Shown here piece by piece: positions 1-64,000 of a stretch of 64,000 nucleotides of DNA (its first letter is position 1; every line of letters starts with the position of its first letter). Position numbers and translations under genes: made by a program. The stretch covers positions 1-64,000 of the forward strand of contig CAMYKZ010000001.1 in assembly GCA_947259045.1 (NCBI GenBank). The letters are read 5' to 3'. The notes under the pieces are model-generated. The model saw nothing but the letters and a program-made list of their open reading frames with translations, was not told the DNA's origin and ran no database searches. Source of the stretch: an uncultured Afifella sp. (lineage in GTDB: Bacteria; Pseudomonadota; Alphaproteobacteria; Rhizobiales; Afifellaceae).

Positions 1-1
1 T

Positions 2-268
2 GCCTATTATGGCGGTCATCGCGGTTACCGGCAAAAGCGCCGCGGTTACCGGCGACACAATGGCTACTGGTTCCCGCCGGCTGCATTTCTGGGCGGCGTG
101 ATTATCGGCAATATCATCAGCCAGGACCGTGACCGGTACTATGGCGATGACGGTTACCGCCTGCACGTCAGGTGGTGCGACAACCGCTATCGGTCCTACC
201 GGGTCTCGGACGACACGTTCCAGCCTTACCACGGCCCGCGCCGGCGGTGTAACTCGCCTTATAACTGA
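2..268 (+). CDS. BA14K-like cell-surface protein, 5' end outside window
   Basis: The frame starting at base 2 is open from the window edge to a TGA at 266-268, giving 88 C-terminal residues. It starts with a Gly/Tyr/Arg/His-rich stretch (GGHRGYR), then a hydrophobic segment with [13 protein letters not shown]-terminal domain follows with the order [25 protein letters not shown]. This arrangement is characteristic of the BA14K family (lectin-like immunoreactive proteins described from Brucella, common in Hyphomicrobiales), which are membrane-anchored or exported. The two cysteines in the C-terminal domain are present. The start codon and any signal peptide lie upstream of the window. Function beyond surface association is not inferable. 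Confidence 0.8.
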
Positions 269-298
269 TCCGCTGGGCGAGGAAATTTTTGAAATCAT

Positions 299-318
299 GC
301 GGGGCCTGCGGGCCCCGC
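299..318. other. GC-rich perfect inverted repeat downstream of the BA14K gene
   Basis: Arms GCGGGGCC and GGCCCCGC enclose a 4-base loop. The element lies 30 bases after the BA14K stop codon. It could end that transcript, but no T-tract follows on either strand, so a canonical intrinsic terminator is not shown. A short open frame runs across it (129-434), but its upper half is antisense-like shadow of the BA14K gene and it has no family I recognise. Confidence 0.4.
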
Positions 319-439
319 TATGCGTGACAGCGCCCGATGCCGCTTGCGCCGTCATGGATGCCGTCGAACAACCGGGCCATATTAATGTCTCGGAAATCCT
401 GATGGCGCTGGAATCCGGTAAAGCGGACCTGTAACACTG

Positions 440-453
440 TTGATCAAGGTCAA
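440..453. promoter_or_regulatory. FNR/FixK-type box upstream of universal stress protein
   Basis: TTGAT-CAAG-GTCAA differs by one base from the FNR/FixK/Anr palindrome TTGAT-N4-ATCAA. It is centred about 78 bases before the ATG at 525. A class II position (centre at -41.5) would put the transcript start near 488, leaving a leader of about 37 bases. Oxygen-responsive CRP/FNR-family control of universal stress proteins is common in proteobacteria; control here is inferred from the motif only. Confidence 0.55.
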
Positions 454-524
454 AGCAAGACCGGCGCACACTTGCAAATCTGTTTGAGATTCAACAGCCG
501 GAAATCCGGCGCGGAGGGCAGACC

Positions 525-956
525 ATGTTCAATACCATCATCGTTCCCGTCGATATTTCCCAGCTTGACGGCGCGACACGAGCTTTGTCGCTGGCAAAGG
601 ATATAGCCGGCGCGCGCGGCGGCAAGATCGTCCTGCTCAATGTCGTCGAGGAGGTGCCCAGCTACGTCGCCGCCGAAATCCCGGTTGAGGTTTTCAAGAC
701 GGCATCAGAACACACGCAGGCCGAAATGACCGGCTTCGCCGAGCGCGAAGGGGTCGGCACCGATGCTGAAATCGTTATCCGCCGCGGCCATGCCGGCCGC
801 GATATCCTGGAATTCGCCCGTGAGCGCAAGGCCGACATGATCGTCATGGCATCACATGACCCGGGGTTTGCAGATTATTTTCTCGGATCCACATCCGGGC
901 ATGTTGTCCGCCATGCCCATTGCTCGGTGCTGGTTGTTCGTGACGGCGGCGACTGA
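525..956 (+). CDS. Universal stress protein (UspA family)
   Basis: A 143-residue single-domain UspA-like protein. It begins with FNTIIVPVDIS, the first beta strand with the conserved Asp that contacts nucleotide in this fold. The C-terminal part has MASHDPGFADYFLGSTSGHVVRHAHCSVLVVR in order (given here as the match to the G-x2-G-x9-G-S/T signature), so an ATP-binding USP is likely. The start ATG has a GGAGG ribosome site eight bases upstream. An FNR/FixK-like box lies upstream (440-453), which suggests induction at low oxygen. USPs are cytoplasmic and support survival under stress; the specific client is unknown. A second, more divergent USP lies at 18962-19393. Confidence 0.88.
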   Translation: MFNTIIVPVDISQLDGATRALSLAKDIAGARGGKIVLLNVVEEVPSYVAAEIPVEVFKTASEHTQAEMTGFAEREGVGTDAEIVIRRGHAGRDILEFARERKADMIVMASHDPGFADYFLGSTSGHVVRHAHCSVLVVRDGGD

Positions 957-963
957 AACGCGG

Positions 964-1365
964 TCAATTCCGGCTCAATTCCAGATGAAGCGCGGCCATT
1001 GCATCGGCAAAATCGTCCAGCGACTTGACGATCCAGGTTGACGGCCAATCCGCTGGCTCCGCTTTCGCGGACCATGTCAGGTGCACGACCGCGAAGCGCC
1101 CGTCCTGTTCGCCGAGCCAGAACAGGGCGTCATCGCAGTCAACCCGGCCGGCAATGGCCCGGACATCATTGCGGACGTCAAACAGAAGGTGCCCGGGCGC
1201 GACCTCTCTGCGGAGCTCGCGTTCAAATCCCGCGCCGAATTCCGCGCCCTCGGCGAGGCGGCAATACCAGGGTTCGAGCCAGGCCATGGCGGAGAGCCGA
1301 TCGGTCAGGTTTGCCGGGATGGGCTGGATATGCTTCACCATCCAGTAATCAGACCATAACAGCAA
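964..1365 (-). CDS. Conserved hypothetical protein
   Basis: A 133-residue protein, convergent with the universal stress protein (7 bases between stops). The N-terminus is weakly hydrophobic and is followed by KHIQPIPANL, WLEPWYCRLAE, VDCDDALFWL, and FAVVHLTWSAKAE near residue 95, ending in a short helix. Trp/His-rich composition and the HLTW motif resemble small conserved hypothetical proteins of bacteria that I cannot tie to a function. The annotated first codon is TTG (1363-1365). An internal ATG at 1339-1341 (MVKHIQPIP) is an alternative start; neither has a strong ribosome site. Confidence 0.6.
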   Translation of the reverse strand: MLLWSDYWMVKHIQPIPANLTDRLSAMAWLEPWYCRLAEGAEFGAGFERELRREVAPGHLLFDVRNDVRAIAGRVDCDDALFWLGEQDGRFAVVHLTWSAKAEPADWPSTWIVKSLDDFADAMAALHLELSRN

Positions 1366-1406
1366 TCCGCCGGCAAGACGGCCGGAAAAGCAACGTGAGA
1401 ACCACC

Positions 1407-1799
1407 ATGAGCAGCACCGCGAGCCCGGCCATGATCAGCCATATCGACCATCTCGTCCTCACCGTCGCCGATATCGAAGCCTCGGTAGCTTTCTACAGGC
1501 GCGTGCTCGATCTCGATGACGAGACATTCGCCGGCGGCCGCCGCTCGGTCAACTTCGGCAATCAGAAGATCAATCTTCAGACACTCGGCATGGAATTGCG
1601 CAATCATGCCGCTGCCGGGTCCGGCGATCTGTGTCTGATCACCAGCTGGACGCTCGACAACGTGATGGCGCGGCTTGCCGCCGAAGATGTTGCGGTCATC
1701 GAAGGGCCGGTGCCCAAAACCGGCGCGCAGGGGCCGATGATGTCGGTCTATTTCAACGATCCGGACGGCAATCTGATCGAAATCAGCGCCTACGATTGA
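1407..1799 (+). CDS. VOC (glyoxalase/bleomycin-resistance) superfamily protein
   Basis: A 130-residue single VOC domain made of two beta-alpha-beta3 modules. The first module starts at ISHIDHLVLTVADIEASVAFY and the second at DLCLITSWTLDNVMARL. The metal-site candidates are the His of HIDHLVL and the Glu in the terminal DPDGNLIEIS segment, as in dioxygenases and glyoxalases of this superfamily. The open frame extends upstream to 1038, but that part is shadow of the opposite-strand gene. The ATG at 1407 (or 1431, directly before SHIDH) is the sensible start. The stop abuts the stop of the convergent acetyltransferase without a gap. The substrate is not predictable. Confidence 0.82.
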   Translation: MSSTASPAMISHIDHLVLTVADIEASVAFYRRVLDLDDETFAGGRRSVNFGNQKINLQTLGMELRNHAAAGSGDLCLITSWTLDNVMARLAAEDVAVIEGPVPKTGAQGPMMSVYFNDPDGNLIEISAYD

Positions 1800-2249
1800 T
1801 CATTGGCGCCCGCCCGGCGCCGCACGGTCGGGCAGACCGTCAAGCCGTTTGCCGAGCGAAACATTTTCCTGATCGTCATATCCGAGCGCCTGATAGAAAT
1901 GCAGCACGCTGTCATTGCCCTTGCGCACCAGCAGGTTGAGCTTCCACACACCTTCACCCCGCAGCCAGTCTTCCGCCGCCGCCATGATCCGGCGTCCGTG
2001 GCCGCCGCCGCGACAATCGGGATGCACACCGACATAATAGACCGAGCCGCGGTGACCGTCATGGCCGACCAGAAGGGCGGCGACGACCCGGTCATCGTCT
2101 AATCCAACCAGCCCGGTGGAGGCCGGGCCTGACAGCGCGAAGCGTATATCGGCATCCGGATCGTTCCACGGCCGGGTGAGACCGCAGGCTTGCCAGAGCG
2201 CCGCCACGGACTCAATATCTGAATGTGTCATGGGTCTGATCTGCATCAT
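1800..2249 (-). CDS. GNAT acetyltransferase, YpeA-like
   Basis: A 149-residue GCN5-related N-acetyltransferase. It opens with the IRPMTHSDIESVAALW strand-helix, then GLTRPWNDP, a segment typical of the YpeA subgroup. The acetyl-CoA binding motif A is visible as VHPDCRGGGHGRRIM (R/Q-x-x-G-x-G/A), and motif B covers NDSVLHFYQALGY. The protein is cytoplasmic and transfers acetyl from acetyl-CoA to an unknown amine. It is convergent with the VOC gene, the two stop codons touching, and divergent from the membrane protein at 2313. Confidence 0.85.
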   Translation of the reverse strand: MMQIRPMTHSDIESVAALWQACGLTRPWNDPDADIRFALSGPASTGLVGLDDDRVVAALLVGHDGHRGSVYYVGVHPDCRGGGHGRRIMAAAEDWLRGEGVWKLNLLVRKGNDSVLHFYQALGYDDQENVSLGKRLDGLPDRAAPGGRQ

Positions 2250-2278
2250 TCAGAACCTGATCCGAACTGGTGTATACT
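2249..2278 (+). promoter_or_regulatory. Probable sigma-70-type promoter for the 2313 membrane protein
   Basis: A TATACT -10 hexamer (2273-2278) is preceded, after an 18-base spacer, by TTCAGA (2249-2254) as a weak -35. The predicted transcript start lies about 25-30 bases before the ATG at 2313. This is a pattern match only. Confidence 0.35.
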
Positions 2279-2312
2279 GCACCTCCCGTAACACGACCGG
2301 ATTATCCAGACC

Positions 2313-2723
2313 ATGGATCTCTCAACCCAGCTCGCCATGATCATCGGCCCGCTCTACCTGACGATTGCCGCAGGACTGCTGATCAACCGAAGCGCCTATC
2401 GGCAGATCGCCACCGGCTTCCTCGACAATCCGGCGCTGCTTTATCTGTCCGGCATGATCGCGTTCGTCCTCGGCGCGACCCTGATCCTGATCCACAATCT
2501 CTGGGTCTCCGACTGGCGGATCATCATCACGCTGATCGGCTGGGTTGCGCTGATCAAGGGCGTTGTCCTGCTGATTTTTCCCGGTGCGATGCGCCGATTG
2601 TCGGCGGCAATATCGGCTTCCAGGCCGATGATCATTGCAAACCTGCTCATCGCATTTGCGCTCGGCGGAATTCTGACCCTGATGGGCCATGCACCCTGGC
2701 TGCTGACCGGCGGTGGTCTCTGA
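2313..2723 (+). CDS. Small integral membrane protein, four TM segments
   Basis: A 136-residue protein with four predicted membrane helices, approximately residues 7-24, 42-62, 68-90 and 103-125. They are separated by short charged loops (NRSAYRQIATGF; PGAMRRLSA). No catalytic or transport motif is visible, and I do not recognise a named family with certainty. The gene follows a plausible promoter at 2249-2278 and is about 118 bases upstream of another membrane protein on the same strand. Confidence 0.65.
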   Translation: MDLSTQLAMIIGPLYLTIAAGLLINRSAYRQIATGFLDNPALLYLSGMIAFVLGATLILIHNLWVSDWRIIITLIGWVALIKGVVLLIFPGAMRRLSAAISASRPMIIANLLIAFALGGILTLMGHAPWLLTGGGL

Positions 2724-2841
2724 GCGCAAAACCGGCTCGGGTTCAAGCCGGCGGCAATATAGGCCGCGAAATCCACTGAAGCGGGAACAAAGGCCGGCGA
2801 CAGGCGTTGATCGTTCACACGCAATAATTTCCGAGGTTTCA

Positions 2842-3291
2842 ATGTCCGGCTATCTGAAATTCGGCGCAATGATCGCGACATCCACATTAGTCATGTTCGG
2901 GCTGATGTATCTCAACTCCTACCAGCTCGATCATGTGTTCTGGAGCGAGACGCGCGGGTATATGGCGCTGGTCATGGGCGCAACCATGGCGGTGATCATG
3001 CTCGGCTTCATGCTCAACATGTATACCAGCCCGAAAACGAATATTGCTATTTTCGCCGGCAGTGCCGTTGTTTTTGCCCTCGCGCTTTTCCTGGTCCGCA
3101 GCCAGGAGACCGTTCAGGATGTATCCTGGATGAAGGCAATGATTCCACACCACTCCATCGCCATCCTGACCAGCGAACGGGCGGAAATCACCGATCCGCG
3201 CGTTCGCCAGCTGGCGGATGAAATCATTTCCGCGCAGAAGCGGGAGATTGCGGAAATGAAGGCGCTGATCGCCGATATTGAAGGCCGCTAA
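2842..3291 (+). CDS. DUF305 domain membrane protein
   Basis: A 149-residue protein with three N-terminal membrane helices (about residues 5-23, 33-54 and 61-80) and a short DUF305 region. The signature is visible as DVSWMKAMIPHHSIAILTSERAEITDPRVRQLADEII followed by a helical EIAEMKALI tail (quoted as landmarks). DUF305 proteins carry a conserved M-x-P-H-H pair; some are periplasmic and associated with copper or redox stress. The longer open frame from 2713 lacks similarity, so ATG 2842 is preferred. It is convergent with the GMC-dehydrogenase operon, whose terminator follows at 3342-3372. Confidence 0.8.
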   Translation: MSGYLKFGAMIATSTLVMFGLMYLNSYQLDHVFWSETRGYMALVMGATMAVIMLGFMLNMYTSPKTNIAIFAGSAVVFALALFLVRSQETVQDVSWMKAMIPHHSIAILTSERAEITDPRVRQLADEIISAQKREIAEMKALIADIEGR

Positions 3292-3341
3292 ACAACCCCG
3301 GCAATGCGTTGCGAATTCCGGATCGGCAGCACATTCGTGCC

Positions 3342-3372
3342 AAAAAAAGCCCCGGCTCGGATGAGCCGGGGC
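3342..3372 (-). terminator. Intrinsic terminator of the GMC-dehydrogenase operon
   Basis: On the minus strand a perfect 10-bp stem (GCCCCGGCTC / GAGCCGGGGC, 4-base loop) is followed directly by seven T residues. It lies 32 bases beyond the stop of the GMC gene. The T-tract is only on this strand, so it serves the minus-strand operon rather than the DUF305 gene. Confidence 0.9.
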
Positions 3373-3403
3373 CAAGGTGTCCCTTTCGGGAGGGAACAAG
3401 GGG

Positions 3404-4972
3404 TTACAGGGTCCCCTTCGACATTTCCGAGGCAATGTGATCAGCCTGGCGCAAGGCCAGGGCAACGATCGTCAGGGTCGGATTTTCGGCCGCCCCGGTG
3501 GTGAACTGACTGCCGTCGGAAATGAACAGGTTGGCGATATCGTGGGTCTGACCCCAGCGATTGACAACGCCGTCGCGGGCTTTCTCGCTCATTCGGTTCG
3601 TGCCCAGATTGTGGGTTGAGGGATAGGGCGGCGTCGGGAAAGTGCGCACTGCGCCGACCGCATCATAGACTGCTGCGCCCTGGGTATAGGCATGGTTGCG
3701 CATGGCGACATCATTGGGATGTTCGTCGAAATGCACATTGGGCACCGGCAGGCCGTGCTGATCCTTTTCCGTTGGATGCAGCGTGACGCCGTTGGATTCC
3801 TGCGGCATGTCCTCGCCGACAAGCCACATGCCCGCCATATGGTCGTACATGTCGATGGCGGAGGTGAATTCGCGGCCCCATGCGCCCGGGTCAAGGAAGG
3901 CAGACATGAACGGCAGGCCGAGCGACAGTGTCTCCATCTCGTAACCGCCGACGAAGCCGCGCGAGGGATCGTTGCGCGATTCGTCCTGGATGATGCCGGC
4001 CATCGTCGTGCCGCGATACATGTTCACAGGCTTGTCGAACACCGCATAGACCGAGCCCGTCATGTGGCGCATATAGTTTTTCCCGACCTGACCGGATGAA
4101 TTGGCCAGACCGTCCGGGAACATCGACGAGGCGGAGTTCAAGAGCAGCCGCGGACTTTCGATGGAATTGCCGGCAACGCAGACGACCCGCGCCTTCTGTA
4201 ATTGCTGATTGCCGTCCTTGTCGGCATACAGCACACCGGTCGCCTTGCCGGACGCATCATGCTCGATCTTCAGCACCTGGGAATTCGGCCGCACTTCCAG
4301 ATTGCCGGTTTCCTCGCCTTTGGGAATTTCCACATAGAGCGTCGACCATTTTGCGCCCGATTTGCAGCCCTGGAAGCAGAAGCCGATCTGCTGGCACGGG
4401 CCGCGGCCGTCCCGCGGCTGCGAATTGATCGCCATCCGCCCGGTATGGCATTCCTTGTAGCCGAGCTTGTCGGCGCCCTTTTTCATCACCTTGAAATTGT
4501 TGTTGCCCGGCAGGCCGGGAATATCGTTGGTGCGCGTCACGCCCATCCGGTCTTCCGCCCTGGCGTACCATGGCTCCATTTCTTCAAGTTCGATCGGCCA
4601 GTCGAGCAGGTTGGCGCCGGGAATATCACCGTAGGTGGTGCGAACCTTGAATTCATGCGGCTGGAAGCGCAGCGACGCTCCGGCCCAGTGGGTAGTCGAG
4701 CCGCCGACCGCCTTGACGATCCACGCCGGCAGGCCGGAAAAATCCTTCGCCACGCGCCAGTCGCCCGACGTGGTACGCTTGTCGAGCCAGGCCAGTTGCA
4801 CGAAGCTGCCCCATTCATCATTGATGAAATCGGGGATTTCGTGCCGCGAGCCGGCCTCAAGGATCACCGTCTTGACGCCCTTCATGGCAAGCTCGGCACC
4901 AACCGTGCCGCCGCCTGCGCCGGAACCTATGACAACGACGACACTGTCGTCGGAAAGATCGAAATTAGCCAT
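3404..4972 (-). CDS. GMC-family flavoprotein dehydrogenase, large subunit
   Basis: A 522-residue GMC oxidoreductase. The FAD-binding GxGxxG motif is in VVVIGSGAGGGTVGAELA near the N-terminus, with GGSTTHWAGASLRF around residue 90. The C-terminal GMC domain includes HNLGTNRMS and ends in the NPTLTIVALALR helix, as in membrane-bound gluconate, sorbitol or fructose dehydrogenase flavoprotein subunits. There is no Tat signal of its own; in this family it is carried across the membrane with the Tat-signal small subunit encoded directly upstream. It probably oxidises a sugar, polyol or sugar acid in the periplasm and passes electrons to the cytochrome c of the same operon. It is the last gene, 14 bases after the small subunit and followed by a terminator. 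Confidence 0.88.
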   Translation of the reverse strand: MANFDLSDDSVVVVIGSGAGGGTVGAELAMKGVKTVILEAGSRHEIPDFINDEWGSFVQLAWLDKRTTSGDWRVAKDFSGLPAWIVKAVGGSTTHWAGASLRFQPHEFKVRTTYGDIPGANLLDWPIELEEMEPWYARAEDRMGVTRTNDIPGLPGNNNFKVMKKGADKLGYKECHTGRMAINSQPRDGRGPCQQIGFCFQGCKSGAKWSTLYVEIPKGEETGNLEVRPNSQVLKIEHDASGKATGVLYADKDGNQQLQKARVVCVAGNSIESPRLLLNSASSMFPDGLANSSGQVGKNYMRHMTGSVYAVFDKPVNMYRGTTMAGIIQDESRNDPSRGFVGGYEMETLSLGLPFMSAFLDPGAWGREFTSAIDMYDHMAGMWLVGEDMPQESNGVTLHPTEKDQHGLPVPNVHFDEHPNDVAMRNHAYTQGAAVYDAVGAVRTFPTPPYPSTHNLGTNRMSEKARDGVVNRWGQTHDIANLFISDGSQFTTGAAENPTLTIVALALRQADHIASEMSKGTL

Positions 4973-4986
4973 TGTTCTGTCCTCCC

Positions 4987-5544
4987 TCAGACCTGATCGA
5001 GCCAGTCGATATCGTCGAAACCACGGCTGATATAGCCACCCTTGGATGCGGACTCGCCTTCATAGCCAAACAGCGGCCAGACATCCGGATTGTTGTAGAG
5101 ACCGGTGATAAGACCGCCGCGAACCGCCTGGAAAAACGGCGATTTTTCCATTCCCCGCAGGATGGCGACACGGTCGGCTTCCCAGCCGATCTGCGCATAG
5201 GCGACGCTGTGCGCGCCCGTTGCGGCTTCGTTCAGGCCGGTAACGCCGTTTTCGAACATCGCCTTGCTGTCTTCCGACTTGCCGGCGGTGTCATCGAACG
5301 CCTGGACCGCCTTGGCGTAATAGGCATCGCTTAGCCTGTCATGCGGATAGATGTCCCGCGACATCTGCACCAGGGTGGCGAAGGTTTCAGGCTTCAAAGT
5401 GGTCGCCGTCACCGCCCAGCTCTTGTCGGCGCCGACAATCATTCCCGTCGGCAGAACGGACAGGGCAATCAAGGATGCACTGCCGGCGCCAAGAAATCCG
5501 CGCCTTGAGACCTTCGGCCTCTTGTCCATCACACGCATTTTCAT
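4987..5544 (-). CDS. Gluconate 2-dehydrogenase subunit 3 family protein (Tat-exported)
   Basis: A 185-residue protein with a twin-arginine signal, SRRGFLGAGSASLIALSV, near residues 14-31. The mature part has the DIYPHDRLSDAYYAKAVQ and FFQAVRGGLITGLYNNPDVW segments seen in the gamma/subunit-3 partner of GMC-type dehydrogenases. The usual role is export and stabilisation of the flavoprotein. The mature part contains the usual GYEGES region late in the chain. It is encoded directly before the GMC gene, and the pair forms the catalytic module. Electron transfer would go to the cytochrome encoded at 6009-6410. Confidence 0.87.
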   Translation of the reverse strand: MKMRVMDKRPKVSRRGFLGAGSASLIALSVLPTGMIVGADKSWAVTATTLKPETFATLVQMSRDIYPHDRLSDAYYAKAVQAFDDTAGKSEDSKAMFENGVTGLNEAATGAHSVAYAQIGWEADRVAILRGMEKSPFFQAVRGGLITGLYNNPDVWPLFGYEGESASKGGYISRGFDDIDWLDQV

Positions 5545-5603
5545 TTCCTCCTTTTGATTGTTGGCCGCCCTTTTTGCCGGGCTTGTGCCGGGGATCAGTC
5601 AGT

Positions 5604-5999
5604 TCATGTGTAACGCCCGTGCCGCTGCAGCACCTCGATCTTGTAGCCGTCCGGATCCTGGACGAAGAAGAACTTCGCCATCAGCGTACCCTCGCGGTGG
5701 AATTCCTTCACCGGTGTCGGCGCCAGGCCCAGCGTCTCAAGCCGTTCATGTTCTGCATCGACATCGTCGACGGACACAGCAAGATGACCATAACCGCTGC
5801 CATGGTCGTAGGGCTCGCTCTGGCCGTGATTGACCGTCAGTTCGATCTCGAAATCATTCTCGTCGTTCTTCAGGTAAACCAGCGTGAAACCGTCAAACTC
5901 AAACCGGTCGGCAATTTCAAGGTCGAAGGCTGAGCGATAAAAGTCCACCGACTTGCCCTCATCCAGCACACGAACCATTGAATGTATTGCCTTGGCCAT
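5604..5999 (-). CDS. gloA: Lactoylglutathione lyase (glyoxalase I)
   Basis: A 131-residue glyoxalase I of the short Ni/Co-dependent type. Four metal-ligand regions are visible: the His in AIHSMVRV, the Glu in FEIELTVNHG, the His in GHLAVSVDD and the Glu in GYKIEVLQR. It isomerises the methylglyoxal-glutathione hemithioacetal to S-lactoylglutathione, which the gloB product (62097-62867) can hydrolyse. Unusually it lies inside the GMC-dehydrogenase operon, nine bases after the cytochrome c gene and about 60 bases before the small subunit. This suggests a link between the oxidised substrate and reactive aldehyde formation, but simple co-transcription is also possible. Confidence 0.88.
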   Translation of the reverse strand: MAKAIHSMVRVLDEGKSVDFYRSAFDLEIADRFEFDGFTLVYLKNDENDFEIELTVNHGQSEPYDHGSGYGHLAVSVDDVDAEHERLETLGLAPTPVKEFHREGTLMAKFFFVQDPDGYKIEVLQRHGRYT

Positions 6000-6008
6000 A
6001 GTGTCTCC

Positions 6009-6410
6009 TCACCCGCCGGCCGTCTTCAGAAACGCAATGATCTTCTGCCGCACCTGCGGATCGTCCTGCTTGTAGATCATGTAGGTATCGGCAACGACGC
6101 TCTTGGGACGGGTCAGCCAGGCGTCGAGTTTTTCTTCCGTCCACGACCAGTCGGCCTGTTTCAGCCCCTGCGAATAGGGAAACCCGTCCACCTTGCCGGC
6201 CGTCTTGCCGACAATGCCGACCAGCGGTGGCCCCTGCCGGCGCGGTTCGCCGGAGTTCAACGTATGGCAGGCCTGACAGCTTTTCCTGAACAGGGCTTCG
6301 CCATCGCCGGCTTCCGCTGCTGCGGGCGATATTGCAACCGCCGCCACTGCGATTGCGAGAGCGCAATGGACGTGTGCCGATGTTTCAACCGTCTTTTTCC
6401 TGCCGGACAT
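6009..6410 (-). CDS. Class I c-type cytochrome, exported
   Basis: A 133-residue protein with a hydrophobic signal (about residues 16-33) ending in AEA. A single heme site, C-x-x-C-H, lies in SCQACHTL (Cys45, Cys48, His49). The sequence then follows the cytochrome c2-like pattern GPPLVGIVGKTAG, SWTEEKLDAWLTRPK and a distal Met in DTYMIYK. It is a periplasmic electron carrier and the first gene of the operon, so it is the probable electron acceptor of the GMC dehydrogenase encoded downstream. It overlaps nothing and is nine bases from gloA. Confidence 0.86.
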   Translation of the reverse strand: MSGRKKTVETSAHVHCALAIAVAAVAISPAAAEAGDGEALFRKSCQACHTLNSGEPRRQGPPLVGIVGKTAGKVDGFPYSQGLKQADWSWTEEKLDAWLTRPKSVVADTYMIYKQDDPQVRQKIIAFLKTAGG

Positions 6411-6482
6411 GCCGACAGGCTAGCGTATCAATCGGGCGCGATGGTGTTATCCGGCTACTACATCTGACGATTTTCCGATCGG

Positions 6483-6797
6483 TCAGGCCGAAAGTGCCAG
6501 ATCCTGCTTGGATTCATTGCTCAGGCGCTGATGGTCGAAGTCGGCATCAAGGAAGTTCAGGCAGCAGCATCGCAGCAGCGACGCGAAATTGGCCACTTCG
6601 CCATGGATATCCAGCGCTTCTTCATAGAGCAGCGACAGAAATTTCGACATCGGCATGCCCTGGGCAACGGAAATATCTTCCAGAACAACCCAGAACCGGG
6701 CCTCCAGCCGCACGCTTGTCGGATGGCCCATCAGGCGAATGGAGCGGGTTTCGAAGCTGTAATTGGCGGGATCCTGCCCGGCGAAGACGTGACACAT
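6483..6797 (-). CDS. Ribbon-helix-helix domain protein
   Basis: A 104-residue protein whose centre (about residues 18-75) reads RSIRLMGHPTSVRLE, FWVVLEDISVAQGMPMSKFLSLLYEEAL. This is the beta-strand plus two helices of the RHH_4 type DNA-binding family found in alphaproteobacteria. The C-terminal tail includes an RCCCLNF cysteine cluster. It probably acts as a small DNA-binding regulator. A near-consensus promoter overlapped by a perfect 16-bp palindrome lies upstream (6866-6895), consistent with autoregulation. It runs in the same direction as the cytochrome operon, 72 bases before it, so read-through is possible. Confidence 0.75.
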   Translation of the reverse strand: MCHVFAGQDPANYSFETRSIRLMGHPTSVRLEARFWVVLEDISVAQGMPMSKFLSLLYEEALDIHGEVANFASLLRCCCLNFLDADFDHQRLSNESKQDLALSA

Positions 6798-6865
6798 GAG
6801 ACTTCCTCCCTGTTGCCCGGGGCCTGATGCTCTGGCGGCACTGACGTTTGACGCCGGGTCAGGGA

Positions 6866-6895
6866 ACTATAGCCGACACTTTGAACAAGTTCAAA
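6866..6895 (-). promoter_or_regulatory. Promoter with overlapping 16-bp palindromic operator
   Basis: On the minus strand TTGAAC (6889-6894), a 17-base spacer and TATAGT (6866-6871) form a near-consensus sigma-70 promoter. The -35 region is embedded in the perfect palindrome TTTGAAC-AA-GTTCAAA (6880-6895). The ATG of the ribbon-helix-helix gene is about 65 bases downstream. A bound repressor at this palindrome would occlude the -35 element. Confidence 0.65.
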
Positions 6896-6925
6896 ACGCC
6901 GATGCGATGGTTGGCTATTTCCACC

Positions 6926-7717
6926 CTAGCTCAGCAGTTTTGTGACATCGGTCAGGCCAATCTCCTGCAAAAGCGTGACAAACCGGCCTGCCTGATATTC
7001 GGCGATGGCACGCCCGGCCCCGGCATTTGCGGCGACCGCATCGCCGACGACGCCGGCGGGATTGAGATCGCGGGCCATCCAGCCGAACCCGACCGGGCCG
7101 TGCGCGCGCAGCAGGTCATGGTCACCGGCAAGCCTCTGCTGCAGGCTTTCAAAGACTGCGGCCTGATCCATTTCCACCAGGTGCGGACGAAAGTGCAGCA
7201 TCAGCGAGGTTTCGACAAACCCGCCATGCACCCCGAAAGCCCGCTCGTCGGCCGGCACAACATCGTCCGGGAGCCCCAGCCGCCCCCAGGTCAGGTTCAC
7301 CGCCAGCATCTCCATCTCCACCCGGCAGCGCAGCACCGCATCGGTCATGGCGGCAACATTGCCCCCATGGGAACTTACGATGACCAGCTTGAAAACACCG
7401 GCGGCCCCAACCTGCCCGGCCAGCGCGACGATCTGGTCGGCCAGTGCTGCAGACGGAATGCTGAGTGTACCGGCAAAATCGCGATGTTCCAGCGATGCGC
7501 ACACGTCAAGCTGCGGCAGGATCAGGATATCCGGTTCACCCGGCATCAGCGTCCTGACCGTCTCCAGCATACCCTCGGCAATCATCGCATCGGTTCCAAC
7601 CGGCAGATGGGGGCCGTGCTGTTCGATTGCCGAAACCGGCAGAACGGCAATCGCCTTATCGGCACTGAGTGCGTCGAATTGGATCGTTGTCAGATCCTGC
7701 CAGAGGCGCCAGCTCAT
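6926..7717 (-). CDS. Creatininase family amidohydrolase
   Basis: A 263-residue protein with creatininase-fold landmarks. These are VLPVSAIEQHGPHLPVGTDAM near the N-terminus (Glu, His and Asp metal ligands), VSSHGGNVAA in the middle and GVHGGFVETSLML (Glu ligand). The family includes creatininase, MftE-like and FAPy deformylase enzymes, metal-dependent cyclic amide or formamide hydrolases; the substrate is unknown. The open frame starts at 7789, but ATG 7717 has an AAGGG ribosome site and begins exactly at the conserved domain, so it is preferred. It is divergent from the EamA transporter. Confidence 0.82.
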   Translation of the reverse strand: MSWRLWQDLTTIQFDALSADKAIAVLPVSAIEQHGPHLPVGTDAMIAEGMLETVRTLMPGEPDILILPQLDVCASLEHRDFAGTLSIPSAALADQIVALAGQVGAAGVFKLVIVSSHGGNVAAMTDAVLRCRVEMEMLAVNLTWGRLGLPDDVVPADERAFGVHGGFVETSLMLHFRPHLVEMDQAAVFESLQQRLAGDHDLLRAHGPVGFGWMARDLNPAGVVGDAVAANAGAGRAIAEYQAGRFVTLLQEIGLTDVTKLLS

Positions 7718-7859
7718 GAAATTTCCCTTTTGTCCTGACAAGGCGGTGAAACAGCAAAGCGCCGCTGTCAATCCAAAAGCCTGGCGCACGCTGCAGACAT
7801 CACAGCGCCTGGATCACAATCTGCTTGATCTTAGCACCGATCCCGGCTTCACATGCGCC

Positions 7860-8795
7860 ATGGTTCAGATGTCAGGCTCCCCGGCGCAAGATGATCAAAA
7901 CCGGTCCGCCCAGGAGATGAAACTGGCCGGTCTGGCGCTGATTGTCGCGGCCTATTTTCTGTTCGCCTGCCTCGACACATCGGCAAAATACCTTGCCGTC
8001 ACCCTGGCGCCGCTGCAGATCGTATGGATGCGGTTTGTCACCCATTCCGGATTTGCCATTCTGGCTTTTCAGCCCTGGCGCCGTCCCGCCCGGTTCCGCC
8101 CGAAACACCCGGTTCTGCAGACCCTGCGGGCGCTTTGTCTCGGCGGTGCGACGTTCTTCAATTTCTTCGCCATCAAATATCTGCAGCTCGCAGAAACGGC
8201 GTCGATTTTCTTTCTCGCCCCGTTCATCGTCACCGCTCTGGCCGGACCCTTGCTCGGCGAATGGGCCGGTCCGCGCCGGTGGGCGGCAATCTGCATCGGG
8301 TTTCTCGGCGCCGTGCTGATTGTCCAGCCCGGGCCGGCCGGATTTCAGCCGGCCATGCTGCTGTCGCTGGCGTCGACCTTCAGCTACAGTTTTTACCTGA
8401 TCCTGACCCGGCGCCTCACCAGCGACGAAACCGCCGAAAGCATGACATTGCTGCCGGCAGTGATCATGGCGGTCATCATGGCGCCGATCGGCCTGTCCGT
8501 CTGGCAGGCAGTGCCGGATCTCACCCACTGGGTTGTGCTGTTTGCCACCGGACTGTTCGGCGGCATCGGCCACTGGGTTCTGATCAAGGCGCATGAAGTG
8601 ACGCCGGCCCCGACGCTTGCGCCTTTTCTCTACACCAATCTGATCTGGATGGTGACGTTCGGTTATTTCATCTTCGGCGACGTGCCCGGCTCCAATACCC
8701 TGCTCGGCGCAGCCATTATTGTCGGCAGCGGATTGTACCTGTTCCGCCGCGAGGAGAAGGTCAAGACCGGAAGCAGCCAGCCGCTGGATCGCTGA
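7860..8795 (+). CDS. EamA/DMT-family transporter
   Basis: About 311 residues with ten membrane helices in two EamA repeats. Repeat one begins KLAGLALIVAAYFLFACLDTSAKYL and includes RFVTHSGFAILAF; repeat two begins PAMLLSLASTFSYSFYLILTR. The protein ends with YLFRREEKV. DMT-superfamily permeases export metabolites or take up small solutes across the inner membrane; the substrate is unknown. The open frame extends to 7347 but that part is antisense to the creatininase gene. ATG codons at 7860, 7869 and 7917 are possible starts. The gene is followed three bases later by gluQ. Confidence 0.85.
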   Translation: MVQMSGSPAQDDQNRSAQEMKLAGLALIVAAYFLFACLDTSAKYLAVTLAPLQIVWMRFVTHSGFAILAFQPWRRPARFRPKHPVLQTLRALCLGGATFFNFFAIKYLQLAETASIFFLAPFIVTALAGPLLGEWAGPRRWAAICIGFLGAVLIVQPGPAGFQPAMLLSLASTFSYSFYLILTRRLTSDETAESMTLLPAVIMAVIMAPIGLSVWQAVPDLTHWVVLFATGLFGGIGHWVLIKAHEVTPAPTLAPFLYTNLIWMVTFGYFIFGDVPGSNTLLGAAIIVGSGLYLFRREEKVKTGSSQPLDR

Positions 8796-8798
8796 ACC

Positions 8799-9716
8799 GT
8801 GCCGGCAGCCCAGACTATTTTCCGCTTCGCACCCAGCCCCAACGGCTATCTTCATCTCGGCCATGCTTTCTCGGCAATCCTCAACGCCAATGCCACCCGC
8901 AATGTTGGCGGCCTTTTTCTGCTGCGCATCGAGGATATCGACCAGGACCGGGCCCGGGCTGAATTCGAAACGGCAATCGATCGGGATCTGGGCTGGCTTG
9001 GGCTCTCCTGGCAGCCTGATGTCCTGCGCCAAAGCGAACGTTTTGAGGATTACCGGCAGGCGATCGACGACCTCGACAGGCTCGGCCTGCTCTATCCGTC
9101 TTTCATGAGCCGGGGTGAAATCCGCGCTGCGATTGCCGCCAGTCCTGATGGGAAAGACTGGCCTCGAGATCCCGATCATGCGCCGCATTATCCGGGCCCG
9201 GAACGCGACTGGCCGGAGGCAAAGCGCAGGGCGGAGATCGCAACCGGCCGCCCCCATGCGCTGCGGCTCGACATGGCGAAGGCAATGGACGGCCTGCCGC
9301 TGCTGGCATGGCGCGAGATCAACCCGTTCGATCCTGCCGGCGGGCATAACGTTGCCGCTGATCCGGCCGCCTGGGGCGACGTCATCATTGCCCGATCCGA
9401 CGTTCCAGCCAGCTATCACCTGTCGGTGGTCGTCGACGACGCGTTTCAGAACATTACCCATGTACTACGCGGCGTCGATCTTGCACCGGCGACCGGCGTG
9501 CACCGGGTCCTGCAGCACCTGCTCGGCCTGCCGGCGCCGGACTATTTTCACCATCGTCTTTTGCTGGATGAGAGCGGTGAGAAACTGTCCAAGCGGGCGG
9601 GCTCTGAAAGCCTGCGCGATCTGCGTCATGACGGCCATTCGCCCGACGATGTTCACGACATGCTGCAGCCCTATCTCGACCGGCCGGCGCCTAACCCGCC
9701 AGTTGCCTCAGAATAA
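8799..9716 (+). CDS. gluQ: Glutamyl-Q tRNA(Asp) synthetase
   Basis: A 305-residue truncated class I glutamyl-tRNA synthetase homologue lacking the anticodon-binding domain. The HIGH signature appears as APSPNGYLHLGHAFSA and the KMSKS signature as GEKLSKRAGSESL. LRIEDIDQDRAR and the catalytic-core NITHVLRGVDLAPATG are also present. The enzyme activates glutamate and attaches it to queuosine in tRNA-Asp. The start is GTG at 8799, three bases after the transporter stop. Its 3' end overlaps the convergent AEC transporter gene by 26 bases. Confidence 0.9.
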   Translation: MPAAQTIFRFAPSPNGYLHLGHAFSAILNANATRNVGGLFLLRIEDIDQDRARAEFETAIDRDLGWLGLSWQPDVLRQSERFEDYRQAIDDLDRLGLLYPSFMSRGEIRAAIAASPDGKDWPRDPDHAPHYPGPERDWPEAKRRAEIATGRPHALRLDMAKAMDGLPLLAWREINPFDPAGGHNVAADPAAWGDVIIARSDVPASYHLSVVVDDAFQNITHVLRGVDLAPATGVHRVLQHLLGLPAPDYFHHRLLLDESGEKLSKRAGSESLRDLRHDGHSPDDVHDMLQPYLDRPAPNPPVASE

Positions 9717-10650
9717 CCAGCCACACTGCGCTCGTGGCCACGGCAAATGCCGTTGAAAGTGTCATCGAATTGGACGCCAGAGCCTGTCCGGTTCCGAACT
9801 TGGATGCAATCAGATAGGCATTGACCCCTGTCGGACTGGCCGCCGTGATCGTCACCACGGCGATGGCCATCGGTGGCAGGCCGATCGCCAGTCCGATCGC
9901 CATGGCGACCGCGGGCATGGCGACCAGTTTCATGACGGTAATCAGCAGCGCCGGCTGCACATTGCCGGATATCCCGTAGCGGGCCAGGCCCATACCGGAG
10001 GCAAACAGCGCCAGCGGGCCGGCGACTGAGGACAGACTGTTGACAATCATGCCCGGGACACTGCCGAGCGGGAACTGAAAAAACCGCCAAAGCGCGCCAA
10101 CCGCAATGGCAATGATGATCGGATGTTTTGCCAGATCACGTAAGAAATTGCGCAGCAGCTTGCCACGGTCCACGCTGGATTCGACCTGCCCATCGGCCCG
10201 CACGGCCCATTCGTTCATGACAATGCTGGCGAACATCATCACCGGCATGTTGATGGAAATGATGATCAGGATCGACACCATTCCAGGTTCCCCGAATGCC
10301 GATTGAACCAGCGGGATACCGACCAGTACCGTATTGGCAAAACCTGCGGAAACGCCTGCGACGACACCGGCACGCGCGTCACGTCCGAACAGCCCACGGA
10401 TCATTTTGTGCGACAATATCCAGACGAAAGCCACGGCGCCGAAATAACTGGCCCACAACCCCCACGGGCTGGCGCCGTGAAAATCCGCCATTGCCAATGT
10501 TTTGAAAAGCAGCACCGGGATGGCGACATTGAAGACGAAATCGGTGAGCCCGTCACCCGCGCTCTCGCTCAGATAACCGCACCGGGCGACGCCATATCCG
10601 ATACCGATCATGCCGAAGATCGACAGAACAATTTGTGCGACATCGATCAA
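9691..10650 (-). CDS. AEC family transporter (auxin efflux carrier-like)
   Basis: A 319-residue protein with about ten membrane helices in two five-helix bundles. The N-terminal half has FGMIGIGYGVAR and FVFNVAIPVLLFKTLA. The C-terminal half has AGPLALFASGMGLA and ASPTGVNAYLIASKFGTG, the crossover motif typical of AEC permeases (malonate, malate or other carboxylate transport in bacteria). The substrate is not predictable. The assigned start is a TTG without a clear ribosome site. It follows the hybrid kinase on the same strand by 59 bases and overlaps gluQ convergently. Confidence 0.83.
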   Translation of the reverse strand: MIDVAQIVLSIFGMIGIGYGVARCGYLSESAGDGLTDFVFNVAIPVLLFKTLAMADFHGASPWGLWASYFGAVAFVWILSHKMIRGLFGRDARAGVVAGVSAGFANTVLVGIPLVQSAFGEPGMVSILIIISINMPVMMFASIVMNEWAVRADGQVESSVDRGKLLRNFLRDLAKHPIIIAIAVGALWRFFQFPLGSVPGMIVNSLSSVAGPLALFASGMGLARYGISGNVQPALLITVMKLVAMPAVAMAIGLAIGLPPMAIAVVTITAASPTGVNAYLIASKFGTGQALASNSMTLSTAFAVATSAVWLVILRQLAG

Positions 10651-10709
10651 GGCGGTTGCTGGCTTTCATGGAGACAGGACAAATGTCATGCCCGCCGGCA
10701 CCGGCGGCG

Positions 10710-12605
10710 TCAAGATGCCTCTTTGACCAATTCGGCGATCTGTTCGACCTCAGCGTCATAGTCCCGTGTATCGTCGCCACCTGCGCCACCCATGCCCTGG
10801 AGAACTTCGATAATCGTCGTCAGCAGGATCGACGACCGTGCCGGCTTGACCAGATGCCCTTCAATGTCGAGCTGCCGGAACGCCCGGCCGTCTGACATAT
10901 TGTCTACCGATGTCAGCATGATCACAGGCGTTCTGCTGACCGCGTCGTTCGCGCGGATCGCCGTTGCGACCTCGCCGCCATCCATGCCCGGCATGTGGTA
11001 GTCAAGCACGACAAGATCAAAACGCCGGTTTGCGGCGGCTGCATGGGCCAGCATCGTCAGCCCTTCCCGGCCCGATGAGGCAGCATGGGCATCAAACGTC
11101 CACGCCCCCAATTGTTCAAGCAAAATCGAACGATTGAATTCGTTGTCGTCTATGATCAGCACACGTGATCCGGAAACGTCGAAAGGCACATGCGTCCTGG
11201 CAACCTGTTCGCCATGAACCGGAAGCGGCAGGGAGAACCAGAACGTCGAACCCTTCCCTGCCGTACTCGTGGCGCCGATTTCGCCCTCCATCTTTTCAAC
11301 GAGCATCTTGGAAATCGTCAGCCCAAGACCGGTGCCTTCATGTCTGCGGGTCGACGATCCGTCAACCTGGTTGAACTTCAGGAAGACCTTGTTCACCTGG
11401 TCTTGCGGAATGCCGATGCCCGTATCTTCCACCTTGACCAGGATATGGGCCATATCATTTTCCACATGACCGGAAACATCGACCAGCACATGGCCCTGTT
11501 CGGTAAACTTCACTGCGTTGCCGATCAGATTGGTGACAATCTGACGGATCCGGCCAACGTCACCGACATAGGTTTCCGGCAGATCCGGTTGAACGCGAAC
11601 AGCCAGCTCAAGATCCTTTTCCTGAACCCTGGTCGACACCAATGTCGCGACATCTTCAATTGCCTCGGCAAGACTGAAAGGCACCGGGTCCAGTTCCAAC
11701 TGACCTGAATCGATCTTGGAAAAATCCAGAATGTCGTTGATGATCGTCACCAATGCATAGCCGGATTTGACGATGATGTCGGTAAACATCTTCTGTTTGC
11801 TGTCGAGTTCCGATTTGGCAAGCAGTTCCGCCATGCCCATGACACCGTTCATCGGCGTGCGGATCTCATGGCTCATATTGGCCAGGAATTCCGACTTGGC
11901 CCGCTCGGCGATTTCAGCCCGATGGGCTTCCGCTTCTGCTCTGTCCCGCTCCGTATCACTGGCCAGAATTGCCCGGTTGATTGCCTTTTCCATCGGCCAG
12001 AAGATGAAAGCTCCAAGACCGACAACCATAATTAAAATGGTTGCAGCCGCCATATTGATGATATGCTTCAACTGAATCGAAAAACGGGTGTCAAAATGCT
12101 GAAACCCCGTTTCCAGCCGCACGAATGTCGGTTGGGTTTGTGCGAAATAGGTGCTTCGCATGGTGGCGAAAGCGGCCCTCACGGTGGATGCATCGGAGCC
12201 TGCAACAGCCGAGACACTGGCCTGAAACCTTTGAAAGCCGGCAAACGGATCATCGCCGACCTGAGCGCTCAATTGCTGTTGCAGCCAGTCCGGCAAGGCG
12301 TTCCATCGCGCTTCCATGCCGGCAAGGCCGTCGGACACCAGCAGCGCCACGTCAGCGAAATCGCGTATCGCCAGCGCGGAGCTGCGACCTGGTTCCGGCT
12401 CGACGATTGCCTGACCGATCTGCATGGCAAGGTTGGCCTGCGAATGCAGATCCTTTGTCGCCACCTTGAGGTAATTGACCAACGCGAATTCGGTATTCTT
12501 CTTGTGCCATATGAAAATAAACGCGCTGCAAAACAGCGCGACGATCACCAGTCCGGTGATGTAGCGGAATCTCACATGGAGCGTTTCTTTCTTGTTTACC
12601 GTCAT
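10710..12605 (-). CDS. Hybrid sensor histidine kinase/response regulator
   Basis: 631 residues. TM1 (about 15-33) and TM2 (about 184-204) flank a periplasmic helical sensor region. HisKA follows with phospho-acceptor His246 in [16 protein letters not shown], then HATPase_c with [17 protein letters not shown] and GTGLGLT. A C-terminal receiver domain starts at RVLIIDDNE, with phospho-acceptor Asp535 in [11 protein letters not shown] and the conserved Lys in HLVKPAR. The kinase core is very close to that of the 50941-53304 kinase, indicating duplication within the genome. No separate response regulator or Hpt gene lies next to it. The input is unknown. Confidence 0.9.
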
Positions 12606-12808
12606 CGGTTTTGTTCCAGGGTCTGCCTATATTTGCCATATCAAGCTAAACATCCGCTAAACGACGATAAATCAGATCATCAAATCGATGTGAGCGATCG
12701 GTGTGATGAACAAAAGCTGAACCGGGGAATAGCTGCGCGAATTTGAACCAAGATGCTGTCTGATGCGTCAAACGAAGGTCTTTTTCACCACAAACTGGGG
12801 GTAATACC

Positions 12809-13795
12809 ATGTGGGATTTTTCAGTTTCCCGGACCATTTCGCTGCTTGCCGGCACAATGCCGTTCATTTTGCTGCGCATGGCGGTCTATTTCGGCATCAC
12901 GGCGAGCTACATCCTTGCAACGGGAACCGGGGCGGGTATCGGCTACGGCATCGACCGGTTCAGCGACGATCCCGGAGCCTTTACACTGTGGGGCGGTGCT
13001 GCCGGGTTCGGTCTGGTATCCGTCGCACTCTACTGGGTGCGCGAATATATCCTCTATATCGTCAAGGCCGGGCATATCGCCGCCATGGTTCAGTTGCTCG
13101 ACGGCAATCCGTTGCCGGATGGCGAAAGCCAGATCAGTTATGCGCGCAGGGAAATCACCGACCGTTTTGCGGAATCGAATACGCTCTTTGCCCTTGATCA
13201 GATCATCAAGGGCGTCGTCCGCGTGCTGACGGGCATTCTCAATGTTGTCTCCTCGATCCTGCCGATACCCGGAATCCAGGGACTGATGGGTCTGGTCAAC
13301 GGGATCATCCGTATTTCGCTGACCTATGTCGATGAGATCATTCTTGCCCACAATATCCGCACCCGGTCGGAAAATCCGTGGGAGACATCAAAGGACGCGC
13401 TGATCCTTTATGCCCAGAACGGCGGCACCATGATCAAGAACGCCGTCTGGCTGAGCGTCTTTATGTGGATCATCACATTGCTTATCTTTCTGCTTCTGCT
13501 CGGCCCTGCATTCGGATTGATTTACCTGCTTCCGGGCAATTCGGCCGCCTTTGCCTTTGGCCTGGCCGTTCTTCTGGCCTGGAGCACCAAAGCGGCAATC
13601 CTGGAACCGTTTGCGGTCGCAGCCTTGATGCAAGCCTATTTTAAGGCGATAGAAGGCCAGGTTCCTGATCCGCAATGGGACGACCGGCTGACACAGGCAT
13701 CCGGCAAATTCAGGGAATTGAAGGACAAGGCCATGGACTATGTACCCGGACACCGGGATGTGCAGCCGGATGCCCGGCAAGAGGGTGCTCATTGA
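12809..13795 (+). CDS. Conserved multi-spanning membrane protein of unknown function
   Basis: 328 residues with several membrane segments: approximately residues 15-35, 50-72, 130-165 (an amphipathic/hydrophobic pair with LNVVSSILPIPGIQGLMGLVNG), and a strong pair at about 210-265. A charged C-terminal tail follows. The N-terminal GTGAGIGYGIDRF loop is Gly-rich but is not a P-loop. No family is recognised with confidence. The ATG is preceded by a GGGGG ribosome site. Its stop overlaps the TTG start of the SDR gene by three bases (TTGA), suggesting translational coupling. Confidence 0.65.
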   Translation: MWDFSVSRTISLLAGTMPFILLRMAVYFGITASYILATGTGAGIGYGIDRFSDDPGAFTLWGGAAGFGLVSVALYWVREYILYIVKAGHIAAMVQLLDGNPLPDGESQISYARREITDRFAESNTLFALDQIIKGVVRVLTGILNVVSSILPIPGIQGLMGLVNGIIRISLTYVDEIILAHNIRTRSENPWETSKDALILYAQNGGTMIKNAVWLSVFMWIITLLIFLLLLGPAFGLIYLLPGNSAAFAFGLAVLLAWSTKAAILEPFAVAALMQAYFKAIEGQVPDPQWDDRLTQASGKFRELKDKAMDYVPGHRDVQPDARQEGAH

Positions 13796-14661
13796 GCGTT
13801 GCGAACGGTAAAGACGCCGCCGGTGCCAACCGGCGGCAGCAATCCATTCTGATCACCGGCTGTTCTACCGGAATCGGCTATCATTGCGCCCACGCCATGA
13901 AAGCCCGCGGCTGGCGGGTTTTCGCGACCGCCCGCAAGGGCGAGGATATCAAGCGGCTGAAAGCGGAAGGCCTGGACACGCTCTTCCTGGAATATGCCGA
14001 TGAGGATTCCATCAACGCCACCCTCGCCCATGTCCTGGACCAGACCGGAAACCGTCTGGATGCCTTGTTCAACAATGGCGCATACGCCCAGCCGGGCGCG
14101 GTCGAAGACCTGACAATGGCCGCCCTGCGGGAGCAGTTCGATGCCAATTTTTTCGGCTGGCATGCTTTGACCCGCCAGGTGATACCGGTGATGCGCGCCC
14201 GTGGCAGTGGCCGGATCGTGCAGAATTCATCCGTGCTTGGCATTGTCGCATTGCGCATGCGCGGCGCCTATACCGCAACCAAGTTCGCCATCGAGGGCTA
14301 CACCGACACGCTGCGCATCGAGCTTGCCGGTTCCGGCATACATGTATCGGCGATCGAACCCGGGCCGATTAACAGTAAAATCGGTGAAAACGCCATTCGC
14401 GCCATCCACCGCCATATCGATATTGAAAATTCGGTCCACCGTCAAAGCTACCGGCGGCGGCTGGCTGAGCTGGAGAAGGGCGGCAACACATTCGGCCAGT
14501 TGGGACCGGAGGCTGTCTTCAAGGCCCTGCTCCATGCCTGCGAGAGCCGCAATCCGAAACCGCATTATTATGTTACCAAGCCAACCCACCTGATGGGCCT
14601 GCTGCGCCGGCTCCTGCCAAATCGCGCCCTGCACGCAGTTCTGACGCGTGTGAACTCATGA
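13792..14661 (+). CDS. SDR family NAD(P)-dependent oxidoreductase
   Basis: A 289-residue classical short-chain dehydrogenase. The cofactor motif is SILITGCSTGIGYHCAHAM (T-G-x3-G-I-G), the structural motif is NNGAYAQPG, the catalytic Ser is in QNSSVLG and Tyr/Lys are in AYTATKFAIEGY. ATARKG after strand two favours NADP. The open frame extends upstream inside the preceding gene, but TTG 13792 with a GAGGG ribosome site and a TTGA overlap is the likely start. It is coupled at its 3' end to tspO by an ATGA overlap. The substrate is unknown; a long C-terminal extension resembles retinol/hydroxysteroid-type SDRs. Confidence 0.85.
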   Translation: MSVANGKDAAGANRRQQSILITGCSTGIGYHCAHAMKARGWRVFATARKGEDIKRLKAEGLDTLFLEYADEDSINATLAHVLDQTGNRLDALFNNGAYAQPGAVEDLTMAALREQFDANFFGWHALTRQVIPVMRARGSGRIVQNSSVLGIVALRMRGAYTATKFAIEGYTDTLRIELAGSGIHVSAIEPGPINSKIGENAIRAIHRHIDIENSVHRQSYRRRLAELEKGGNTFGQLGPEAVFKALLHACESRNPKPHYYVTKPTHLMGLLRRLLPNRALHAVLTRVNS

Positions 14662-15161
14662 CGAATGGCCCGATGATCGATGCCCGGGATCGCCGGTCCC
14701 TGGCCGCTCTGGCGCTGATGCTGATCGTCTGCTTTTTGGTTGCCGGCATTGGCGGCGCGGTCACGGCGCCAAAGATTGACGGCTGGTATGCGGCTCTGGC
14801 CAAGCCCTGGTTCAATCCGCCGAACTGGCTGTTCGGCCCGGCCTGGACGCTTCTTTATGCCATGATGGCGATAGCTGCATGGCGGGTCTGGCGCACAGAC
14901 CCCTCGCTGCGCACCAACCGCCGGGCGCTTGGTCTTTTTGCAGCACAGCTCGTCTTCAATCTGGCCTGGTCGATCGCATTCTTCGGCGCGGAAAGTCCGC
15001 TGGCCGGGCTTCTGGTCATCGTTGTTCTGGAACTGCTGATCATTTCCACAATTCTGGCATTTCGCCGCCATGACATTATTGCAGTATGGCTGCTGGTTCC
15101 CTATGCCGCATGGGTCGGGTTTGCCTCGGCGCTGAATATGGCCATTTATAGCCTCAACTGA
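14658..15161 (+). CDS. tspO: TspO/MBR family protein
   Basis: A 167-residue, five-helix TspO/peripheral-type benzodiazepine receptor homologue. Family landmarks are visible: YAALAKPWFNPPNWLFGPAWTLLYAMM in the first third, then FNLAWSIAFF and YAAWVGFASALNMAIYSLN at the C-terminus. TspO binds tetrapyrroles and cholesterol-like ligands and in alphaproteobacteria is linked to oxygen- and porphyrin-dependent regulation. It begins with an ATGA overlap with the SDR stop and is followed after 28 bases by a small membrane protein. Confidence 0.9.
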   Translation: MTNGPMIDARDRRSLAALALMLIVCFLVAGIGGAVTAPKIDGWYAALAKPWFNPPNWLFGPAWTLLYAMMAIAAWRVWRTDPSLRTNRRALGLFAAQLVFNLAWSIAFFGAESPLAGLLVIVVLELLIISTILAFRRHDIIAVWLLVPYAAWVGFASALNMAIYSLN

Positions 15162-15189
15162 ATCTCCTCGACGCCATGGACGCGGATCA

Positions 15190-15381
15190 ATGAGCAATTT
15201 TCTGAACTATCTCGTGCCGGTCGCCATCGGACTTGTGGCTCTCGTCCTGCTGGGCGGCCTTTGGAACATGATGCGCGGCGGCAGCGCCAATACATCGCAA
15301 AAGCTGATGCGTGCCCGCGTCATCCTTCAATTCATCGCCATCGTCCTGATGATGGCCGCCCTATGGCTAATGGGCAGATAA
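15190..15381 (+). CDS. Twin-transmembrane small protein, HIG1 domain-like
   Basis: A 63-residue protein with two membrane helices (about 7-27 and 42-61) joined by the loop MMRGGSANTSQKLMRARV. This matches the small twin-TM / hypoxia-induced HIG1-type proteins of alphaproteobacteria, where the loop motif S-x-K-L-M-R-x-R is conserved. In mitochondria HIG1 proteins assist respiratory complex assembly; the bacterial role is not established. Its place before the cobalamin adenosyltransferase gene is a common arrangement in Hyphomicrobiales. Confidence 0.8.
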   Translation: MSNFLNYLVPVAIGLVALVLLGGLWNMMRGGSANTSQKLMRARVILQFIAIVLMMAALWLMGR

Positions 15382-15426
15382 TTGCCTAATAAGCCAAACG
15401 GCAAACGCGGCTGATCGGAATTCACG

Positions 15427-16008
15427 ATGGTGACCCTGAACAAGATCTACACCAGGACCGGCGATGACGGCACGACGGCACTGGGCACGGGCGAGCGCAG
15501 GCCCAAATATGATCTGCGCATCGAGGCCTATGGCACCATCGATGAGGCCAATGCGGCCATCGGCGTGGCGCGAACGCAATTGGACAAGGATCATGCAAGC
15601 CTCGATTCGATCCTGTCGCGCATCCAGAACGACCTTTTCGATCTTGGCGCCGATCTGGCGACACCGGACGATGGCCGCAAGCTGGAATACGAACCGCTGC
15701 GCATCGTGGCATCCCAGGTCGATCGCCTGGAGGGCGATATCGACACGCTGAATGCCGATCTGGAGCCGCTGAAATCGTTTGTCCTGCCGGCAGGCAGCAA
15801 GGCTTCCGCTTCCCTTCACCTCGCCCGGACCATCGCCCGCCGGGCGGAACGGCTGATGGTATCCCTGGTCACGCAAGAGCCGGACAAGGTCGGTGATGCG
15901 GCATTGAAATATGTCAACCGGCTGTCGGATTTCCTCTTCGTCGCCAGCCGCTGGGTCAACGACCAGGGCCGGGCCGACGTGCTGTGGGTCCCCGGCAAGA
16001 ACCGCTGA
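15427..16008 (+). CDS. pduO: Cob(I)alamin adenosyltransferase, PduO type
   Basis: A 193-residue PduO-type ATP:corrinoid adenosyltransferase. The N-terminal ATP-binding signature is KIYTRTGDDGTTALGTGER, followed by YGTIDEANAAIG. Further on are the QNDLFDLGADLATP helix, FVLPAGSKASASLHLARTIARRAER and VNRLSDFLFVASRWVN, all diagnostic. It transfers the adenosyl group from ATP to cob(I)alamin to form coenzyme B12. It belongs to the plus-strand run ending in etfBA. The rhomboid gene starts 18 bases after its stop. Confidence 0.93.
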   Translation: MVTLNKIYTRTGDDGTTALGTGERRPKYDLRIEAYGTIDEANAAIGVARTQLDKDHASLDSILSRIQNDLFDLGADLATPDDGRKLEYEPLRIVASQVDRLEGDIDTLNADLEPLKSFVLPAGSKASASLHLARTIARRAERLMVSLVTQEPDKVGDAALKYVNRLSDFLFVASRWVNDQGRADVLWVPGKNR

Positions 16009-16026
16009 GCGTCAGGATTTCAGCCG

Positions 16027-16728
16027 GTGTTCATCCCGCTCCATGACAACAATCCGCTCAGCCACATCGGGCGCCCGTGGGTCAATTACGGGCTGATTGC
16101 CGTCACCACCCTGATTTTTCTTCTCACTAACAGCCCCGGCGAAGCGTTTCTGCAGCAAGCCGCCTTTTCCCTCGGTCTGGTTCCCTCAATCGTCAATGAC
16201 TTCAAGAACCTGCCGGAAAGTCATGTCTGGATTCCGGAAGATCTGAGTTTTGTTTCTTATGCCTTCCTGCACTCCGGCTACCTTCATCTGGGCGGCAACA
16301 TGCTGTTCCTCTGGGTGTTCGGCGACAATGTCGAGGATGCTGTCGGGCATCTGAAGTACCTTGTCTTCTATCTGCTGTGCGCAGCCGCAGGCGGTTTCGC
16401 CCATACGCTTTTCAACCCCCAGTCCGATGTGCCGCTGATCGGCGCATCGGGCGCCATTTCCGGAATTATCGGCGCCTATCTGATGCTGCATCCGCATGTC
16501 CGCGTCTGGGTGCTTGTCCTTGCGCGGATACCGCTCAGGCTTCCCGCCGGTATCGTGCTCGGTTTCTGGTTCGCCTATCAGGTCTACAACCTGTTCGGAA
16601 ACCAGGAGACAAACGTCTCATGGATGACCCATCTCGGTGGATTTCTTGCCGGCGTCCTGCTGATTACGGTCTTGCGGCGCAGGGGTGTGGCCCTGTTCGA
16701 TCGCGATCTGAGGGTTCAGGAAACCTGA
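16027..16728 (+). CDS. Rhomboid family intramembrane serine protease
   Basis: 233 residues with about six membrane helices. The catalytic Ser lies in the LIGASGAISGIIGAYL motif (G-x-S-G) and the catalytic His in SWMTHLGGFLAGV. The HLGGNMLFLWVFGDNVED segment of TM2 holds the conserved H-x-x-x-N region. The long L1 loop contains LPESHVWIPEDLSFVSY. It cleaves membrane proteins within the bilayer; substrates are unknown. The likely start is GTG at 16027. Confidence 0.9.
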   Translation: MFIPLHDNNPLSHIGRPWVNYGLIAVTTLIFLLTNSPGEAFLQQAAFSLGLVPSIVNDFKNLPESHVWIPEDLSFVSYAFLHSGYLHLGGNMLFLWVFGDNVEDAVGHLKYLVFYLLCAAAGGFAHTLFNPQSDVPLIGASGAISGIIGAYLMLHPHVRVWVLVLARIPLRLPAGIVLGFWFAYQVYNLFGNQETNVSWMTHLGGFLAGVLLITVLRRRGVALFDRDLRVQET

Positions 16729-16877
16729 ACCGGAACATCGCAAAATATTGCCGACAACGCGTTTTTTGCGGAATTGTGCGCGATTCGGTCGCAGTGAAGC
16801 CGCTCAACGTCGCGTCATGTCTTGCAACAAGGCGCGCAGGCGATTAGTCCGGTCGTCAAAGATCGGAGACATGCCCC

Positions 16878-17627
16878 ATGAAAATTATCGTGCCCGTCAA
16901 GCGGGTTGTGGATTACAACGTCAAGGTCCGGGTCAAGCCGGACGGATCCGGCGTCGACCTAGCCAACGTCAAGATGTCGATGAACCCGTTTGACGAAATT
17001 TCCGTCGAAGAAGCCATCCGGCTGAAAGAGGCGGGCACAGCGGAGGAAATCATCGTCGTTTCGATCGGCCCGGCGCAGGCGCAGGAGACCCTGCGCACCG
17101 GCTTGGCCATGGGCGCCGACCGCGGCATTCTGGTGGAGGTTGACGGTATCGTCGAACCGCTGGCAGTCGCCAAGATTCTCAAGGCCATCGTCGACGAGGA
17201 ACAGCCGGGCCTGGTGATCGTCGGCAAGCAGGCGATCGACGACGATTGCAACCAGACCGGCCAGATGCTGGCCGCCCTGCTCGGCTGGTCGCAGGCGACA
17301 TTCCTCAAGGAACTGAAGATCGACGGCGCCGAAGCGGAAGCAACCCGCGAGGTCGATGGCGGATTGCAGACGATCAGGATCAAGATGCCGGCCGTCGTCA
17401 CGACCGATCTCAGGCTCAACCAGCCGCGTTACGCCTCGCTGCCCAATATCATGAAAGCGAAGAAAAAGCCGATCGACATGAAAACAGCTGCCGATTACGG
17501 CGTCGATGCAAGCCCGCGGCTTGAAATTGTCACAACAGTGGAACCGCCAAAGCGCGAAGCCGGCATCATTGTCGGCTCGGTTGCTGAACTGGTCGGGAAA
17601 CTGAAAGATGAGGCCGGTGTGCTCTGA
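16878..17627 (+). CDS. etfB: Electron transfer flavoprotein, beta subunit
   Basis: A 249-residue ETF beta subunit. It starts with [18 protein letters not shown], followed by [19 protein letters not shown]. The signature [23 protein letters not shown] and the recognition-loop region [23 protein letters not shown] are present (landmarks quoted in parts). ETF accepts electrons from acyl-CoA and other dehydrogenases and passes them to ETF-ubiquinone oxidoreductase. It is 30 bases upstream of etfA and co-transcribed with it. About 150 bases of upstream DNA separate it from the rhomboid gene, enough for its own promoter. Confidence 0.96.
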
Positions 17628-17657
17628 AACCCGGCCGGAGATGAACTGGAGATTGAT

Positions 17658-18599
17658 ATGGCGACACTTCTGATCGCAGAACACGACAATGCCAGCCTCA
17701 ACGAGGCGACGGCAAAAGCCCTGAGTGCGGCAACAGCGATCGGCGGCGATGTCGATGTGCTGGTTGCGGGCAAAGGCGCACAAGGCGCGGCGGACGAAGC
17801 GGCGAAGCTTGCCGGCGTCAGCAAGGTGCTTTTGGCGGAATCCGATGCCCTGGAACACAGCCTGGCCGAACCTCTGGCGGATCTGATCGTCAAACTGGCA
17901 GACGGCTACGATGCGCTGGTCGCACCGGCAACGACCGCCGGCAAGAATGTCATGCCGCGGGTGGCGGCCCTGCTCGATGTGATGCAGGTCTCTGAAATCA
18001 TCGAAGTCGATGGCCCGGACACATTCAAGCGGCCGATCTATGCCGGTAACGCCATTCAGACCGTCAAGACGACGGACGCGAAGAAGGTCATTACCGTGCG
18101 CGCCGCGGCCTTTTCGGCAGCAGACGAGGGCGGATCGGCCAGTGTGGAGACCATCGATGCGGCCGGCGATCCTGGCCTGTCGAGCTTCGTCAGCGACCGG
18201 CTTGCGGAAACCGACCGGCCGGAACTGGCCTCCGCGAGGATCATCCTGTCGGGCGGCCGCGGTGTCGGTTCGAAGGAAAAGTTTGCCGAAGTGATCGAAC
18301 CTGTCGCCGACAAGCTCGGCGCCGCCGTCGGCGCCTCCCGCGCCGCCGTCGACGCCGGTTACGCACCGAACGACTGGCAGGTCGGCCAGACCGGCAAGAT
18401 CGTCGCACCGGATCTCTACATTGCCGCCGGTATCTCCGGCGCTATCCAGCATCTGGCGGGCATGAAGGATTCCAAGGTCATCGTCGCCATCAACAAGGAC
18501 GAGGAAGCACCGATCTTCCAGGTCGCCGATTACGGCCTGGTGGCCGATCTGTTCGACGCCCTGCCGGAACTGGAAGCGGAGCTCGACAAGCTCGGTTGA
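17658..18599 (+). CDS. etfA: Electron transfer flavoprotein, alpha subunit
   Basis: A 313-residue ETF alpha subunit. The N-terminal domain begins [17 protein letters not shown]. The C-terminal FAD-binding part includes [36 protein letters not shown] and [22 protein letters not shown]. The last is the ETF-alpha signature (parts quoted). It forms the alpha-beta heterodimer with the etfB product. A strong intrinsic terminator follows at 18621-18647. In many Hyphomicrobiales the 3-hydroxybutyryl-CoA dehydrogenase gene comes next; here it is 5 kb further on (23660). Confidence 0.96.
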
Positions 18600-18620
18600 G
18601 TTGTCCGCAGATCTGATTGA

Positions 18621-18647
18621 AAAAGCCGGCCTCGCGCCGGCTTTTTT
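18621..18647 (+). terminator. Intrinsic terminator of the etfBA operon
   Basis: AAAAGCCGGC and GCCGGCTTTTTT pair across the five-base loop CTCGC, ending in six T residues. It lies 22 bases past the etfA stop. The A-tract on the other side also allows use from the opposite strand. Confidence 0.92.
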
Positions 18648-18961
18648 GCGAAGCCTCCACGCAGCTGGAAAAACCGAGACTCGAGTGGAGCCATGCTCTC
18701 CGAATCAAAAATCCATCTGGCCTGCCGATATGCGATTCTACGATCTTTTCGGCCTGTTTTGTGTAATATCACAGGCTAAATACCTTAAATTCAGAAAATT
18801 AAAGGGCCCAGGACTGGTTAATATAACTATAATGTTGGTGGAAGGCTGATCTTTGGACTGGCTGTTGACCTTGCACCAGACGCCTGAATTGTGCGCAATT
18901 CTGATCGCGTACATGCCTTCGTTCAAGCGGCGCAGCGCGGCAGCAATGCGGAGGATTAAAC
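18648..18961. other. Intergenic region before second universal stress protein
   Basis: About 314 bases without a credible gene. The middle is AT-rich and contains TATAAT (18828-18833) without a good -35 at proper spacing. TTGACC at about 18865 is followed 17 bases later by the weak ATTGTG. The start codon at 18962 is preceded by a GGAGG ribosome site. No FNR-type box like the one before the first USP was found. Confidence 0.4.
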
Positions 18962-19393
18962 ATGAGTGACAAATTTGTGGTCGGCTACGACGGTTCGGAA
19001 TCGTCGAAGCGCGCCATGTCGTTTGCGGCCGCCAGGGCCAAGATGGCAGGCGCGGATCTGCATCTGGTTCTGGTGCTTGAATGGTCGCCTTACAGTTTCC
19101 ATACCCCTGAAGAACTGGCCGAGCGGCACAAGCGCCGCGAGGAAGAGCTTGAACGCGCAAATGCCGTTGTCCAGCCGGCGGTCGATGAATTGGTCAAGGC
19201 CGGACACAAGGCGACGGCAGAGGCCCGGCACGGCCATGTCGGCGATATCCTGAGTTCGATCGCCAAAGAGACCAAAGCGACGCAGATTATCATCGGGCGC
19301 AAAGGCGGTCTGGCGCTCGCCAACCGGTTGCTCGGAAGTCTGGCGATCACCCTGGCGCAATCCTCGCCGGTTCCGGTGACGATCGTTCCGTAA
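18962..19393 (+). CDS. Universal stress protein (UspA family)
   Basis: A 143-residue USP starting KFVVGYDGSESSKRAM, with the nucleotide-contact Asp in YDGS. The C-terminal ATP motif is visible as IIIGRKGGLALANRLLGSLAITLAQ (G-x2-G-x9-G-S). The middle contains an HKRREEELERAN charged helix. This type differs clearly from the 525-956 USP. It ends 66 bases before an AGCS sodium symporter with no terminator between, so the two are probably co-transcribed. Confidence 0.88.
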   Translation: MSDKFVVGYDGSESSKRAMSFAAARAKMAGADLHLVLVLEWSPYSFHTPEELAERHKRREEELERANAVVQPAVDELVKAGHKATAEARHGHVGDILSSIAKETKATQIIIGRKGGLALANRLLGSLAITLAQSSPVPVTIVP

Positions 19394-19459
19394 CACATCA
19401 GGCAACGCGTACACGGCGCGCAATTTTCCATACATCAAGACCCATGAGGGGGTATTCAA

Positions 19460-20965
19460 ATGTTCAAACCCGTTTTAGGGGCCGGCGTCAGCCTGCCGCT
19501 CATGACCGGCCTCGCTCACGCCCAGTCCGGTATCGACCAGGCGATCAGCGATTTCATCGGCCCGATCGTCAATCCGATCGTCGGCATTGTGTTTTATTCG
19601 GTGCCGGTTTTCGGAACCCAGTTTCCGCTGATCGTCGGCTGGCTGGTCGTCGCCGCGCTCATTTTCACAGTCTATTTCGGATTTATCCAGTTTCGCGGCT
19701 TCAGACATTCAATTGAACTGGTCCGGGGCGACTATCTCGATCCGAACGACGCCGGTGAAGTGACGCCGTTCCAGGCGCTTGCGACGGCGCTTTCGGGAAC
19801 CGTCGGCCTCGGCAATATCGCCGGCGTGGGTGTTGCCGTCTATCTCGGCGGTCCGGGCGCTACATTCTGGATGATCCTGGCCGGCCTTCTCGGCATGGCC
19901 GCCAAATTTACCGAATGTATCCTCGGCGTGCATTACCGCAACGAATATGCCGACGGGACAGTTTCCGGCGGCCCGATGTATTATCTGTCGAAGGGCCTTT
20001 CCGAAGCCGGCAAGGAGACACTCGGCAAGGTGCTGGCGATCATCTTTGCGATATGCTGCATCGGCGGCGCGCTGGGCGGCGGAAACATGTTCCAGGCCAA
20101 TCAGTCGTTTGCGCAGATATCCAGCATCATTCCCTTCTTTGAGGGTAAGGGCTGGCTGTTCGGCCTGATCATGGCCGCGCTTGTCGGCGTGGTCATCATC
20201 GGCGGCATCAAATCGATCGCCAAGGTAACGGAAAAGATCGTACCGGGCATGGCGGTGATCTATGTCGGCGCGGCGCTTGTCATCATTGCGATGAACATCG
20301 GCGCCGTTCCTGAAGCGTTCAGCGCCATCATCGGCGGCGCATTCGCTCCGACCGCAGTTGCCGGCGGCGCCATCGGCGCGTTGATCCAGGGTTTCAAACG
20401 GGCGGCGTTCTCCAACGAAGCCGGCATCGGTTCGGCCTCCATCGCCCACTCGGCGGTGCAGACGAAACATCCGGTCACCGAGGGCTATGTCGCGCTGCTG
20501 GAACCGTTCATCGACACCGTGGTGATCTGCACGATGACCTCCCTTGTCATCACCATCACCGGCTCCTGGGTGCCCAATGACGGCATCACCGGTATCGCAC
20601 TGACATCAAAGGCATTTGAAGCCAGTTTCTCAGGCTTCGGTTATGTGCTGGCGATTGCAGCTGTGTTGTTTGCGTTCTCGACGATGATTTCCTGGTCCTA
20701 TTACGGCCTGAAATCCTGGACCTATCTGTTCGGCGAAGGCAAGCAGAAGGAAACCGTGTTCAAGCTGATCTTCTGTGTGTTCGTGGTAATAGGTGCGTCC
20801 ATGAGCCTGGGTCCGGTGATCGATTTCTCCGACGCCATGATCTTCATTATGGCGATCCCCAATATCATCGGTCTCTATATCATGATGCCGAAGGTCAAGT
20901 CGCTGCTGGCCGATTACCACGAAAAACTGGCAAGCGGCGAGATCAAGAAAATCAAGAATGCGTAA
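19460..20965 (+). CDS. Alanine/glycine:cation symporter (AGCS family)
   Basis: 501 residues with about eleven membrane helices. Family landmarks: [35 protein letters not shown], then [22 protein letters not shown] and [26 protein letters not shown] (quoted as separate landmarks). These match Na+ or H+ coupled alanine/glycine importers. The N-terminus ends in [13 protein letters not shown], a possible short signal-like segment before the first true TM. The ATG has a GAGGGGG ribosome site. A terminator follows at 21003-21028. No glycine riboswitch fits in the 66-base upstream gap. Confidence 0.92.
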
Positions 20966-21002
20966 ACCCGCCTGACCTTGCGGTCAGAGATATCAAGCGA
21001 GG

Positions 21003-21028
21003 AGAGCCGGCCATGCGCCGGCTCTTTT
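21003..21028 (+). terminator. Intrinsic terminator after the AGCS symporter
   Basis: GAGCCGGC (21004-21011) pairs with GCCGGCTC (21017-21024) around a five-base loop and is followed by four T residues. It starts 38 bases after the symporter stop. Confidence 0.85.
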
Positions 21029-21049
21029 CATTTCTGCCTTCGTGCCGGT

Positions 21050-21295
21050 TCAGCGGTTCCGGCTAACGCCTGCGCTGTTGCCCCGCCAATCGTCATAAAT
21101 CGCAGCACCCTGCGGTGCGGCAATCGGCGCATGGCCGGCAACGGCGGTCCGGTTGGCGGCCGACCAGTCAAGGCTGCCCAGACCAAAACCGAGGCCGAGC
21201 ATTACAAGCGCGAGAAGAACCATCGTGAATCTGCCGGATTCTCCGTCCGCGGCGGATGAACCGGCAGTCGGATGAACGTGAATTGTCGATACCAT
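21050..21295 (-). CDS. Small single-pass membrane protein, hypothetical
   Basis: An 81-residue protein starting MVSTIHVHPTAG. It has one hydrophobic segment (FTMVLLALVMLGLGFGLGSL, about residues 24-43) and a C-terminal tail that reads AGHAPIAAPQGAAIYDDWRGNSAG. The open frame extends 15 codons upstream, but ATG 21295 is preceded by GGAG/AGCAGG and is the better start. It is convergent with the symporter, which ends at the terminator 22 bases away. No family is recognised. Confidence 0.5.
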   Translation of the reverse strand: MVSTIHVHPTAGSSAADGESGRFTMVLLALVMLGLGFGLGSLDWSAANRTAVAGHAPIAAPQGAAIYDDWRGNSAGVSRNR

Positions 21296-21656
21296 GTGAC
21301 CTGCTCCATTGGTTGCATTTCGGCGCCGGAGGCGCCTCATGCCGACAAATATAGGCCGCCATCATCGTTTAGAAAAACGAATGTTTTTTATTCATTCAAT
21401 CAATTTATTTGAATGATAGAATACCGAATGATTGTCTCCCAAGAGCCCATGGACATAACGGCACCTGTGATATTCTGCGCCGCTTTATCGGAAAAAGCAG
21501 TGCAAACCGGTCTAAACGAAATGTTACGAATTCACTAAAATCTGAACTAAATTCTTATCAAATTTAACCACAATTAAGAAACGAATTGGTAATAAATGCA
21601 ATTAGAAGTATATTACAGACCAAGGGGGTATAAAATCAAAATGACTGGAACATGAC
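21296..21656. other. AT-rich intergenic region before the broken PilZ gene
   Basis: About 360 bases, strongly AT-rich from 21370 onward. It contains A/T runs and repeated ATTCA/TGAAT blocks around 21380-21430, and a GGGGG ribosome-like site at 21623-21627. The first ATG after that site (21641) opens only a five-codon frame. The region probably holds the promoters for the small membrane gene (minus) and the PilZ gene (plus); no exact -35/-10 pair is claimed. Confidence 0.4.
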
Positions 21657-21958
21657 ATGAGAAATACTCGAGTACACAAACGTGAAAATCCGGAAATTCC
21701 GGGTGACGGACGGCAGAGCGGGCGGACACGCGTCCTGCACGGCGCCCAGATCGATTTCTACAATCACGCGGTCAAAGTCGATTGCGTTATCCGGACCTCT
21801 CCCGATGCGGCGCCCGGCTGGAAACCCGGCATGCGGACAGTATCCCGCAGAAATTCAGCGTGATCGTCAACAACAGCAACAAGACTTACGCGGCAAAACA
21901 GGTCTGGAATGACGGACGCGAGGTCGGGATCATATTTCTGAACCAAAAAGGCAACTGA
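21657..21958 (+). pseudogene. PilZ-domain protein gene with a single -1 frameshift
   Basis: Two adjacent frames together make one PilZ protein of about 100 residues. Frame one (codons 1-46 from ATG 21657) has SGRTRVLHGAQIDFYN and VDCVIR, the R-x-x-x-R-like entry and first strand. One base is then missing at 21792-21794. The frame starting GAC at 21794 continues with DLSRCGARLE (the PilZ D/N-x-S-x-x-G motif), SIPQKFSVIV and EVGIIFLNQKGN, ending at TGA 21956-21958. PilZ domains bind cyclic di-GMP. As read the gene gives a truncated 68-residue product without the D-x-S-x-x-G half. A sequencing error cannot be excluded. Confidence 0.8.
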
Positions 21959-21985
21959 CCCTGCAGGCTGACCCCCGGGGGGCCT

Positions 21986-23461
21986 TTAAGCCACCTCAAA
22001 CCAGGTCACCATCCCCGCCGCCATGTGCTCGGCCATGTGGCAGTGCAGCAGCCATTTGCCGGGATTGTCGGCGACAAAGGCGATCTCGACATTCTGCGCC
22101 TGCGCCACCCCGGCCGTCACCGTATCGCGCCACGGTGTGCCCGGCTCCGGCTCGCCGTCGCGCGACAGCACCCGGAAATGATGGCCGTGCAGATGCATGG
22201 CGTGCGGCCATCTTGTGTCATTGATCATCGTCAAGCGCACAGTGCGGCCGCGTGGCACGGAGAACAGCGGCTTTTCCGGCATTCCGGCGACGCCGTTGAA
22301 GGCCCAGGCGAAACCGTTCTGCACCAGATCGCGCATGCCCATCATGCCGCCACCGCCCATCATGCCGCCGCCCATGCCACCGGTGCCACGGCCTTCGCCC
22401 ATCATGCCGCCGCCCATGCGCGCGCCGGTCATCATGCCCATGGCGCCGCCTTCCATGTTCAGTTCAACCGACAGCGCATTATCAAGGTCCGGTTCGGCCA
22501 GGGTGTTGGGTTTCAGCAGTGGCACATTGCCATTGCCGCCGGAGGCGCCTTCGCCATCTGTCTTCTTCGGCAGGCTGAAACCGGCCAGCGGTATCTGGTC
22601 GCTGCCATTGAGCGCCAGAATTTCCGCCGTTTCGCTGCCGTTGCCGAACACCGCCAGATCGATCCGCTGGGCCGGGCTCAGCGCCAGCGGCCCGTCGACC
22701 GGACGCGGTTCGTCGAAGACCTGGCCGTCCAGACCGATCAGCTGGGCATTCAGCCCCTTGAGGACCAGTTCGTAGATCCGCGCGTTGGACGGATTGACGA
22801 GGCGCAGCCGGTTGGCGCCGTCGGCGGCAAGCTGCATTTTCGGATAGGACGTTCCATTGACCGTCACCCAGTTGCCAAGCCGGCCGCCATGGCTCCAGTC
22901 CATCATCGAACCGAGGCTCTGCTCGTCGATGGCGCCGCTGTCGGCGAGCCGCCAGTCGTCGATCATCAGCGTATGATCGGTTGCAAAAGCATCGGCGTCG
23001 CCATCGATGATCAGCCGGCCATAAAGCCCGCGCGCCATCTGCTCCCAGGATTTGTTGTGCGAATGATACCAGTAGGTGCCGGCATCGGGCACGGTGAAGA
23101 CATAATCGAAACTGTCGCCCGGCTGCACCGGCGCCTGGGTCAGGCCGGCAACGCCATCCATGGCGTTCTCGATGCGGATGCCGTGCCAGTGGATGGTTGT
23201 CGGCTCGTCAAGCTCGTTGATCAGCCGCACCTTCACCGTCTCGCCGCGCCGCGCCCGCACGAGAGGGCCGGGAACAACGTTATTGTAGGACCAGACATCC
23301 GTCTCCGGCTCGCCGGGGCCGAGCAGTGCGGCTTTGGCGCGCACGGCCTTGAGCTCGAAAAACCCGTCTGCAGCCTGCGCGGCCGGAACCATCGATCGTA
23401 TCGGTGAAGCCAGCGCGCCCGCGGCGACCGCTCCATTCATCAAAAACTGCCGTCTGTTCAC
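21986..23461 (-). CDS. Multicopper oxidase, Tat-exported, Met-rich (CueO/CopA-like)
   Basis: 491 residues. A twin-arginine signal starts at the GTG codon (NRRQFLMNGAVAAGALAS). All copper sites are present: HWHG, WYHSHNKSWEQM, HAMHLHGHHF and HCHMAEHMAAGM. An insert before the last cupredoxin domain is dense in Met and Gly (GGAMGMMTGARMGGGMM and similar), like the methionine-rich copper-binding segment of CueO and CopA. It probably oxidises Cu(I) and confers periplasmic copper tolerance. The open frame extends to 23524, but GTG 23461 with an AAAGG site starts at the signal peptide. A small inverted repeat lies in its leader (23482-23498). Confidence 0.9.
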   Translation of the reverse strand: MNRRQFLMNGAVAAGALASPIRSMVPAAQAADGFFELKAVRAKAALLGPGEPETDVWSYNNVVPGPLVRARRGETVKVRLINELDEPTTIHWHGIRIENAMDGVAGLTQAPVQPGDSFDYVFTVPDAGTYWYHSHNKSWEQMARGLYGRLIIDGDADAFATDHTLMIDDWRLADSGAIDEQSLGSMMDWSHGGRLGNWVTVNGTSYPKMQLAADGANRLRLVNPSNARIYELVLKGLNAQLIGLDGQVFDEPRPVDGPLALSPAQRIDLAVFGNGSETAEILALNGSDQIPLAGFSLPKKTDGEGASGGNGNVPLLKPNTLAEPDLDNALSVELNMEGGAMGMMTGARMGGGMMGEGRGTGGMGGGMMGGGGMMGMRDLVQNGFAWAFNGVAGMPEKPLFSVPRGRTVRLTMINDTRWPHAMHLHGHHFRVLSRDGEPEPGTPWRDTVTAGVAQAQNVEIAFVADNPGKWLLHCHMAEHMAAGMVTWFEVA

Positions 23462-23481
23462 CTGGATCACCTTTGATTGAT

Positions 23482-23498
23482 AGCGCCTGATCGGCGCT
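23482..23498. promoter_or_regulatory. Inverted repeat in the leader of the multicopper oxidase gene
   Basis: AGCGCC-TGATC-GGCGCT lies about 20 bases before the GTG start of the multicopper oxidase on the minus strand, just ahead of its ribosome site. It could be an operator or an mRNA hairpin. No CueR-type operator was recognised in the same interval. Confidence 0.35.
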
Positions 23499-23659
23499 CT
23501 ATGATCATGTAGGGACAAATTCAATATATCATATACGTAGATTTAAATTGTCCGTGCGGCAAAATAGCCAGCCCATTCGACTAAATAATTATCTACACGC
23601 CGCTTCCACTTTGGCGCAGCTTGCGTTTAACTCTGCTTTGAAAAATCCAAGAGGTTGCC

Positions 23660-24541
23660 ATGACGGGCACAATTCAGACAATTGGCGTGATCGGCGCCGG
23701 CCAGATGGGCAGCGGGATTGCCCAGGTCGCGGCACAGGCCGGGTTTGACATTCTGATGCAGGACATATCGGCGGAGCGTGTTGAATCCGCAATGGCCACG
23801 ATCGACGGCAATATGGCCCGGCAGACGGAGAAAGACGCCATCTCCGAACCGGACCGGATGGCGGCAATGAAGCGAATTTCCGCCGCCAAGGGCATGGCGG
23901 GGCTCGCGGAAGCGGATATGGTCATTGAAACGGCGACGGAAGACGAGACCGTCAAGCGCAAGATCTTTGCCGAATTGTGCCCGCTGCTTCAGCCGGAAGC
24001 CATTCTGGCCACAAACACTTCGTCGATTTCCATCACCAGGCTTGCCTCCACCACCGACCGGCCGGAACGCTTTATCGGCATTCACTTCATGAATCCGGTT
24101 CCGAAGATGGAGCTGGTTGAAGTCATCCGCGGTATTGCCACTGAGGACGAGACTTTCGAAACCTCGAAAGCGTTTGTTGCGAAACTCGGCAAGACGGTCG
24201 CCGTTTCTGAGGACTTTCCGGCCTTCATGGTCAACCGCATTCTGTTGCCGATGATCAATGAAGCGATTTACACGCTCTATGAAGGTGTCGGTTCGGTCGA
24301 GGGCATCGACACCGCAATGCGGCTTGGCGCCCATCATCCGATGGGCCCCTTGCAGCTTGCCGATTTCATCGGCCTGGACACCTGCCTGTCGATCATGCAG
24401 GTGCTTTATGAGGGCTTGGCCGACAGCAAATACCGCCCCTGCCCGCTGCTGGTGAAATATGTCGAAGCCGGCTGGCTCGGCCGCAAGACCAACCGCGGTT
24501 TCTACGATTACCGCGGCGAAGTTCCGGTGCCGACACGCTGA
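23660..24541 (+). CDS. 3-hydroxybutyryl-CoA (3-hydroxyacyl-CoA) dehydrogenase
   Basis: A 293-residue, single-function NAD-dependent dehydrogenase. The N-terminal Rossmann motif is IGVIGAGQMGSGIAQVAA. The catalytic segment is RFIGIHFMNPVPKMELVEVI with the active-site His, and NRILLPMINEAIYTLYEGVGSVEGID opens the C-terminal helical domain (parts quoted). It converts 3-hydroxybutyryl-CoA to acetoacetyl-CoA or the reverse in butyrate/PHB and fatty acid metabolism, feeding ETF-linked reactions. The ATG has a GAGG site. Its usual neighbours etfBA and tlpA-argH lie 5 kb upstream and 16 kb downstream, separated by accessory genes. Confidence 0.93.
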   Translation: MTGTIQTIGVIGAGQMGSGIAQVAAQAGFDILMQDISAERVESAMATIDGNMARQTEKDAISEPDRMAAMKRISAAKGMAGLAEADMVIETATEDETVKRKIFAELCPLLQPEAILATNTSSISITRLASTTDRPERFIGIHFMNPVPKMELVEVIRGIATEDETFETSKAFVAKLGKTVAVSEDFPAFMVNRILLPMINEAIYTLYEGVGSVEGIDTAMRLGAHHPMGPLQLADFIGLDTCLSIMQVLYEGLADSKYRPCPLLVKYVEAGWLGRKTNRGFYDYRGEVPVPTR

Positions 24542-24582
24542 GGGGCATGCAACCGGCTCTGATCGGACTTGATTGACCGGCA

Positions 24583-25542
24583 TCATTCTTCCGCGACCGC
24601 ATCCGCTCTGCGGTTCACCACTTGCGCCAGCGCCGCAATCACTGCGAGCGTGAACACGAGCCGCCCGAACAGAATGATGCGGATATCCGCGCCGATAGCC
24701 AATATCAACGCGGTATCTTCGATCAGGCCGTGGATCAGCGACAGGCAGACCAGCGCCAGAAACCGCGCCTTTGGACTGAATGTCTGTTCCCGGAAGGCCT
24801 GAATGATCAGCGCGCCTCCGTAGCCGAGCCCCATCAGAAGACCGATCGTCGTCACCGGCGCAAGCCGCGGATCCAGGCCGATGCCGCGCAGTGCCGGGGC
24901 GAGCAGGCCTGTCGCACGCCGCATGATGCCGGTCGCGTTCAAGGCGTCGAGCAGAACAAGCAGCAGCACGATGATGGCAAAGATTGAAATCAGCGATTTT
25001 GCCGTCGCCGAAGCCCAGGAGATCCAACCGGGCTCGGCAAATCCTGCCGCCAGCCAGACCGGCTGCAGCGGCGCGGACAGGCTGTCGGTTGCAGCGCACA
25101 GCCATGCCGCAGCGACGGCATAGGCAAACGCCACGCCGATCCGCAGCGCGCTTGTGACAATGAAACTTGCCCCTGCCCGGCGGACAATCGCCTGCTCGAC
25201 GGGGATCGCATGGGCCGTCAGCATCATGGCGCAGAGAATGGAATGCTGCGCGACCGTCAGATTGAGATCGGGCAATAATGTCAGGTAAGCGCCGACACCG
25301 CCGTAAAGCCCGGTCAGCAGGCAGACGGCCCAGACCAGACCGGCCTCGGCCGGAAGTCCGGCCAGGCCCATAACAGGCCCAAGCCCACCGCCCAGCATCT
25401 GCGAAAGGCCGAATTCCTCGCCAATGCGGACAAGGATCATCACCGGCAGCATGATGCGGATCAGATCGGAATAGGTCTTGACGCTGCGGCGCGCCAGCCC
25501 GCGCAGATAGGTCTGCCAGTCAAGTCCCGGAATTTTCGTCAA
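24583..25542 (-). CDS. Nucleoside-recognition (Gate) domain membrane protein
   Basis: 319 residues with about eight membrane helices. The N-terminal Gate-like repeat includes LIRIMLPVMILVRIGEEFGL and GLYGGVGAYLTLLPDLNL. The C-terminal repeat includes FAIIVLLLVLLDALNATG and LLMGLGYGGALIIQAFRE, followed by LSLIHGLIEDTALIL. This is the pattern of nucleoside-recognition/SpmA-B-like proteins, which may be transporters of unknown substrate. The start is TTG. It is convergent with the dehydrogenase gene, 41 bases between stops. Confidence 0.75.
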   Translation of the reverse strand: MTKIPGLDWQTYLRGLARRSVKTYSDLIRIMLPVMILVRIGEEFGLSQMLGGGLGPVMGLAGLPAEAGLVWAVCLLTGLYGGVGAYLTLLPDLNLTVAQHSILCAMMLTAHAIPVEQAIVRRAGASFIVTSALRIGVAFAYAVAAAWLCAATDSLSAPLQPVWLAAGFAEPGWISWASATAKSLISIFAIIVLLLVLLDALNATGIMRRATGLLAPALRGIGLDPRLAPVTTIGLLMGLGYGGALIIQAFREQTFSPKARFLALVCLSLIHGLIEDTALILAIGADIRIILFGRLVFTLAVIAALAQVVNRRADAVAEE

Positions 25543-25687
25543 GAATCAGGCCCCGTTACCAGATCAGATGCTTTACCGGAGACAGCGGCCTTTGACACGC
25601 CCGTTGCGGCGATTTCTCAGGCCAGCCGCAATGAAACGCCGGGCCGGACATCCACGCAGATGCCCCGCCCGGCGCATTGAGATTGAA

Positions 25688-25984
25688 TTACCGGCGCCGC
25701 CGGATCGGCCGGTGTATGCCGTTGATCCTGTAGCGCCGGGCCTGTGCCAGATCTGCGCGCGGATCGATCATAAGGGGCTGATGCACAGCCCGGTCGACAT
25801 CGTCCCGGGTCAGTCCGATATCGCTTAATATGCGGTCGTCCAGATCGGACATTCTGCGCGCCGCTTTATGACCTTCAAAGGCCTTGCCTACCGAACCGAC
25901 ACGCTGCGCCAGTCGATGCAGGATTTCATTGAGCCGCGCTGTAAACCCGGCTGCGTGCGTCGATTTTCCATACTGCAAATACAT
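25688..25984 (-). CDS. DUF1127 domain protein
   Basis: A 98-residue basic protein. The DUF1127 motif is HKAARRMSDLDDRILSDIGLTRDDVDRAV, at about residues 42-71. Small DUF1127 proteins occur in many alphaproteobacteria; some bind RNA or link phosphate and carbon metabolism. A C-terminal RRYRINGIHRPIRRRR tail is highly basic. ATG 25984 with a GGAG site seven bases upstream is preferred over the longer frame from 26071. It is divergent from the LysR-type regulator, sharing a 152-base upstream region. Confidence 0.8.
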   Translation of the reverse strand: MYLQYGKSTHAAGFTARLNEILHRLAQRVGSVGKAFEGHKAARRMSDLDDRILSDIGLTRDDVDRAVHQPLMIDPRADLAQARRYRINGIHRPIRRRR

Positions 25985-26136
25985 ACCTGTCTCCATCATT
26001 TGCCGGCCAGAGCGGTCGGTCCAACGTACCGGCCTCTGCCTGAACAGCTGCCTTGGAAACAAAATGCACATTGGCTATTGATCAATCAAACGAAAAGGTC
26101 TTATGTTTAAGTTCAAAATAATTGAAAGGCGTGATC

Positions 26137-27033
26137 ATGGCCCTGCAACCGATTATTGATCCGGAACTGCTGCGCACATTCCTGGCAATTGCAGACACCG
26201 GCAGCTTTTCCGCTGCCGCCGATATCGTCGGCCGAACACCGTCGGCGGTTTCCATGCAAATCAAGAAGCTGGAAGAAATGATCGAACGCCGGCTGTTCGA
26301 CCGTGATTCACGGTCCGTCATCCTGACGGCAAACGGCGAGGCCCTTGTGACCGATGCCCGCAGACTGGTCGATATGAACGCCCAGCTTCTCGCCCGCATG
26401 CGCACCCCGGATCTCGCCGGTTCGATTACAGTCGGCACGCCGGATGAATATGCCACGACTTTCCTGCCCTGCGTGCTGCGCCGCTTCGCCCGTACCCACC
26501 CGGCCGTACAGGTCAATGTGGTGTGTGATTATTCCACTATTCTGCAGGAGAAACTGCGTCAGGGCGAAATTGATGCCGCCATGGTGACGGAAGCCGAACT
26601 GGACTCTTTGATCATCAACAGCCGCACTGTCTATGAGGAAGATCTGGCCTGGCTCGGCGCCCGCAACGGATCAGCAGGGCTTCTCAGGCCGCTGCCCATC
26701 GCGGTTGCCAATGTGCAATGCTGCTGGCGCGTCCGCTCCGTTGCGGCACTTTCGCGCGCCGGTATCGACCACAAGATTGCCTATTCCAGCGCCTCCGCTG
26801 CCGGTCAGCTTGCCGCCGTGGCCGCCGATCTGGCGGTGGCGCCGCTTCCGGTCAGCCTGGAGAACAATGCGGTGGTGCGGCTCGGCCCCGATTCCGGCCT
26901 GCCGTCGCTTGGCACATACCGTATCGCCTTTGCCTGGCAGGACCACGGCAATGCCTGCATTGACGCCCTGGTCGATCATGTCGAGGCAAGTTTTGCCGTC
27001 GGCGCGCCCCGCGCCATCGAAGTCGCCGCCTGA
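26137..27033 (+). CDS. LysR-type transcriptional regulator
   Basis: 298 residues. The N-terminal winged helix-turn-helix reads ELLRTFLAIADTGSFSAAADIVGRTPSAVSMQIKKLEE, the canonical LysR pattern, followed by a linker helix and a substrate-binding domain (SITVGTPDEYATTFLPCVLRRF). The ligand is unknown. The divergent neighbour is the DUF1127 gene. The shared region contains the 10-bp palindrome ATTGATCAAT at 26077-26086, a possible binding site. ATG 26137 with an AAAGG site is preferred over TTG 26122. Confidence 0.9.
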   Translation: MALQPIIDPELLRTFLAIADTGSFSAAADIVGRTPSAVSMQIKKLEEMIERRLFDRDSRSVILTANGEALVTDARRLVDMNAQLLARMRTPDLAGSITVGTPDEYATTFLPCVLRRFARTHPAVQVNVVCDYSTILQEKLRQGEIDAAMVTEAELDSLIINSRTVYEEDLAWLGARNGSAGLLRPLPIAVANVQCCWRVRSVAALSRAGIDHKIAYSSASAAGQLAAVAADLAVAPLPVSLENNAVVRLGPDSGLPSLGTYRIAFAWQDHGNACIDALVDHVEASFAVGAPRAIEVAA

Positions 27034-27081
27034 AATGCAGACGACAATGGCGCCAATGATCATCCTGCCGGGCCCGGTTGA

Positions 27082-27819
27082 ATGACCACAAACCGCCGTT
27101 GCGGTTTGGGCGCCGGCGTGCTGGCGATTGCTGTTGCCGTTCTGCTGCTTGCACCGGACCGGCGATCCGGCACACCCGGTCACGGGACAGTTCAGGCAGC
27201 CGGCGGGGCAGTCGACGTCGCCATCGTGCTGACGGTGGACTGTTCGTGGAGTGTCGACGGGCATGAGTACGACCTGCAGATGAAAGGCCTGGCAATGGCG
27301 TTTCGCAGCCGCGATGTCATCGATGCAATCCATTCCGGACCAAGGGGGCGCATTGCCGTCGCGCTGGTGCAGTGGGCGGCACCGGACAGTCAGCATCTCG
27401 CTATTTCCTGGCAGATCATCGAAACGCAGACAGACGCGCTTCTGCTCGCGGCCCGCATTGAAACCGCCGTCCGGCAGATTGCCGATGGCGCAACGTCAAT
27501 CACCGCGGCAATCGACACGGCGACCCACCTGCACCAGGCACGCCCCTTCCCCGCCGACCGGCGTGTCATCGATGTCTCCAGTGACGGTATCAACAATGCC
27601 GGCGGCATACCCGAACAGGCCCGTGATCTGGCCGTCAGCCGCGGCATCACCGTCAATGCGCTGGCCATTCTGAATGAGGTCGGTTACCTGCACCATTATT
27701 TCCGCAACCATGTCATTGGCGGCCCGGCGGCCTTTGTCGAGGTGGCCGCCGATTACAGCGACTACCACCGCGCCATCAAACGCAAGCTGCTGCGCGAGAT
27801 CGGCCTGCCGCTGTCGTGA
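27082..27819 (+). CDS. DUF1194 domain protein, von Willebrand factor A-like, exported
   Basis: 245 residues. An N-terminal signal or anchor helix spans about residues 9-25 and ends near VQAAGG. The vWA-like domain starts VDVAIVLTVDCSWSVDG, whose D-x-S-x-S residues form a MIDAS-type metal site. RVIDVSSDGINNAG is the second conserved strand, and ITVNALAILNE and DYHRAIKRKLLREIG follow. The match is to DUF1194. It is probably a periplasmic protein that binds partners through the metal site; function is unknown. It lies 48 bases after the LysR gene and 32 before the PhzF gene on the same strand. Confidence 0.85.
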   Translation: MTTNRRCGLGAGVLAIAVAVLLLAPDRRSGTPGHGTVQAAGGAVDVAIVLTVDCSWSVDGHEYDLQMKGLAMAFRSRDVIDAIHSGPRGRIAVALVQWAAPDSQHLAISWQIIETQTDALLLAARIETAVRQIADGATSITAAIDTATHLHQARPFPADRRVIDVSSDGINNAGGIPEQARDLAVSRGITVNALAILNEVGYLHHYFRNHVIGGPAAFVEVAADYSDYHRAIKRKLLREIGLPLS

Positions 27820-27851
27820 GGCAAGTGACCAATCAGCATTTGGAGCCTGAG

Positions 27852-28679
27852 ATGGACATTCTTCGTATTGCAGCCTTTTCCGACGGAGAGACCGGCGGCA
27901 ACCCGGCCGGAATCGTCATCGGCGACGCTCTGCCGGCGCCGGAACGGATGCAGGCTGTCGCCGCCGACGTCGGTTTTTCGGAAACGGCGTTTGCCGCACC
28001 GGCGGAACATGGCTGGCGGGTGCGTTATTTTTCACCGGAATCGGAGGTGCCATTCTGCGGCCATGCAACGATTGCGCTTGGAGCGGCGCTGGCGCTCCGG
28101 CACGGCGACGGTGTTTTTGCCCTGACGCTGAATGATGCCGAGATCACCGTGGAAGGCCGGCGCGAGGGCGATACGATTGCCGGCGCCCTGCAATCGCCGC
28201 CGACCCGCAGCGCGCCGGCAGACCCGGAACTTGTGACGCGGGCGCTGTCCCTGTTCGGTTATGAGCCCGACGATCTTGATCCGCGCATTCCGCCGGCCAT
28301 CGCCGAGGCCGGCGCGATCCATCTCGTCCTGGCGCTGGCGAAACGACAGCGGCTTGCCGAGATGGACTACGATCTGGATGCCGGGCGCCGCTTGATGAAT
28401 GAAGCCGGTCTTGTCACGATCAGCCTTGTTCATGCCGAAACCCCGCAACTGTTTCATGCCCGCAACCCGTTTGCGTCCGGCGGCGTGCTGGAAGATCCGG
28501 CCACAGGCGCCGCCGCAGCGGCTCTCGGAGGCTATCTGCGCGATCTGGGCTGGCCTCACGGCGGTGCGATCCATATCGTTCAGGGCGAGGATATGGGCAT
28601 GCGCTCGCTCCTGAAGGCTGAGATACCGCCCGAGCACGGAAGCTCGATCCGGGTTTCAGGCACCGCCCGGCTGATGTAA
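27852..28679 (+). CDS. PhzF family isomerase/epimerase
   Basis: A 275-residue PhzF-fold protein. The N-terminal motif is FSDGETGGNPAGIVI, the catalytic Glu lies in VGFSETAFAAP, and VRYFSPESEVPFCGHATIAL follows. The second half has FASGGVLEDPATGAAAAALGGYL, the conserved Asp region. The fold is related to diaminopimelate epimerase; members isomerise or epimerise small metabolites. There is no phenazine gene cluster here, so a phenazine role is not supported. The ATG has a GGAG site. The open frame extends 12 codons upstream without support. Confidence 0.87.
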   Translation: MDILRIAAFSDGETGGNPAGIVIGDALPAPERMQAVAADVGFSETAFAAPAEHGWRVRYFSPESEVPFCGHATIALGAALALRHGDGVFALTLNDAEITVEGRREGDTIAGALQSPPTRSAPADPELVTRALSLFGYEPDDLDPRIPPAIAEAGAIHLVLALAKRQRLAEMDYDLDAGRRLMNEAGLVTISLVHAETPQLFHARNPFASGGVLEDPATGAAAAALGGYLRDLGWPHGGAIHIVQGEDMGMRSLLKAEIPPEHGSSIRVSGTARLM

Positions 28680-28707
28680 CGGCCGGCTCCTGCCCGTTCG
28701 CATGGTG

Positions 28708-29799
28708 CTACTCGGCGGCATCCATCACCGGCTCGATATCGCCATGGAATTCCGGCCGGTAAGGTTTGGCGGTCGGCGGCAGCTCACGCTTGATGAACCA
28801 GTCTTCGTATTTCAGCTGCCGCTTCAGCGCCGGCCAGACTTCGCGGTAAGCGTCCAGCATGCTGGTGTTCGGTGGCGGCAGGTCGTGCTTGATCAGGTCG
28901 TGCAGCTTCGGCAGCGCGTGATAGGGCACCATGGGAAACATGTGATGCTCCACATGATAGTTCATGTTCAGATAGATGAACCGGCTGACGGGGTTGAGAT
29001 AGACCGTGCGGCTGTTGAGCCGGTGATCGAGCACATTGTCTGCAAGGCCCGCATGTTGCAGCACGCCGGTGAGAACATGATGCCAGGCGCCGTAAAGCCG
29101 CGGCAGGCCGATCAGCAGCAGCGGCAATATCGAGCCCGTTGCAATCGCCAGGGCTATCGTGGCCGTATAGATCGCCAGCCAGATCCGGGCAATCCGGATA
29201 ACTTTCGGCTGTTCGGTTTCCGGAATATAGCTCGCTTCCTCCGCATCGATGGATCCGAGCGCATTCTTCAGCATGATTTTCATGGCGCGAACCGCATCCA
29301 GAATTCCGAAGAGATTCAACGCAATCCGCAGCAGGTCGGGTGGCCGCATTGCGACGATTTCCGGGTCGCGGCCGACAATGACCGTATCGGTATGATGGCG
29401 CGCATGGCTCCATCGCCATGTCACCGGATTGCGCATGATCATGAAGCAGGCGATCTGGTAGACGACATTGTTCATCCAGGCTGTCCGGAAGGCGGTGCCA
29501 TGGCCGCATTCGTGCCAGCGCGAATCCGACGCCGAGCCGTAAAGCACGCCATATGCGAGTAAAAACGGCACTGACCAGACCGTCGGCCAGAGCGCCACGG
29601 CAGCGGCAGCAAAAACTAGCATCAGCCCGAGCCAGAGAAACGTATCGCGGATGGCCCGCTGATCGGAGCGCTGCATCAGCGTTTTCATCTGCTTGCGCGT
29701 CACGTCGGTGTGATACCATTCTGCCGAGGCCAGGCCGGTTTCGACGGCCCTCCGGCCATCGCTCCCGAGCAGATTGTAATCGCGTTTTGTTCTTGGCAT
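28708..29799 (-). CDS. Fatty acid desaturase family protein
   Basis: A 363-residue integral membrane di-iron enzyme. The three histidine boxes are present: HECGHG, HARHH and, near the C-terminus, YHVEHHMFPMVPYHALPKL. Hydrophobic helices lie between boxes, including WLGLMLVFAAAAVALW. The enzyme introduces a double bond or hydroxyl into lipid acyl chains; regioselectivity is not predictable. ATG 29799 (MPRTKRDYNLL) with GGAGGG upstream is preferred to ATG 29829. It is divergent from the APH/P-loop gene, with a perfect FNR-type box between them. Confidence 0.87.
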   Translation of the reverse strand: MPRTKRDYNLLGSDGRRAVETGLASAEWYHTDVTRKQMKTLMQRSDQRAIRDTFLWLGLMLVFAAAAVALWPTVWSVPFLLAYGVLYGSASDSRWHECGHGTAFRTAWMNNVVYQIACFMIMRNPVTWRWSHARHHTDTVIVGRDPEIVAMRPPDLLRIALNLFGILDAVRAMKIMLKNALGSIDAEEASYIPETEQPKVIRIARIWLAIYTATIALAIATGSILPLLLIGLPRLYGAWHHVLTGVLQHAGLADNVLDHRLNSRTVYLNPVSRFIYLNMNYHVEHHMFPMVPYHALPKLHDLIKHDLPPPNTSMLDAYREVWPALKRQLKYEDWFIKRELPPTAKPYRPEFHGDIEPVMDAAE

Positions 29800-30220
29800 T
29801 TCCACGCGCCCTCCAATCGGCCGAAGCATAGGTCACCCGGCCCGGTCGCCTCAATGTCGAAACGTGTTTTTCTTTCATTTTCGGTCATCGGCGCAGTCGG
29901 TCCGCAACCATGGAACGGCCGGGTTGCGGAATTGCCGGATTGCTGCGGACAGCTTCATTCCTCAGCTTCGTCTTGCCTGCTCAAGAACAAGAACTGGAAA
30001 TTTGCACTGATATTGATCCCCATCAATGCCCCAATGTTAATCGGAAATAACTTGAAGCTGTGACTTAAAAAGAAAAAGGGACTGCACCGAAATCGATGGC
30101 CATAAGGAAGCCGGGATGTTCGGTTCAGTCACAATCAAATGACCAGGCGAAGACGGTAATTGTCCTGACCCGGGCGGTTGCCGTTTCAGATGACCGGACT
30201 CGAAACCGGGATTGTCTTTC
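29800..30220. other. Long divergent intergenic region, desaturase / APH-P-loop gene
   Basis: About 420 bases with no established gene. It contains a perfect FNR-type palindrome (30013-30026) and a 42-codon open frame (30096-30224) overlapping the next start codon. From 29940 to 30100 the sequence is more AT-rich than the genes around it. No terminator or repeat was found. Confidence 0.5.
30013..30026. promoter_or_regulatory. Perfect FNR/FixK box
   Basis: TTGAT-CCCC-ATCAA is an exact match to the FNR/FixK/FnrN consensus TTGAT-N4-ATCAA. A class II position toward the right would place transcription near 30061, with AT-rich sequence at the -10 position, reading into the APH/P-loop gene. A leftward reading would serve the desaturase. 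Low-oxygen control is inferred. Confidence 0.7.
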
Positions 30221-30224
30221 ATGA
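30096..30224 (+). CDS. Possible leader ORF overlapping the APH/P-loop start (tentative)
   Basis: A 42-codon frame from ATG 30096 ends in a TGA that overlaps the ATG at 30221 (ATGA). It has no recognised domain and a poor ribosome site (AAAGGG about 15 bases before). The coupling geometry is the only support. It may be chance. Confidence 0.2.
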   Translation: MAIRKPGCSVQSQSNDQAKTVIVLTRAVAVSDDRTRNRDCLS

Positions 30225-31774
30225 ACGCCAACACGGATTTGACTGTTGAGGCAGCCGACCAGGCTCAGGTGATCGACTTCCTTTCCGATCCGGCCAGTCA
30301 CCCTGACGCGGATAACGTCCGGCGCATCGATACCCACGCCGCAATCGTGTTCCTGGCCGGTTCCGATGCCTACAAGATCAAACGGGCGGTGACCTATCCC
30401 TTCCTTGATTTCTCGACGCTGGAAAAGCGGCGGCTGGCCTGTGTGCATGAAATCGAGGTCAATCAGGCAAACGCGCCACAAATCTACAACCGGGCAATCG
30501 CCATCACGCGGGAGCCGGATGGGACGCTGATGATCGGCGGAAACGGCACAATCGTCGAATGGGCCGTGCATATGAACCGGTTTGACGAATCCCGGACATT
30601 GGATCGCGTGATCCAGGACGGCCCTTTGCAGGACACAGTCGTAGATGCGCTGGCGCACGAAATGGTGCGCGCTCATGCCCGGGCGCCGCTTCGCGATGCC
30701 GGTCCGTGGATTGCCGACCTGCGGCGGTATGTCGACCAGAACGCCGAAGCGTTCGCACACAATGTGGAGCTTTTTCCGGTTCCGCGCGCCGCATGGCTGG
30801 CGGAGCGTGCGAAAACCGCGCATCGGCAAATCAGTCCCCTGCTCGAGGCACGCGGATCCGATGGCCATACTAGGCTTTGCCACGGCGATGCCCATCTTGG
30901 AAATATCGTGCTGATCGGCAGTGAACCGGTATTGTTCGACGCAATCGAGTTCGATGACGTGATTGCGACGGCGGACGTGCTCTACGACCTGGCGTTTCTG
31001 TTGATGGATCTGTGGGAGCGCGGCCATATTCACGAGGCCAACCGGACGCTCAACCGGTATCTGACCGAAAGCCGTTGCGCCGATCATTACGACGGACTGG
31101 CGGCCCTGCCGTTTTTCCTGATGATGCGGGCATCGATCAGGGCAAAAGTTGCAGCATCACGGCGCGATTTCTGCGCAATGCCTGAACGCGAGACCGTCAC
31201 GTCACAGGCGAAGGCGTATTTTTCCGCTGCTTGTGACTTCCTGAGTGAGAAATCGCCGAGGCTCGTCGCCGTTGGCGGCCTGTCGGGATCGGGCAAATCG
31301 ACGTTGGCGGCCAGGCTTGCCGCCCTGGTCGGGCGTGCGCCGGGTGCTGTGGTGCTGCGCTCCGATGTGATGCGCAAGCATCTGTTTGGCGTGGACGAAA
31401 AGGATCGTCTGCCGCCGCAGGCCTACTCCGCCGCTGCAAGCCGGATGGTATACGACCATATTGGCGAAACGGCCGAGCGGATCCTGAAAACCGGGCATTC
31501 CGTCATCGCAGACGCGGTCTTTGCCGGCCGGAAACAACGTGACGCCATTGCCGATATCGGCCGGCGCGTCCCGTTTACCGGCCTGTGGCTCGACGCGCCG
31601 GTCGATGTGCTGAAGGCACGGGTGGACGCAAGGATAAATGATGCTTCCGACGCCGACGAAGCCGTCGTGGAACTCCAAACGGCGATTGATGTCGGCGAAA
31701 TGTCGTGGCCCCGGATTGACGGCTCCGGCACACCCGAACGGGTATTGAAGCAGGCGGAAAATTTTCTCCATTAG
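30221..31774 (+). CDS. Bifunctional APH-like phosphotransferase / P-loop kinase
   Basis: A 517-residue two-domain protein. The N-terminal two thirds resemble aminoglycoside phosphotransferase/kinase folds: KIKRAVTYPFLDFST, the catalytic loop LCHGDAHLGNIVL and the metal-binding DAIEFDDVIATADVLYD. The C-terminal third is a P-loop kinase with Walker A in VGGLSGSGKSTLAARLA and a lid region with DAVFAGRKQRDAI. Similar fusions occur in proteobacteria, often in low-oxygen regulons, but substrates are unknown and antibiotic modification should not be assumed. The perfect FNR box upstream fits that pattern. Confidence 0.85.
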   Translation: MNANTDLTVEAADQAQVIDFLSDPASHPDADNVRRIDTHAAIVFLAGSDAYKIKRAVTYPFLDFSTLEKRRLACVHEIEVNQANAPQIYNRAIAITREPDGTLMIGGNGTIVEWAVHMNRFDESRTLDRVIQDGPLQDTVVDALAHEMVRAHARAPLRDAGPWIADLRRYVDQNAEAFAHNVELFPVPRAAWLAERAKTAHRQISPLLEARGSDGHTRLCHGDAHLGNIVLIGSEPVLFDAIEFDDVIATADVLYDLAFLLMDLWERGHIHEANRTLNRYLTESRCADHYDGLAALPFFLMMRASIRAKVAASRRDFCAMPERETVTSQAKAYFSAACDFLSEKSPRLVAVGGLSGSGKSTLAARLAALVGRAPGAVVLRSDVMRKHLFGVDEKDRLPPQAYSAAASRMVYDHIGETAERILKTGHSVIADAVFAGRKQRDAIADIGRRVPFTGLWLDAPVDVLKARVDARINDASDADEAVVELQTAIDVGEMSWPRIDGSGTPERVLKQAENFLH

Positions 31775-31918
31775 GCATCCATCCCGGGCCTCATTTATGC
31801 CCGGGTTCATGCGTTGCCCGATACTTGCAGCATTGTCTTCGATCAATGCGCCGGATCGAAAGGGAACGACAATCATCGATAACGATGCTGCTCAGGGCAT
31901 TCCAGAAGAGGTCACCCC

Positions 31919-32311
31919 ATGCTCGATATCGCACCTGAAAAAGTCTCCCATGTCATCGTGCGTGCGCGCGAAATCGACACCAAGGTGGATGCATGGGATG
32001 AACCGGGCGACGAAGCTGACGCCGCCTCCGTTCTTGAAAATCGCGGTGATGATGCCACCGAAGCGGAACTGCGGGCGTTCATCGCCGGTCTGAACGTCGA
32101 CGAAAGCGTCAGCCTTGTTGCACTCATGTGGATCGGCCGCGGCACCTTCGAGCCGGATGAACTTGGGCAGGCCAAGGAAACGGCGCGGGCCGAACGGGTC
32201 AATCCGACGGAAGATTACCTGCTCGGCGTCCCGCTGCTGGCGGACTATCTGGAAGAAGGGCTCGACCGGCTCGGCATCTCCGTGGAGGACGCCGAGGAGG
32301 GTATTCTGTAG
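31919..32311 (+). CDS. DUF3775 domain protein
   Basis: A 130-residue acidic protein. Landmarks are KVSHVIVRAREIDTKVD at the N-terminus, LRAFIAGLNVDESVSLVALMWIGRG in the middle and YLLGVPLLADYLEEGLDRLG at the C-terminus. This is the DUF3775 pattern, a small alphaproteobacterial family without a known function. The ATG has an AGAGG site. It is convergent with the 78-residue gene at 32323, 11 bases between stops. Confidence 0.83.
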   Translation: MLDIAPEKVSHVIVRAREIDTKVDAWDEPGDEADAASVLENRGDDATEAELRAFIAGLNVDESVSLVALMWIGRGTFEPDELGQAKETARAERVNPTEDYLLGVPLLADYLEEGLDRLGISVEDAEEGIL

Positions 32312-32322
32312 ATCGCCGCTAC

Positions 32323-32559
32323 CTACATCGGATCAAGCTCCGCCTGCGGCACGTAAAAGAAATGCGCTTTGTTATCGCCGATCCGCAACTCAATCTCAGC
32401 CGTCCCGTTGCCGGATTCATCGGCGCCGCAAAAAATAAACACATTCGCCTGAAAGCGCGGGCGGAGATATTCAAGCTCCTCGTCCGGCAGCCCGCGAAGC
32501 AGCGCTTCCGCATTTCCGCTAAAGCGGACAAGGCTTCCGGGTTTCAGTTTACCGCTCAA
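32323..32559 (-). CDS. Small hypothetical protein coupled to the FAD oxidoreductase
   Basis: 78 residues beginning at TTG 32559, three bases after the stop of the FAD oxidoreductase gene, so translational coupling is likely. The sequence is PGSLVRFSGNAEALLRGLPDEELEYL followed by NVFIFCGADESGNGTAEIELRIGDNKAHFFYVP, mostly predicted beta (landmarks). No family recognised. Its position directly behind the oxidoreductase suggests it belongs to the same unit. Confidence 0.55.
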   Translation of the reverse strand: MSGKLKPGSLVRFSGNAEALLRGLPDEELEYLRPRFQANVFIFCGADESGNGTAEIELRIGDNKAHFFYVPQAELDPM

Positions 32560-32562
32560 AGT

Positions 32563-34014
32563 TCAGACCCAGGGGCAGTTGGAATTGCGGTCGCCATAGG
32601 TCCATCCCTCGCCGTAGCGCTTGAAGGCGAACGGCTGCAGTTCTTCCGGCATGTCTCCGGTTGAAAGCAGATCCGCCACCAGCCTGCCGACGCCGATCAT
32701 CTTGAAACCGTGGTTGGAATCGGCGGTCATGAAGGCATTGTCGGCGACCCAGTCGAAGATCGGCACATTGTCGGGCGTGAACGCGCCGATGCCGCCATTG
32801 CGGCGCTCCTTGTAATGGCTGCGCAGGCCCTCGAAGCGGCCGAACAACTGGCCGGCGACAGCGCAGTAATAATCGGCAAACCAGGGGTCGGCCTGATAGG
32901 CATCGTTCAGATGGCCGTAGGGTTCGAGTGCCGCCTTCGGTCCCATCTTGACCGGGATCGTGCCGCCCTGAAGGCCCGGCGCGCCGACCCGTTCGGCCGC
33001 ATAACGGGTGTACCAGTAAACGTGGTCCTGAAGTTCCTTGCCGTCATCGCCGATCACAGGCGTGTTCATCAGTTCCACATGCAGAACAGGCGAATCCCTG
33101 CCGTCAGCGGTGCGGAAATCCACCCCCTCGGGCAGGTAAACCTCTCCTTCAAGCAGCCGCCAGTAGGTCCACATGTCCATGGCTTTTTCGACATGGCCGT
33201 CAGGATAGGTCACGTCCAGCGTATCGCCGCCGCCGAGCCATTGATAATGCAGCGGCATCCAGGCGCCGGTTGCCACCACCAGCGCCTCACCGACCCGGAC
33301 CGAGCCGGCGTCGGTATGAACGGCGGTCACCGTTCCGCCGGTCTTGTCGTAGCCGGTCACCTCGCGGCCATAGACCCGCCGAACGCCCCATTGGTGGCAC
33401 TTCTGGTCAAGCCCCCAGCAGGCCATGTGAGTGCCGGCATAACCGGACGGTTTTTCGTGCAGCACGACGTCGCAACTGCCGGTCTTGAAATCGGGCCAGA
33501 CCGACTTCAGCTTTGCCCGGGCCTCAGCGCCGACATAGAGATCGGACGGATATCCCTGGTCGTTCTGGCTCTTGTGCAGCCGGATATAGTCCTCCTCCTG
33601 ATTGGCCTCTCCGACGGATATGTATCCGACCTGCTGGAACCCCAGATTGACCGGATCGGATTCCCAGACCTTGACGCTTTCGCGCAGGATCGCGTGCAGC
33701 GGTTCGGTCATGTAGAGGTTGCGCACGCAGCCGCAGGCCAGCCCCGTCGCGCCCGCGCCCGGCCCCTGCTTGTCGATCAGCACCACATCAGAGCCCCTTC
33801 CCTTGCCGCTTTTTTCCAGCGCCATCGCAAGATGCCAGGCCGTCGACATGCCGTGCACGCCGGCGCCGACGACGACAAAACGGGCGGCTTCCGGCAACGG
33901 CGCGGCATCGAAGACCGGCACCACCGGCGGATTGACTGCCGTGCCGTTGCCGACCGGCAGAGGCCGGTCGCCGAAGGGATAATATTGATTGTGGCCCGTT
34001 TCGCTGCCAGCCAT
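32563..34014 (-). CDS. FAD-dependent oxidoreductase, DAO family
   Basis: A 483-residue flavoprotein. The FAD motif is ARFVVVGAGVHGMSTAWHLAMAL at about residues 44-66, with VLIDKQGPGAGATG next. The DAO-type C-terminal half includes AFTPDNVPIFDWVADNAFM and SNHGFKMIGVGRLVADLL. These match glycine/sarcosine/dimethylglycine oxidase-like amine oxidases. It oxidises an unknown secondary or primary amine. ATG 34014 with a GGAG site is preferred to 34080. It is followed by the small coupled gene at 32559. Confidence 0.85.
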   Translation of the reverse strand: MAGSETGHNQYYPFGDRPLPVGNGTAVNPPVVPVFDAAPLPEAARFVVVGAGVHGMSTAWHLAMALEKSGKGRGSDVVLIDKQGPGAGATGLACGCVRNLYMTEPLHAILRESVKVWESDPVNLGFQQVGYISVGEANQEEDYIRLHKSQNDQGYPSDLYVGAEARAKLKSVWPDFKTGSCDVVLHEKPSGYAGTHMACWGLDQKCHQWGVRRVYGREVTGYDKTGGTVTAVHTDAGSVRVGEALVVATGAWMPLHYQWLGGGDTLDVTYPDGHVEKAMDMWTYWRLLEGEVYLPEGVDFRTADGRDSPVLHVELMNTPVIGDDGKELQDHVYWYTRYAAERVGAPGLQGGTIPVKMGPKAALEPYGHLNDAYQADPWFADYYCAVAGQLFGRFEGLRSHYKERRNGGIGAFTPDNVPIFDWVADNAFMTADSNHGFKMIGVGRLVADLLSTGDMPEELQPFAFKRYGEGWTYGDRNSNCPWV

Positions 34015-34181
34015 GGTCGGTCTCCGCCTGGGTCGCCCTGATGCTGGCGGAAGGATGCTTGAGCGGTCAATTCCGTGCAAGCACTTTCATCGCCGGACTG
34101 TCGGGCAATTCGGCAAAACACCGGCGGATGACGAATGCATGGCCAGCGACAGTGGCGTCCGACCCAACCGGTCCGGCGAAC

Positions 34182-34793
34182 CTACCGGTCAGACAGCGCC
34201 AGCTTCAGGCCGAGCAGGCCAAACGTGCCGGCGAACGACCGCCGCAACCAGACCATGACGGACGGACGCGAAATGACATAATCGCGCGCCAGCGACGCGC
34301 CGACGGCATAACCGACAAAAACGATGAATGTCAGCGCCATGAACATCAGCGCAAGCAGCAAGAGTTTCGGCGTCGGATCGATCGCCTGCGCCGGGACGAA
34401 TTGCGGCAGAAACGCCAGAAAGAAAAGCGAGAGTTTCGGGTTCAGCACGTTGAGCAGGATTCCGTTAACGACGATCCGCCCGGATGCCGCCTTCGTGCCG
34501 GCACCGGAAATCGTCAATGCGCCGCCTTCGCGCAGAATGCTCCAGGCCATGTAAAGCAGATAGGCAACGCCGAGATATTTGACGACCTGAAAAGCCAGTG
34601 CGCTGGTGTGCAGGATGGCGGCCAATCCGACGATGCTGGCAAAGACATGCGGCACGATGCCCAGCGTACAGCCGAAAGCGGCGACAATGCCGGACCGCGC
34701 GCCCTGGCCGAGCCCGACTGCGAGGGTGTAAAGCACACCCGTTCCGGGCAACAGGATCACCACAATCGATGTGACGAGAAATTCAATGCTCAT
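34182..34793 (-). CDS. LysE family translocator
   Basis: A 203-residue RhtB/LysE-type exporter with about six helices. It begins IEFLVTSIVVILLPGTGVLYTLAVGLGQGARSGIVAAFG, including the conserved G-x-G region. Later segments are VKYLGVAYLLYMAWSILREGG and NGILLNVLNPKLSLFFLAFLPQFV (N-P-K motif). It exports amino acids or derivatives. The ATG has a GAGG site. It lies just before the lower-GC island. Confidence 0.88.
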   Translation of the reverse strand: MSIEFLVTSIVVILLPGTGVLYTLAVGLGQGARSGIVAAFGCTLGIVPHVFASIVGLAAILHTSALAFQVVKYLGVAYLLYMAWSILREGGALTISGAGTKAASGRIVVNGILLNVLNPKLSLFFLAFLPQFVPAQAIDPTPKLLLLALMFMALTFIVFVGYAVGASLARDYVISRPSVMVWLRRSFAGTFGLLGLKLALSDR

Positions 34794-34995
34794 GTTCTAT
34801 CCTCTGCCCAGATGCCGAAAGCATGAAGTCTTGCCTGCCTTCATGTCAACGGAGACATGGATCACACCCTTGATTCTGACTGCGACCAATGGAAGCTTTG
34901 AGCCCATTTTTACAGTTTTTCTGCGCCGCAACCAACGTCCGCATATCGTGCGGTCCGTTGTTTCGGAAGGAATGCCCTAAACGAGAATTGAAAAG

Positions 34996-35504
34996 CTAGG
35001 AGCTTTGTGAGGGCGCCAGCCCTACTCTCATTCCCTTCACTTGGCACACTGTTTCGCCGTCCACTTCGACCCGGCCATCAGCGACACCCAACTTTAGGCG
35101 TCGGTTGATGACACGTTTAAAATTCACGTGATACGTCAACAGCTTTCGGTGTGGCTGCACCATCCCAGAAAGTTTAATTTCACCGGCGCCCATGGCCATT
35201 CCCAACCTTGCCAACCACGCCAGCCAAGGTTGAAGCCAGCGAGCTGCCATAACCCATCCAGCATCAGGCATCCAGGCATGACCGGGTTGCCGATAAAGTG
35301 GCAGTGAAAGAACCAAAGATCAGGATGCAGATCTAACTCGGCTTTGATATGACCGACGCCCGCCTCTCCTCCGTCTGCGCTGACGTCAGTAATCCTATCC
35401 ATCATGAGCATCGGAGGGGCAGGTAGTTGCGCATTACCGGGTCCGAACAGTTCGCCTTGGGCGCACCTTAACAAGTCGTTTTTTTCAAAAGAATTGGGAA
35501 ACAT
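34996..35504 (-). pseudogene. fabA: fabA-like 3-hydroxydecanoyl-ACP dehydratase gene, frameshifted
   Basis: The two minus-strand frames join into a FabA of about 169 residues, close to the usual 172. Part one has [49 protein letters not shown] with the catalytic His, and [15 protein letters not shown] with the catalytic Asp. One base is missing near 35205-35210. The second frame then gives [34 protein letters not shown] and the C-terminus. The total length of 509 bases (not a multiple of three) agrees with a one-base loss. As read, the product is truncated at 122 residues with both catalytic residues but no second half. Base composition and codons differ from neighbours, suggesting transfer. 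Confidence 0.88.
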
Positions 35505-35981
35505 ATCTAGGCTCTCGTTTTCAACGGTGGCGTATGTTTATTCGCTGTTGTTGAAGTTAATAAATCCCAATGACTATCAACGTTTGGAGAACGTCCAGCG
35601 GATCATTCATTGATACGTCTCCTGTCTGAGTGATCACGATAGGCGTCCGATTGAGATATCGTCCCTAGATAGCGTGATAATCCACCCATTAATAGCGCGA
35701 GGGTCGACATGACATGACTGGAACTCAACGACTTTATGTTGGCCCCATACTGGAAGCCGCCGTTCGTGCATCCGCAGCGAATTCACACTAAGTCCGCAGA
35801 GCCGACCTTGGAACTTTATACAGCGCATGTCCGGAGTGAGCCCTTTTCGGACATGCGGAAAACTCTTTCCAAGGACTGGAATTCGCCTCAGTCCCAATTC
35901 GCGATGCACTTGATGCAGCTCAAAAGCGGTCGCGGCATCAAGCTGTAGTGTATTGGCGATTTGGTCGTACTGGAGCCCGAA
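35505..35981. other. Low-GC intergenic region of the island
   Basis: About 477 bases between fabA and the NTF2-like gene, poorer in GC than the rest of the window. Open frames on both strands (35634-36017 minus; 35736-35948 plus) show no family likeness and have unlikely codon use. A perfect 10-bp stem hairpin lies at 35824-35857. The region may hold remnants of a decayed gene and the promoters of the flanking divergent genes. Confidence 0.4.
35824..35857. repeat. Perfect 10-bp inverted repeat
   Basis: CGCATGTCCG and CGGACATGCG are separated by 14 bases. It lies about 125 bases before the NTF2-like start. It has no T-tract. It may be an operator, RNA hairpin or transposon remnant. Confidence 0.5.
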
Positions 35982-36377
35982 ATGTCCAACGAACACCCGA
36001 ATATCGTGCTGATGCAACAGCTCGACCTAGGCAATCTAGCCGCAGCCAAAGACGTGTTCGCCGAAGATGTAGTCTGGCATTACTTCAATCCCAATCTGCC
36101 TGACATGCAGGGCGATTATGTGGGGCTGGACGGTATCCGGTCATTCTTCGAAGCCATCGGCCAGAAGTCCAGGGGGACATTCAAGGTACAACCGGTTTCG
36201 ACCACCGCTGTTGGTGACGAATTGGTTGTTGTGCAGACAAGGAATACGTTGACCTTTCAAGGTCACTCCACCGCGTTGGACGTAGTCGTCGTGTGGCGTT
36301 TTGTAGACGGGCGCATTGTCGAGGTCTGGGACATTGTCCCAGGTCGCCCTGCGGAGGCTCAAGATGAAAGGCGCTGA
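35982..36377 (+). CDS. Nuclear transport factor 2 / SnoaL-like protein
   Basis: 131 residues with the cone-shaped NTF2-like pattern. It has an N-terminal helix (IVLMQQLDLGNLAAAKDVFAEDVVWHYFNP), a DYVGLDGIRSFFEAIGQKS helix and three beta strands ending VVVVWRFVDGRIVEVWDIVPG. Members are small isomerases, hydratases or ligand binders. ATG 35982 has a GGAG site. Its 3' end overlaps the next gene by 14 bases, so the two form an operon in the island. Confidence 0.8.
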   Translation: MSNEHPNIVLMQQLDLGNLAAAKDVFAEDVVWHYFNPNLPDMQGDYVGLDGIRSFFEAIGQKSRGTFKVQPVSTTAVGDELVVVQTRNTLTFQGHSTALDVVVVWRFVDGRIVEVWDIVPGRPAEAQDERR

Positions 36378-37917
36378 CGAAACAAATTGGGATGCCATTG
36401 TCATCGGCTCTGGCATGGGCGGCATGGCTGCCGCCGCCGCACTGTCAAAGGTCGGACAAAACGTGCTTTTGCTGGAGCAATACCGTACGCTTGGCGGGTT
36501 GACCCACAGCTTCTCTCGCGAAGGATTCACCTGGGATGCGGGCATTCACTACCTGAGTGGCATTGCTCCAGGTGATCGGGAGCGTGAAATCCTGGACTGG
36601 TTGTCCCAAACACCTATCGAGTTCACCTCGATGGGATCCGTCTACGACAACCTGCACATAGGAGATTTAAAGCCGCTTCCGTTGTCGCGGCCATACGAGG
36701 CTCAGGAGCGTGATCTCAAGGATCGCTTTCCCGACGAAACGGAAGCGATTGAGGCGTGGACGATGGCGCTCAGGGAAGGCCGCGACGCCATGCTTAAAAT
36801 CTTTCCGACACGCGCTATGCCCGAGCTCTTGGGTAGTGCACTGCAATGGTGGAACAGCAGTGCCATCGAGCGGTGGTGCGGGCGCACGACGCAGGAGGTT
36901 ATCGACGAGATAACGCAGAATTCAGAACTAGCGGCTGCCTTTGCGGCGCAGTGGGGCGATCACGGTGGCCGACCCAGCAAGGCGAGCTTTGCGATGCACG
37001 CCTTGATATCGGGTTCGTACCTGCAAAGTGGCTCATGGTACCCGGTGGGCGGTGGGGCTGCGTTTGCCGAGCATATCCTGCCAACCATCACCGTCGGAGG
37101 TGGCGATGTGCGAGCCGGTGTCAGGGTCGATGAACTGCTGCTTGAGAAAGATCGGGTCGTTGGGATCAAAACAGCGGATGGCGAGGAAATCCACGCAAAT
37201 GTAGTTATCTCGGATATCGGCGCGCGAGAGACGGTGAACCACCTTCTGCCAGCCCGTTGCGGATATGACGACTGGATTGCGAACATAAGATCGCTTCCGC
37301 CATCGATTGCTCATTTCAGCCTGTTCATGGGTTTTGAAGGCGATATCGAAGATGCCGGTGCAACCCGCTCGAACCATTGGATCTATCCAACGGGCAAGGT
37401 CGACGTGGTCTGGGCGGACGCTCCTGATAACTCGCCGCCCGGCATGTTCGTCTCCTTCGCATCGCTGAAGGATCCGTCACACGATTCCGGTCCCAAGCAA
37501 AAACATGCGGGCGAGATGGTGGCCTGGACCGATTGGTCGACCGTGGAGCGTTGGGCAGACAAAGCATCGGGCATGCGCAGCGACGACTATCAGGCGTTCA
37601 AACAACAAGTCGAGGACGTCATGTTCGCTCAGTTCAAGACATACTTCCCTGAGTTGGCTGAGCTAGTGGTGTTCCGCGAATTGTCGACCCCGCTGGCCAC
37701 CGCATCGATTACTGGGCACCATGAAGGTGCGTTCTACGGGTTGGATGTCACCCCGCAACGCGTCATGAGCGATGCATTACAAGCCAAAACACCGATCGAG
37801 GGCCTCTACCTCGCGGGGCAGGACGTAGCGAGCCCTGGCATTCCCGGCGCGCTGTGGGGCGGGCTGCTTGCTGCCGCCAGCGTCGATGCGAAGGTATTCA
37901 AGCAATTCCGCGGATAG
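36364..37917 (+). CDS. Retinol-saturase/CrtISO-like FAD-dependent oxidoreductase
   Basis: 517 residues. The dinucleotide-binding motif near residue 12 is AIVIGSGMGGMAAAAALSK, and GGLTHSFSREGFTWDAGIHYLSG follows. The C-terminal FAD motif is PIEGLYLAGQDVASPGIPGALWGGL. This matches all-trans-retinol 13,14-reductase and carotenoid isomerase-type proteins rather than classical phytoene desaturases. It reduces or isomerises a conjugated lipid; the substrate is unknown and no carotenoid genes are nearby. ATG 36364 has a GGAGG site and overlaps the NTF2-like gene. Composition is closer to the island than to the flanks. Confidence 0.85.
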   Translation: MKGADETNWDAIVIGSGMGGMAAAAALSKVGQNVLLLEQYRTLGGLTHSFSREGFTWDAGIHYLSGIAPGDREREILDWLSQTPIEFTSMGSVYDNLHIGDLKPLPLSRPYEAQERDLKDRFPDETEAIEAWTMALREGRDAMLKIFPTRAMPELLGSALQWWNSSAIERWCGRTTQEVIDEITQNSELAAAFAAQWGDHGGRPSKASFAMHALISGSYLQSGSWYPVGGGAAFAEHILPTITVGGGDVRAGVRVDELLLEKDRVVGIKTADGEEIHANVVISDIGARETVNHLLPARCGYDDWIANIRSLPPSIAHFSLFMGFEGDIEDAGATRSNHWIYPTGKVDVVWADAPDNSPPGMFVSFASLKDPSHDSGPKQKHAGEMVAWTDWSTVERWADKASGMRSDDYQAFKQQVEDVMFAQFKTYFPELAELVVFRELSTPLATASITGHHEGAFYGLDVTPQRVMSDALQAKTPIEGLYLAGQDVASPGIPGALWGGLLAAASVDAKVFKQFRG

Positions 37918-38239
37918 CCCGCACGTGGTGTTGGGAGTGATTTCGCTGTGGGACGCCGCCGCGATGACCGCGTTTATATTTTGACTCTAGAAACCCTCTA
38001 TTATCTGACTTTGGGCTTCTTTTTCACCCACGAAGTAGACGCTGTGAAGCGGCACGAGTGGATCGCCGCCACGACAAGACTATAATTCAAAGCAGGCGCA
38101 GCGCGCAGAAGCTGCCATTATGATTGGTTCGGTGCACGGCAGTTTTGTCCACAGAGCCGTCGATCGGCAATCTTTGATTGGCCGGACAGTCTTGAGTTGA
38201 ATCTCCCCAGCGAGGACGCTTGTCACTGCAGACCCAAGC
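37918..38239. other. Intergenic region at the right edge of the island
   Basis: 322 bases with mixed composition. The only coding-like trace is a 34-codon fragment at 37981-38085. GC content rises again at about 38200 as the RidA gene starts. No inverted repeats of an insertion sequence or tRNA attachment site were seen. Confidence 0.4.
37981..38085 (+). pseudogene. Fragment of a small membrane protein (LFTHELDA-type)
   Basis: A 34-residue frame reading ETLYYLTLGFFFTHEVDAV then KRHEWIAATTRL, followed by TAA. It resembles the N-terminal part of small membrane proteins that carry F-T-H-E-x-D-A and HEW motifs (I believe the family named DUF6713, not certain). The family continues with a further helix that is missing here. 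It looks like a truncated remnant. The first codon is TTG. Confidence 0.45.
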
Positions 38240-38590
38240 TCACAACAGTGCCGCCGTCACGACAATCTCGATCAGATCATCGCCGGCCAGATCGGCACCG
38301 ACGCAGGCCCGCTGCGGCCAGTTTTCTTCACCGCCGATCCAGTCGCACCAGACGGCATCCATATGCACCTTCATCGACATGTCCTTCAGATAGACGGTCG
38401 CCTGGAGCAACCCGCCTTTGCCGCTTCCGGCGTCGATCAGGTTGCGCTCCAGCGCTTCCAGCGTCAGCCGGGTCTGGTCGGCGATATTGTCTGCCGAGCT
38501 TGTATCGGTCGCGACCGCATAGACCAGGCCGCCATGGACAACGGCACGGCAGCGGCCTTTTGCTTTGCCCGATAATCTCTTCACTGTCAT
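38240..38590 (-). CDS. RidA/YjgF family protein
   Basis: A 116-residue RidA-like protein. It shows VVHGGLVYAVATDTS, DQTRLTLEALERNLIDAGSGKGGLLQATVYLKDM and a C-terminal VGADLAGDDLIEIVVTAALL. The catalytic Arg of canonical RidA (in the C-R-x motif near residue 105) sits in RACVGADL here, with Arg and Cys present. RidA enzymes hydrolyse reactive enamines/imines. The ATG has an AAGGAG site. It lies 92 bases downstream of merA on the same strand. Confidence 0.82.
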   Translation of the reverse strand: MTVKRLSGKAKGRCRAVVHGGLVYAVATDTSSADNIADQTRLTLEALERNLIDAGSGKGGLLQATVYLKDMSMKVHMDAVWCDWIGGEENWPQRACVGADLAGDDLIEIVVTAALL

Positions 38591-38681
38591 GGATCGATCT
38601 CCTTAACCTGCGTCAAGGAAACTTTATCATCTGCGCGCCGGAACCGCCATTTGCCGGACGTGCCGAAGTTCGACGGCAATC

Positions 38682-40082
38682 CTATCCCGCGCAGCAGGAC
38701 AGCTTGCTCACATCCATCTCGAACGTCTGCGCCGCGAGTTTCAGCCCTTCCACATTGGTCAGATAGGGGAAGATCATCTCACCCAACTGCTCGTAGGTCA
38801 TGCCGGTCTTGATCGCCAGCGCCGCGGTCTGGATGCTGTCGGCGCCTTCCGGCGCCAGGATGTAGGCGCCGACCAGCGTCTTTGTCGTCGCGCCGGCGAC
38901 CAGTTTGATCAGCCCTCTTGTGTCGCGGGCGGCCAGCGCACGCGGAACATTGTCCAGGCTCAGCACCGATGTCCTGACCTGAAGGCCGGCAGCCTCTGCG
39001 CTGGCTTGCGTATGGCCGACGCTGGCCACCTGCGGATCGGTGAAGACGACAGCGGGCATCGCGTAATTGTCATAAGCCAGATCGTCGCCGTTGATGGCGT
39101 TGCGCGCCGCAATCTTTGCGCCATAGGCCGCCATATAGACAAACTGGTCACGCCCGGTGATATCGCCGGCAGCGTAGACATTCCTGCAACTGGTGCGCAT
39201 GTGGCGGTCAACGGCGATGCCGCCCTGGTCGTTCAGCTTGATAGCGCCGGCTTTCAGGTTGAGATCCTCGACGTTCGGCGTCCGGCCGGTTGCGATCAGA
39301 ACGGCTTCCGCCTCCAGCATTTCCGGAACTTTGCCGTGACGCACATACAGCCGGATGTCGCCTGCCCGGCCCTCGATCCGGTCATATCCGATGCCGCTGA
39401 CGCATTGAATACCTTCGGCTTCGAATATACCGGTCAGCGCATGGCTGATCTCGGGCTCCGCCTCCGGCAGCAGGCCGCGCCGGCTGACCAGGCTCACTTT
39501 GACGCCGGCGCGCGAAAACATCTGCGCCAGTTCCGCGCCGATATAACCGGCGCCGATCACCAGCAGCGATTTCGGCAGCTGCTCCAGTTCCAGCGCCGTG
39601 GTGCTGGTAAGCGTCGGCACTTGCCTGATCCCCTTGATTGAGGGAAGTGCGGGACGTGAGCCGCTGGCGATTATGATCTTGCCGGCGTCGAGCGGTTCGC
39701 CGCCGACCGTCAGTTTACCCCTGCCGGAAAAAGACGCCTTACCCTCAAGATAGGCAAGGGAATTGTAAGCCGGCAGCAGATCGCTGTATTTCGCCTGCCG
39801 CAATTCGTCGACAAGCGCCTGTTTCCGGCGAACGACCGAGGCCCAGTCGGTAATCCGGGCCGACGCCTCGATGCCGCCGAAGCGGTTCGCCGTCGCAGCC
39901 GCATGCAATGTTTCGGTGGCGCGGATCATCGTCTTGGACGGTACGCAACCGGCATTGACGCAGGTCCCGCCGATCGTGCCGTGGCCGATCAGCGCCACCT
40001 GCGCGCCTTCATCGGCGGCGGTGATTGCGGCTGAAAATCCGGCCGAGCCGGCGCCGATCACCGCGACATCGTAACGGGGCAT
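38682..40082 (-). CDS. merA: Mercury(II) reductase
   Basis: 466 residues, the catalytic core without the N-terminal HMA (NmerA) domain. The FAD motif is YDVAVIGAGSAGFSAAI. The redox pair is in IGGTCVNAGCVPSKTMIRA, the NAD-binding motif in SLLVIGAGYIGAELAQMF, and the vicinal C-terminal cysteines that bind Hg(II) in SKLSCCAG. It reduces Hg(II) to volatile Hg(0) with NADPH in the cytoplasm. It follows merF by nine bases, and both are read from the MerR-type promoter at 40347-40377. Confidence 0.94.
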   Translation of the reverse strand: MPRYDVAVIGAGSAGFSAAITAADEGAQVALIGHGTIGGTCVNAGCVPSKTMIRATETLHAAATANRFGGIEASARITDWASVVRRKQALVDELRQAKYSDLLPAYNSLAYLEGKASFSGRGKLTVGGEPLDAGKIIIASGSRPALPSIKGIRQVPTLTSTTALELEQLPKSLLVIGAGYIGAELAQMFSRAGVKVSLVSRRGLLPEAEPEISHALTGIFEAEGIQCVSGIGYDRIEGRAGDIRLYVRHGKVPEMLEAEAVLIATGRTPNVEDLNLKAGAIKLNDQGGIAVDRHMRTSCRNVYAAGDITGRDQFVYMAAYGAKIAARNAINGDDLAYDNYAMPAVVFTDPQVASVGHTQASAEAAGLQVRTSVLSLDNVPRALAARDTRGLIKLVAGATTKTLVGAYILAPEGADSIQTAALAIKTGMTYEQLGEMIFPYLTNVEGLKLAAQTFEMDVSKLSCCAG

Positions 40083-40091
40083 CGGGATATC

Positions 40092-40307
40092 CTAAGCCTC
40101 GCTCTGCCGGCGCGACCGCCGCCAGAGCGCATAGACCGTCAAGACGACAAAAAATCCGAGTGCCGGCAGAAGGACCAGATCGAGATAACCGACCAGCCCC
40201 GCTAGGCCGACAACACCAAACAGAATGACGAGCACCGGCGTGAAGCAGCAGAGCGCCGCAATCACCGTGCCGATGATGCCTGTTTTCAGAAGTCCCTTGT
40301 CCGTCAT
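40092..40307 (-). CDS. merF: Mercury transporter MerF
   Basis: A 71-residue protein with two membrane helices. The Cys pair at the N-terminal helix is in GTVIAALCCFTPVLVIL, the MerF signature. FVVLTVYALWRRSRR closes the second helix. MerF brings Hg(II) across the inner membrane to MerA. No merT or merP is present, so MerF is the only recognisable importer here. Confidence 0.92.
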   Translation of the reverse strand: MTDKGLLKTGIIGTVIAALCCFTPVLVILFGVVGLAGLVGYLDLVLLPALGFFVVLTVYALWRRSRRQSEA

Positions 40308-40346
40308 CGCGCCGATCCATGCTGTGTTTCAAAATTCGCAAAGACC

Positions 40347-40377
40347 ATGCTAAATCCTGTAGTAACTACAGATACAA
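40347..40377 (-). promoter_or_regulatory. MerR-type promoter/operator of merF-merA
   Basis: On the minus strand TTGTAT (40372-40377), a 19-base spacer and TAGCAT (40347-40352) flank the perfect palindrome CTGTAG-TAA-CTACAG (40357-40371, written from the plus strand). An over-long spacer holding a palindrome is the hallmark of MerR-activated promoters. MerR would bind here and also repress its own divergent gene. Confidence 0.8.
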
Positions 40378-40390
40378 GAGGTTTTTTTCG

Positions 40391-40822
40391 ATGTCCCAAT
40401 CCGATGCCGGGCCGGTTTATCCGATCGGTGAAATGTCGCGCAGAAGCGGCGTCAATATCGAGACAATCCGCTATTATGAGCGCATCGGCATCATGCCCGA
40501 ACCGGCGCGCAGCGCCGGCGGCCAGCGCCATTATGGCAGCGGCGAGCTGAGGCGCCTGGTGTTTATCCGCCAGAGCCGCAGGCTCGGTTTCAGCCTTAAC
40601 GAGATCCGCGCTCTGCTCAAGCTGGTTGACGCCGATACCCTGACCTGCGCCCAGGTTCATGCCCGCACCATCGAACATCTTGCCGATGTCCGGCAAAAAC
40701 TGACCGACCTGCGCCGGATGGAAAAGGTGCTGAAAACCATGGCGGCCGAGTGCAGCGGCGGCGACGTTCCCGATTGCCCGATCATCGACGCGCTGTTTAC
40801 CGATGCGCCGCCGGCTCGCTAG
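40391..40822 (+). CDS. merR: MerR mercury-responsive regulator
   Basis: 143 residues. The N-terminal winged helix reads YPIGEMSRRSGVNIETIRYYERIGIM. All three Hg-binding cysteines are present: TLTCAQVH, AAECSGG and PDCPII. This pattern identifies MerR rather than CueR or ZntR. The open frame continues upstream to 40319, but ATG 40391 begins at the usual N-terminus. It is divergent from merF-merA. Its TAG stop lies in the CTAG at the left border of the 40819-40942 element. Confidence 0.94.
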   Translation: MSQSDAGPVYPIGEMSRRSGVNIETIRYYERIGIMPEPARSAGGQRHYGSGELRRLVFIRQSRRLGFSLNEIRALLKLVDADTLTCAQVHARTIEHLADVRQKLTDLRRMEKVLKTMAAECSGGDVPDCPIIDALFTDAPPAR

Positions 40823-40942
40823 TGGATAGATTCAGACAAATGAAACACTCCGCTCGTCATCCCGGCCAAGCGGAAGCGAAGCTGGAGTGCAGAGCCGGGA
40901 TGACAATCGCGTGGAACTCTTATGTGTGAATTGAACCACTAG
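40819..40942. mobile_element. MITE-like inverted-repeat element with CTAG borders
   Basis: A 116-base body (40823-40938) is bracketed by CTAG on both sides (40819-40822 and 40939-40942). The ends are imperfect inverted repeats (TGG-x-T-xx-ATTCA-x-ACA, 16 of 22 bases). Inside is a perfect 11-bp stem, GTCATCCCGGC (40856-40866) with GCCGGGATGAC (40894-40904). It has no coding capacity. Left CTAG supplies the merR stop and right CTAG the tlpA stop. A 4-base CTAG duplication agrees with IS5-group YTAR targets; autonomous partner unknown. Confidence 0.65.
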
Positions 40943-41568
40943 CCCTTGACCGCCGCTGCGATCAGCGCCTTGGCGTCTTCAGAATCCCATTCCGCCGGCC
41001 CGGCCAGATGGCCGAGCAGGCAGCCGGCATCGTCGACAAGGATGCTGACGGGAAGCCCGAGGCCAAGGCCGCGCTTTTTGACATCCTGGAATATATCGGT
41101 TGTCGGATCGCGATGGAGCGCGAGGTTTTTCACCTTGATGGAGTCCAGAAAGGCCTGCGCCTTTTCAACAGGTCCGGTATCGATATTGACGGCAACAACC
41201 TGAAAGCCGCCGTCGCCGCCGAGATCCTTCTCGAGCCGGTCAAGTGCGGGCATTTCGCGCCGGCAGGGCGCACACCATGTCGCCCACAGATTGACCAGCA
41301 AAACCTTGCCGGAAAAACCGGCGAGCGTTGTGGGCTCGCCGTCCGCTTTGAGAAACGCCAGATCGGAAAGCGCCTGGGGCTGGCGCGGAATCTGGAATGC
41401 CGCCACTTCACCGGTCGCAAGACCGGCAATCGTCGCGTTGACAAAATCCGCATTTGCCACGCAGCTGTTTTCCGCTTCGACATTGCCTTCACGCGCCTGC
41501 ATCCCGTATAGGGCAGCAATGCCAATGCCGGTTGCGGCAACGATGCCAAGTGCCAGATTTCGCTTCAT
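40939..41568 (-). CDS. tlpA: TlpA family thiol:disulfide oxidoreductase
   Basis: 209 residues. An N-terminal membrane anchor spans about residues 4-21. The thioredoxin-like domain has the active site [16 protein letters not shown] and the cis-Pro segment [14 protein letters not shown]. The protein is periplasm-facing and membrane-bound, reducing disulfides, for instance during cytochrome oxidase or cytochrome c maturation. It is divergent from argH, a conserved arrangement in Hyphomicrobiales. It is unlikely to be part of the mer module despite adjacency. Its TAG stop is in the right CTAG of the MITE-like element. Confidence 0.9.
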
Positions 41569-41613
41569 TGTTCCGCAATCACCCGTTTGTTCATAACCAA
41601 GTCGGACGTCAAA

Positions 41614-43011
41614 ATGTCAAACCGCATGTGGGGCGGCCGGTTCCAGCAAGGCCCGGACGCCATAATGGAAGAAATCAATGCTTCCATTGATTTCGATAAA
41701 GCCCTGGCCGCGCAGGATATTGCCGGCTCGAAGGCGCACGCAATGATGCTCGCCCGCCAGGGCATCATCTCAGATGACGATGCTGCAAAGATTGTTCAAG
41801 GTCTAGACACGATCGCGTCAGAAATCGCGGCCGGCAAGTTTGCCTATTCGCGCGCGCTTGAAGATATTCACATGAACATCGAAGCCCGGCTGAAGGATCT
41901 GATCGGCGAGCCTGCCGGGCGGCTGCACACAGCCCGTTCGCGCAACGATCAGGTCGCCACCGATTTCAAGCTCTGGGTGCGCGACGCCATCGACGATATC
42001 GACCGGCAGATCCATACTCTTCTGACGGCGCTGGCGACAATCGCGGAGCAGCATGCCGGCACGATCATGCCCGGGTTTACCCACCTGCAGAGCGCCCAGC
42101 CGATCACGTTCGGCCATCATTGCCTGGCCTATGTGGAAATGCTCGCCCGGGATCGGGGCCGCTTTGCCGATGCGCGCCGGCGGCTCAACGAGAGCCCGCT
42201 CGGCGCCGCCGCTCTGGCCGGCACGGCCTATCCGATCGACCGCCAGATGACGGCGCAAGCGCTTGGTTTCGACCGGCCGGCGGCCAATTCGCTCGACGCG
42301 GTATCGGACCGGGACTTCGCGATGGAAGCGCTGGCGGCGGCATCGATCTGCGCCATACACCTGTCGCGCTTTGCGGAGGAACTGGTGATCTGGTCGACGG
42401 CGCAGTTCAATTTTGTCCGCCTGTCGGACAAATTCTCCACCGGGTCTTCGATCATGCCGCAGAAACGCAATCCTGATGCCGCCGAACTGGTGCGCGCCAA
42501 GGCCGGCCGCATTGTCGGCGCGCTGAACGCGCTGATGATGGTCATGAAAGGCCTGCCGCTGGCCTATTCCAAGGACATGCAGGAAGACAAGGAACAATTG
42601 TTCGACGCCCTGCCCAGCCTGTCACTGTCGCTGGCCGCACTGACCGGCATGATCAAGGATATGGAACCGGTTGAGGAAAGCATGCTGGCCGCCGCCGGTG
42701 CGGCGTTCTCCACGGCGACGGATCTTGCCGACTGGCTGGTGCGCGAAGCCGGGCTTCCGTTCCGCGATGCCCATCATGTCACCGGCAGGATTGTCGCCGA
42801 GGCGGCGGGACGAGGGGTCTCGCTGGACGAACTGCCGCTTGACGTCATGCAGGCGGTTCATCCGTCGATCAGCGAGGATGTGTTCTCCGTCTTGTCCGTC
42901 CAGGCATCCGTGCAAAGCCGCAGAAGTTTCGGCGGCACGGCGCCGGAAAATGTGCGCGCTGCGGCTGCAGACTGGCTTGAAAGACTTGCATCGGATGCGC
43001 CAAACGCATAG
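41614..43011 (+). CDS. argH: Argininosuccinate lyase
   Basis: A 465-residue enzyme of the fumarase/aspartase superfamily. It starts [35 protein letters not shown] is the first conserved region and [16 protein letters not shown] the second. The signature [18 protein letters not shown] carries the catalytic Ser. It cleaves argininosuccinate to arginine and fumarate. The open frame begins at TTG 41587, but ATG 41614 starts at the conserved N-terminus. It is followed by lptM and lysA. Confidence 0.96.
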
Positions 43012-43033
43012 TGCGTTTGACAGGAGTTCTATC

Positions 43034-43246
43034 ATGCGTCTGCTTCACATCGTGATCGTCTGTCTCGCTGCTGCCACGGCGCTATCGGGTTGCGGCCGCC
43101 GCGGCGGCCTGGAATCGCCGCCGCAAGCCAAGGCGCAGAAACCCGCGCAAACCACCAGCGACCCGACGGCGGCGCCTGAGGAACCCAAACCGTTTCAGAA
43201 GAAAAATGTTCCCGAGCGGCCGTTCATTCTCGACGGCCTGATCTGA
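43034..43246 (+). CDS. lptM: LPS-assembly lipoprotein LptM (YifL-like)
   Basis: A 70-residue lipoprotein. The signal peptide LLHIVIVCLAAATALSG ends in the lipobox L-S-G-C at residue 20, followed by GRRGGLESPP, the short LptM motif (C-G-x-x-G-x-L-x-x-P-P). The rest is Pro/Lys-rich and disordered. LptM assists maturation of the LptDE translocon in the outer membrane. The ATG has an AGGAG site. It sits between argH and lysA, the usual order in this clade. Confidence 0.88.
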   Translation: MRLLHIVIVCLAAATALSGCGRRGGLESPPQAKAQKPAQTTSDPTAAPEEPKPFQKKNVPERPFILDGLI

Positions 43247-43249
43247 ACC

Positions 43250-44515
43250 ATGCATCATTTCGAACACAGGAATGGCGTACTCTACGCCGAGGACGTTGCT
43301 GTTTCCGATCTGGCGGAAGCGGTCGGCACGCCGTTCTACTGCTATTCCACGGCGACGCTGACCCGGCACTACCGGGTGTTTGAGGACGCTTTCGCAGACG
43401 TTCCGCATATGATCTGTTATGCCATGAAGGCCAATTCCAACCAGGCCGTCATCGCAACGCTGGCAAAACTGGGCGCCGGCGCGGATGTCGTGTCGGAAGG
43501 CGAATTGCGCCGCGCTCTCGCCGCCGGCATACCGCCGGAACGGATCATGTTTTCCGGTGTCGGCAAAACAGAAGCCGAGATCCGCCTGGCGCTTGAAACA
43601 GGCATCCATTGTTTCAACGTGGAATCTGAACCTGAACTCGCCGCCATTTCGTCAATCGCCGGATCGATGAATATCCAGGCGCCGGTTTCGTTGCGCATCA
43701 ATCCCGATGTCGATGCCGGAACCCACGAAAAGATTGCCACCGGCCGCAAGGCGGACAAGTTCGGCATCGCCTGGGATCGCGCCCGGGCGGTTTACGCCCG
43801 CGCCGGAAAAATGGCCGCCATCAGGGTCATCGGCATCGACATGCATATCGGCAGTCAGATTACCGCCCTGAAACCTTTCGACGCGGCTTTTGCCCGGCTT
43901 GGCGAGCTGGTCCGGGCATTGCGCCAGGACGGCCATACGATCGAGCATGTCGACCTTGGTGGCGGACTCGGCATTCCCTATCGCGATGACAACGCCCCGC
44001 CGCCACTTCCCGCCGATTATGCCGAACTGGTCAAAAGCCACGTCAGGCAGCTGGATTGCCGGGTGATTTTCGAGCCAGGCCGGCTGATTGCCGGCAATGC
44101 CGGAATCCTCGTCACCCGGGTAATCTATGTCAAACAGACCGAAGGCAAGGCCTTCATCATTGTCGACGCGGCGATGAACGACCTGATCCGGCCGACCCTG
44201 TACGAGGCCTATCACCGGATTGCACCGGTCGACGAAAACACCAGCGGAGCCGACATCGATTGCGATATTGTCGGCCCGGTCTGCGAAACCGGCGACTATC
44301 TGGCCCGCGACACCCGTTTGCCGGAACCGGCAAGCGGTGACCTTTTGGCAATCTATTCCGCCGGGGCCTATGGCGCGGTGCAATCTTCGACCTACAATTC
44401 CCGCCTGCTGGTGCCGGAGGTCCTTGTCAACGGAGCCGAATTTGCCGTCGTCCGGCCGCGGCCGAGCTTTGAAGCCCTGATCGGGCTGGACAGCATTCCG
44501 GACTGGCTGGCCTGA
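43250..44515 (+). CDS. lysA: Diaminopimelate decarboxylase
   Basis: A 421-residue fold-type III PLP enzyme. The PLP lysine is in HMICYAMKANSNQAVI. HIGSQI, HVDLGGGLGIPY and EPGRLIAGNAGILVTRV bind cofactor and substrate. The active-site Cys is in VGPVCETGDYLARD and the terminal Tyr segment is GAYGAVQSSTYNSRL. It makes L-lysine from meso-diaminopimelate. It starts three bases after the lptM stop. Confidence 0.96.
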   Translation: MHHFEHRNGVLYAEDVAVSDLAEAVGTPFYCYSTATLTRHYRVFEDAFADVPHMICYAMKANSNQAVIATLAKLGAGADVVSEGELRRALAAGIPPERIMFSGVGKTEAEIRLALETGIHCFNVESEPELAAISSIAGSMNIQAPVSLRINPDVDAGTHEKIATGRKADKFGIAWDRARAVYARAGKMAAIRVIGIDMHIGSQITALKPFDAAFARLGELVRALRQDGHTIEHVDLGGGLGIPYRDDNAPPPLPADYAELVKSHVRQLDCRVIFEPGRLIAGNAGILVTRVIYVKQTEGKAFIIVDAAMNDLIRPTLYEAYHRIAPVDENTSGADIDCDIVGPVCETGDYLARDTRLPEPASGDLLAIYSAGAYGAVQSSTYNSRLLVPEVLVNGAEFAVVRPRPSFEALIGLDSIPDWLA

Positions 44516-44659
44516 CGGGCGCAACAGGCGGCCGAATCCGGCCATCACGGCGCTCCGGACAGCGCTCCGGCAATTCCAACATTGTGATCGTCTTGCTGTC
44601 GCCATGGTTGGAGCGTGTGCTATATTAGCGAACAGCGGATTCCAGTTGAGACGGCAAAC

Positions 44660-47275
44660 ATGATGCGCACACGCCAAGCCGAGACCGAAAACAGCAGGAT
44701 GGACCGGCTGGGCCGGGCCATAGTCCGGGCCCGGGCAGCACTGGCCTGGGAAGATATCTGGCCGCGTATTGTCCCGGCTTTGACCGTCGCCGGGCTTTTT
44801 GTTGCAGTTTCATGGTTCGGCCTCTGGCGCCTGATGCCTGATCTGGTGCGCATTGGCGTTCTGTTGGCCTTTGCAGCCGGCTTCATCGTTTCGCTCTTGC
44901 GCCTGTTCCGCACCAGATTGCCTGATGAACAGAGCGCCGTGCACCGGGTTGAGCTGCGCTCCGGCCTGGATCATCGCCCGGCCAGCGGTCTGCGCGACAC
45001 GCTTTCTCCGGTTTCCGATGATCCGACTGCCCAGGCGCTCTGGGCGGAGCACCGCAAGAGGCTGTTGGCGCAGATGGAAAATCTGCGCGCTGGCGCGCCC
45101 AGGCCGGAAATGGCCCGGCGGGACCCGAATGCATGGCGTTTTGCAGTTCCGATGCTTCTTGTCGTCGGCTTCTTCGTCGCCAGCGGAGAGCATCTGTTAC
45201 GGGTCGGCGAGGCTTTTTCACCTGTGCGGGCCAGTCTGCCCGAAACGGTCTCCGCGCGCATTGACGCCTGGATCGACCCGCCCGGATATACCCGCCAGCC
45301 GCCGATATTCCTGACGCGGCACAATTCAGGCGACACCGTCACCGGCAGCGCGGCACTGGCGCCGGCGGTGCCGGAAAACAGCATACTCAGCATCCGGGTG
45401 GTTTCCGACGACGTTCCCCGGGTGAGTGTCCGCACACTCGACGGCGATGACGTGGAGGTGACAAAAGCCGATGATGATGCAGACGGTCAGGCAAAGGCGA
45501 AAGACGGTTCAGAACCGGCCACGATCCATACCTATACCGCACAGTTGAAACAAAGCGGATCCGTCGAGATCGGCCATTCCGGCGGCGGCCAGATCCACAC
45601 CTTTACTGTGACCGACGATACGCCGCCGACGATTGTGTCCGATAAATCGGAAACCACGCGGGCCGGGTCGTTCACACTCGATTTCGGCGTCACCGACGAT
45701 TATGGCGTTGTCTCCGGCGAACTTGCCTTGCAGTTCGAAACCCCTGCAGACCCGGATGCAAGACCTCTCGTTGAATTGCCGAAAGTTCCGCTGCGGCTTT
45801 CAAAACCAAATGCGCGGCAAGGTCGCGCCCGCGCCTATGTGCGGCTTGCCGACCATCCCTTTGCCGGCCTGTCGGTGCAAATCGATCCGGTGGTGGTCGA
45901 TGGCGCCGGACAGGAAGGGCATCTGGAAGATGCGCTGGTCATGACATTGCCTCAGCGTCCTTTTTCCAACCCGGTGGCGCGCGCGATTGTCGAGCAGCGG
46001 CAGAAACTGGCGATGGATTCGCGCAGCCGCGACCGGGTCGCACTGGCGCTGGACGCCATGACAATCGCACCGGAAGAATTTCTCAAGGACGCATCGGTCT
46101 ATCTTGGCCTGCGCATCGGCTACAAGCGGCTTGTGAGCGCCCGGTCCGATGAAGATCTTCTGGAGACGCTGGACTATCTCTGGAACATGGCGCTGCAGAT
46201 TGAAGACGGCGCGCTGTCGGATGCCGAACGGCGGCTCAATGAAGCGCGCAGAAACCTTGAGGATGCGCTTGAGCGCGGCGCCTCGGATGAGGAAATTGCC
46301 AGGCTGACGGAAGAGCTTCGCCAGGCGATGAATGATTATCTGCAAAGCTTCGCGCAGGAAATGGCGCGGCGCAACAACGAGTCCCTGCCGCAAATGCAGA
46401 TGGACCCGAGCCAGATGCTGACCCAGCAGGACTTTCAGGACATGCTGGACCGGATCGAGGATCTGTCCAAACTCGGCGACCGGGATGCAGCGCAGCAATT
46501 GTTGAGCGAGCTCCAGCAGATGCTCGACAGCCTGCAGACGGCGCAGCGCGGCCAGCAGATGCAGAACGGTCAGAACGGCGAAATGATGAAACAGCTGGAA
46601 GAGCTTGGCCGCCTGATGCGCGAACAGCAGCGGCTGATGGACGATACCTTCCGGCTGGATCAGGGCCAGCGGCCGCGCGAACGGCGCAACCAGCAGGGCC
46701 AGCAGGGCCAGCAGGGTCCGCTGTCGCCGTCTGAACTGGCCGAACTGCTGGAGCAATTGCAGCAGGGCCAGTCGGATCTGCATGAGGGTTTGCAGGCATT
46801 GCTTGAGCAATTGCAACAGGGCCAGCAGGGCGGCGAACCCGGGCAACAGGGCAATCAGCCCGGACAGCAGGGCTCGCAACAGGGCCAGGGCCAGCGGTCG
46901 CTGGACCGCGCCGGACGCGCCATGGGCGACGCAACCCGGTCGCTAGGCCAGGGCCAGACAGGCGAAGCCTTCGGCAATCAGGGCGAAGCGTTGCAAGCCA
47001 TGCGCGAGAGCCTGGAAAGCATGATGCAGCAGATGTTCGGCAACCAGGGCCAGCAGCAACAGGTCGGACGCGGACGGCCCCGCGGCCGGATGGACCCGCT
47101 CGGGCGGCCACAGCGCACGGAGGGACCGGATTTTGGCGAGGATGTCGGCGTGCCGGATGAAATCGACGTGCAGCGCGCCCGCGAAATCCTCAATGCCATC
47201 CGCGAACGGCTCGGCGAACGCTACCGGCCCCGTTATGAACTGGAGTATCTGGAGCGGTTGCTGCGCAACGAATAG
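44660..47275 (+). CDS. TIGR02302 family protein (DUF4175), large envelope protein
   Basis: About 871 residues. Two membrane helices near the N-terminus (about 34-53 and 55-75) and one near residue 168 are followed by a periplasmic Ig-like region with KSGSVEIGHSG-type strands. A long helical part (residues about 440-660) comes next and then a Gln/Gly-rich segment with repeated QQGQQG (encoded at 46686-46893). It ends LRERYRPRYELEYLERLL-like. The order and size match TIGR02302, conserved in alphaproteobacteria next to lysA. Function is unknown. ATG 44660 or 44663 is the start. Confidence 0.85.
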   Translation: MMRTRQAETENSRMDRLGRAIVRARAALAWEDIWPRIVPALTVAGLFVAVSWFGLWRLMPDLVRIGVLLAFAAGFIVSLLRLFRTRLPDEQSAVHRVELRSGLDHRPASGLRDTLSPVSDDPTAQALWAEHRKRLLAQMENLRAGAPRPEMARRDPNAWRFAVPMLLVVGFFVASGEHLLRVGEAFSPVRASLPETVSARIDAWIDPPGYTRQPPIFLTRHNSGDTVTGSAALAPAVPENSILSIRVVSDDVPRVSVRTLDGDDVEVTKADDDADGQAKAKDGSEPATIHTYTAQLKQSGSVEIGHSGGGQIHTFTVTDDTPPTIVSDKSETTRAGSFTLDFGVTDDYGVVSGELALQFETPADPDARPLVELPKVPLRLSKPNARQGRARAYVRLADHPFAGLSVQIDPVVVDGAGQEGHLEDALVMTLPQRPFSNPVARAIVEQRQKLAMDSRSRDRVALALDAMTIAPEEFLKDASVYLGLRIGYKRLVSARSDEDLLETLDYLWNMALQIEDGALSDAERRLNEARRNLEDALERGASDEEIARLTEELRQAMNDYLQSFAQEMARRNNESLPQMQMDPSQMLTQQDFQDMLDRIEDLSKLGDRDAAQQLLSELQQMLDSLQTAQRGQQMQNGQNGEMMKQLEELGRLMREQQRLMDDTFRLDQGQRPRERRNQQGQQGQQGPLSPSELAELLEQLQQGQSDLHEGLQALLEQLQQGQQGGEPGQQGNQPGQQGSQQGQGQRSLDRAGRAMGDATRSLGQGQTGEAFGNQGEALQAMRESLESMMQQMFGNQGQQQQVGRGRPRGRMDPLGRPQRTEGPDFGEDVGVPDEIDVQRAREILNAIRERLGERYRPRYELEYLERLLRNE
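46686..46893 (+). repeat. Tandem CAG/GGC-rich coding repeat (poly-Gln/Gly)
   Basis: Short reiterations of CAGGGCCAG (for example at 46693-46716 and again at 46818-46890) encode QQGQ units inside the TIGR02302 gene. The copies are imperfect. Such tracts are prone to length change by slippage in steps of three or nine bases, which keeps the frame. Confidence 0.75.
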
Positions 47276-47299
47276 GATCGAATGGTCCGAAAAGCCGGT

Positions 47300-47692
47300 T
47301 CAGGCGGTCTTTTCGGCTGCCGGCTCGCTCTCCGGCATTGCCGCATCGGTCACGGCATCGCGGATCTGCTGCAGCGTAAACGGCTTTGTCACCACATCAC
47401 GGATCTTTTTATGCAGATCGTCGGCCCGTTCGCGCTGATCGGCAAACCCGGTCATCAGAAGTATCGGCAGGCCCGGCCAGCGCTCAGCCGCACTGTGGGC
47501 AAGGGCGATTCCGTCCATCAACGGCATTTTCACATCGCTGACCAGCAGGTCGAACTTGCCGTCATACTTTTCCAGGCATTCCATTGCCTCAACGCCGTCG
47601 CCGGCCGTTTCGACATCGTGACCATCGATCTCCAGCGCCCGGCTTACAAAAGCCCGGACGGCGAGGTCGTCTTCCGTCAGAAGAATCCGCAT
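47300..47692 (-). CDS. CpdR-like single-domain response regulator
   Basis: A 130-residue receiver domain alone. It opens RILLTEDDLAVRAFVSRAL with the acidic pair. The phospho-acceptor Asp is in LLVSDVKMPLMDGIALA, the Thr in LLMTGFADQRE and the Lys in VVTKPFTLQQI. The closest type I recognise is CpdR, which controls proteolysis of cell-cycle proteins through ClpXP, and in particular the second rhizobial paralogue. It lies nine bases after hpt on the same strand, convergent with the TIGR02302 gene. Confidence 0.8.
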   Translation of the reverse strand: MRILLTEDDLAVRAFVSRALEIDGHDVETAGDGVEAMECLEKYDGKFDLLVSDVKMPLMDGIALAHSAAERWPGLPILLMTGFADQRERADDLHKKIRDVVTKPFTLQQIRDAVTDAAMPESEPAAEKTA

Positions 47693-47701
47693 TGATGATC
47701 C

Positions 47702-48259
47702 CTATTCCTGTCCATCGTCCGTCATATTCACTACACCGATAAACGGCAATTCGCGGTGCGCGTGTCCTGCATCCATACCGTATCCGACAACAAAATAATC
47801 CGGACAGGTAAATCCAACGTAATCAGCCGCGATTTTAACCGATCGCCCTTCCGGCTTGTCGACCAGGGCCGTCAGGGCGACTCGTTTGGCGCCGCGGCCG
47901 ACCATCAGGTCCTTTGCAAACCGTAACGTCAAGCCTGAATCGAGAACATCGTCAACGATCAGAACATCACGATCGGCCACCGGGCACCCGATATCCCTGA
48001 GGATTCGGACCTCACCGGAGGAATTGAGATCAGATCCGTAACTTGACAGCGATATGAACTCGACTTCCAGCTGGACACCATTGTCGGAAAGCGCGCGAAC
48101 CAGATCCGCGGCGAACACGAAGCCGCCCTTCAGCACGACGATGACGAGAAGGTTTTCCGGACCGGACGCGGCAATCGCCTCACCAATCGCCTTTACCCTG
48201 CCGGCAATTTCGTGTTGCGAATAGAGCGGTTCGACCTTTACGGAGCGAAAATCCTTCAC
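47702..48259 (-). CDS. hpt: Hypoxanthine phosphoribosyltransferase
   Basis: 185 residues. The PRPP-binding motif is VLIVDDVLDSGLTLRFA. LLVIVVLKGGFVFAADLVRAL precedes it and VDKPEGRSVKIAADYVGF and VVGYGMD follow. It salvages hypoxanthine and guanine to IMP and GMP. GTG 48259 has an AAGGAG site and overlaps the stop of the zinc-ribbon gene (GTGA), indicating coupling. The open frame reaches 48703 but that part is shadow. Confidence 0.92.
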   Translation of the reverse strand: MKDFRSVKVEPLYSQHEIAGRVKAIGEAIAASGPENLLVIVVLKGGFVFAADLVRALSDNGVQLEVEFISLSSYGSDLNSSGEVRILRDIGCPVADRDVLIVDDVLDSGLTLRFAKDLMVGRGAKRVALTALVDKPEGRSVKIAADYVGFTCPDYFVVGYGMDAGHAHRELPFIGVVNMTDDGQE

Positions 48260-49056
48260 CCGCCGCTCCTTGCAATTACCTTGACCGGTTGCCGGCCGTT
48301 GGCTTCCAGAAACGTCACGCGAACCGATACCGATTCCGCCGGGAAATCCTTGAGCGATTCCTGGAATGTCGCACGAGCCCCGCCGCGCAACGACTTCACC
48401 GGGGACGCAATCGGCACCGCCCGGACCAGCCTTGAGTAACGATCGAGAAATTCGATCTTCAATGCCGGAATAGTCATCTCCAGGTCGGAGCTGTTGTGCA
48501 ACGCACCTTCGATCCTGAAAACCGTTTCGAAACCGGTCGATTCCGCACCCGCTTTGACTTCGACAATGTCCAGAGACGACATATTCACCGGAAGACCGAT
48601 CGCCGCATAAAGGCCGGCAAGATCCGGCACCGCGGCAACGACCTGCTGACGGGCTCCGAAAAAGCCTGCAAGAAATGCGCTCGAGACGAGAACGACCAGC
48701 CATCCCAAGACCGGTGAAGACCGGGCCTCGGGAGCATCATAATCGGAATCGATGCGCAGCGCCCACGGGTCCGGTTCATTGCTGGATTGAGGCACCAGCG
48801 GCCTGCGCACGGCATCGATCGTCTGGGCGTCCGCCCACACCAGCGAACGGCCCTGTTCGTCCTCACAATCGGATCGCCGGGTTGCAACCGCCTTTTCAGA
48901 CCTGGCGGCCCAACCCTCGCCACATTGACGGCAGATGACCACCTGCACGCCTTCCGAAATCACGTCCGCTTTTATCGGCTCGGCCGAATGGCAGTTCGGG
49001 CAGCGCAGTATGACGAGATTGTCATTCCCGTTCGGCATGGATGGAATCGCGTTCAT
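48256..49056 (-). CDS. Zinc-ribbon membrane protein, MJ0042/DUF3426-like
   Basis: 266 residues. An N-terminal zinc ribbon has the pairs C-P-N-C (LRCPNCHSAE) and C-R-Q-C (VICRQCGEG). A charged linker and one membrane helix (about 117-135, SPVLGWLVVLVSSAFLAGF) follow. The C-terminal periplasmic beta domain contains the GALHNSSDLEMTIPALKIEFLD segment, as in DUF3426. Function unknown. It is coupled to hpt by a GTGA overlap and divergent from ftsE, a conserved layout in Hyphomicrobiales. Confidence 0.82.
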   Translation of the reverse strand: MNAIPSMPNGNDNLVILRCPNCHSAEPIKADVISEGVQVVICRQCGEGWAARSEKAVATRRSDCEDEQGRSLVWADAQTIDAVRRPLVPQSSNEPDPWALRIDSDYDAPEARSSPVLGWLVVLVSSAFLAGFFGARQQVVAAVPDLAGLYAAIGLPVNMSSLDIVEVKAGAESTGFETVFRIEGALHNSSDLEMTIPALKIEFLDRYSRLVRAVPIASPVKSLRGGARATFQESLKDFPAESVSVRVTFLEANGRQPVKVIARSGG

Positions 49057-49165
49057 GATTCAGGACCTGATCGAAATTTGTTGCCTATTCCTTACCTTTC
49101 GGCGTTAACGCGGGCTTAACGGCGGGGCCCTGACGTGCAAAAAAAGCCCAAGTGAGGCAAAAACA

Positions 49166-49837
49166 GTGATTCGATTTGAAAATGTCGGCCTGCGTTACGG
49201 TCTTGGACCGGAAGTGCTGCGCGATGTCAGCTTTCATATTGCGCCGGGATCGTTCCAATATGTGACGGGTCCGTCGGGTGCCGGGAAGACGTCTTTGTTG
49301 CGGCTTCTGTTCCTGTCGCTTCAGCCGACACGGGGGCTGCTGCAGATTTTCAAAGAGGATGCGTCGACGATCAAACGGGAAACGGTCCAGCGCTTGCGCA
49401 AGCGGATCGGTATTGTTTTCCAGGATTTCCGCCTGCTCGATCATTTGACGACATATGAAAATGTCGCGCTGCCGCTGCGTGTCTGGGGCGTTCCCGAAGA
49501 CGATTATCGTTCCGATGTCACGGAACTGCTGGAATGGGTCGGCCTGGGAGACAGAATGTGGGTTCATCCGCAGGTTCTGTCCGGCGGCGAAAAACAGCGT
49601 GCGGCCATTGCGCGGGCGCTGATCACCAAACCGGAAATCCTCCTGGCTGACGAGCCGACCGGCAATGTTGACCCGCCGCTGGCGAGGCGGCTTCTGCGAT
49701 TGTTCATCGAATTGAACCGGTTGGGCACATCGGTTGTCATCGCAACCCACGATCTCTCGCTGATGGAACAGCACAAGGCAAGACGGCTTGTCTTGAATGA
49801 CGGTCATGTCGATGTTTATCAAAATAGCGGCCAGTAG
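49166..49837 (+). CDS. ftsE: Cell division ATP-binding protein FtsE
   Basis: A 223-residue ABC ATPase. Walker A is VTGPSGAGKTSLLRL, the Q-loop is FQDFRLLDHLTTYENVALPL, the signature LSGGEKQRAAIARAL, Walker B ILLADEPTGNVD and the switch His in VIATHDLSL. With FtsX it controls peptidoglycan hydrolysis at the division site. The start is GTG at 49166 with a GAGG site. It is 11 bases upstream of ftsX. Confidence 0.96.
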   Translation: MIRFENVGLRYGLGPEVLRDVSFHIAPGSFQYVTGPSGAGKTSLLRLLFLSLQPTRGLLQIFKEDASTIKRETVQRLRKRIGIVFQDFRLLDHLTTYENVALPLRVWGVPEDDYRSDVTELLEWVGLGDRMWVHPQVLSGGEKQRAAIARALITKPEILLADEPTGNVDPPLARRLLRLFIELNRLGTSVVIATHDLSLMEQHKARRLVLNDGHVDVYQNSGQ

Positions 49838-49848
49838 GATCAGCGCAA

Positions 49849-50916
49849 ATGACGGCAAGACCGAAGATCCGAAAAAAGAAGCCTGCGACGGCCGCGGCCC
49901 GGAAATCGCGCCTCGGATCCTGGGCAAACGACAAACGGAAAGCAGGCTGGGGCCAGATCACCGGACTGCAACGCAAGCGGCGGCCGGCAATCCGTCTTTC
50001 CGCCGGTCTGCTGCGCGGTGGAATTCGCGGCACAAGCCCGCTTGTACCGGCCAATTCGGTTTCCCGAAGGGCGCTGCTTGCTCTTGTTGCGATCATGAGT
50101 TTTCTGGCATGCCTGGCAATCGCCTCGGTTTCGATCGTCAGCCAGAAGGCCGATGGCTGGCAGCGACAGATCGCCGACGAAGTCACGATTCAGATTCTCC
50201 CGGTCGGGGACAATGATCCGGCATTGACGATTGCGCGGGCAGTGGAAATTGCGGTTCAGACACCCGGCGTCAGTTCCGCCGAACCCTTGAGCGAAGATGA
50301 TTCTGCAGCCCTTCTGGAGCCCTGGCTGGGGAAAGGCTTCGATCGCGGGCAACTTCCCATTCCGCGCCTTGTAGCTGTCAAGGTGGACAACAGCGCCGAT
50401 CTCGGATCTCTGGCCCGCCGGCTGCGCGACAATGTACCGGGCGCAAGCCTCGACGATCATGGCCTTTGGCTTGAACGGCTTTCCTCGATGGCCAATACGG
50501 TCACACTCATCGGATTGTTCGTGACCGGCCTGGTCTTCGCTGCGACCGCACTCTCCGTTGTCTTTGCGACCCGCGGCGCAATGGCCGGCAACCGGGACGT
50601 GATCGAAGTCCTGCATTTCATCGGTGCGGAGGATATTTATATCGCCAACCAGTTTCAGCGCCATTTCCTGGTGCTGGGCCTGAAGGGCGCGGCAATCGGC
50701 GGAATAGCGGCGATTACTTTTCTGTTGATTGCAAACCTGATTGCCGGCACCCAGGGAGTATCTCCCCAGGAAGCACAGATCCGCAGCCTGTTTGGCGGCT
50801 TTTCGTTACAATGGGCCGGTTTTTTTGCTGCCCTCATGACCGTCATAGCAACAGGTTTTCTGATCGCGGTCACGGCCCGCCTGACAGTTTATGCCACATT
50901 GCGCCAGATCGACTGA
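49849..50916 (+). CDS. ftsX: Cell division protein FtsX
   Basis: A 355-residue permease-like protein. A basic cytoplasmic N-terminus (about 75 residues) precedes TM1 (RALLALVAIMSFLACLAIASVSIV). A periplasmic domain of about 110 residues (IADEVTIQILPV to LDDHGLWLERLS) follows, then three C-terminal helices with TLIGLFVTGLVFAATALSVVFATR. It pairs with FtsE to activate envelope hydrolases. The long basic N-terminus is typical of alphaproteobacterial FtsX. Confidence 0.93.
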   Translation: MTARPKIRKKKPATAAARKSRLGSWANDKRKAGWGQITGLQRKRRPAIRLSAGLLRGGIRGTSPLVPANSVSRRALLALVAIMSFLACLAIASVSIVSQKADGWQRQIADEVTIQILPVGDNDPALTIARAVEIAVQTPGVSSAEPLSEDDSAALLEPWLGKGFDRGQLPIPRLVAVKVDNSADLGSLARRLRDNVPGASLDDHGLWLERLSSMANTVTLIGLFVTGLVFAATALSVVFATRGAMAGNRDVIEVLHFIGAEDIYIANQFQRHFLVLGLKGAAIGGIAAITFLLIANLIAGTQGVSPQEAQIRSLFGGFSLQWAGFFAALMTVIATGFLIAVTARLTVYATLRQID

Positions 50917-50940
50917 TAACGGCTACGCTGTTCAACAAGG

Positions 50941-53304
<2,364 letters not shown>

Positions 53305-53585
53305 GATTTGTCCCTTGGCCCGTCAGACCGAAAATTTGGATTGCGAATTTCTGAATGTCACGCCGAATTATTAACAAACAGATGCGGTTAGACAATACAA
53401 ATTGGCTATTTCTATTATTATGTTTCGATTTCGAAAAATTCTCTTAAATTTACGCTATTTGTTACTGCTTTCATTCTAAATTCATTATAAAAATTCTATT
53501 AAGTTCTGGCAGCCCGATAAAACGGAAATCCGGAACCTTGTTCGAAAGCCATTGCAACAGCGGCGTTCTCGGCTCAAAAGGAGCC
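53305..53585. other. AT-rich divergent promoter region
   Basis: 281 bases between the hybrid kinase and the YdcF gene. The part 53370-53510 is very AT-rich, with ATTATTATG and TTATAAAAATT stretches that could contain -10 elements for both directions. No exact promoter pair, operator or repeat is claimed. The YdcF start is preceded by AAAGGAG. Confidence 0.4.
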
Positions 53586-54218
53586 ATGGTCATTCGTCAC
53601 GCACGAACCAGCGGGGGCGACCTGCCGTCAAACCGCTCCTCATCACGCCTGCTCAGGAAGGTGAAGAGGGCCATTGCGGTTCTTTGCCTTGTTGGCCTCT
53701 CCGGGTTTATCGGCGGGTTTCTGGTATTCGCCGACCAGGTCAGCACCGCGGTGCCGCCGGCGGCACCGCGCGCCGATGCGATTGTGGCGCTGACCGGCGG
53801 ACCCCAGCGGATCAACGATGCGGTCAACCTGCTGGCGAACGGCTCGGCAAAAAAACTGCTTATCTCCGGAGTTAACGAGCAGATCTCGCTTGCCCAGCTC
53901 AAGCGGGCGATTCCGAACGGCGAACCTTATTTTCAATGCTGTATCGATGTCGGTTATATGGCCCGTGACACGAGAGGCAATGCCAGCGAAAGCCGGGATT
54001 GGGCAGAAACGAACGGCTTCACATCGCTGATCGTGGTGACCAGCGCCTACCATATGCCGCGCAGCCTGGCGGAACTTGAGCGTGTCATGCCCGACATCGA
54101 CCTGATCGCCTATCCGGTTCATGCCGATATGAACCTGAACCAATGGACACACGAATTCAGCATTTTCCGCCTGTTGATGGTGGAATATCTGAAATATCTC
54201 GTTGCCCGTTTGGGATAA
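53586..54218 (+). CDS. YdcF/ElyC/SanA family membrane protein
   Basis: 210 residues. A basic N-terminus and one membrane helix (about residues 32-51) are followed by the DUF218 domain. The motif ADAIVALTGGPQRINDAVNLLANGSAKKLLISG opens the domain. The centre holds NASESRDWAETNGFTSLIVVTSAYHMPRS, which contains the conserved S-A-Y-H-M-x-R loop. Members act in envelope polysaccharide or peptidoglycan homeostasis. ATG 53586 has an AAAGGAG site, preferred to 53538. The ftsEX-ydcF-plsC order is common in Hyphomicrobiales. Confidence 0.87.
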   Translation: MVIRHARTSGGDLPSNRSSSRLLRKVKRAIAVLCLVGLSGFIGGFLVFADQVSTAVPPAAPRADAIVALTGGPQRINDAVNLLANGSAKKLLISGVNEQISLAQLKRAIPNGEPYFQCCIDVGYMARDTRGNASESRDWAETNGFTSLIVVTSAYHMPRSLAELERVMPDIDLIAYPVHADMNLNQWTHEFSIFRLLMVEYLKYLVARLG

Positions 54219-54313
54219 CCTGCAAAGATCCCTTTTATCCTTTACGCATCTGCATAAAGTGGCGCCGAGCGACGGCAGGCCATTGCCGCGGCAACCAAAT
54301 GAGGTAAGGCGAT

Positions 54314-55072
54314 ATGCTGGTTCGCTCAGTGCTGTTCAATATCGTGCTTTATCTGAATTTCACCGTGCTTGCGATCGTGTTCAGCCCGATCATCGTGCTT
54401 CCGCAACGCTGGGGCTGGCCGGTGGTTCGGCTCTGGGCAAGGTCAAGTCTGTGGTGGCATCGGCTGATCTGCGGCAGCAAGGAAGAGGTTACCGGCCTGG
54501 AACACCGGCCCGAGGGCGGATACATCGTTGCCTGCAAACATCAATCCGCCTGGGAAGCCTTCCGGCTGGTTACCATCGTCGACAAACCCGCTTTCATCGT
54601 CAAACGGGAGCTGATGTGGCTACCGTTGTTTGGCTGGTACATGGCCCGTTTCGGCCAGATTCCCGTCAATCGCGGCAAACGTTCTGCGGCGCTTACGGCA
54701 ATGACCGAACATGCCAGGCGGGCCATTGCCAATGGCCAGCAGGTCATCATATTTCCGGAGGGTACGCGTCGGCCACCCGGAATCGAGCCGCGATACCGCT
54801 ACGGCATTGTCCACATGTACAAGGAGCTCGGTGTGCCCTGCCTGCCGATCGCGCTCAATTCCGGCCTGTACTGGCCCAGGCGCTCGATGATCCACACGCC
54901 CGGCACAGTGCAGGTGGAAATTCTGCCGCCCATTGAACCCGGTCTGGCCGGCGGCGAATTTGCCGAGCGACTGCAAAGGGAAATCGAATCAGCAAGCGAC
55001 AGGCTGATTGAAGAAGCCCTGGACCGCGATCCCGGGGTCAGCCGGATTCTAAATCGGCCCAATTTGACCTAA
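54314..55072 (+). CDS. plsC: 1-acyl-sn-glycerol-3-phosphate acyltransferase
   Basis: 252 residues. N-terminal hydrophobic helix LFNIVLYLNFTVLAIVFSPII. The acyltransferase blocks are CKHQSAWEAF (H-x4-E where many PlsC enzymes have H-x4-D), the GQIPVNRGKR loop, and VIIFPEGTRRPPG. The protein is peripheral to or anchored in the inner membrane and makes phosphatidic acid from lysophosphatidic acid and acyl-ACP/CoA. An H-x4-E form is, to my knowledge, usual in this clade. It lies 95 bases after the YdcF gene. Confidence 0.9.
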   Translation: MLVRSVLFNIVLYLNFTVLAIVFSPIIVLPQRWGWPVVRLWARSSLWWHRLICGSKEEVTGLEHRPEGGYIVACKHQSAWEAFRLVTIVDKPAFIVKRELMWLPLFGWYMARFGQIPVNRGKRSAALTAMTEHARRAIANGQQVIIFPEGTRRPPGIEPRYRYGIVHMYKELGVPCLPIALNSGLYWPRRSMIHTPGTVQVEILPPIEPGLAGGEFAERLQREIESASDRLIEEALDRDPGVSRILNRPNLT

Positions 55073-55223
55073 AAATCGCCATTATGTCTATATACAGTAG
55101 CAAATAGCCCCGCTATAACTTCATATAGTATGATCGAATCGGGGTGGTTCAGGCTGTTTGTTAAAAGGCTTGCACGGTCACAGCGTCATATGTTCTTATT
55201 ATGTTCTAATTTGGATTTTGACA

Positions 55224-55607
55224 ATGCGACCAACGACTTCCGTTCCGCACTCTGTTCTTGAAGCCGGTCTGCCGGCACGATTCCGCTATTGGTCCGGACA
55301 GTCCGGCGCACGATATCTGTTTACCCAGACCGATCTTTCCGCCATCGCTCATTTCGATGATGCGATTGTCATTGTCGGCCGCTTCGGCCGGGTTATCTGG
55401 GCAGGTCATACGCCGGATTACAATTGCGCATCTTCCGATCTTGCCATGCTTGCCGGGCGCGACGGATCTGATCTCTATGTCCATCTGCTGGCCCGGTCCG
55501 CAGACGATCGTCTTCAGATCATCGAAGACCTCAAAGCCGTCATTCATATCGAGCAGGCCGATATCGGCGGCCCGGCACGGATTCTCGAATTTCCGGTAGC
55601 CGCCTGA
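55224..55607 (+). CDS. Conserved hypothetical protein
   Basis: 127 residues. It has FRYWSGQSGARYLFTQTDLSAIAHFDDAIVIVGRFGRVIWAGHTPDY, then a short acidic segment DDRLQIIEDLKAVIHIEQADIG (landmarks). No known domain is recognised; strands and an amphipathic helix suggest a small alpha/beta fold. ATG 55224 is the likely start; the frame extends to 55158 in AT-rich DNA. It is convergent with the ChaC-like gene, 10 bases between stops. Confidence 0.6.
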   Translation: MRPTTSVPHSVLEAGLPARFRYWSGQSGARYLFTQTDLSAIAHFDDAIVIVGRFGRVIWAGHTPDYNCASSDLAMLAGRDGSDLYVHLLARSADDRLQIIEDLKAVIHIEQADIGGPARILEFPVAA

Positions 55608-55617
55608 ACAGTCGCTG

Positions 55618-56187
55618 TCAGCGCTTGTGCAGCTGATCCGATATTTGAAACAGCCGGCGATCGCGGATGCCCAGTTCCTGCAACCGCTGCGCAGTGCTGA
55701 TGACATAATCCGGATTTGCTCCAGATTTTCCGTTGGCGCCTGCAATCATTGCGATCTGCCGTTCAGTGTCCAGCTTACCGGCATATTGCGGATGGCCGCG
55801 ATTCACCACATAGGTCAGCGCGACGGCACGGGTTCCATCGTCCAGACGGATTATCCGCCAGTGTTCCTGATAGACGTTCGTGACCTGTTCGCGCTCGCGC
55901 AGATAAGCAATGACGTTCTGGCGTTCGCGCCCACAGACCCTGAAACCGAGTCCGAGGCAAGTGCCGCCGCGGTCAAGGCCGAGAACCAGCCCCGGGCGCT
56001 GCTCGGTACCCCGATGAACCCAGGAATAGACGCAGAGCGAGCGATGCAGGCCGGCAAGCCTCGCCTGACGGCTCTCCAGATAGCCGAATCCGGGCCGCCA
56101 CATCAGCGAACCGTACGCAAAAACCCAAAAGTCGTCGTTTTTGTCTTCCGTCATCAGACCGCAGGGCCTATCAGCCGTTAGGGTCAT
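55618..56187 (-). CDS. Gamma-glutamylcyclotransferase, ChaC-like
   Basis: About 189 residues. The substrate-binding loop is FWVFAYGSLMWRPGFGY (Y-G-S-L), the mark of the GGCT/ChaC fold. The lid has SRQARLAGLHRSLCVYSWVHRGTEQRPGLVLGL, and the catalytic-Glu region is YLREREQVTNVYQEHW. The protein is predicted to cleave glutathione to cysteinylglycine and 5-oxoproline. Starts at ATG 56187 or ATG 56154 are possible; TTG 56193 is less likely. It is divergent from the DUF2125 gene. Confidence 0.88.
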   Translation of the reverse strand: MTLTADRPCGLMTEDKNDDFWVFAYGSLMWRPGFGYLESRQARLAGLHRSLCVYSWVHRGTEQRPGLVLGLDRGGTCLGLGFRVCGRERQNVIAYLREREQVTNVYQEHWRIIRLDDGTRAVALTYVVNRGHPQYAGKLDTERQIAMIAGANGKSGANPDYVISTAQRLQELGIRDRRLFQISDQLHKR

Positions 56188-56211
56188 TCGCAAGCGCCAT
56201 TGGAGAACAAT

Positions 56212-57225
56212 GTGTCAACAGATCGGAATCCGGAAAACGGCACCAGCCGAATGGGCAGATTTGCAAAGATTACCATCGTTTTGACTATAGTGCTGTGCGC
56301 AGCCTGGACAGCGGTCTGGATCGGCGCCAGGACGATGCTTGAATCCTACGCCGATGAGTTTCTTGCCGACGGTTCCAACGGCAATGCAAAACTGTATTGT
56401 AATGACCGGCAGATCGGCGGCTTCCCGTTCCAGATGGCGTTTTCGTGTTCGTCCGCCGGCCTTGCCGTAACCAATGACAATCTGTCGGCAAGCCTTGGCG
56501 GCCTGGATATGGTTGCACTGGTTTACCGTCCGCAGCATGTCATCGCGGACTTGAAGTCGCCCTTGGATGTCAACTGGAATGGTGCCGCTTCGCCCGTCAA
56601 AGGCAACTGGTCGGCAGGACGCACAAGCATTCGGCTGGCCGAACAGGCCCTGGCCCGCCTGTCGGCGGAGTTTGACGGCCTGACGATTGCGACCGGACTT
56701 CAGTCCGCCGTCATGGTTCATTCGGAATTCCACATTCAGCCGGCTGGCGAAAATCAACAGACCGACATCGCCTTCACTGCACGCGACGCTGCAATCAGTA
56801 TCGCATCGGAGACCAGCGCGCCGTTCTCCATCGACACGACGATCCGTGTCGACCTGCCGCCAGAGGTTCTGCTCGCCGGTCAGTTGGATCACCGGGACAT
56901 AATCGTCCCGGATCTGCAAATCCGGCTTTCGGCCGCAGACAGCCTGATAACGGCAAGCGGCGCGCTCGACATCGGCAGATCGGGCATGACCAATGGCAAC
57001 ATCGTCGTCGTGACGGAAAACCCCGCGGCGCTTGCGGGCTTCCTGCAAACCCTGCCGGCGCCGGTCCGCAATCAGACCACGACATTTATCGGCGCAATGA
57101 TCGCGCTCAGCAAACCGGCAAAAAATGACCTGGGCACGCCGGTCAGCGAATTGACCCTCAGCATTCGCGACAACGCCATTTATGCGGGCACGCGCAAAAT
57201 CGGCGAACTCACCCCGGTTCTGTAA
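56212..57225 (+). CDS. DUF2125 domain protein, exported or membrane-anchored
   Basis: 337 residues. One N-terminal membrane helix (about residues 20-42, ITIVLTIVLCAAWTAVWIG) precedes a long beta-rich periplasmic part with a CNDRQIGGFPFQMAFSC segment containing two cysteines. This is the DUF2125 signature in alphaproteobacteria. The start is probably GTG 56212 with a GGAG site; TTG 56200 is also in frame. Function is unknown. It is convergent with hisC, 10 bases between stops. Confidence 0.85.
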   Translation: MSTDRNPENGTSRMGRFAKITIVLTIVLCAAWTAVWIGARTMLESYADEFLADGSNGNAKLYCNDRQIGGFPFQMAFSCSSAGLAVTNDNLSASLGGLDMVALVYRPQHVIADLKSPLDVNWNGAASPVKGNWSAGRTSIRLAEQALARLSAEFDGLTIATGLQSAVMVHSEFHIQPAGENQQTDIAFTARDAAISIASETSAPFSIDTTIRVDLPPEVLLAGQLDHRDIIVPDLQIRLSAADSLITASGALDIGRSGMTNGNIVVVTENPAALAGFLQTLPAPVRNQTTTFIGAMIALSKPAKNDLGTPVSELTLSIRDNAIYAGTRKIGELTPVL

Positions 57226-57235
57226 TGCGGCTCGA

Positions 57236-58372
57236 TCATGACGGTTGCGCGCCGCCATTCATAAAACGCGTCAGCGCATCGATTGTCGCATGATTGGCCT
57301 CCTGCGTTCCAACCGTCATGCGCAGCGCGCCGGGAATGCCGTAGCCGCCAACCCGGCGCATGACAACGCCGTTGGCACGAAGAAAACGATCCGCCTCTTC
57401 CGCGCTCTTGCCCGCAACCTGCGGAAAGTGGATCAGCAGAAAATTTCCCACGCTCGGCGTCACGGCAAGTCCGAGTTCGGCAAGCCTGGTTTCAAGCCAC
57501 GGCAGCCATTTCTGATTATGATCCACAGCGTTCTGCACATGCGCTCTATCGGCCACCGCAGCCGTTCCTGCTGCCAGCGCCGGGCCGGTGACGTTGAACG
57601 GGCCACGAACCCGGTTCAGCGCGTCGATGATTGCAGCCGACGAATAAGCCCAGCCGATACGCAGATTGGCAAGGCCGTATATCTTCGAGAACGTCCTGGT
57701 CATGACGACGTTGTTTGCCTGCCCGGCCAATTCGATGCCGCTTTCATAATCGTTGCGGCGGACATATTCCGCGTAGGCAGCATCCAGCACCAGCAACACA
57801 TGATCCGGCAACCCTGACTGCAGGCGCTTGACCTCGCTGAACGGAAGATAAGTGCCCGTCGGATTGTTCGGGTTGGCCAGAAACACGATACGGGTGCGGT
57901 CTGTGACCTTCTCCAGGATGGCATCCACATTCGCGGTGAAATCCGTTTCCGGCGCCACCACGGGCGTTGCCCCTGATGCCAGGATGGCGATCCTGTAAAT
58001 CAGAAAACCATGTTCGGTGTAGATCGCTTCATCGCCTGGCGACAGATAGGTCTGCGCCAGCAATGTCAGCAATTCGTCGGAACCGTTTCCGCAGACGATC
58101 TGAGCGGGATTGAGGCCATGGGCCGCGGCAATCGATTGCCGCAAGAGCGACGATGCGCCATCGGGATAGAGATGAAGTTCATGGGCATTGGCCCGGTAGG
58201 CTTCAATCGCCTTCTCGCTGGCGCCGAGCGGTGTCTCGTTGGACGAAAGCTTGAACACCTTCGCCGCGCTGCTCTCAGAATCGCCCGGAACATAGGCCGC
58301 AATGTCCAGAACGCCCGGGCGCGGTACCGGACCGCCTGGACCCGATTGCATATCGTCCTGAGAACGGGTCAT
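57236..58372 (-). CDS. hisC: Histidinol-phosphate aminotransferase
   Basis: A 378-residue class II PLP aminotransferase. [17 protein letters not shown] and the N-terminal [19 protein letters not shown] are present. The substrate loop is [23 protein letters not shown] carries the PLP Asp and Tyr, and the PLP-Lys is in [21 protein letters not shown]. It catalyses the histidinol-phosphate step and often also an aromatic amino acid transamination in this clade. It overlaps the chorismate mutase stop (ATGA), so the two are coupled. Confidence 0.92.
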
Positions 58373-59196
58373 GTTTCGTCTCCTGTAAAAATCTCGACCG
58401 GCTCGGCAAATCCGCCAACGCTGACCAGCGATTGCAGCCGGCCGCCTGTGCGCTCAAATTCTGCTGACAAGTCATCGCCGTCCACATCCGCCGGAAGTTC
58501 GACAAGCGCGCTGGCATCATGCCGCAGCATCACTGCGCCGCCCAGATGGCTCACGGCAGCGCTGAGTGCATCGGGTGGGTCGCCGGCGCTTACCAGGCTG
58601 TACAGGCAGATGTCCGGTTCCGATTGATCCTTTAACGGCGGCCCGGCAATATAAACCGGCTGCAGATCATTGCGTGACGGCGTTATCAGAAACGGAAAGC
58701 GGGCAAAGATCTTTGGCCCGTTCTGTTCTTCCAGAACGTTCCACCAGGGCGTATCCGCGCGCATCGACAGCGCGGCGATCCGGTTTTGGCCGCTGGCAAT
58801 CATGGCCAGAGCATCTGCTTCGGTCTCCGCATTTTCCACCGATATGGAAAAGCCGAAATAGAACCGCACCATGTCACGCAGCAGCAGCGGATCATCGGCC
58901 GGGCCGGCGACCACGGAAAACGGCGCCTGCATTGCGGTGAACACGGTAATGATCTCACGCCAGATATGCTCCACCGTCGTCAGCGGCAGGCGGCCTTCGT
59001 GGCGCATCACCATCCGGCGCATCATGTCGGCCTCGCGGTCAGGCCGGAACGCCGCCCCCGGTGCGCTGGTACCCTTGATCGCGATCAATTCATCGATCAC
59101 CGCGCTGCGTTCGATCAGCATGCGGTGAATATCCGCATCAAGGGCATCGATACGTTGCCTTATCCGGCTGAGCGGGTCTGTTTCGATACTATCCAT
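58369..59196 (-). CDS. Chorismate mutase (AroQ-type N-terminal domain)
   Basis: 275 residues. The N-terminal domain begins [33 protein letters not shown] and reaches [13 protein letters not shown], the three-helix AroQ pattern with catalytic Arg and Lys. The longer C-terminal part ([25 protein letters not shown] on) resembles a periplasmic/prephenate-dehydratase-like fold but lacks the TRF motif. It converts chorismate to prephenate. ATGA overlap with hisC points to a shared aromatic amino acid role. Upstream lies the divergent metX. Confidence 0.88.
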
Positions 59197-59299
59197 TTGA
59201 ACCTTCCAGCAACCACTTTTAGGGTAAGATCATCAGCGATTTCCAGCCTGTGCAGGCGGCGTTCAATAGCCGCCGATGCGCCGTAACGCAAAGAAAAGA

Positions 59300-59327
59300 T
59301 TGACAGACAGAAACCCGGATCCCTAAT
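59300..59327 (+). promoter_or_regulatory. Predicted promoter of metX-metW
   Basis: A consensus -35 TTGACA (59300-59305) is followed after 16 bases by CCTAAT (59322-59327). The transcript would start near 59334, leaving a leader of about 20 bases before ATG 59354. This leaves no room for a riboswitch from this promoter. The hairpin GGCGGC / GCCGCC at about 59253-59272 lies upstream of it. Confidence 0.45.
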
Positions 59328-59353
59328 CCCGGTCTTCATCATTGGAATAGACG

Positions 59354-60538
59354 ATGACACGGCACGACGCAAAACCTGCACAAGTCAGGGCAACCGCACG
59401 CAACGAGGCGCTTGATCCATCAAGCCCGGTCGTGGCGTTCGGTCGCGACAAGCCCCTGCGCCTGGACGCCGGTGTTGACCTTGCACCTTTTCAGATTGCT
59501 TACCAGACCTACGGCACCCTGAACGAAGATCGCAGCAACGCGATTCTGATCTGCCATGCCCTCACCGGCGATCAGCACGCCGCCAGTATTTCTCCTGTTA
59601 CCGGCAAACCGGGCTGGTGGGAGAATATGGTCGGACCCGGCAAGCCGATCGACACGGAGCGCTACTTCATCATCTGCACCAATGTGCTTGGCGGCTGCCT
59701 CGGCACCACAGGTCCGGCATCGCTCAACCCGGAGACCGGCGAAGCCTATGGCCTCGATCTGCCGATCATTACCATTCATGACATGGTTCGCGCCCAGGCG
59801 ATGCTGATTGACGCCCTGGGGATTGAAACCCTGCTCACCGTGATCGGCGGTTCCATGGGCGGCATGCAGGTTCTGCAATGGGCTGCAACCTACCCGCAGC
59901 GGGTCTTCTCAGCCATTCCGATTGCAACCGGAGCCCGGCATTCCGCCCAGAACATCGCCTTCCATGAAGTCGGCCGGCAGGCGATCATGGCAGACCCGGA
60001 CTGGCGCGGCGGGCGTTATATCGCAGAACGGGCAAGTCCGCGAAAAGGCCTGTCCGTCGCTCGCATGGCAGCCCATGTCACCTATCTTTCAGAAGGCACG
60101 CTGCATCGCAAGTTCGGCCGCTCGCTGCAAAACCGCGAGGCTCCCACATTCGGGTTCGACGCCGATTTCCAGATCGAATCCTACCTGCGGCACCAGGGCA
60201 TGTCATTCGTCGACCGTTTCGACGCCAACGCCTATCTCTACATGACCCGGGCGATGGACTATTTCGATCTTGCGGCTGATTATGACGGCGCACTTGCCAA
60301 TGCCTTCACCGGATCGAATACCCGCTTCTGCGTCATGTCGTTTACCAGCGACTGGCTGTTTCCGACCGCCGAAAGCCGGGCCATTGTGCATGGCCTCAAC
60401 GCCGCAGCGGCGAACGTATCTTTTGTCGAAATCGAATCCGACAAGGGCCATGATTCGTTTCTGCTCGAAGAGCCTGAAATGTTCCGCACCATTGACGGGT
60501 TTCTGTCGGCAGCCGGCCGCCTGCGGGGGCTGTCATGA
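59354..60538 (+). CDS. metX: Homoserine O-acetyltransferase
   Basis: A 394-residue alpha/beta-hydrolase-fold enzyme. Early landmarks are [27 protein letters not shown]. The nucleophile Ser is in [15 protein letters not shown], the catalytic His in [14 protein letters not shown], and [19 protein letters not shown] holds the acid Asp region. It acetylates (or succinylates, not separable by reading) homoserine, the first step to methionine. It is coupled to metW by an ATGA overlap. No SAM-II core was seen in front of it. Confidence 0.94.
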
Positions 60539-61194
60539 CGGATCTGCCGGCCACGGGCATGAAACTGGAAACCATGGCGGCGGATCCGACGCGCGTCGAT
60601 CTGCGCGTCATCGCCGGTTTCGTTACGCACGGCGCCCGGGTCCTGGATGTCGGCTGCGGTGACGGCCACCTGATGGAACTGCTGACGGAAGAGAAAAATG
60701 TCGATAGCCGCGGCATCGAGATTTCCCAGAAAGGCGTCAACGAAACCGTGGCGCGGGGCCTGTCGGTGATCCAGGGCGACGCCGACCGGGACCTGGGCTT
60801 CTATCCCGACAAGGCGTTTGATTTTGCGATCCTGAGCCAGACCCTTCAGGCGACTGGCAACCCGAGAACCGTGCTTGAGGAAATGTTGCGCATTGGCCGC
60901 AAGGCGATTATTTCGTTTCCGAATTTCGGCCATTGGCGGATTCGCCGGCAATTCATCCTGCAAGGCCGGATGCCGATCACCAAAAACCTGCCATACAGCT
61001 GGTACGATACGCCCAATATCCACTTTTGCACGATTCGTGATTTTATTATGCTTGCCGATGAGGTGAACGCAAATATCGAGCAGGCGGTCGCTCTGTACGG
61101 GAATGGCAGACGCATGTCACGGCGCGCGCCCTGGACGATCTGGAACCTGTTCAGCGAACAGGCGGTTTTCGTCATGTCCGACGGGTCGTCCTGA
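60535..61194 (+). CDS. metW: Methionine biosynthesis protein MetW
   Basis: A 219-residue SAM-dependent methyltransferase-fold protein. Motif I is [39 protein letters not shown] and [18 protein letters not shown] follow. [20 protein letters not shown] is typical of MetW. MetW is the partner of MetX and often required for its activity. The final 78 bases overlap the convergent methyltransferase gene. Confidence 0.93.
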
Positions 61195-61926
61195 TTTCAT
61201 TCGCCCGGTATCGGGCTGAAGTGCCGGACGAAGCGCCGGGGCCAGAACGCTGCGCGCGCGCACTTTCGCGCCCTGTACGGTGCTCTTTGACGCCCGCACA
61301 CAGGTGACGCCGGAAAATGCCGGCCAGCAGATCCGCCCGACCTTCTCCATGGTTCCCGCCAGTCGCAACACCGGCCTGCGCGCGACCGGCGGCATATGCA
61401 GCGCCGTCGCCCACGCCTCCGCCTCGAACGCGGCCTCGGCGAGAACCGCGCGCAGCTGGCCGCGGGAATAGGGCCGGCCAAAACCGAACGGTGATATATC
61501 GGACCGCGCCCAGGGCCCCTGCCGGTTGGGCACAACCGCGACGACGTGACCGCGCGGCGCGAGGACCCGGCGAACTTCGGCCATCAGTTCTGACGGGTCT
61601 GACGACATTTCAAGCGCGTGCATCAGGATAACAAGATCGGCACCACCGTCGGACAATGGCAGTCGGGTTTCTTCCACCAGGGCGGTTTTTGAGGGCGCGT
61701 CCGACGGCCAGTCGATGACGCCCTGCGGCGCCGGCATCAGCGCGGCAACACGTTCCGCCTGCGCTTCGTATGCACCCAGATAGGGCGTCGGGAAACCGAT
61801 ACCGAAGATTCGCCGGCCCGGCACGTCCGGCATGACGGCTGCAAGCCCGTCGCCGACATGGCGAGCCACGATCCGCCCGAACAGCGACGAATAGAAATCT
61901 CTGAGATCGATGACGTCGAGATGCAC
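61117..61926 (-). CDS. SAM-dependent methyltransferase-like protein
   Basis: 269 residues. The N-terminal part reads VIDLRDFYSSLFGRIVARHV. A degenerate motif I is RRIFGIGFPTPYLGAY and the acidic residues of motif III are in LILMHALEMSSDPSELMAEVRRVLAPRGHVVAVVPN (landmarks). Its family is the one found next to gloB in Hyphomicrobiales. Start GTG 61926. The C-terminal 45 or so residues read into metW on the other strand and look less family-like, so the true end could be upstream if a frameshift is present. Confidence 0.78.
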   Translation of the reverse strand: MHLDVIDLRDFYSSLFGRIVARHVGDGLAAVMPDVPGRRIFGIGFPTPYLGAYEAQAERVAALMPAPQGVIDWPSDAPSKTALVEETRLPLSDGGADLVILMHALEMSSDPSELMAEVRRVLAPRGHVVAVVPNRQGPWARSDISPFGFGRPYSRGQLRAVLAEAAFEAEAWATALHMPPVARRPVLRLAGTMEKVGRICWPAFSGVTCVRASKSTVQGAKVRARSVLAPALRPALQPDTGRMKSGRPVGHDENRLFAEQVPDRPGRAP

Positions 61927-62096
61927 AATAGCCCCGCTTTTTTTGGGATCGTCCCGTCAGTTTCCGCGACCGCCCCGCCAATATCCGGTCATTCTATCAG
62001 GCTCCGGTTCACAAGGTCTTGCATATCGGCTCTTCATCTTGCCGGCGGCTGGGTCTATGAAAGGCGATAACAGAACCCAAAGACCAGGAGTGACGA

Positions 62097-62867
62097 ATGG
62101 CAGATTTGCAAATCGTCCTGTTAAACGCCAGATCCGATAATTTCGCCGTTCTGATCCATGACGAACAAAGCGGCAAAACGGCAAGTATCGACGCGCCGGA
62201 AGCCGGGCCGATTGCCGCGGAACTGAAAAAACGCAACTGGAAGCTCACCGACATTTTCGTCACCCACAAGCATTTTGATCACATTGACGGCATTCCTGCC
62301 CTGAAATCCGCATTTGACGTCAAGGTCACCGGGCCGGAAAAAAGCGCGGCGGAGACCGGATTATACGATGCAACGGTCGCTGACGGCGACAGGTTTGATT
62401 TTGCCGGCCACGAGGTTCAGGTACTGGAAACACCGGGCCATACGCTTGATCATGTCAGTTATTATATCGCCGGGCAGAACCTGCTGTTTTCCGCCGACAC
62501 CCTGTTCGCACTCGGTTGCGGGCGGGTTTTTGAAGGCACCGCCGCAATGATGTGGGATTCGTTGAAAAAATTGCGGGCGCTTCCCGACGAAACCATTGTC
62601 TATTGCGGTCACGAATACACATTGGCCAATGCCCGGTTTGCGGTAACTGCGGATCCGGAGAATATCCGGCTTTCAGAAAGGCTTCAGGAAGTTGAAACAC
62701 TTCGCGCTGAGGGAAAACCGACTGTGCCGACCCGGCTGGATCTGGAGAAGCAAACAAACCCGTTTCTGCGCGCCGATGATCCGGCGGTCGCTGCGGCCAT
62801 GAACATGTCCGGCCGGCCGGCCGATGAGGTGTTTGCGGAAGTGCGAAGCCGAAAGGATAATTTCTAG
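62097..62867 (+). CDS. gloB: Hydroxyacylglutathione hydrolase (glyoxalase II)
   Basis: A 256-residue metallo-beta-lactamase-fold enzyme. The binuclear metal motif is FVTHKHFDHIDGIPAL (T-H-x-H-x-D-H). Further ligands are in ETPGHTLDHVSYY, SADTLFALGCGRVFEG and VYCGHEYTLANARF. It hydrolyses S-lactoylglutathione to lactate and glutathione, completing the glyoxalase path started by GloA (5604-5999). The C-terminal segment is RLDLEKQTNPFLR, the glutathione-binding end. Its TAG stop lies in the CTAG border of the next element. Confidence 0.94.
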   Translation: MADLQIVLLNARSDNFAVLIHDEQSGKTASIDAPEAGPIAAELKKRNWKLTDIFVTHKHFDHIDGIPALKSAFDVKVTGPEKSAAETGLYDATVADGDRFDFAGHEVQVLETPGHTLDHVSYYIAGQNLLFSADTLFALGCGRVFEGTAAMMWDSLKKLRALPDETIVYCGHEYTLANARFAVTADPENIRLSERLQEVETLRAEGKPTVPTRLDLEKQTNPFLRADDPAVAAAMNMSGRPADEVFAEVRSRKDNF

Positions 62868-63150
62868 GGTGTTTTCCGTTGATGTTGAACAATTCTGACG
62901 GACGAAATTCTTGACAAGGTCAAGTATCGGCGTGAAGGCCATATCGGGGATATGGTCGAGAGACGATGCGCCGAGATTGGCGGGAATTTGCCCGCTGCCG
63001 TCTGTTTCTGCTGGCTCAGTTGCCACTGGCGGCCGCCCGTCTGCAAACCGCCCTCGACCGATGCCCCGCATCGCCCTTCGTGCGTTTCACAACCGGATCG
63101 TCTCACCATCGGCAATCAGAATTGCTCAACATCAACGGAAAACACCCTAG
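62864..63150. mobile_element. MITE-like element with 31-bp terminal inverted repeats
   Basis: A 279-base body (62868-63146) is flanked by CTAG (62864-62867 and 63147-63150). The ends are 31-base inverted repeats differing at one position; each starts GGTGTTTTCCGTTGATGTTG. No frame inside resembles a transposase, so it is non-autonomous. The left CTAG gives the gloB stop codon (TAG). CTAG duplication fits IS5-group YTAR targets. Its internal sequence is unlike the element at 40819-40942, though both use CTAG. Confidence 0.82.
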
Positions 63151-63159
63151 GACGGATAT

Positions 63160-64000
63160 TCAGCCGGACCCTGTGCCCGGTCGGCCGGGAAACAGGACGA
63201 CATTGTCGAGCCTGGCACTGAGACGGTGATGCAGGATGTGATGCGACAGCAATGATGTATCAAGCTCGACGCCGGCGTCAATCAGTGCCCTGGCCGCCGG
63301 CAACACGGGAATTTCCTCCGACAGGCCCGGCACCTGAACGGCGTCGGCGTGGCAACTCATGACCGCCTCCTCGAACAGGTGGAAATGATCGTGCCCGCTG
63401 CCGTGAACGATCCGGCCGTAACCGCAAAACAGGCGTTTTGCCTGAAGTTCTGGGCCGCGCAGCAATGCGCCGCCGGCAAAAACAATGAGAGAGGGTGCAA
63501 TATACCGGTCAGGCAGCAGCCCGATGCGGTAATCCGCCAGTGCGTGCGGCACATGAACCCGCTTGTAATCGCCGGCCTCTCCGCGCCAGGCGATAATACC
63601 CGCTTCGATTTCCCGCATCAACGGGCTCGCACCAAGACCGGGCAGATCACCGGCATCCTGACAGGTCGACCTGAAGCGCGACTGTCCCAACCGTGAATAA
63701 TGCAGGTCGTCGTAACAATTGGCCATCTCGAATACCGACTTGAGATCGTCTTCGGCAGCCACGAACAGAATATCGGGATCTGTGGGCTCGCTGAATTCCG
63801 CCTGCCTGACCCTGAATGGGCGGATGGTTGCGAGGTTTGCGGAACGCTCCTGCACCGCGACCGGTTTCGTCGCCGATTTCGGCAGCTTCAATCCATTCAG
63901 AAACTCGGCGTCCTGGACCGATTCAGCCGCAGACCAGCACCGGTAGGACCAGATCAGATCGATTTCCCCGTTGCGCGCCATATCCAGCGCCCGCCTGGCG
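63160..64000 (-). CDS. Unrecognised protein, 5' end outside window
   Basis: An open frame of 280 codons reading in from the window edge; it continues past the Met at 63981 (upstream codons encode ARRALD). Landmarks are RNGEIDLIWSYRCWSAAESV, DPDILFVAAEDDLKSVFEMANCYDDL and HVPHALADYRIGLLPDRYIAPSLIVFAGGALLRG. A His/Cys-rich segment HGSGHDHFHLFEEAVMSCHAD follows (landmarks). I do not recognise the family. The stop is nine bases from the right end of the MITE-like element. Confidence 0.6.
   Translation of the reverse strand, partial: ARRALDMARNGEIDLIWSYRCWSAAESVQDAEFLNGLKLPKSATKPVAVQERSANLATIRPFRVRQAEFSEPTDPDILFVAAEDDLKSVFEMANCYDDLHYSRLGQSRFRSTCQDAGDLPGLGASPLMREIEAGIIAWRGEAGDYKRVHVPHALADYRIGLLPDRYIAPSLIVFAGGALLRGPELQAKRLFCGYGRIVHGSGHDHFHLFEEAVMSCHADAVQVPGLSEEIPVLPAARALIDAGVELDTSLLSHHILHHRLSARLDNVVLFPGRPGTGSG

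Follow-up and report, generated by a model that had tools for sequence, protein, structure and literature searches.

The window analyzed here, a stretch of 64,000 nucleotides from an uncultured Afifella sp., contains between the convergent genes merR and tlpA a 124-nt near-palindrome, CTAGTGG...CCACTAG (40819-40942), which is very probably a non-autonomous MITE that was mobilised by a transposase of the IS630/Tc1-mariner family and not of the IS5 group. Such a transposase would cut and paste at TA, here inside a preferred CTAG (C^TA^G), and an element that starts with G and ends with C would rebuild CTAG at both borders, so that a gene on either strand with its TAG stop in that CTAG would keep its stop. 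The original target was most likely one CTAG that provided the stop of both merR and tlpA. The features of the locus are as follows:

40391-40822, plus strand: merR-type regulator, 143 aa, ending in the left CTAG
40819-40822: left CTAG, read as C, duplicated TA and element G; contains the merR stop TAG (40820-40822, plus strand)
40819-40851, plus strand: left terminal arm, CTAGTGGATAGATTCAGACAAATGAAACACTCC
40822-40939: MITE proper by the TA-duplication rule of IS630 (alternatively 40823-40938, counting CTAG as the duplication)
40855-40904: inner palindrome, CGTCATCCCGGCC...GAGCCGGGATGAC, similar to the CGTC-type REPs known from alphaproteobacteria
40913-40942, minus strand: right terminal arm, CTAGTGGTTCAATTCACACATAAGAGTTCC
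40939-40942: right CTAG; contains the tlpA stop TAG (40939-40941, read on the minus strand)
40939-41568, minus strand: tlpA, thiol:disulfide interchange protein, 209 aa, ending in the right CTAG

The original prediction had described a non-coding inverted-repeat body bordered by CTAG on both sides, with a strong inner stem of 11 bp, and the sequence and its open reading frames agree with this description: the element is short, non-coding and devoid of a transposase ORF, and the stem, GTCATCCCGGC, is formed by pairing of 40856-40866 with 40894-40904. From CTAGTGG onward, both arms can be aligned to each other across ~48 columns, and the predicted DNA fold of the 124 nt (-23.2 kcal/mol, z -4.0) was equalled by none of 200 shuffles. 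The arms are imperfect, which suggests that the copy is old or was cross-mobilised. TA as well as CTAG flank the element on both sides, and because CTAG is palindromic, duplications of 2 bp (TA) and 4 bp (CTAG) look alike; the body measures 118 bp if only TA was duplicated (which is taken here from the known IS630 mechanism) and 116 bp if CTAG was.

The arms match an end family, CTAGTGGWTNRATTCNNACA, which occurs in multiple copies in alphaproteobacteria. A search of 397 genomes of the order with the end pattern CTAGTGGNTNNATTCANACA, allowing one mismatch, returned 43 matches in 18 genomes, compared to about 7 for the reversed pattern used as control, with up to 12 copies in one genome and 9 in another. 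Many of the alphaproteobacterial matches are elements of ~70-170 bp whose far end is also CTAG, a property that had not been a selection criterion of the genome search. Closest in appearance to the window element are single-unit forms of ~102-112 bp in Rhodobacteraceae and sphingomonads, and the left arm is identical to the end of one sphingomonad element at 22 of the first 24 positions. Since the pattern was derived from the arms in the window, the match at positions 1-20 is partly circular; positions 21-31, outside the pattern, rank in the top 0.7% (left arm) and 3% (right arm) of window sequence scores. Some side observations concern the architecture of the family: in one genome, three solo forms of 73-75 bp (L152, L216, L218) join the outer ends of a two-unit element of 169 bp, and the right flank of another element (L217) is a separate repeat of ~130 bp, ~78-94% identical, of which the genomes of one genus contain many copies. 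Two further family elements (L161, L219) are apparently inserted in or beside REP-like TCCCGG repeats, a nesting opposite to that in the window.

These ends also bound complete insertion sequences. One such end (L146) is joined to an IS630 transposase, and a complete IS630 of 1152 bp (L206) is present in a genome from the window's own taxonomic family; its ends are CTAGTGGATTAAATCTAACATTTG and CTAGTGGATCGAATCTAACACTTG, and its protein matches the NCBIfam IS630 model (NF033545) with an E value of 1.6e-80. DNA similar to this element is found in 542 plasmid records, and among the rhizobial copies fetched, most have left ends resembling CTAGTGGTTTCCGCCTGACATAAGAGTCC. The window's right arm and the left ends of the rhizobial plasmid IS630 have ACATAAGAGT in common, which lies mostly outside the search pattern. 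The window element thus possesses terminal inverted repeats that match those of an IS630-family element. Within the window's own assembly, no transposase with matching ends was found; the sole IS630 transposase found there has a different end (CTAGTCATCTGG...), and its gene is cut by the contig end. This transposase starts beside a CTAG that forms the stop of a TPR-protein gene (contig C117, ~1012-1060).

A preference of IS630 for CTAG has been reported (Tenzen and Ohtsubo 1991). IS630 duplicates TA, preferentially within CTAG (PMC2170065), a tetranucleotide that is ~12-fold depleted in the 64-kb window (20 sites versus 233 expected from base composition). At natural target sites, the kindred IS630 has likewise inserted into one CTAG. 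When the flanks of the copy in Rhizobium K1/93 are joined at one CTAG, the resulting sequence is found uninterrupted in Rhizobium B21/90, with 604 of 604 bp identical, and for a copy in Sinorhizobium fredii, other strains have single-CTAG sites without the IS; for the copy in Rhizobium L51/94, no empty site was found by joined flanks. Importantly, arsR has its stop in that CTAG in the empty B21/90 site, and in K1/93 its stop still lies in the CTAG at the border of the IS, where the same CTAG also stops the transposase. A DUF2252 gene likewise ends in CTAG, both at a filled site in Mesorhizobium and at an IS-free site in Rhizobium that is 80% identical. The expectation of a CTAG-targeted mobile element is thereby borne out, with empty sites of the kindred IS that carry exactly one CTAG. 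Stop-preserving insertion holds for these close kin, and the copy at the merR-tlpA locus presumably moved in the same way as the kindred IS630. The element shares its end type and, presumably, CTAG target and TA duplication with IS630 of the Tc1/mariner superfamily, including a complete kindred IS with the same ends, but differs from it by its length of 118 bp, the missing transposase gene and a REP-like core. Like the window element, IS630-related MITEs such as Correia/NEMIS and RUP are short, palindromic, intergenic and TA-flanked, with IS630-type ends. They have other ends and hosts, however, and use any TA, whereas the window element occupies CTAG and is present as a single copy.

This low copy number speaks against a MITE, for which multiple copies are usual although not required. 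Further copies in the same genome, which the original prediction expected, did not turn up: in the 4.77 Mb of the assembly (275 contigs), no second copy was detected by blastn, by the inner-hairpin pattern or by the end pattern. A full-length two-ended pattern had 0 matches in genome_contigs. The end pattern alone matches the genome 33 times, two of these matches being the element's own arms, and none of the others that were examined was paired or CTAG-flanked. By contrast, genomes of other genera hold several copies of the related elements. Blastn of the body against plasmid and phage sequences gave nothing useful, and against the 397 genomes of the order, it mostly retrieved the core alone (query positions ~25-88), in 18 other genomes.

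An alternative is that the whole structure is a REP-type palindrome or a bidirectional terminator between two convergent genes, and that its outer symmetry and CTAGs arose by coincidence. CGTC-tagged palindromic repeats are known in alphaproteobacteria (PMC3733652), the core resembles such REPs across the order, and hairpins between convergent genes can be terminators. Like the CGTC REPs, which are also intergenic, the core starts with CGTCATCCCGG and ends in its complement (PMC3733652). However, CGTC REPs are defined by a CGTC tag, a stem of 8-9 bp, a loop of 4-5 nt, a CCA tail and many copies per genome, while the window core, similar in tag and stem, has a loop of about 27 nt, occurs once in the genome and sits inside transposon ends. 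Moreover, a terminator scan of the element for a GC stem followed by a T-run was empty, there is no T-run, and an Rfam search of the element gave no match. The outer arms match a multi-copy family of mobile ends bounded by CTAG on either side, and the agreement of one arm with IS630 ends extends past the search pattern, all of which makes this alternative very improbable, although a transposon-derived element could act secondarily as a terminator; the core is rather a putative REP-like palindrome, presumably captured or co-evolved, to which no role is assigned. Extremely improbable is the assignment of the original prediction, namely an IS5-group MITE with a duplicated CTAG (YTAR) of 4 bp. The palindromic CTAG would fit a TA or a CTAG duplication alike, and an IS5-like MITE with CTAG or YTAA targets is known in Pseudomonas syringae (PMC3189936). 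However, the matching ends bound IS630 transposases (NF033545), none of the loci fetched held an IS5 element with such ends, and DUF4096, which marks one IS5 subgroup (IS427) and was the only IS5 marker looked for, is absent from the genome. A parallel exists in IS870 of Agrobacterium vitis, whose CTAG target is reported to supply a TAG stop codon (Fournier 1993); similarly, the transposase of the IS630 kin stops in the junction CTAG. IS870 itself is an IS5-family element, and presumably it is its own gene that receives the stop, whereas the host genes keep theirs around the window element.

The history of the host locus has to be considered as well. Both merR and tlpA are genuine genes with NCBIfam and Pfam matches, their C-termini are of usual length and end about as in relatives, and the coordinates place the TAG of merR in the left CTAG (plus strand) and that of tlpA in the right CTAG (minus strand), in agreement with the proposal that the insertion was harmless to either gene. 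None of the relatives fetched had merR next to tlpA, so that no element-free junction was seen. Instead, tlpA of family members is directly followed by a convergent gene for 3-hydroxyacyl-CoA dehydrogenase, which in the window lies at 23672-24538, 16 kb from tlpA; the gap extends over 24538-40939, with a merA-merF-merR cluster adjoining tlpA. Because the usual neighbor of tlpA is 16 kb away, the merR side must have been brought in or rearranged, and the block concerned ends on its right at or close to the element, which may have arrived before or after this event. The element might accordingly be a transposon copy that served as a recombination scar joining an incoming mer block to tlpA, in which case there never was a common CTAG of merR and tlpA, and the element itself brought their stops together. 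The displaced dehydrogenase and the lack of a merR-tlpA pair among the relatives fetched favor this scenario, but no second copy of the element was found at another block edge, the C-termini of both genes are natural, and a simple insertion accounts for both stops without extra steps, which renders the scar unlikely. With simple insertion of an IS630-related MITE as the preferred explanation, merR and tlpA would have shared one CTAG before the element arrived.

Stop codons are also occupied by other CTAG-bounded elements. A second element in the window (62864-63150, 287 bp), with near-perfect inverted ends of 35 bp, CTAGGGTGTTTTCCGTTGATGTTGA..CAATTCTGA, lies where a hydroxyacylglutathione hydrolase-like gene has its TAG stop, and about six of 23 related elements elsewhere border a plausible gene stop. 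One-sided stop cases were kept for L151, L152, L216, L217 and L221; L216 and L221 had also been considered as further double-stop cases and were rejected, since codon-position GC made one side of each doubtful. At L152 and L217, the stop is at its native position, since the genes of congeners terminate at the same codon; they do so with other stop codons and lack the CTAG, however, and do not represent single-CTAG empty sites. Several other CTAG sites of the window are likewise found at the ends of open frames, and an excess at stops over CTAG targeting can therefore not be claimed. Eight of the 20 CTAG sites of the window are clustered within 3 kb (34996-37987), a stretch that is partly of lower GC and possibly foreign DNA. 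It is a possible, still tentative generalization that CTAG-targeting elements exploit the rarity of CTAG inside genes by parking on TAG stops, above all on a CTAG shared by convergent genes, and that their G...C ends, which rebuild CTAG, represent a general safe-site strategy, of which the window element would be a double-stop example.

The element belongs to a familiar type, the IS630-related MITEs, and its landing site is unusually clean; its reading as a mobile element stands, with IS630 taking the place of IS5. The puzzling gap between merR and tlpA is now tied to a defined family of mobile elements, and the natural empty and filled sites of the kindred element demonstrate that an insertion at a stop can leave the gene unaffected. 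Should parking on stop codons prove general, this would account for the persistence of CTAG-targeting elements in compact genomes, even though their target is very rare.
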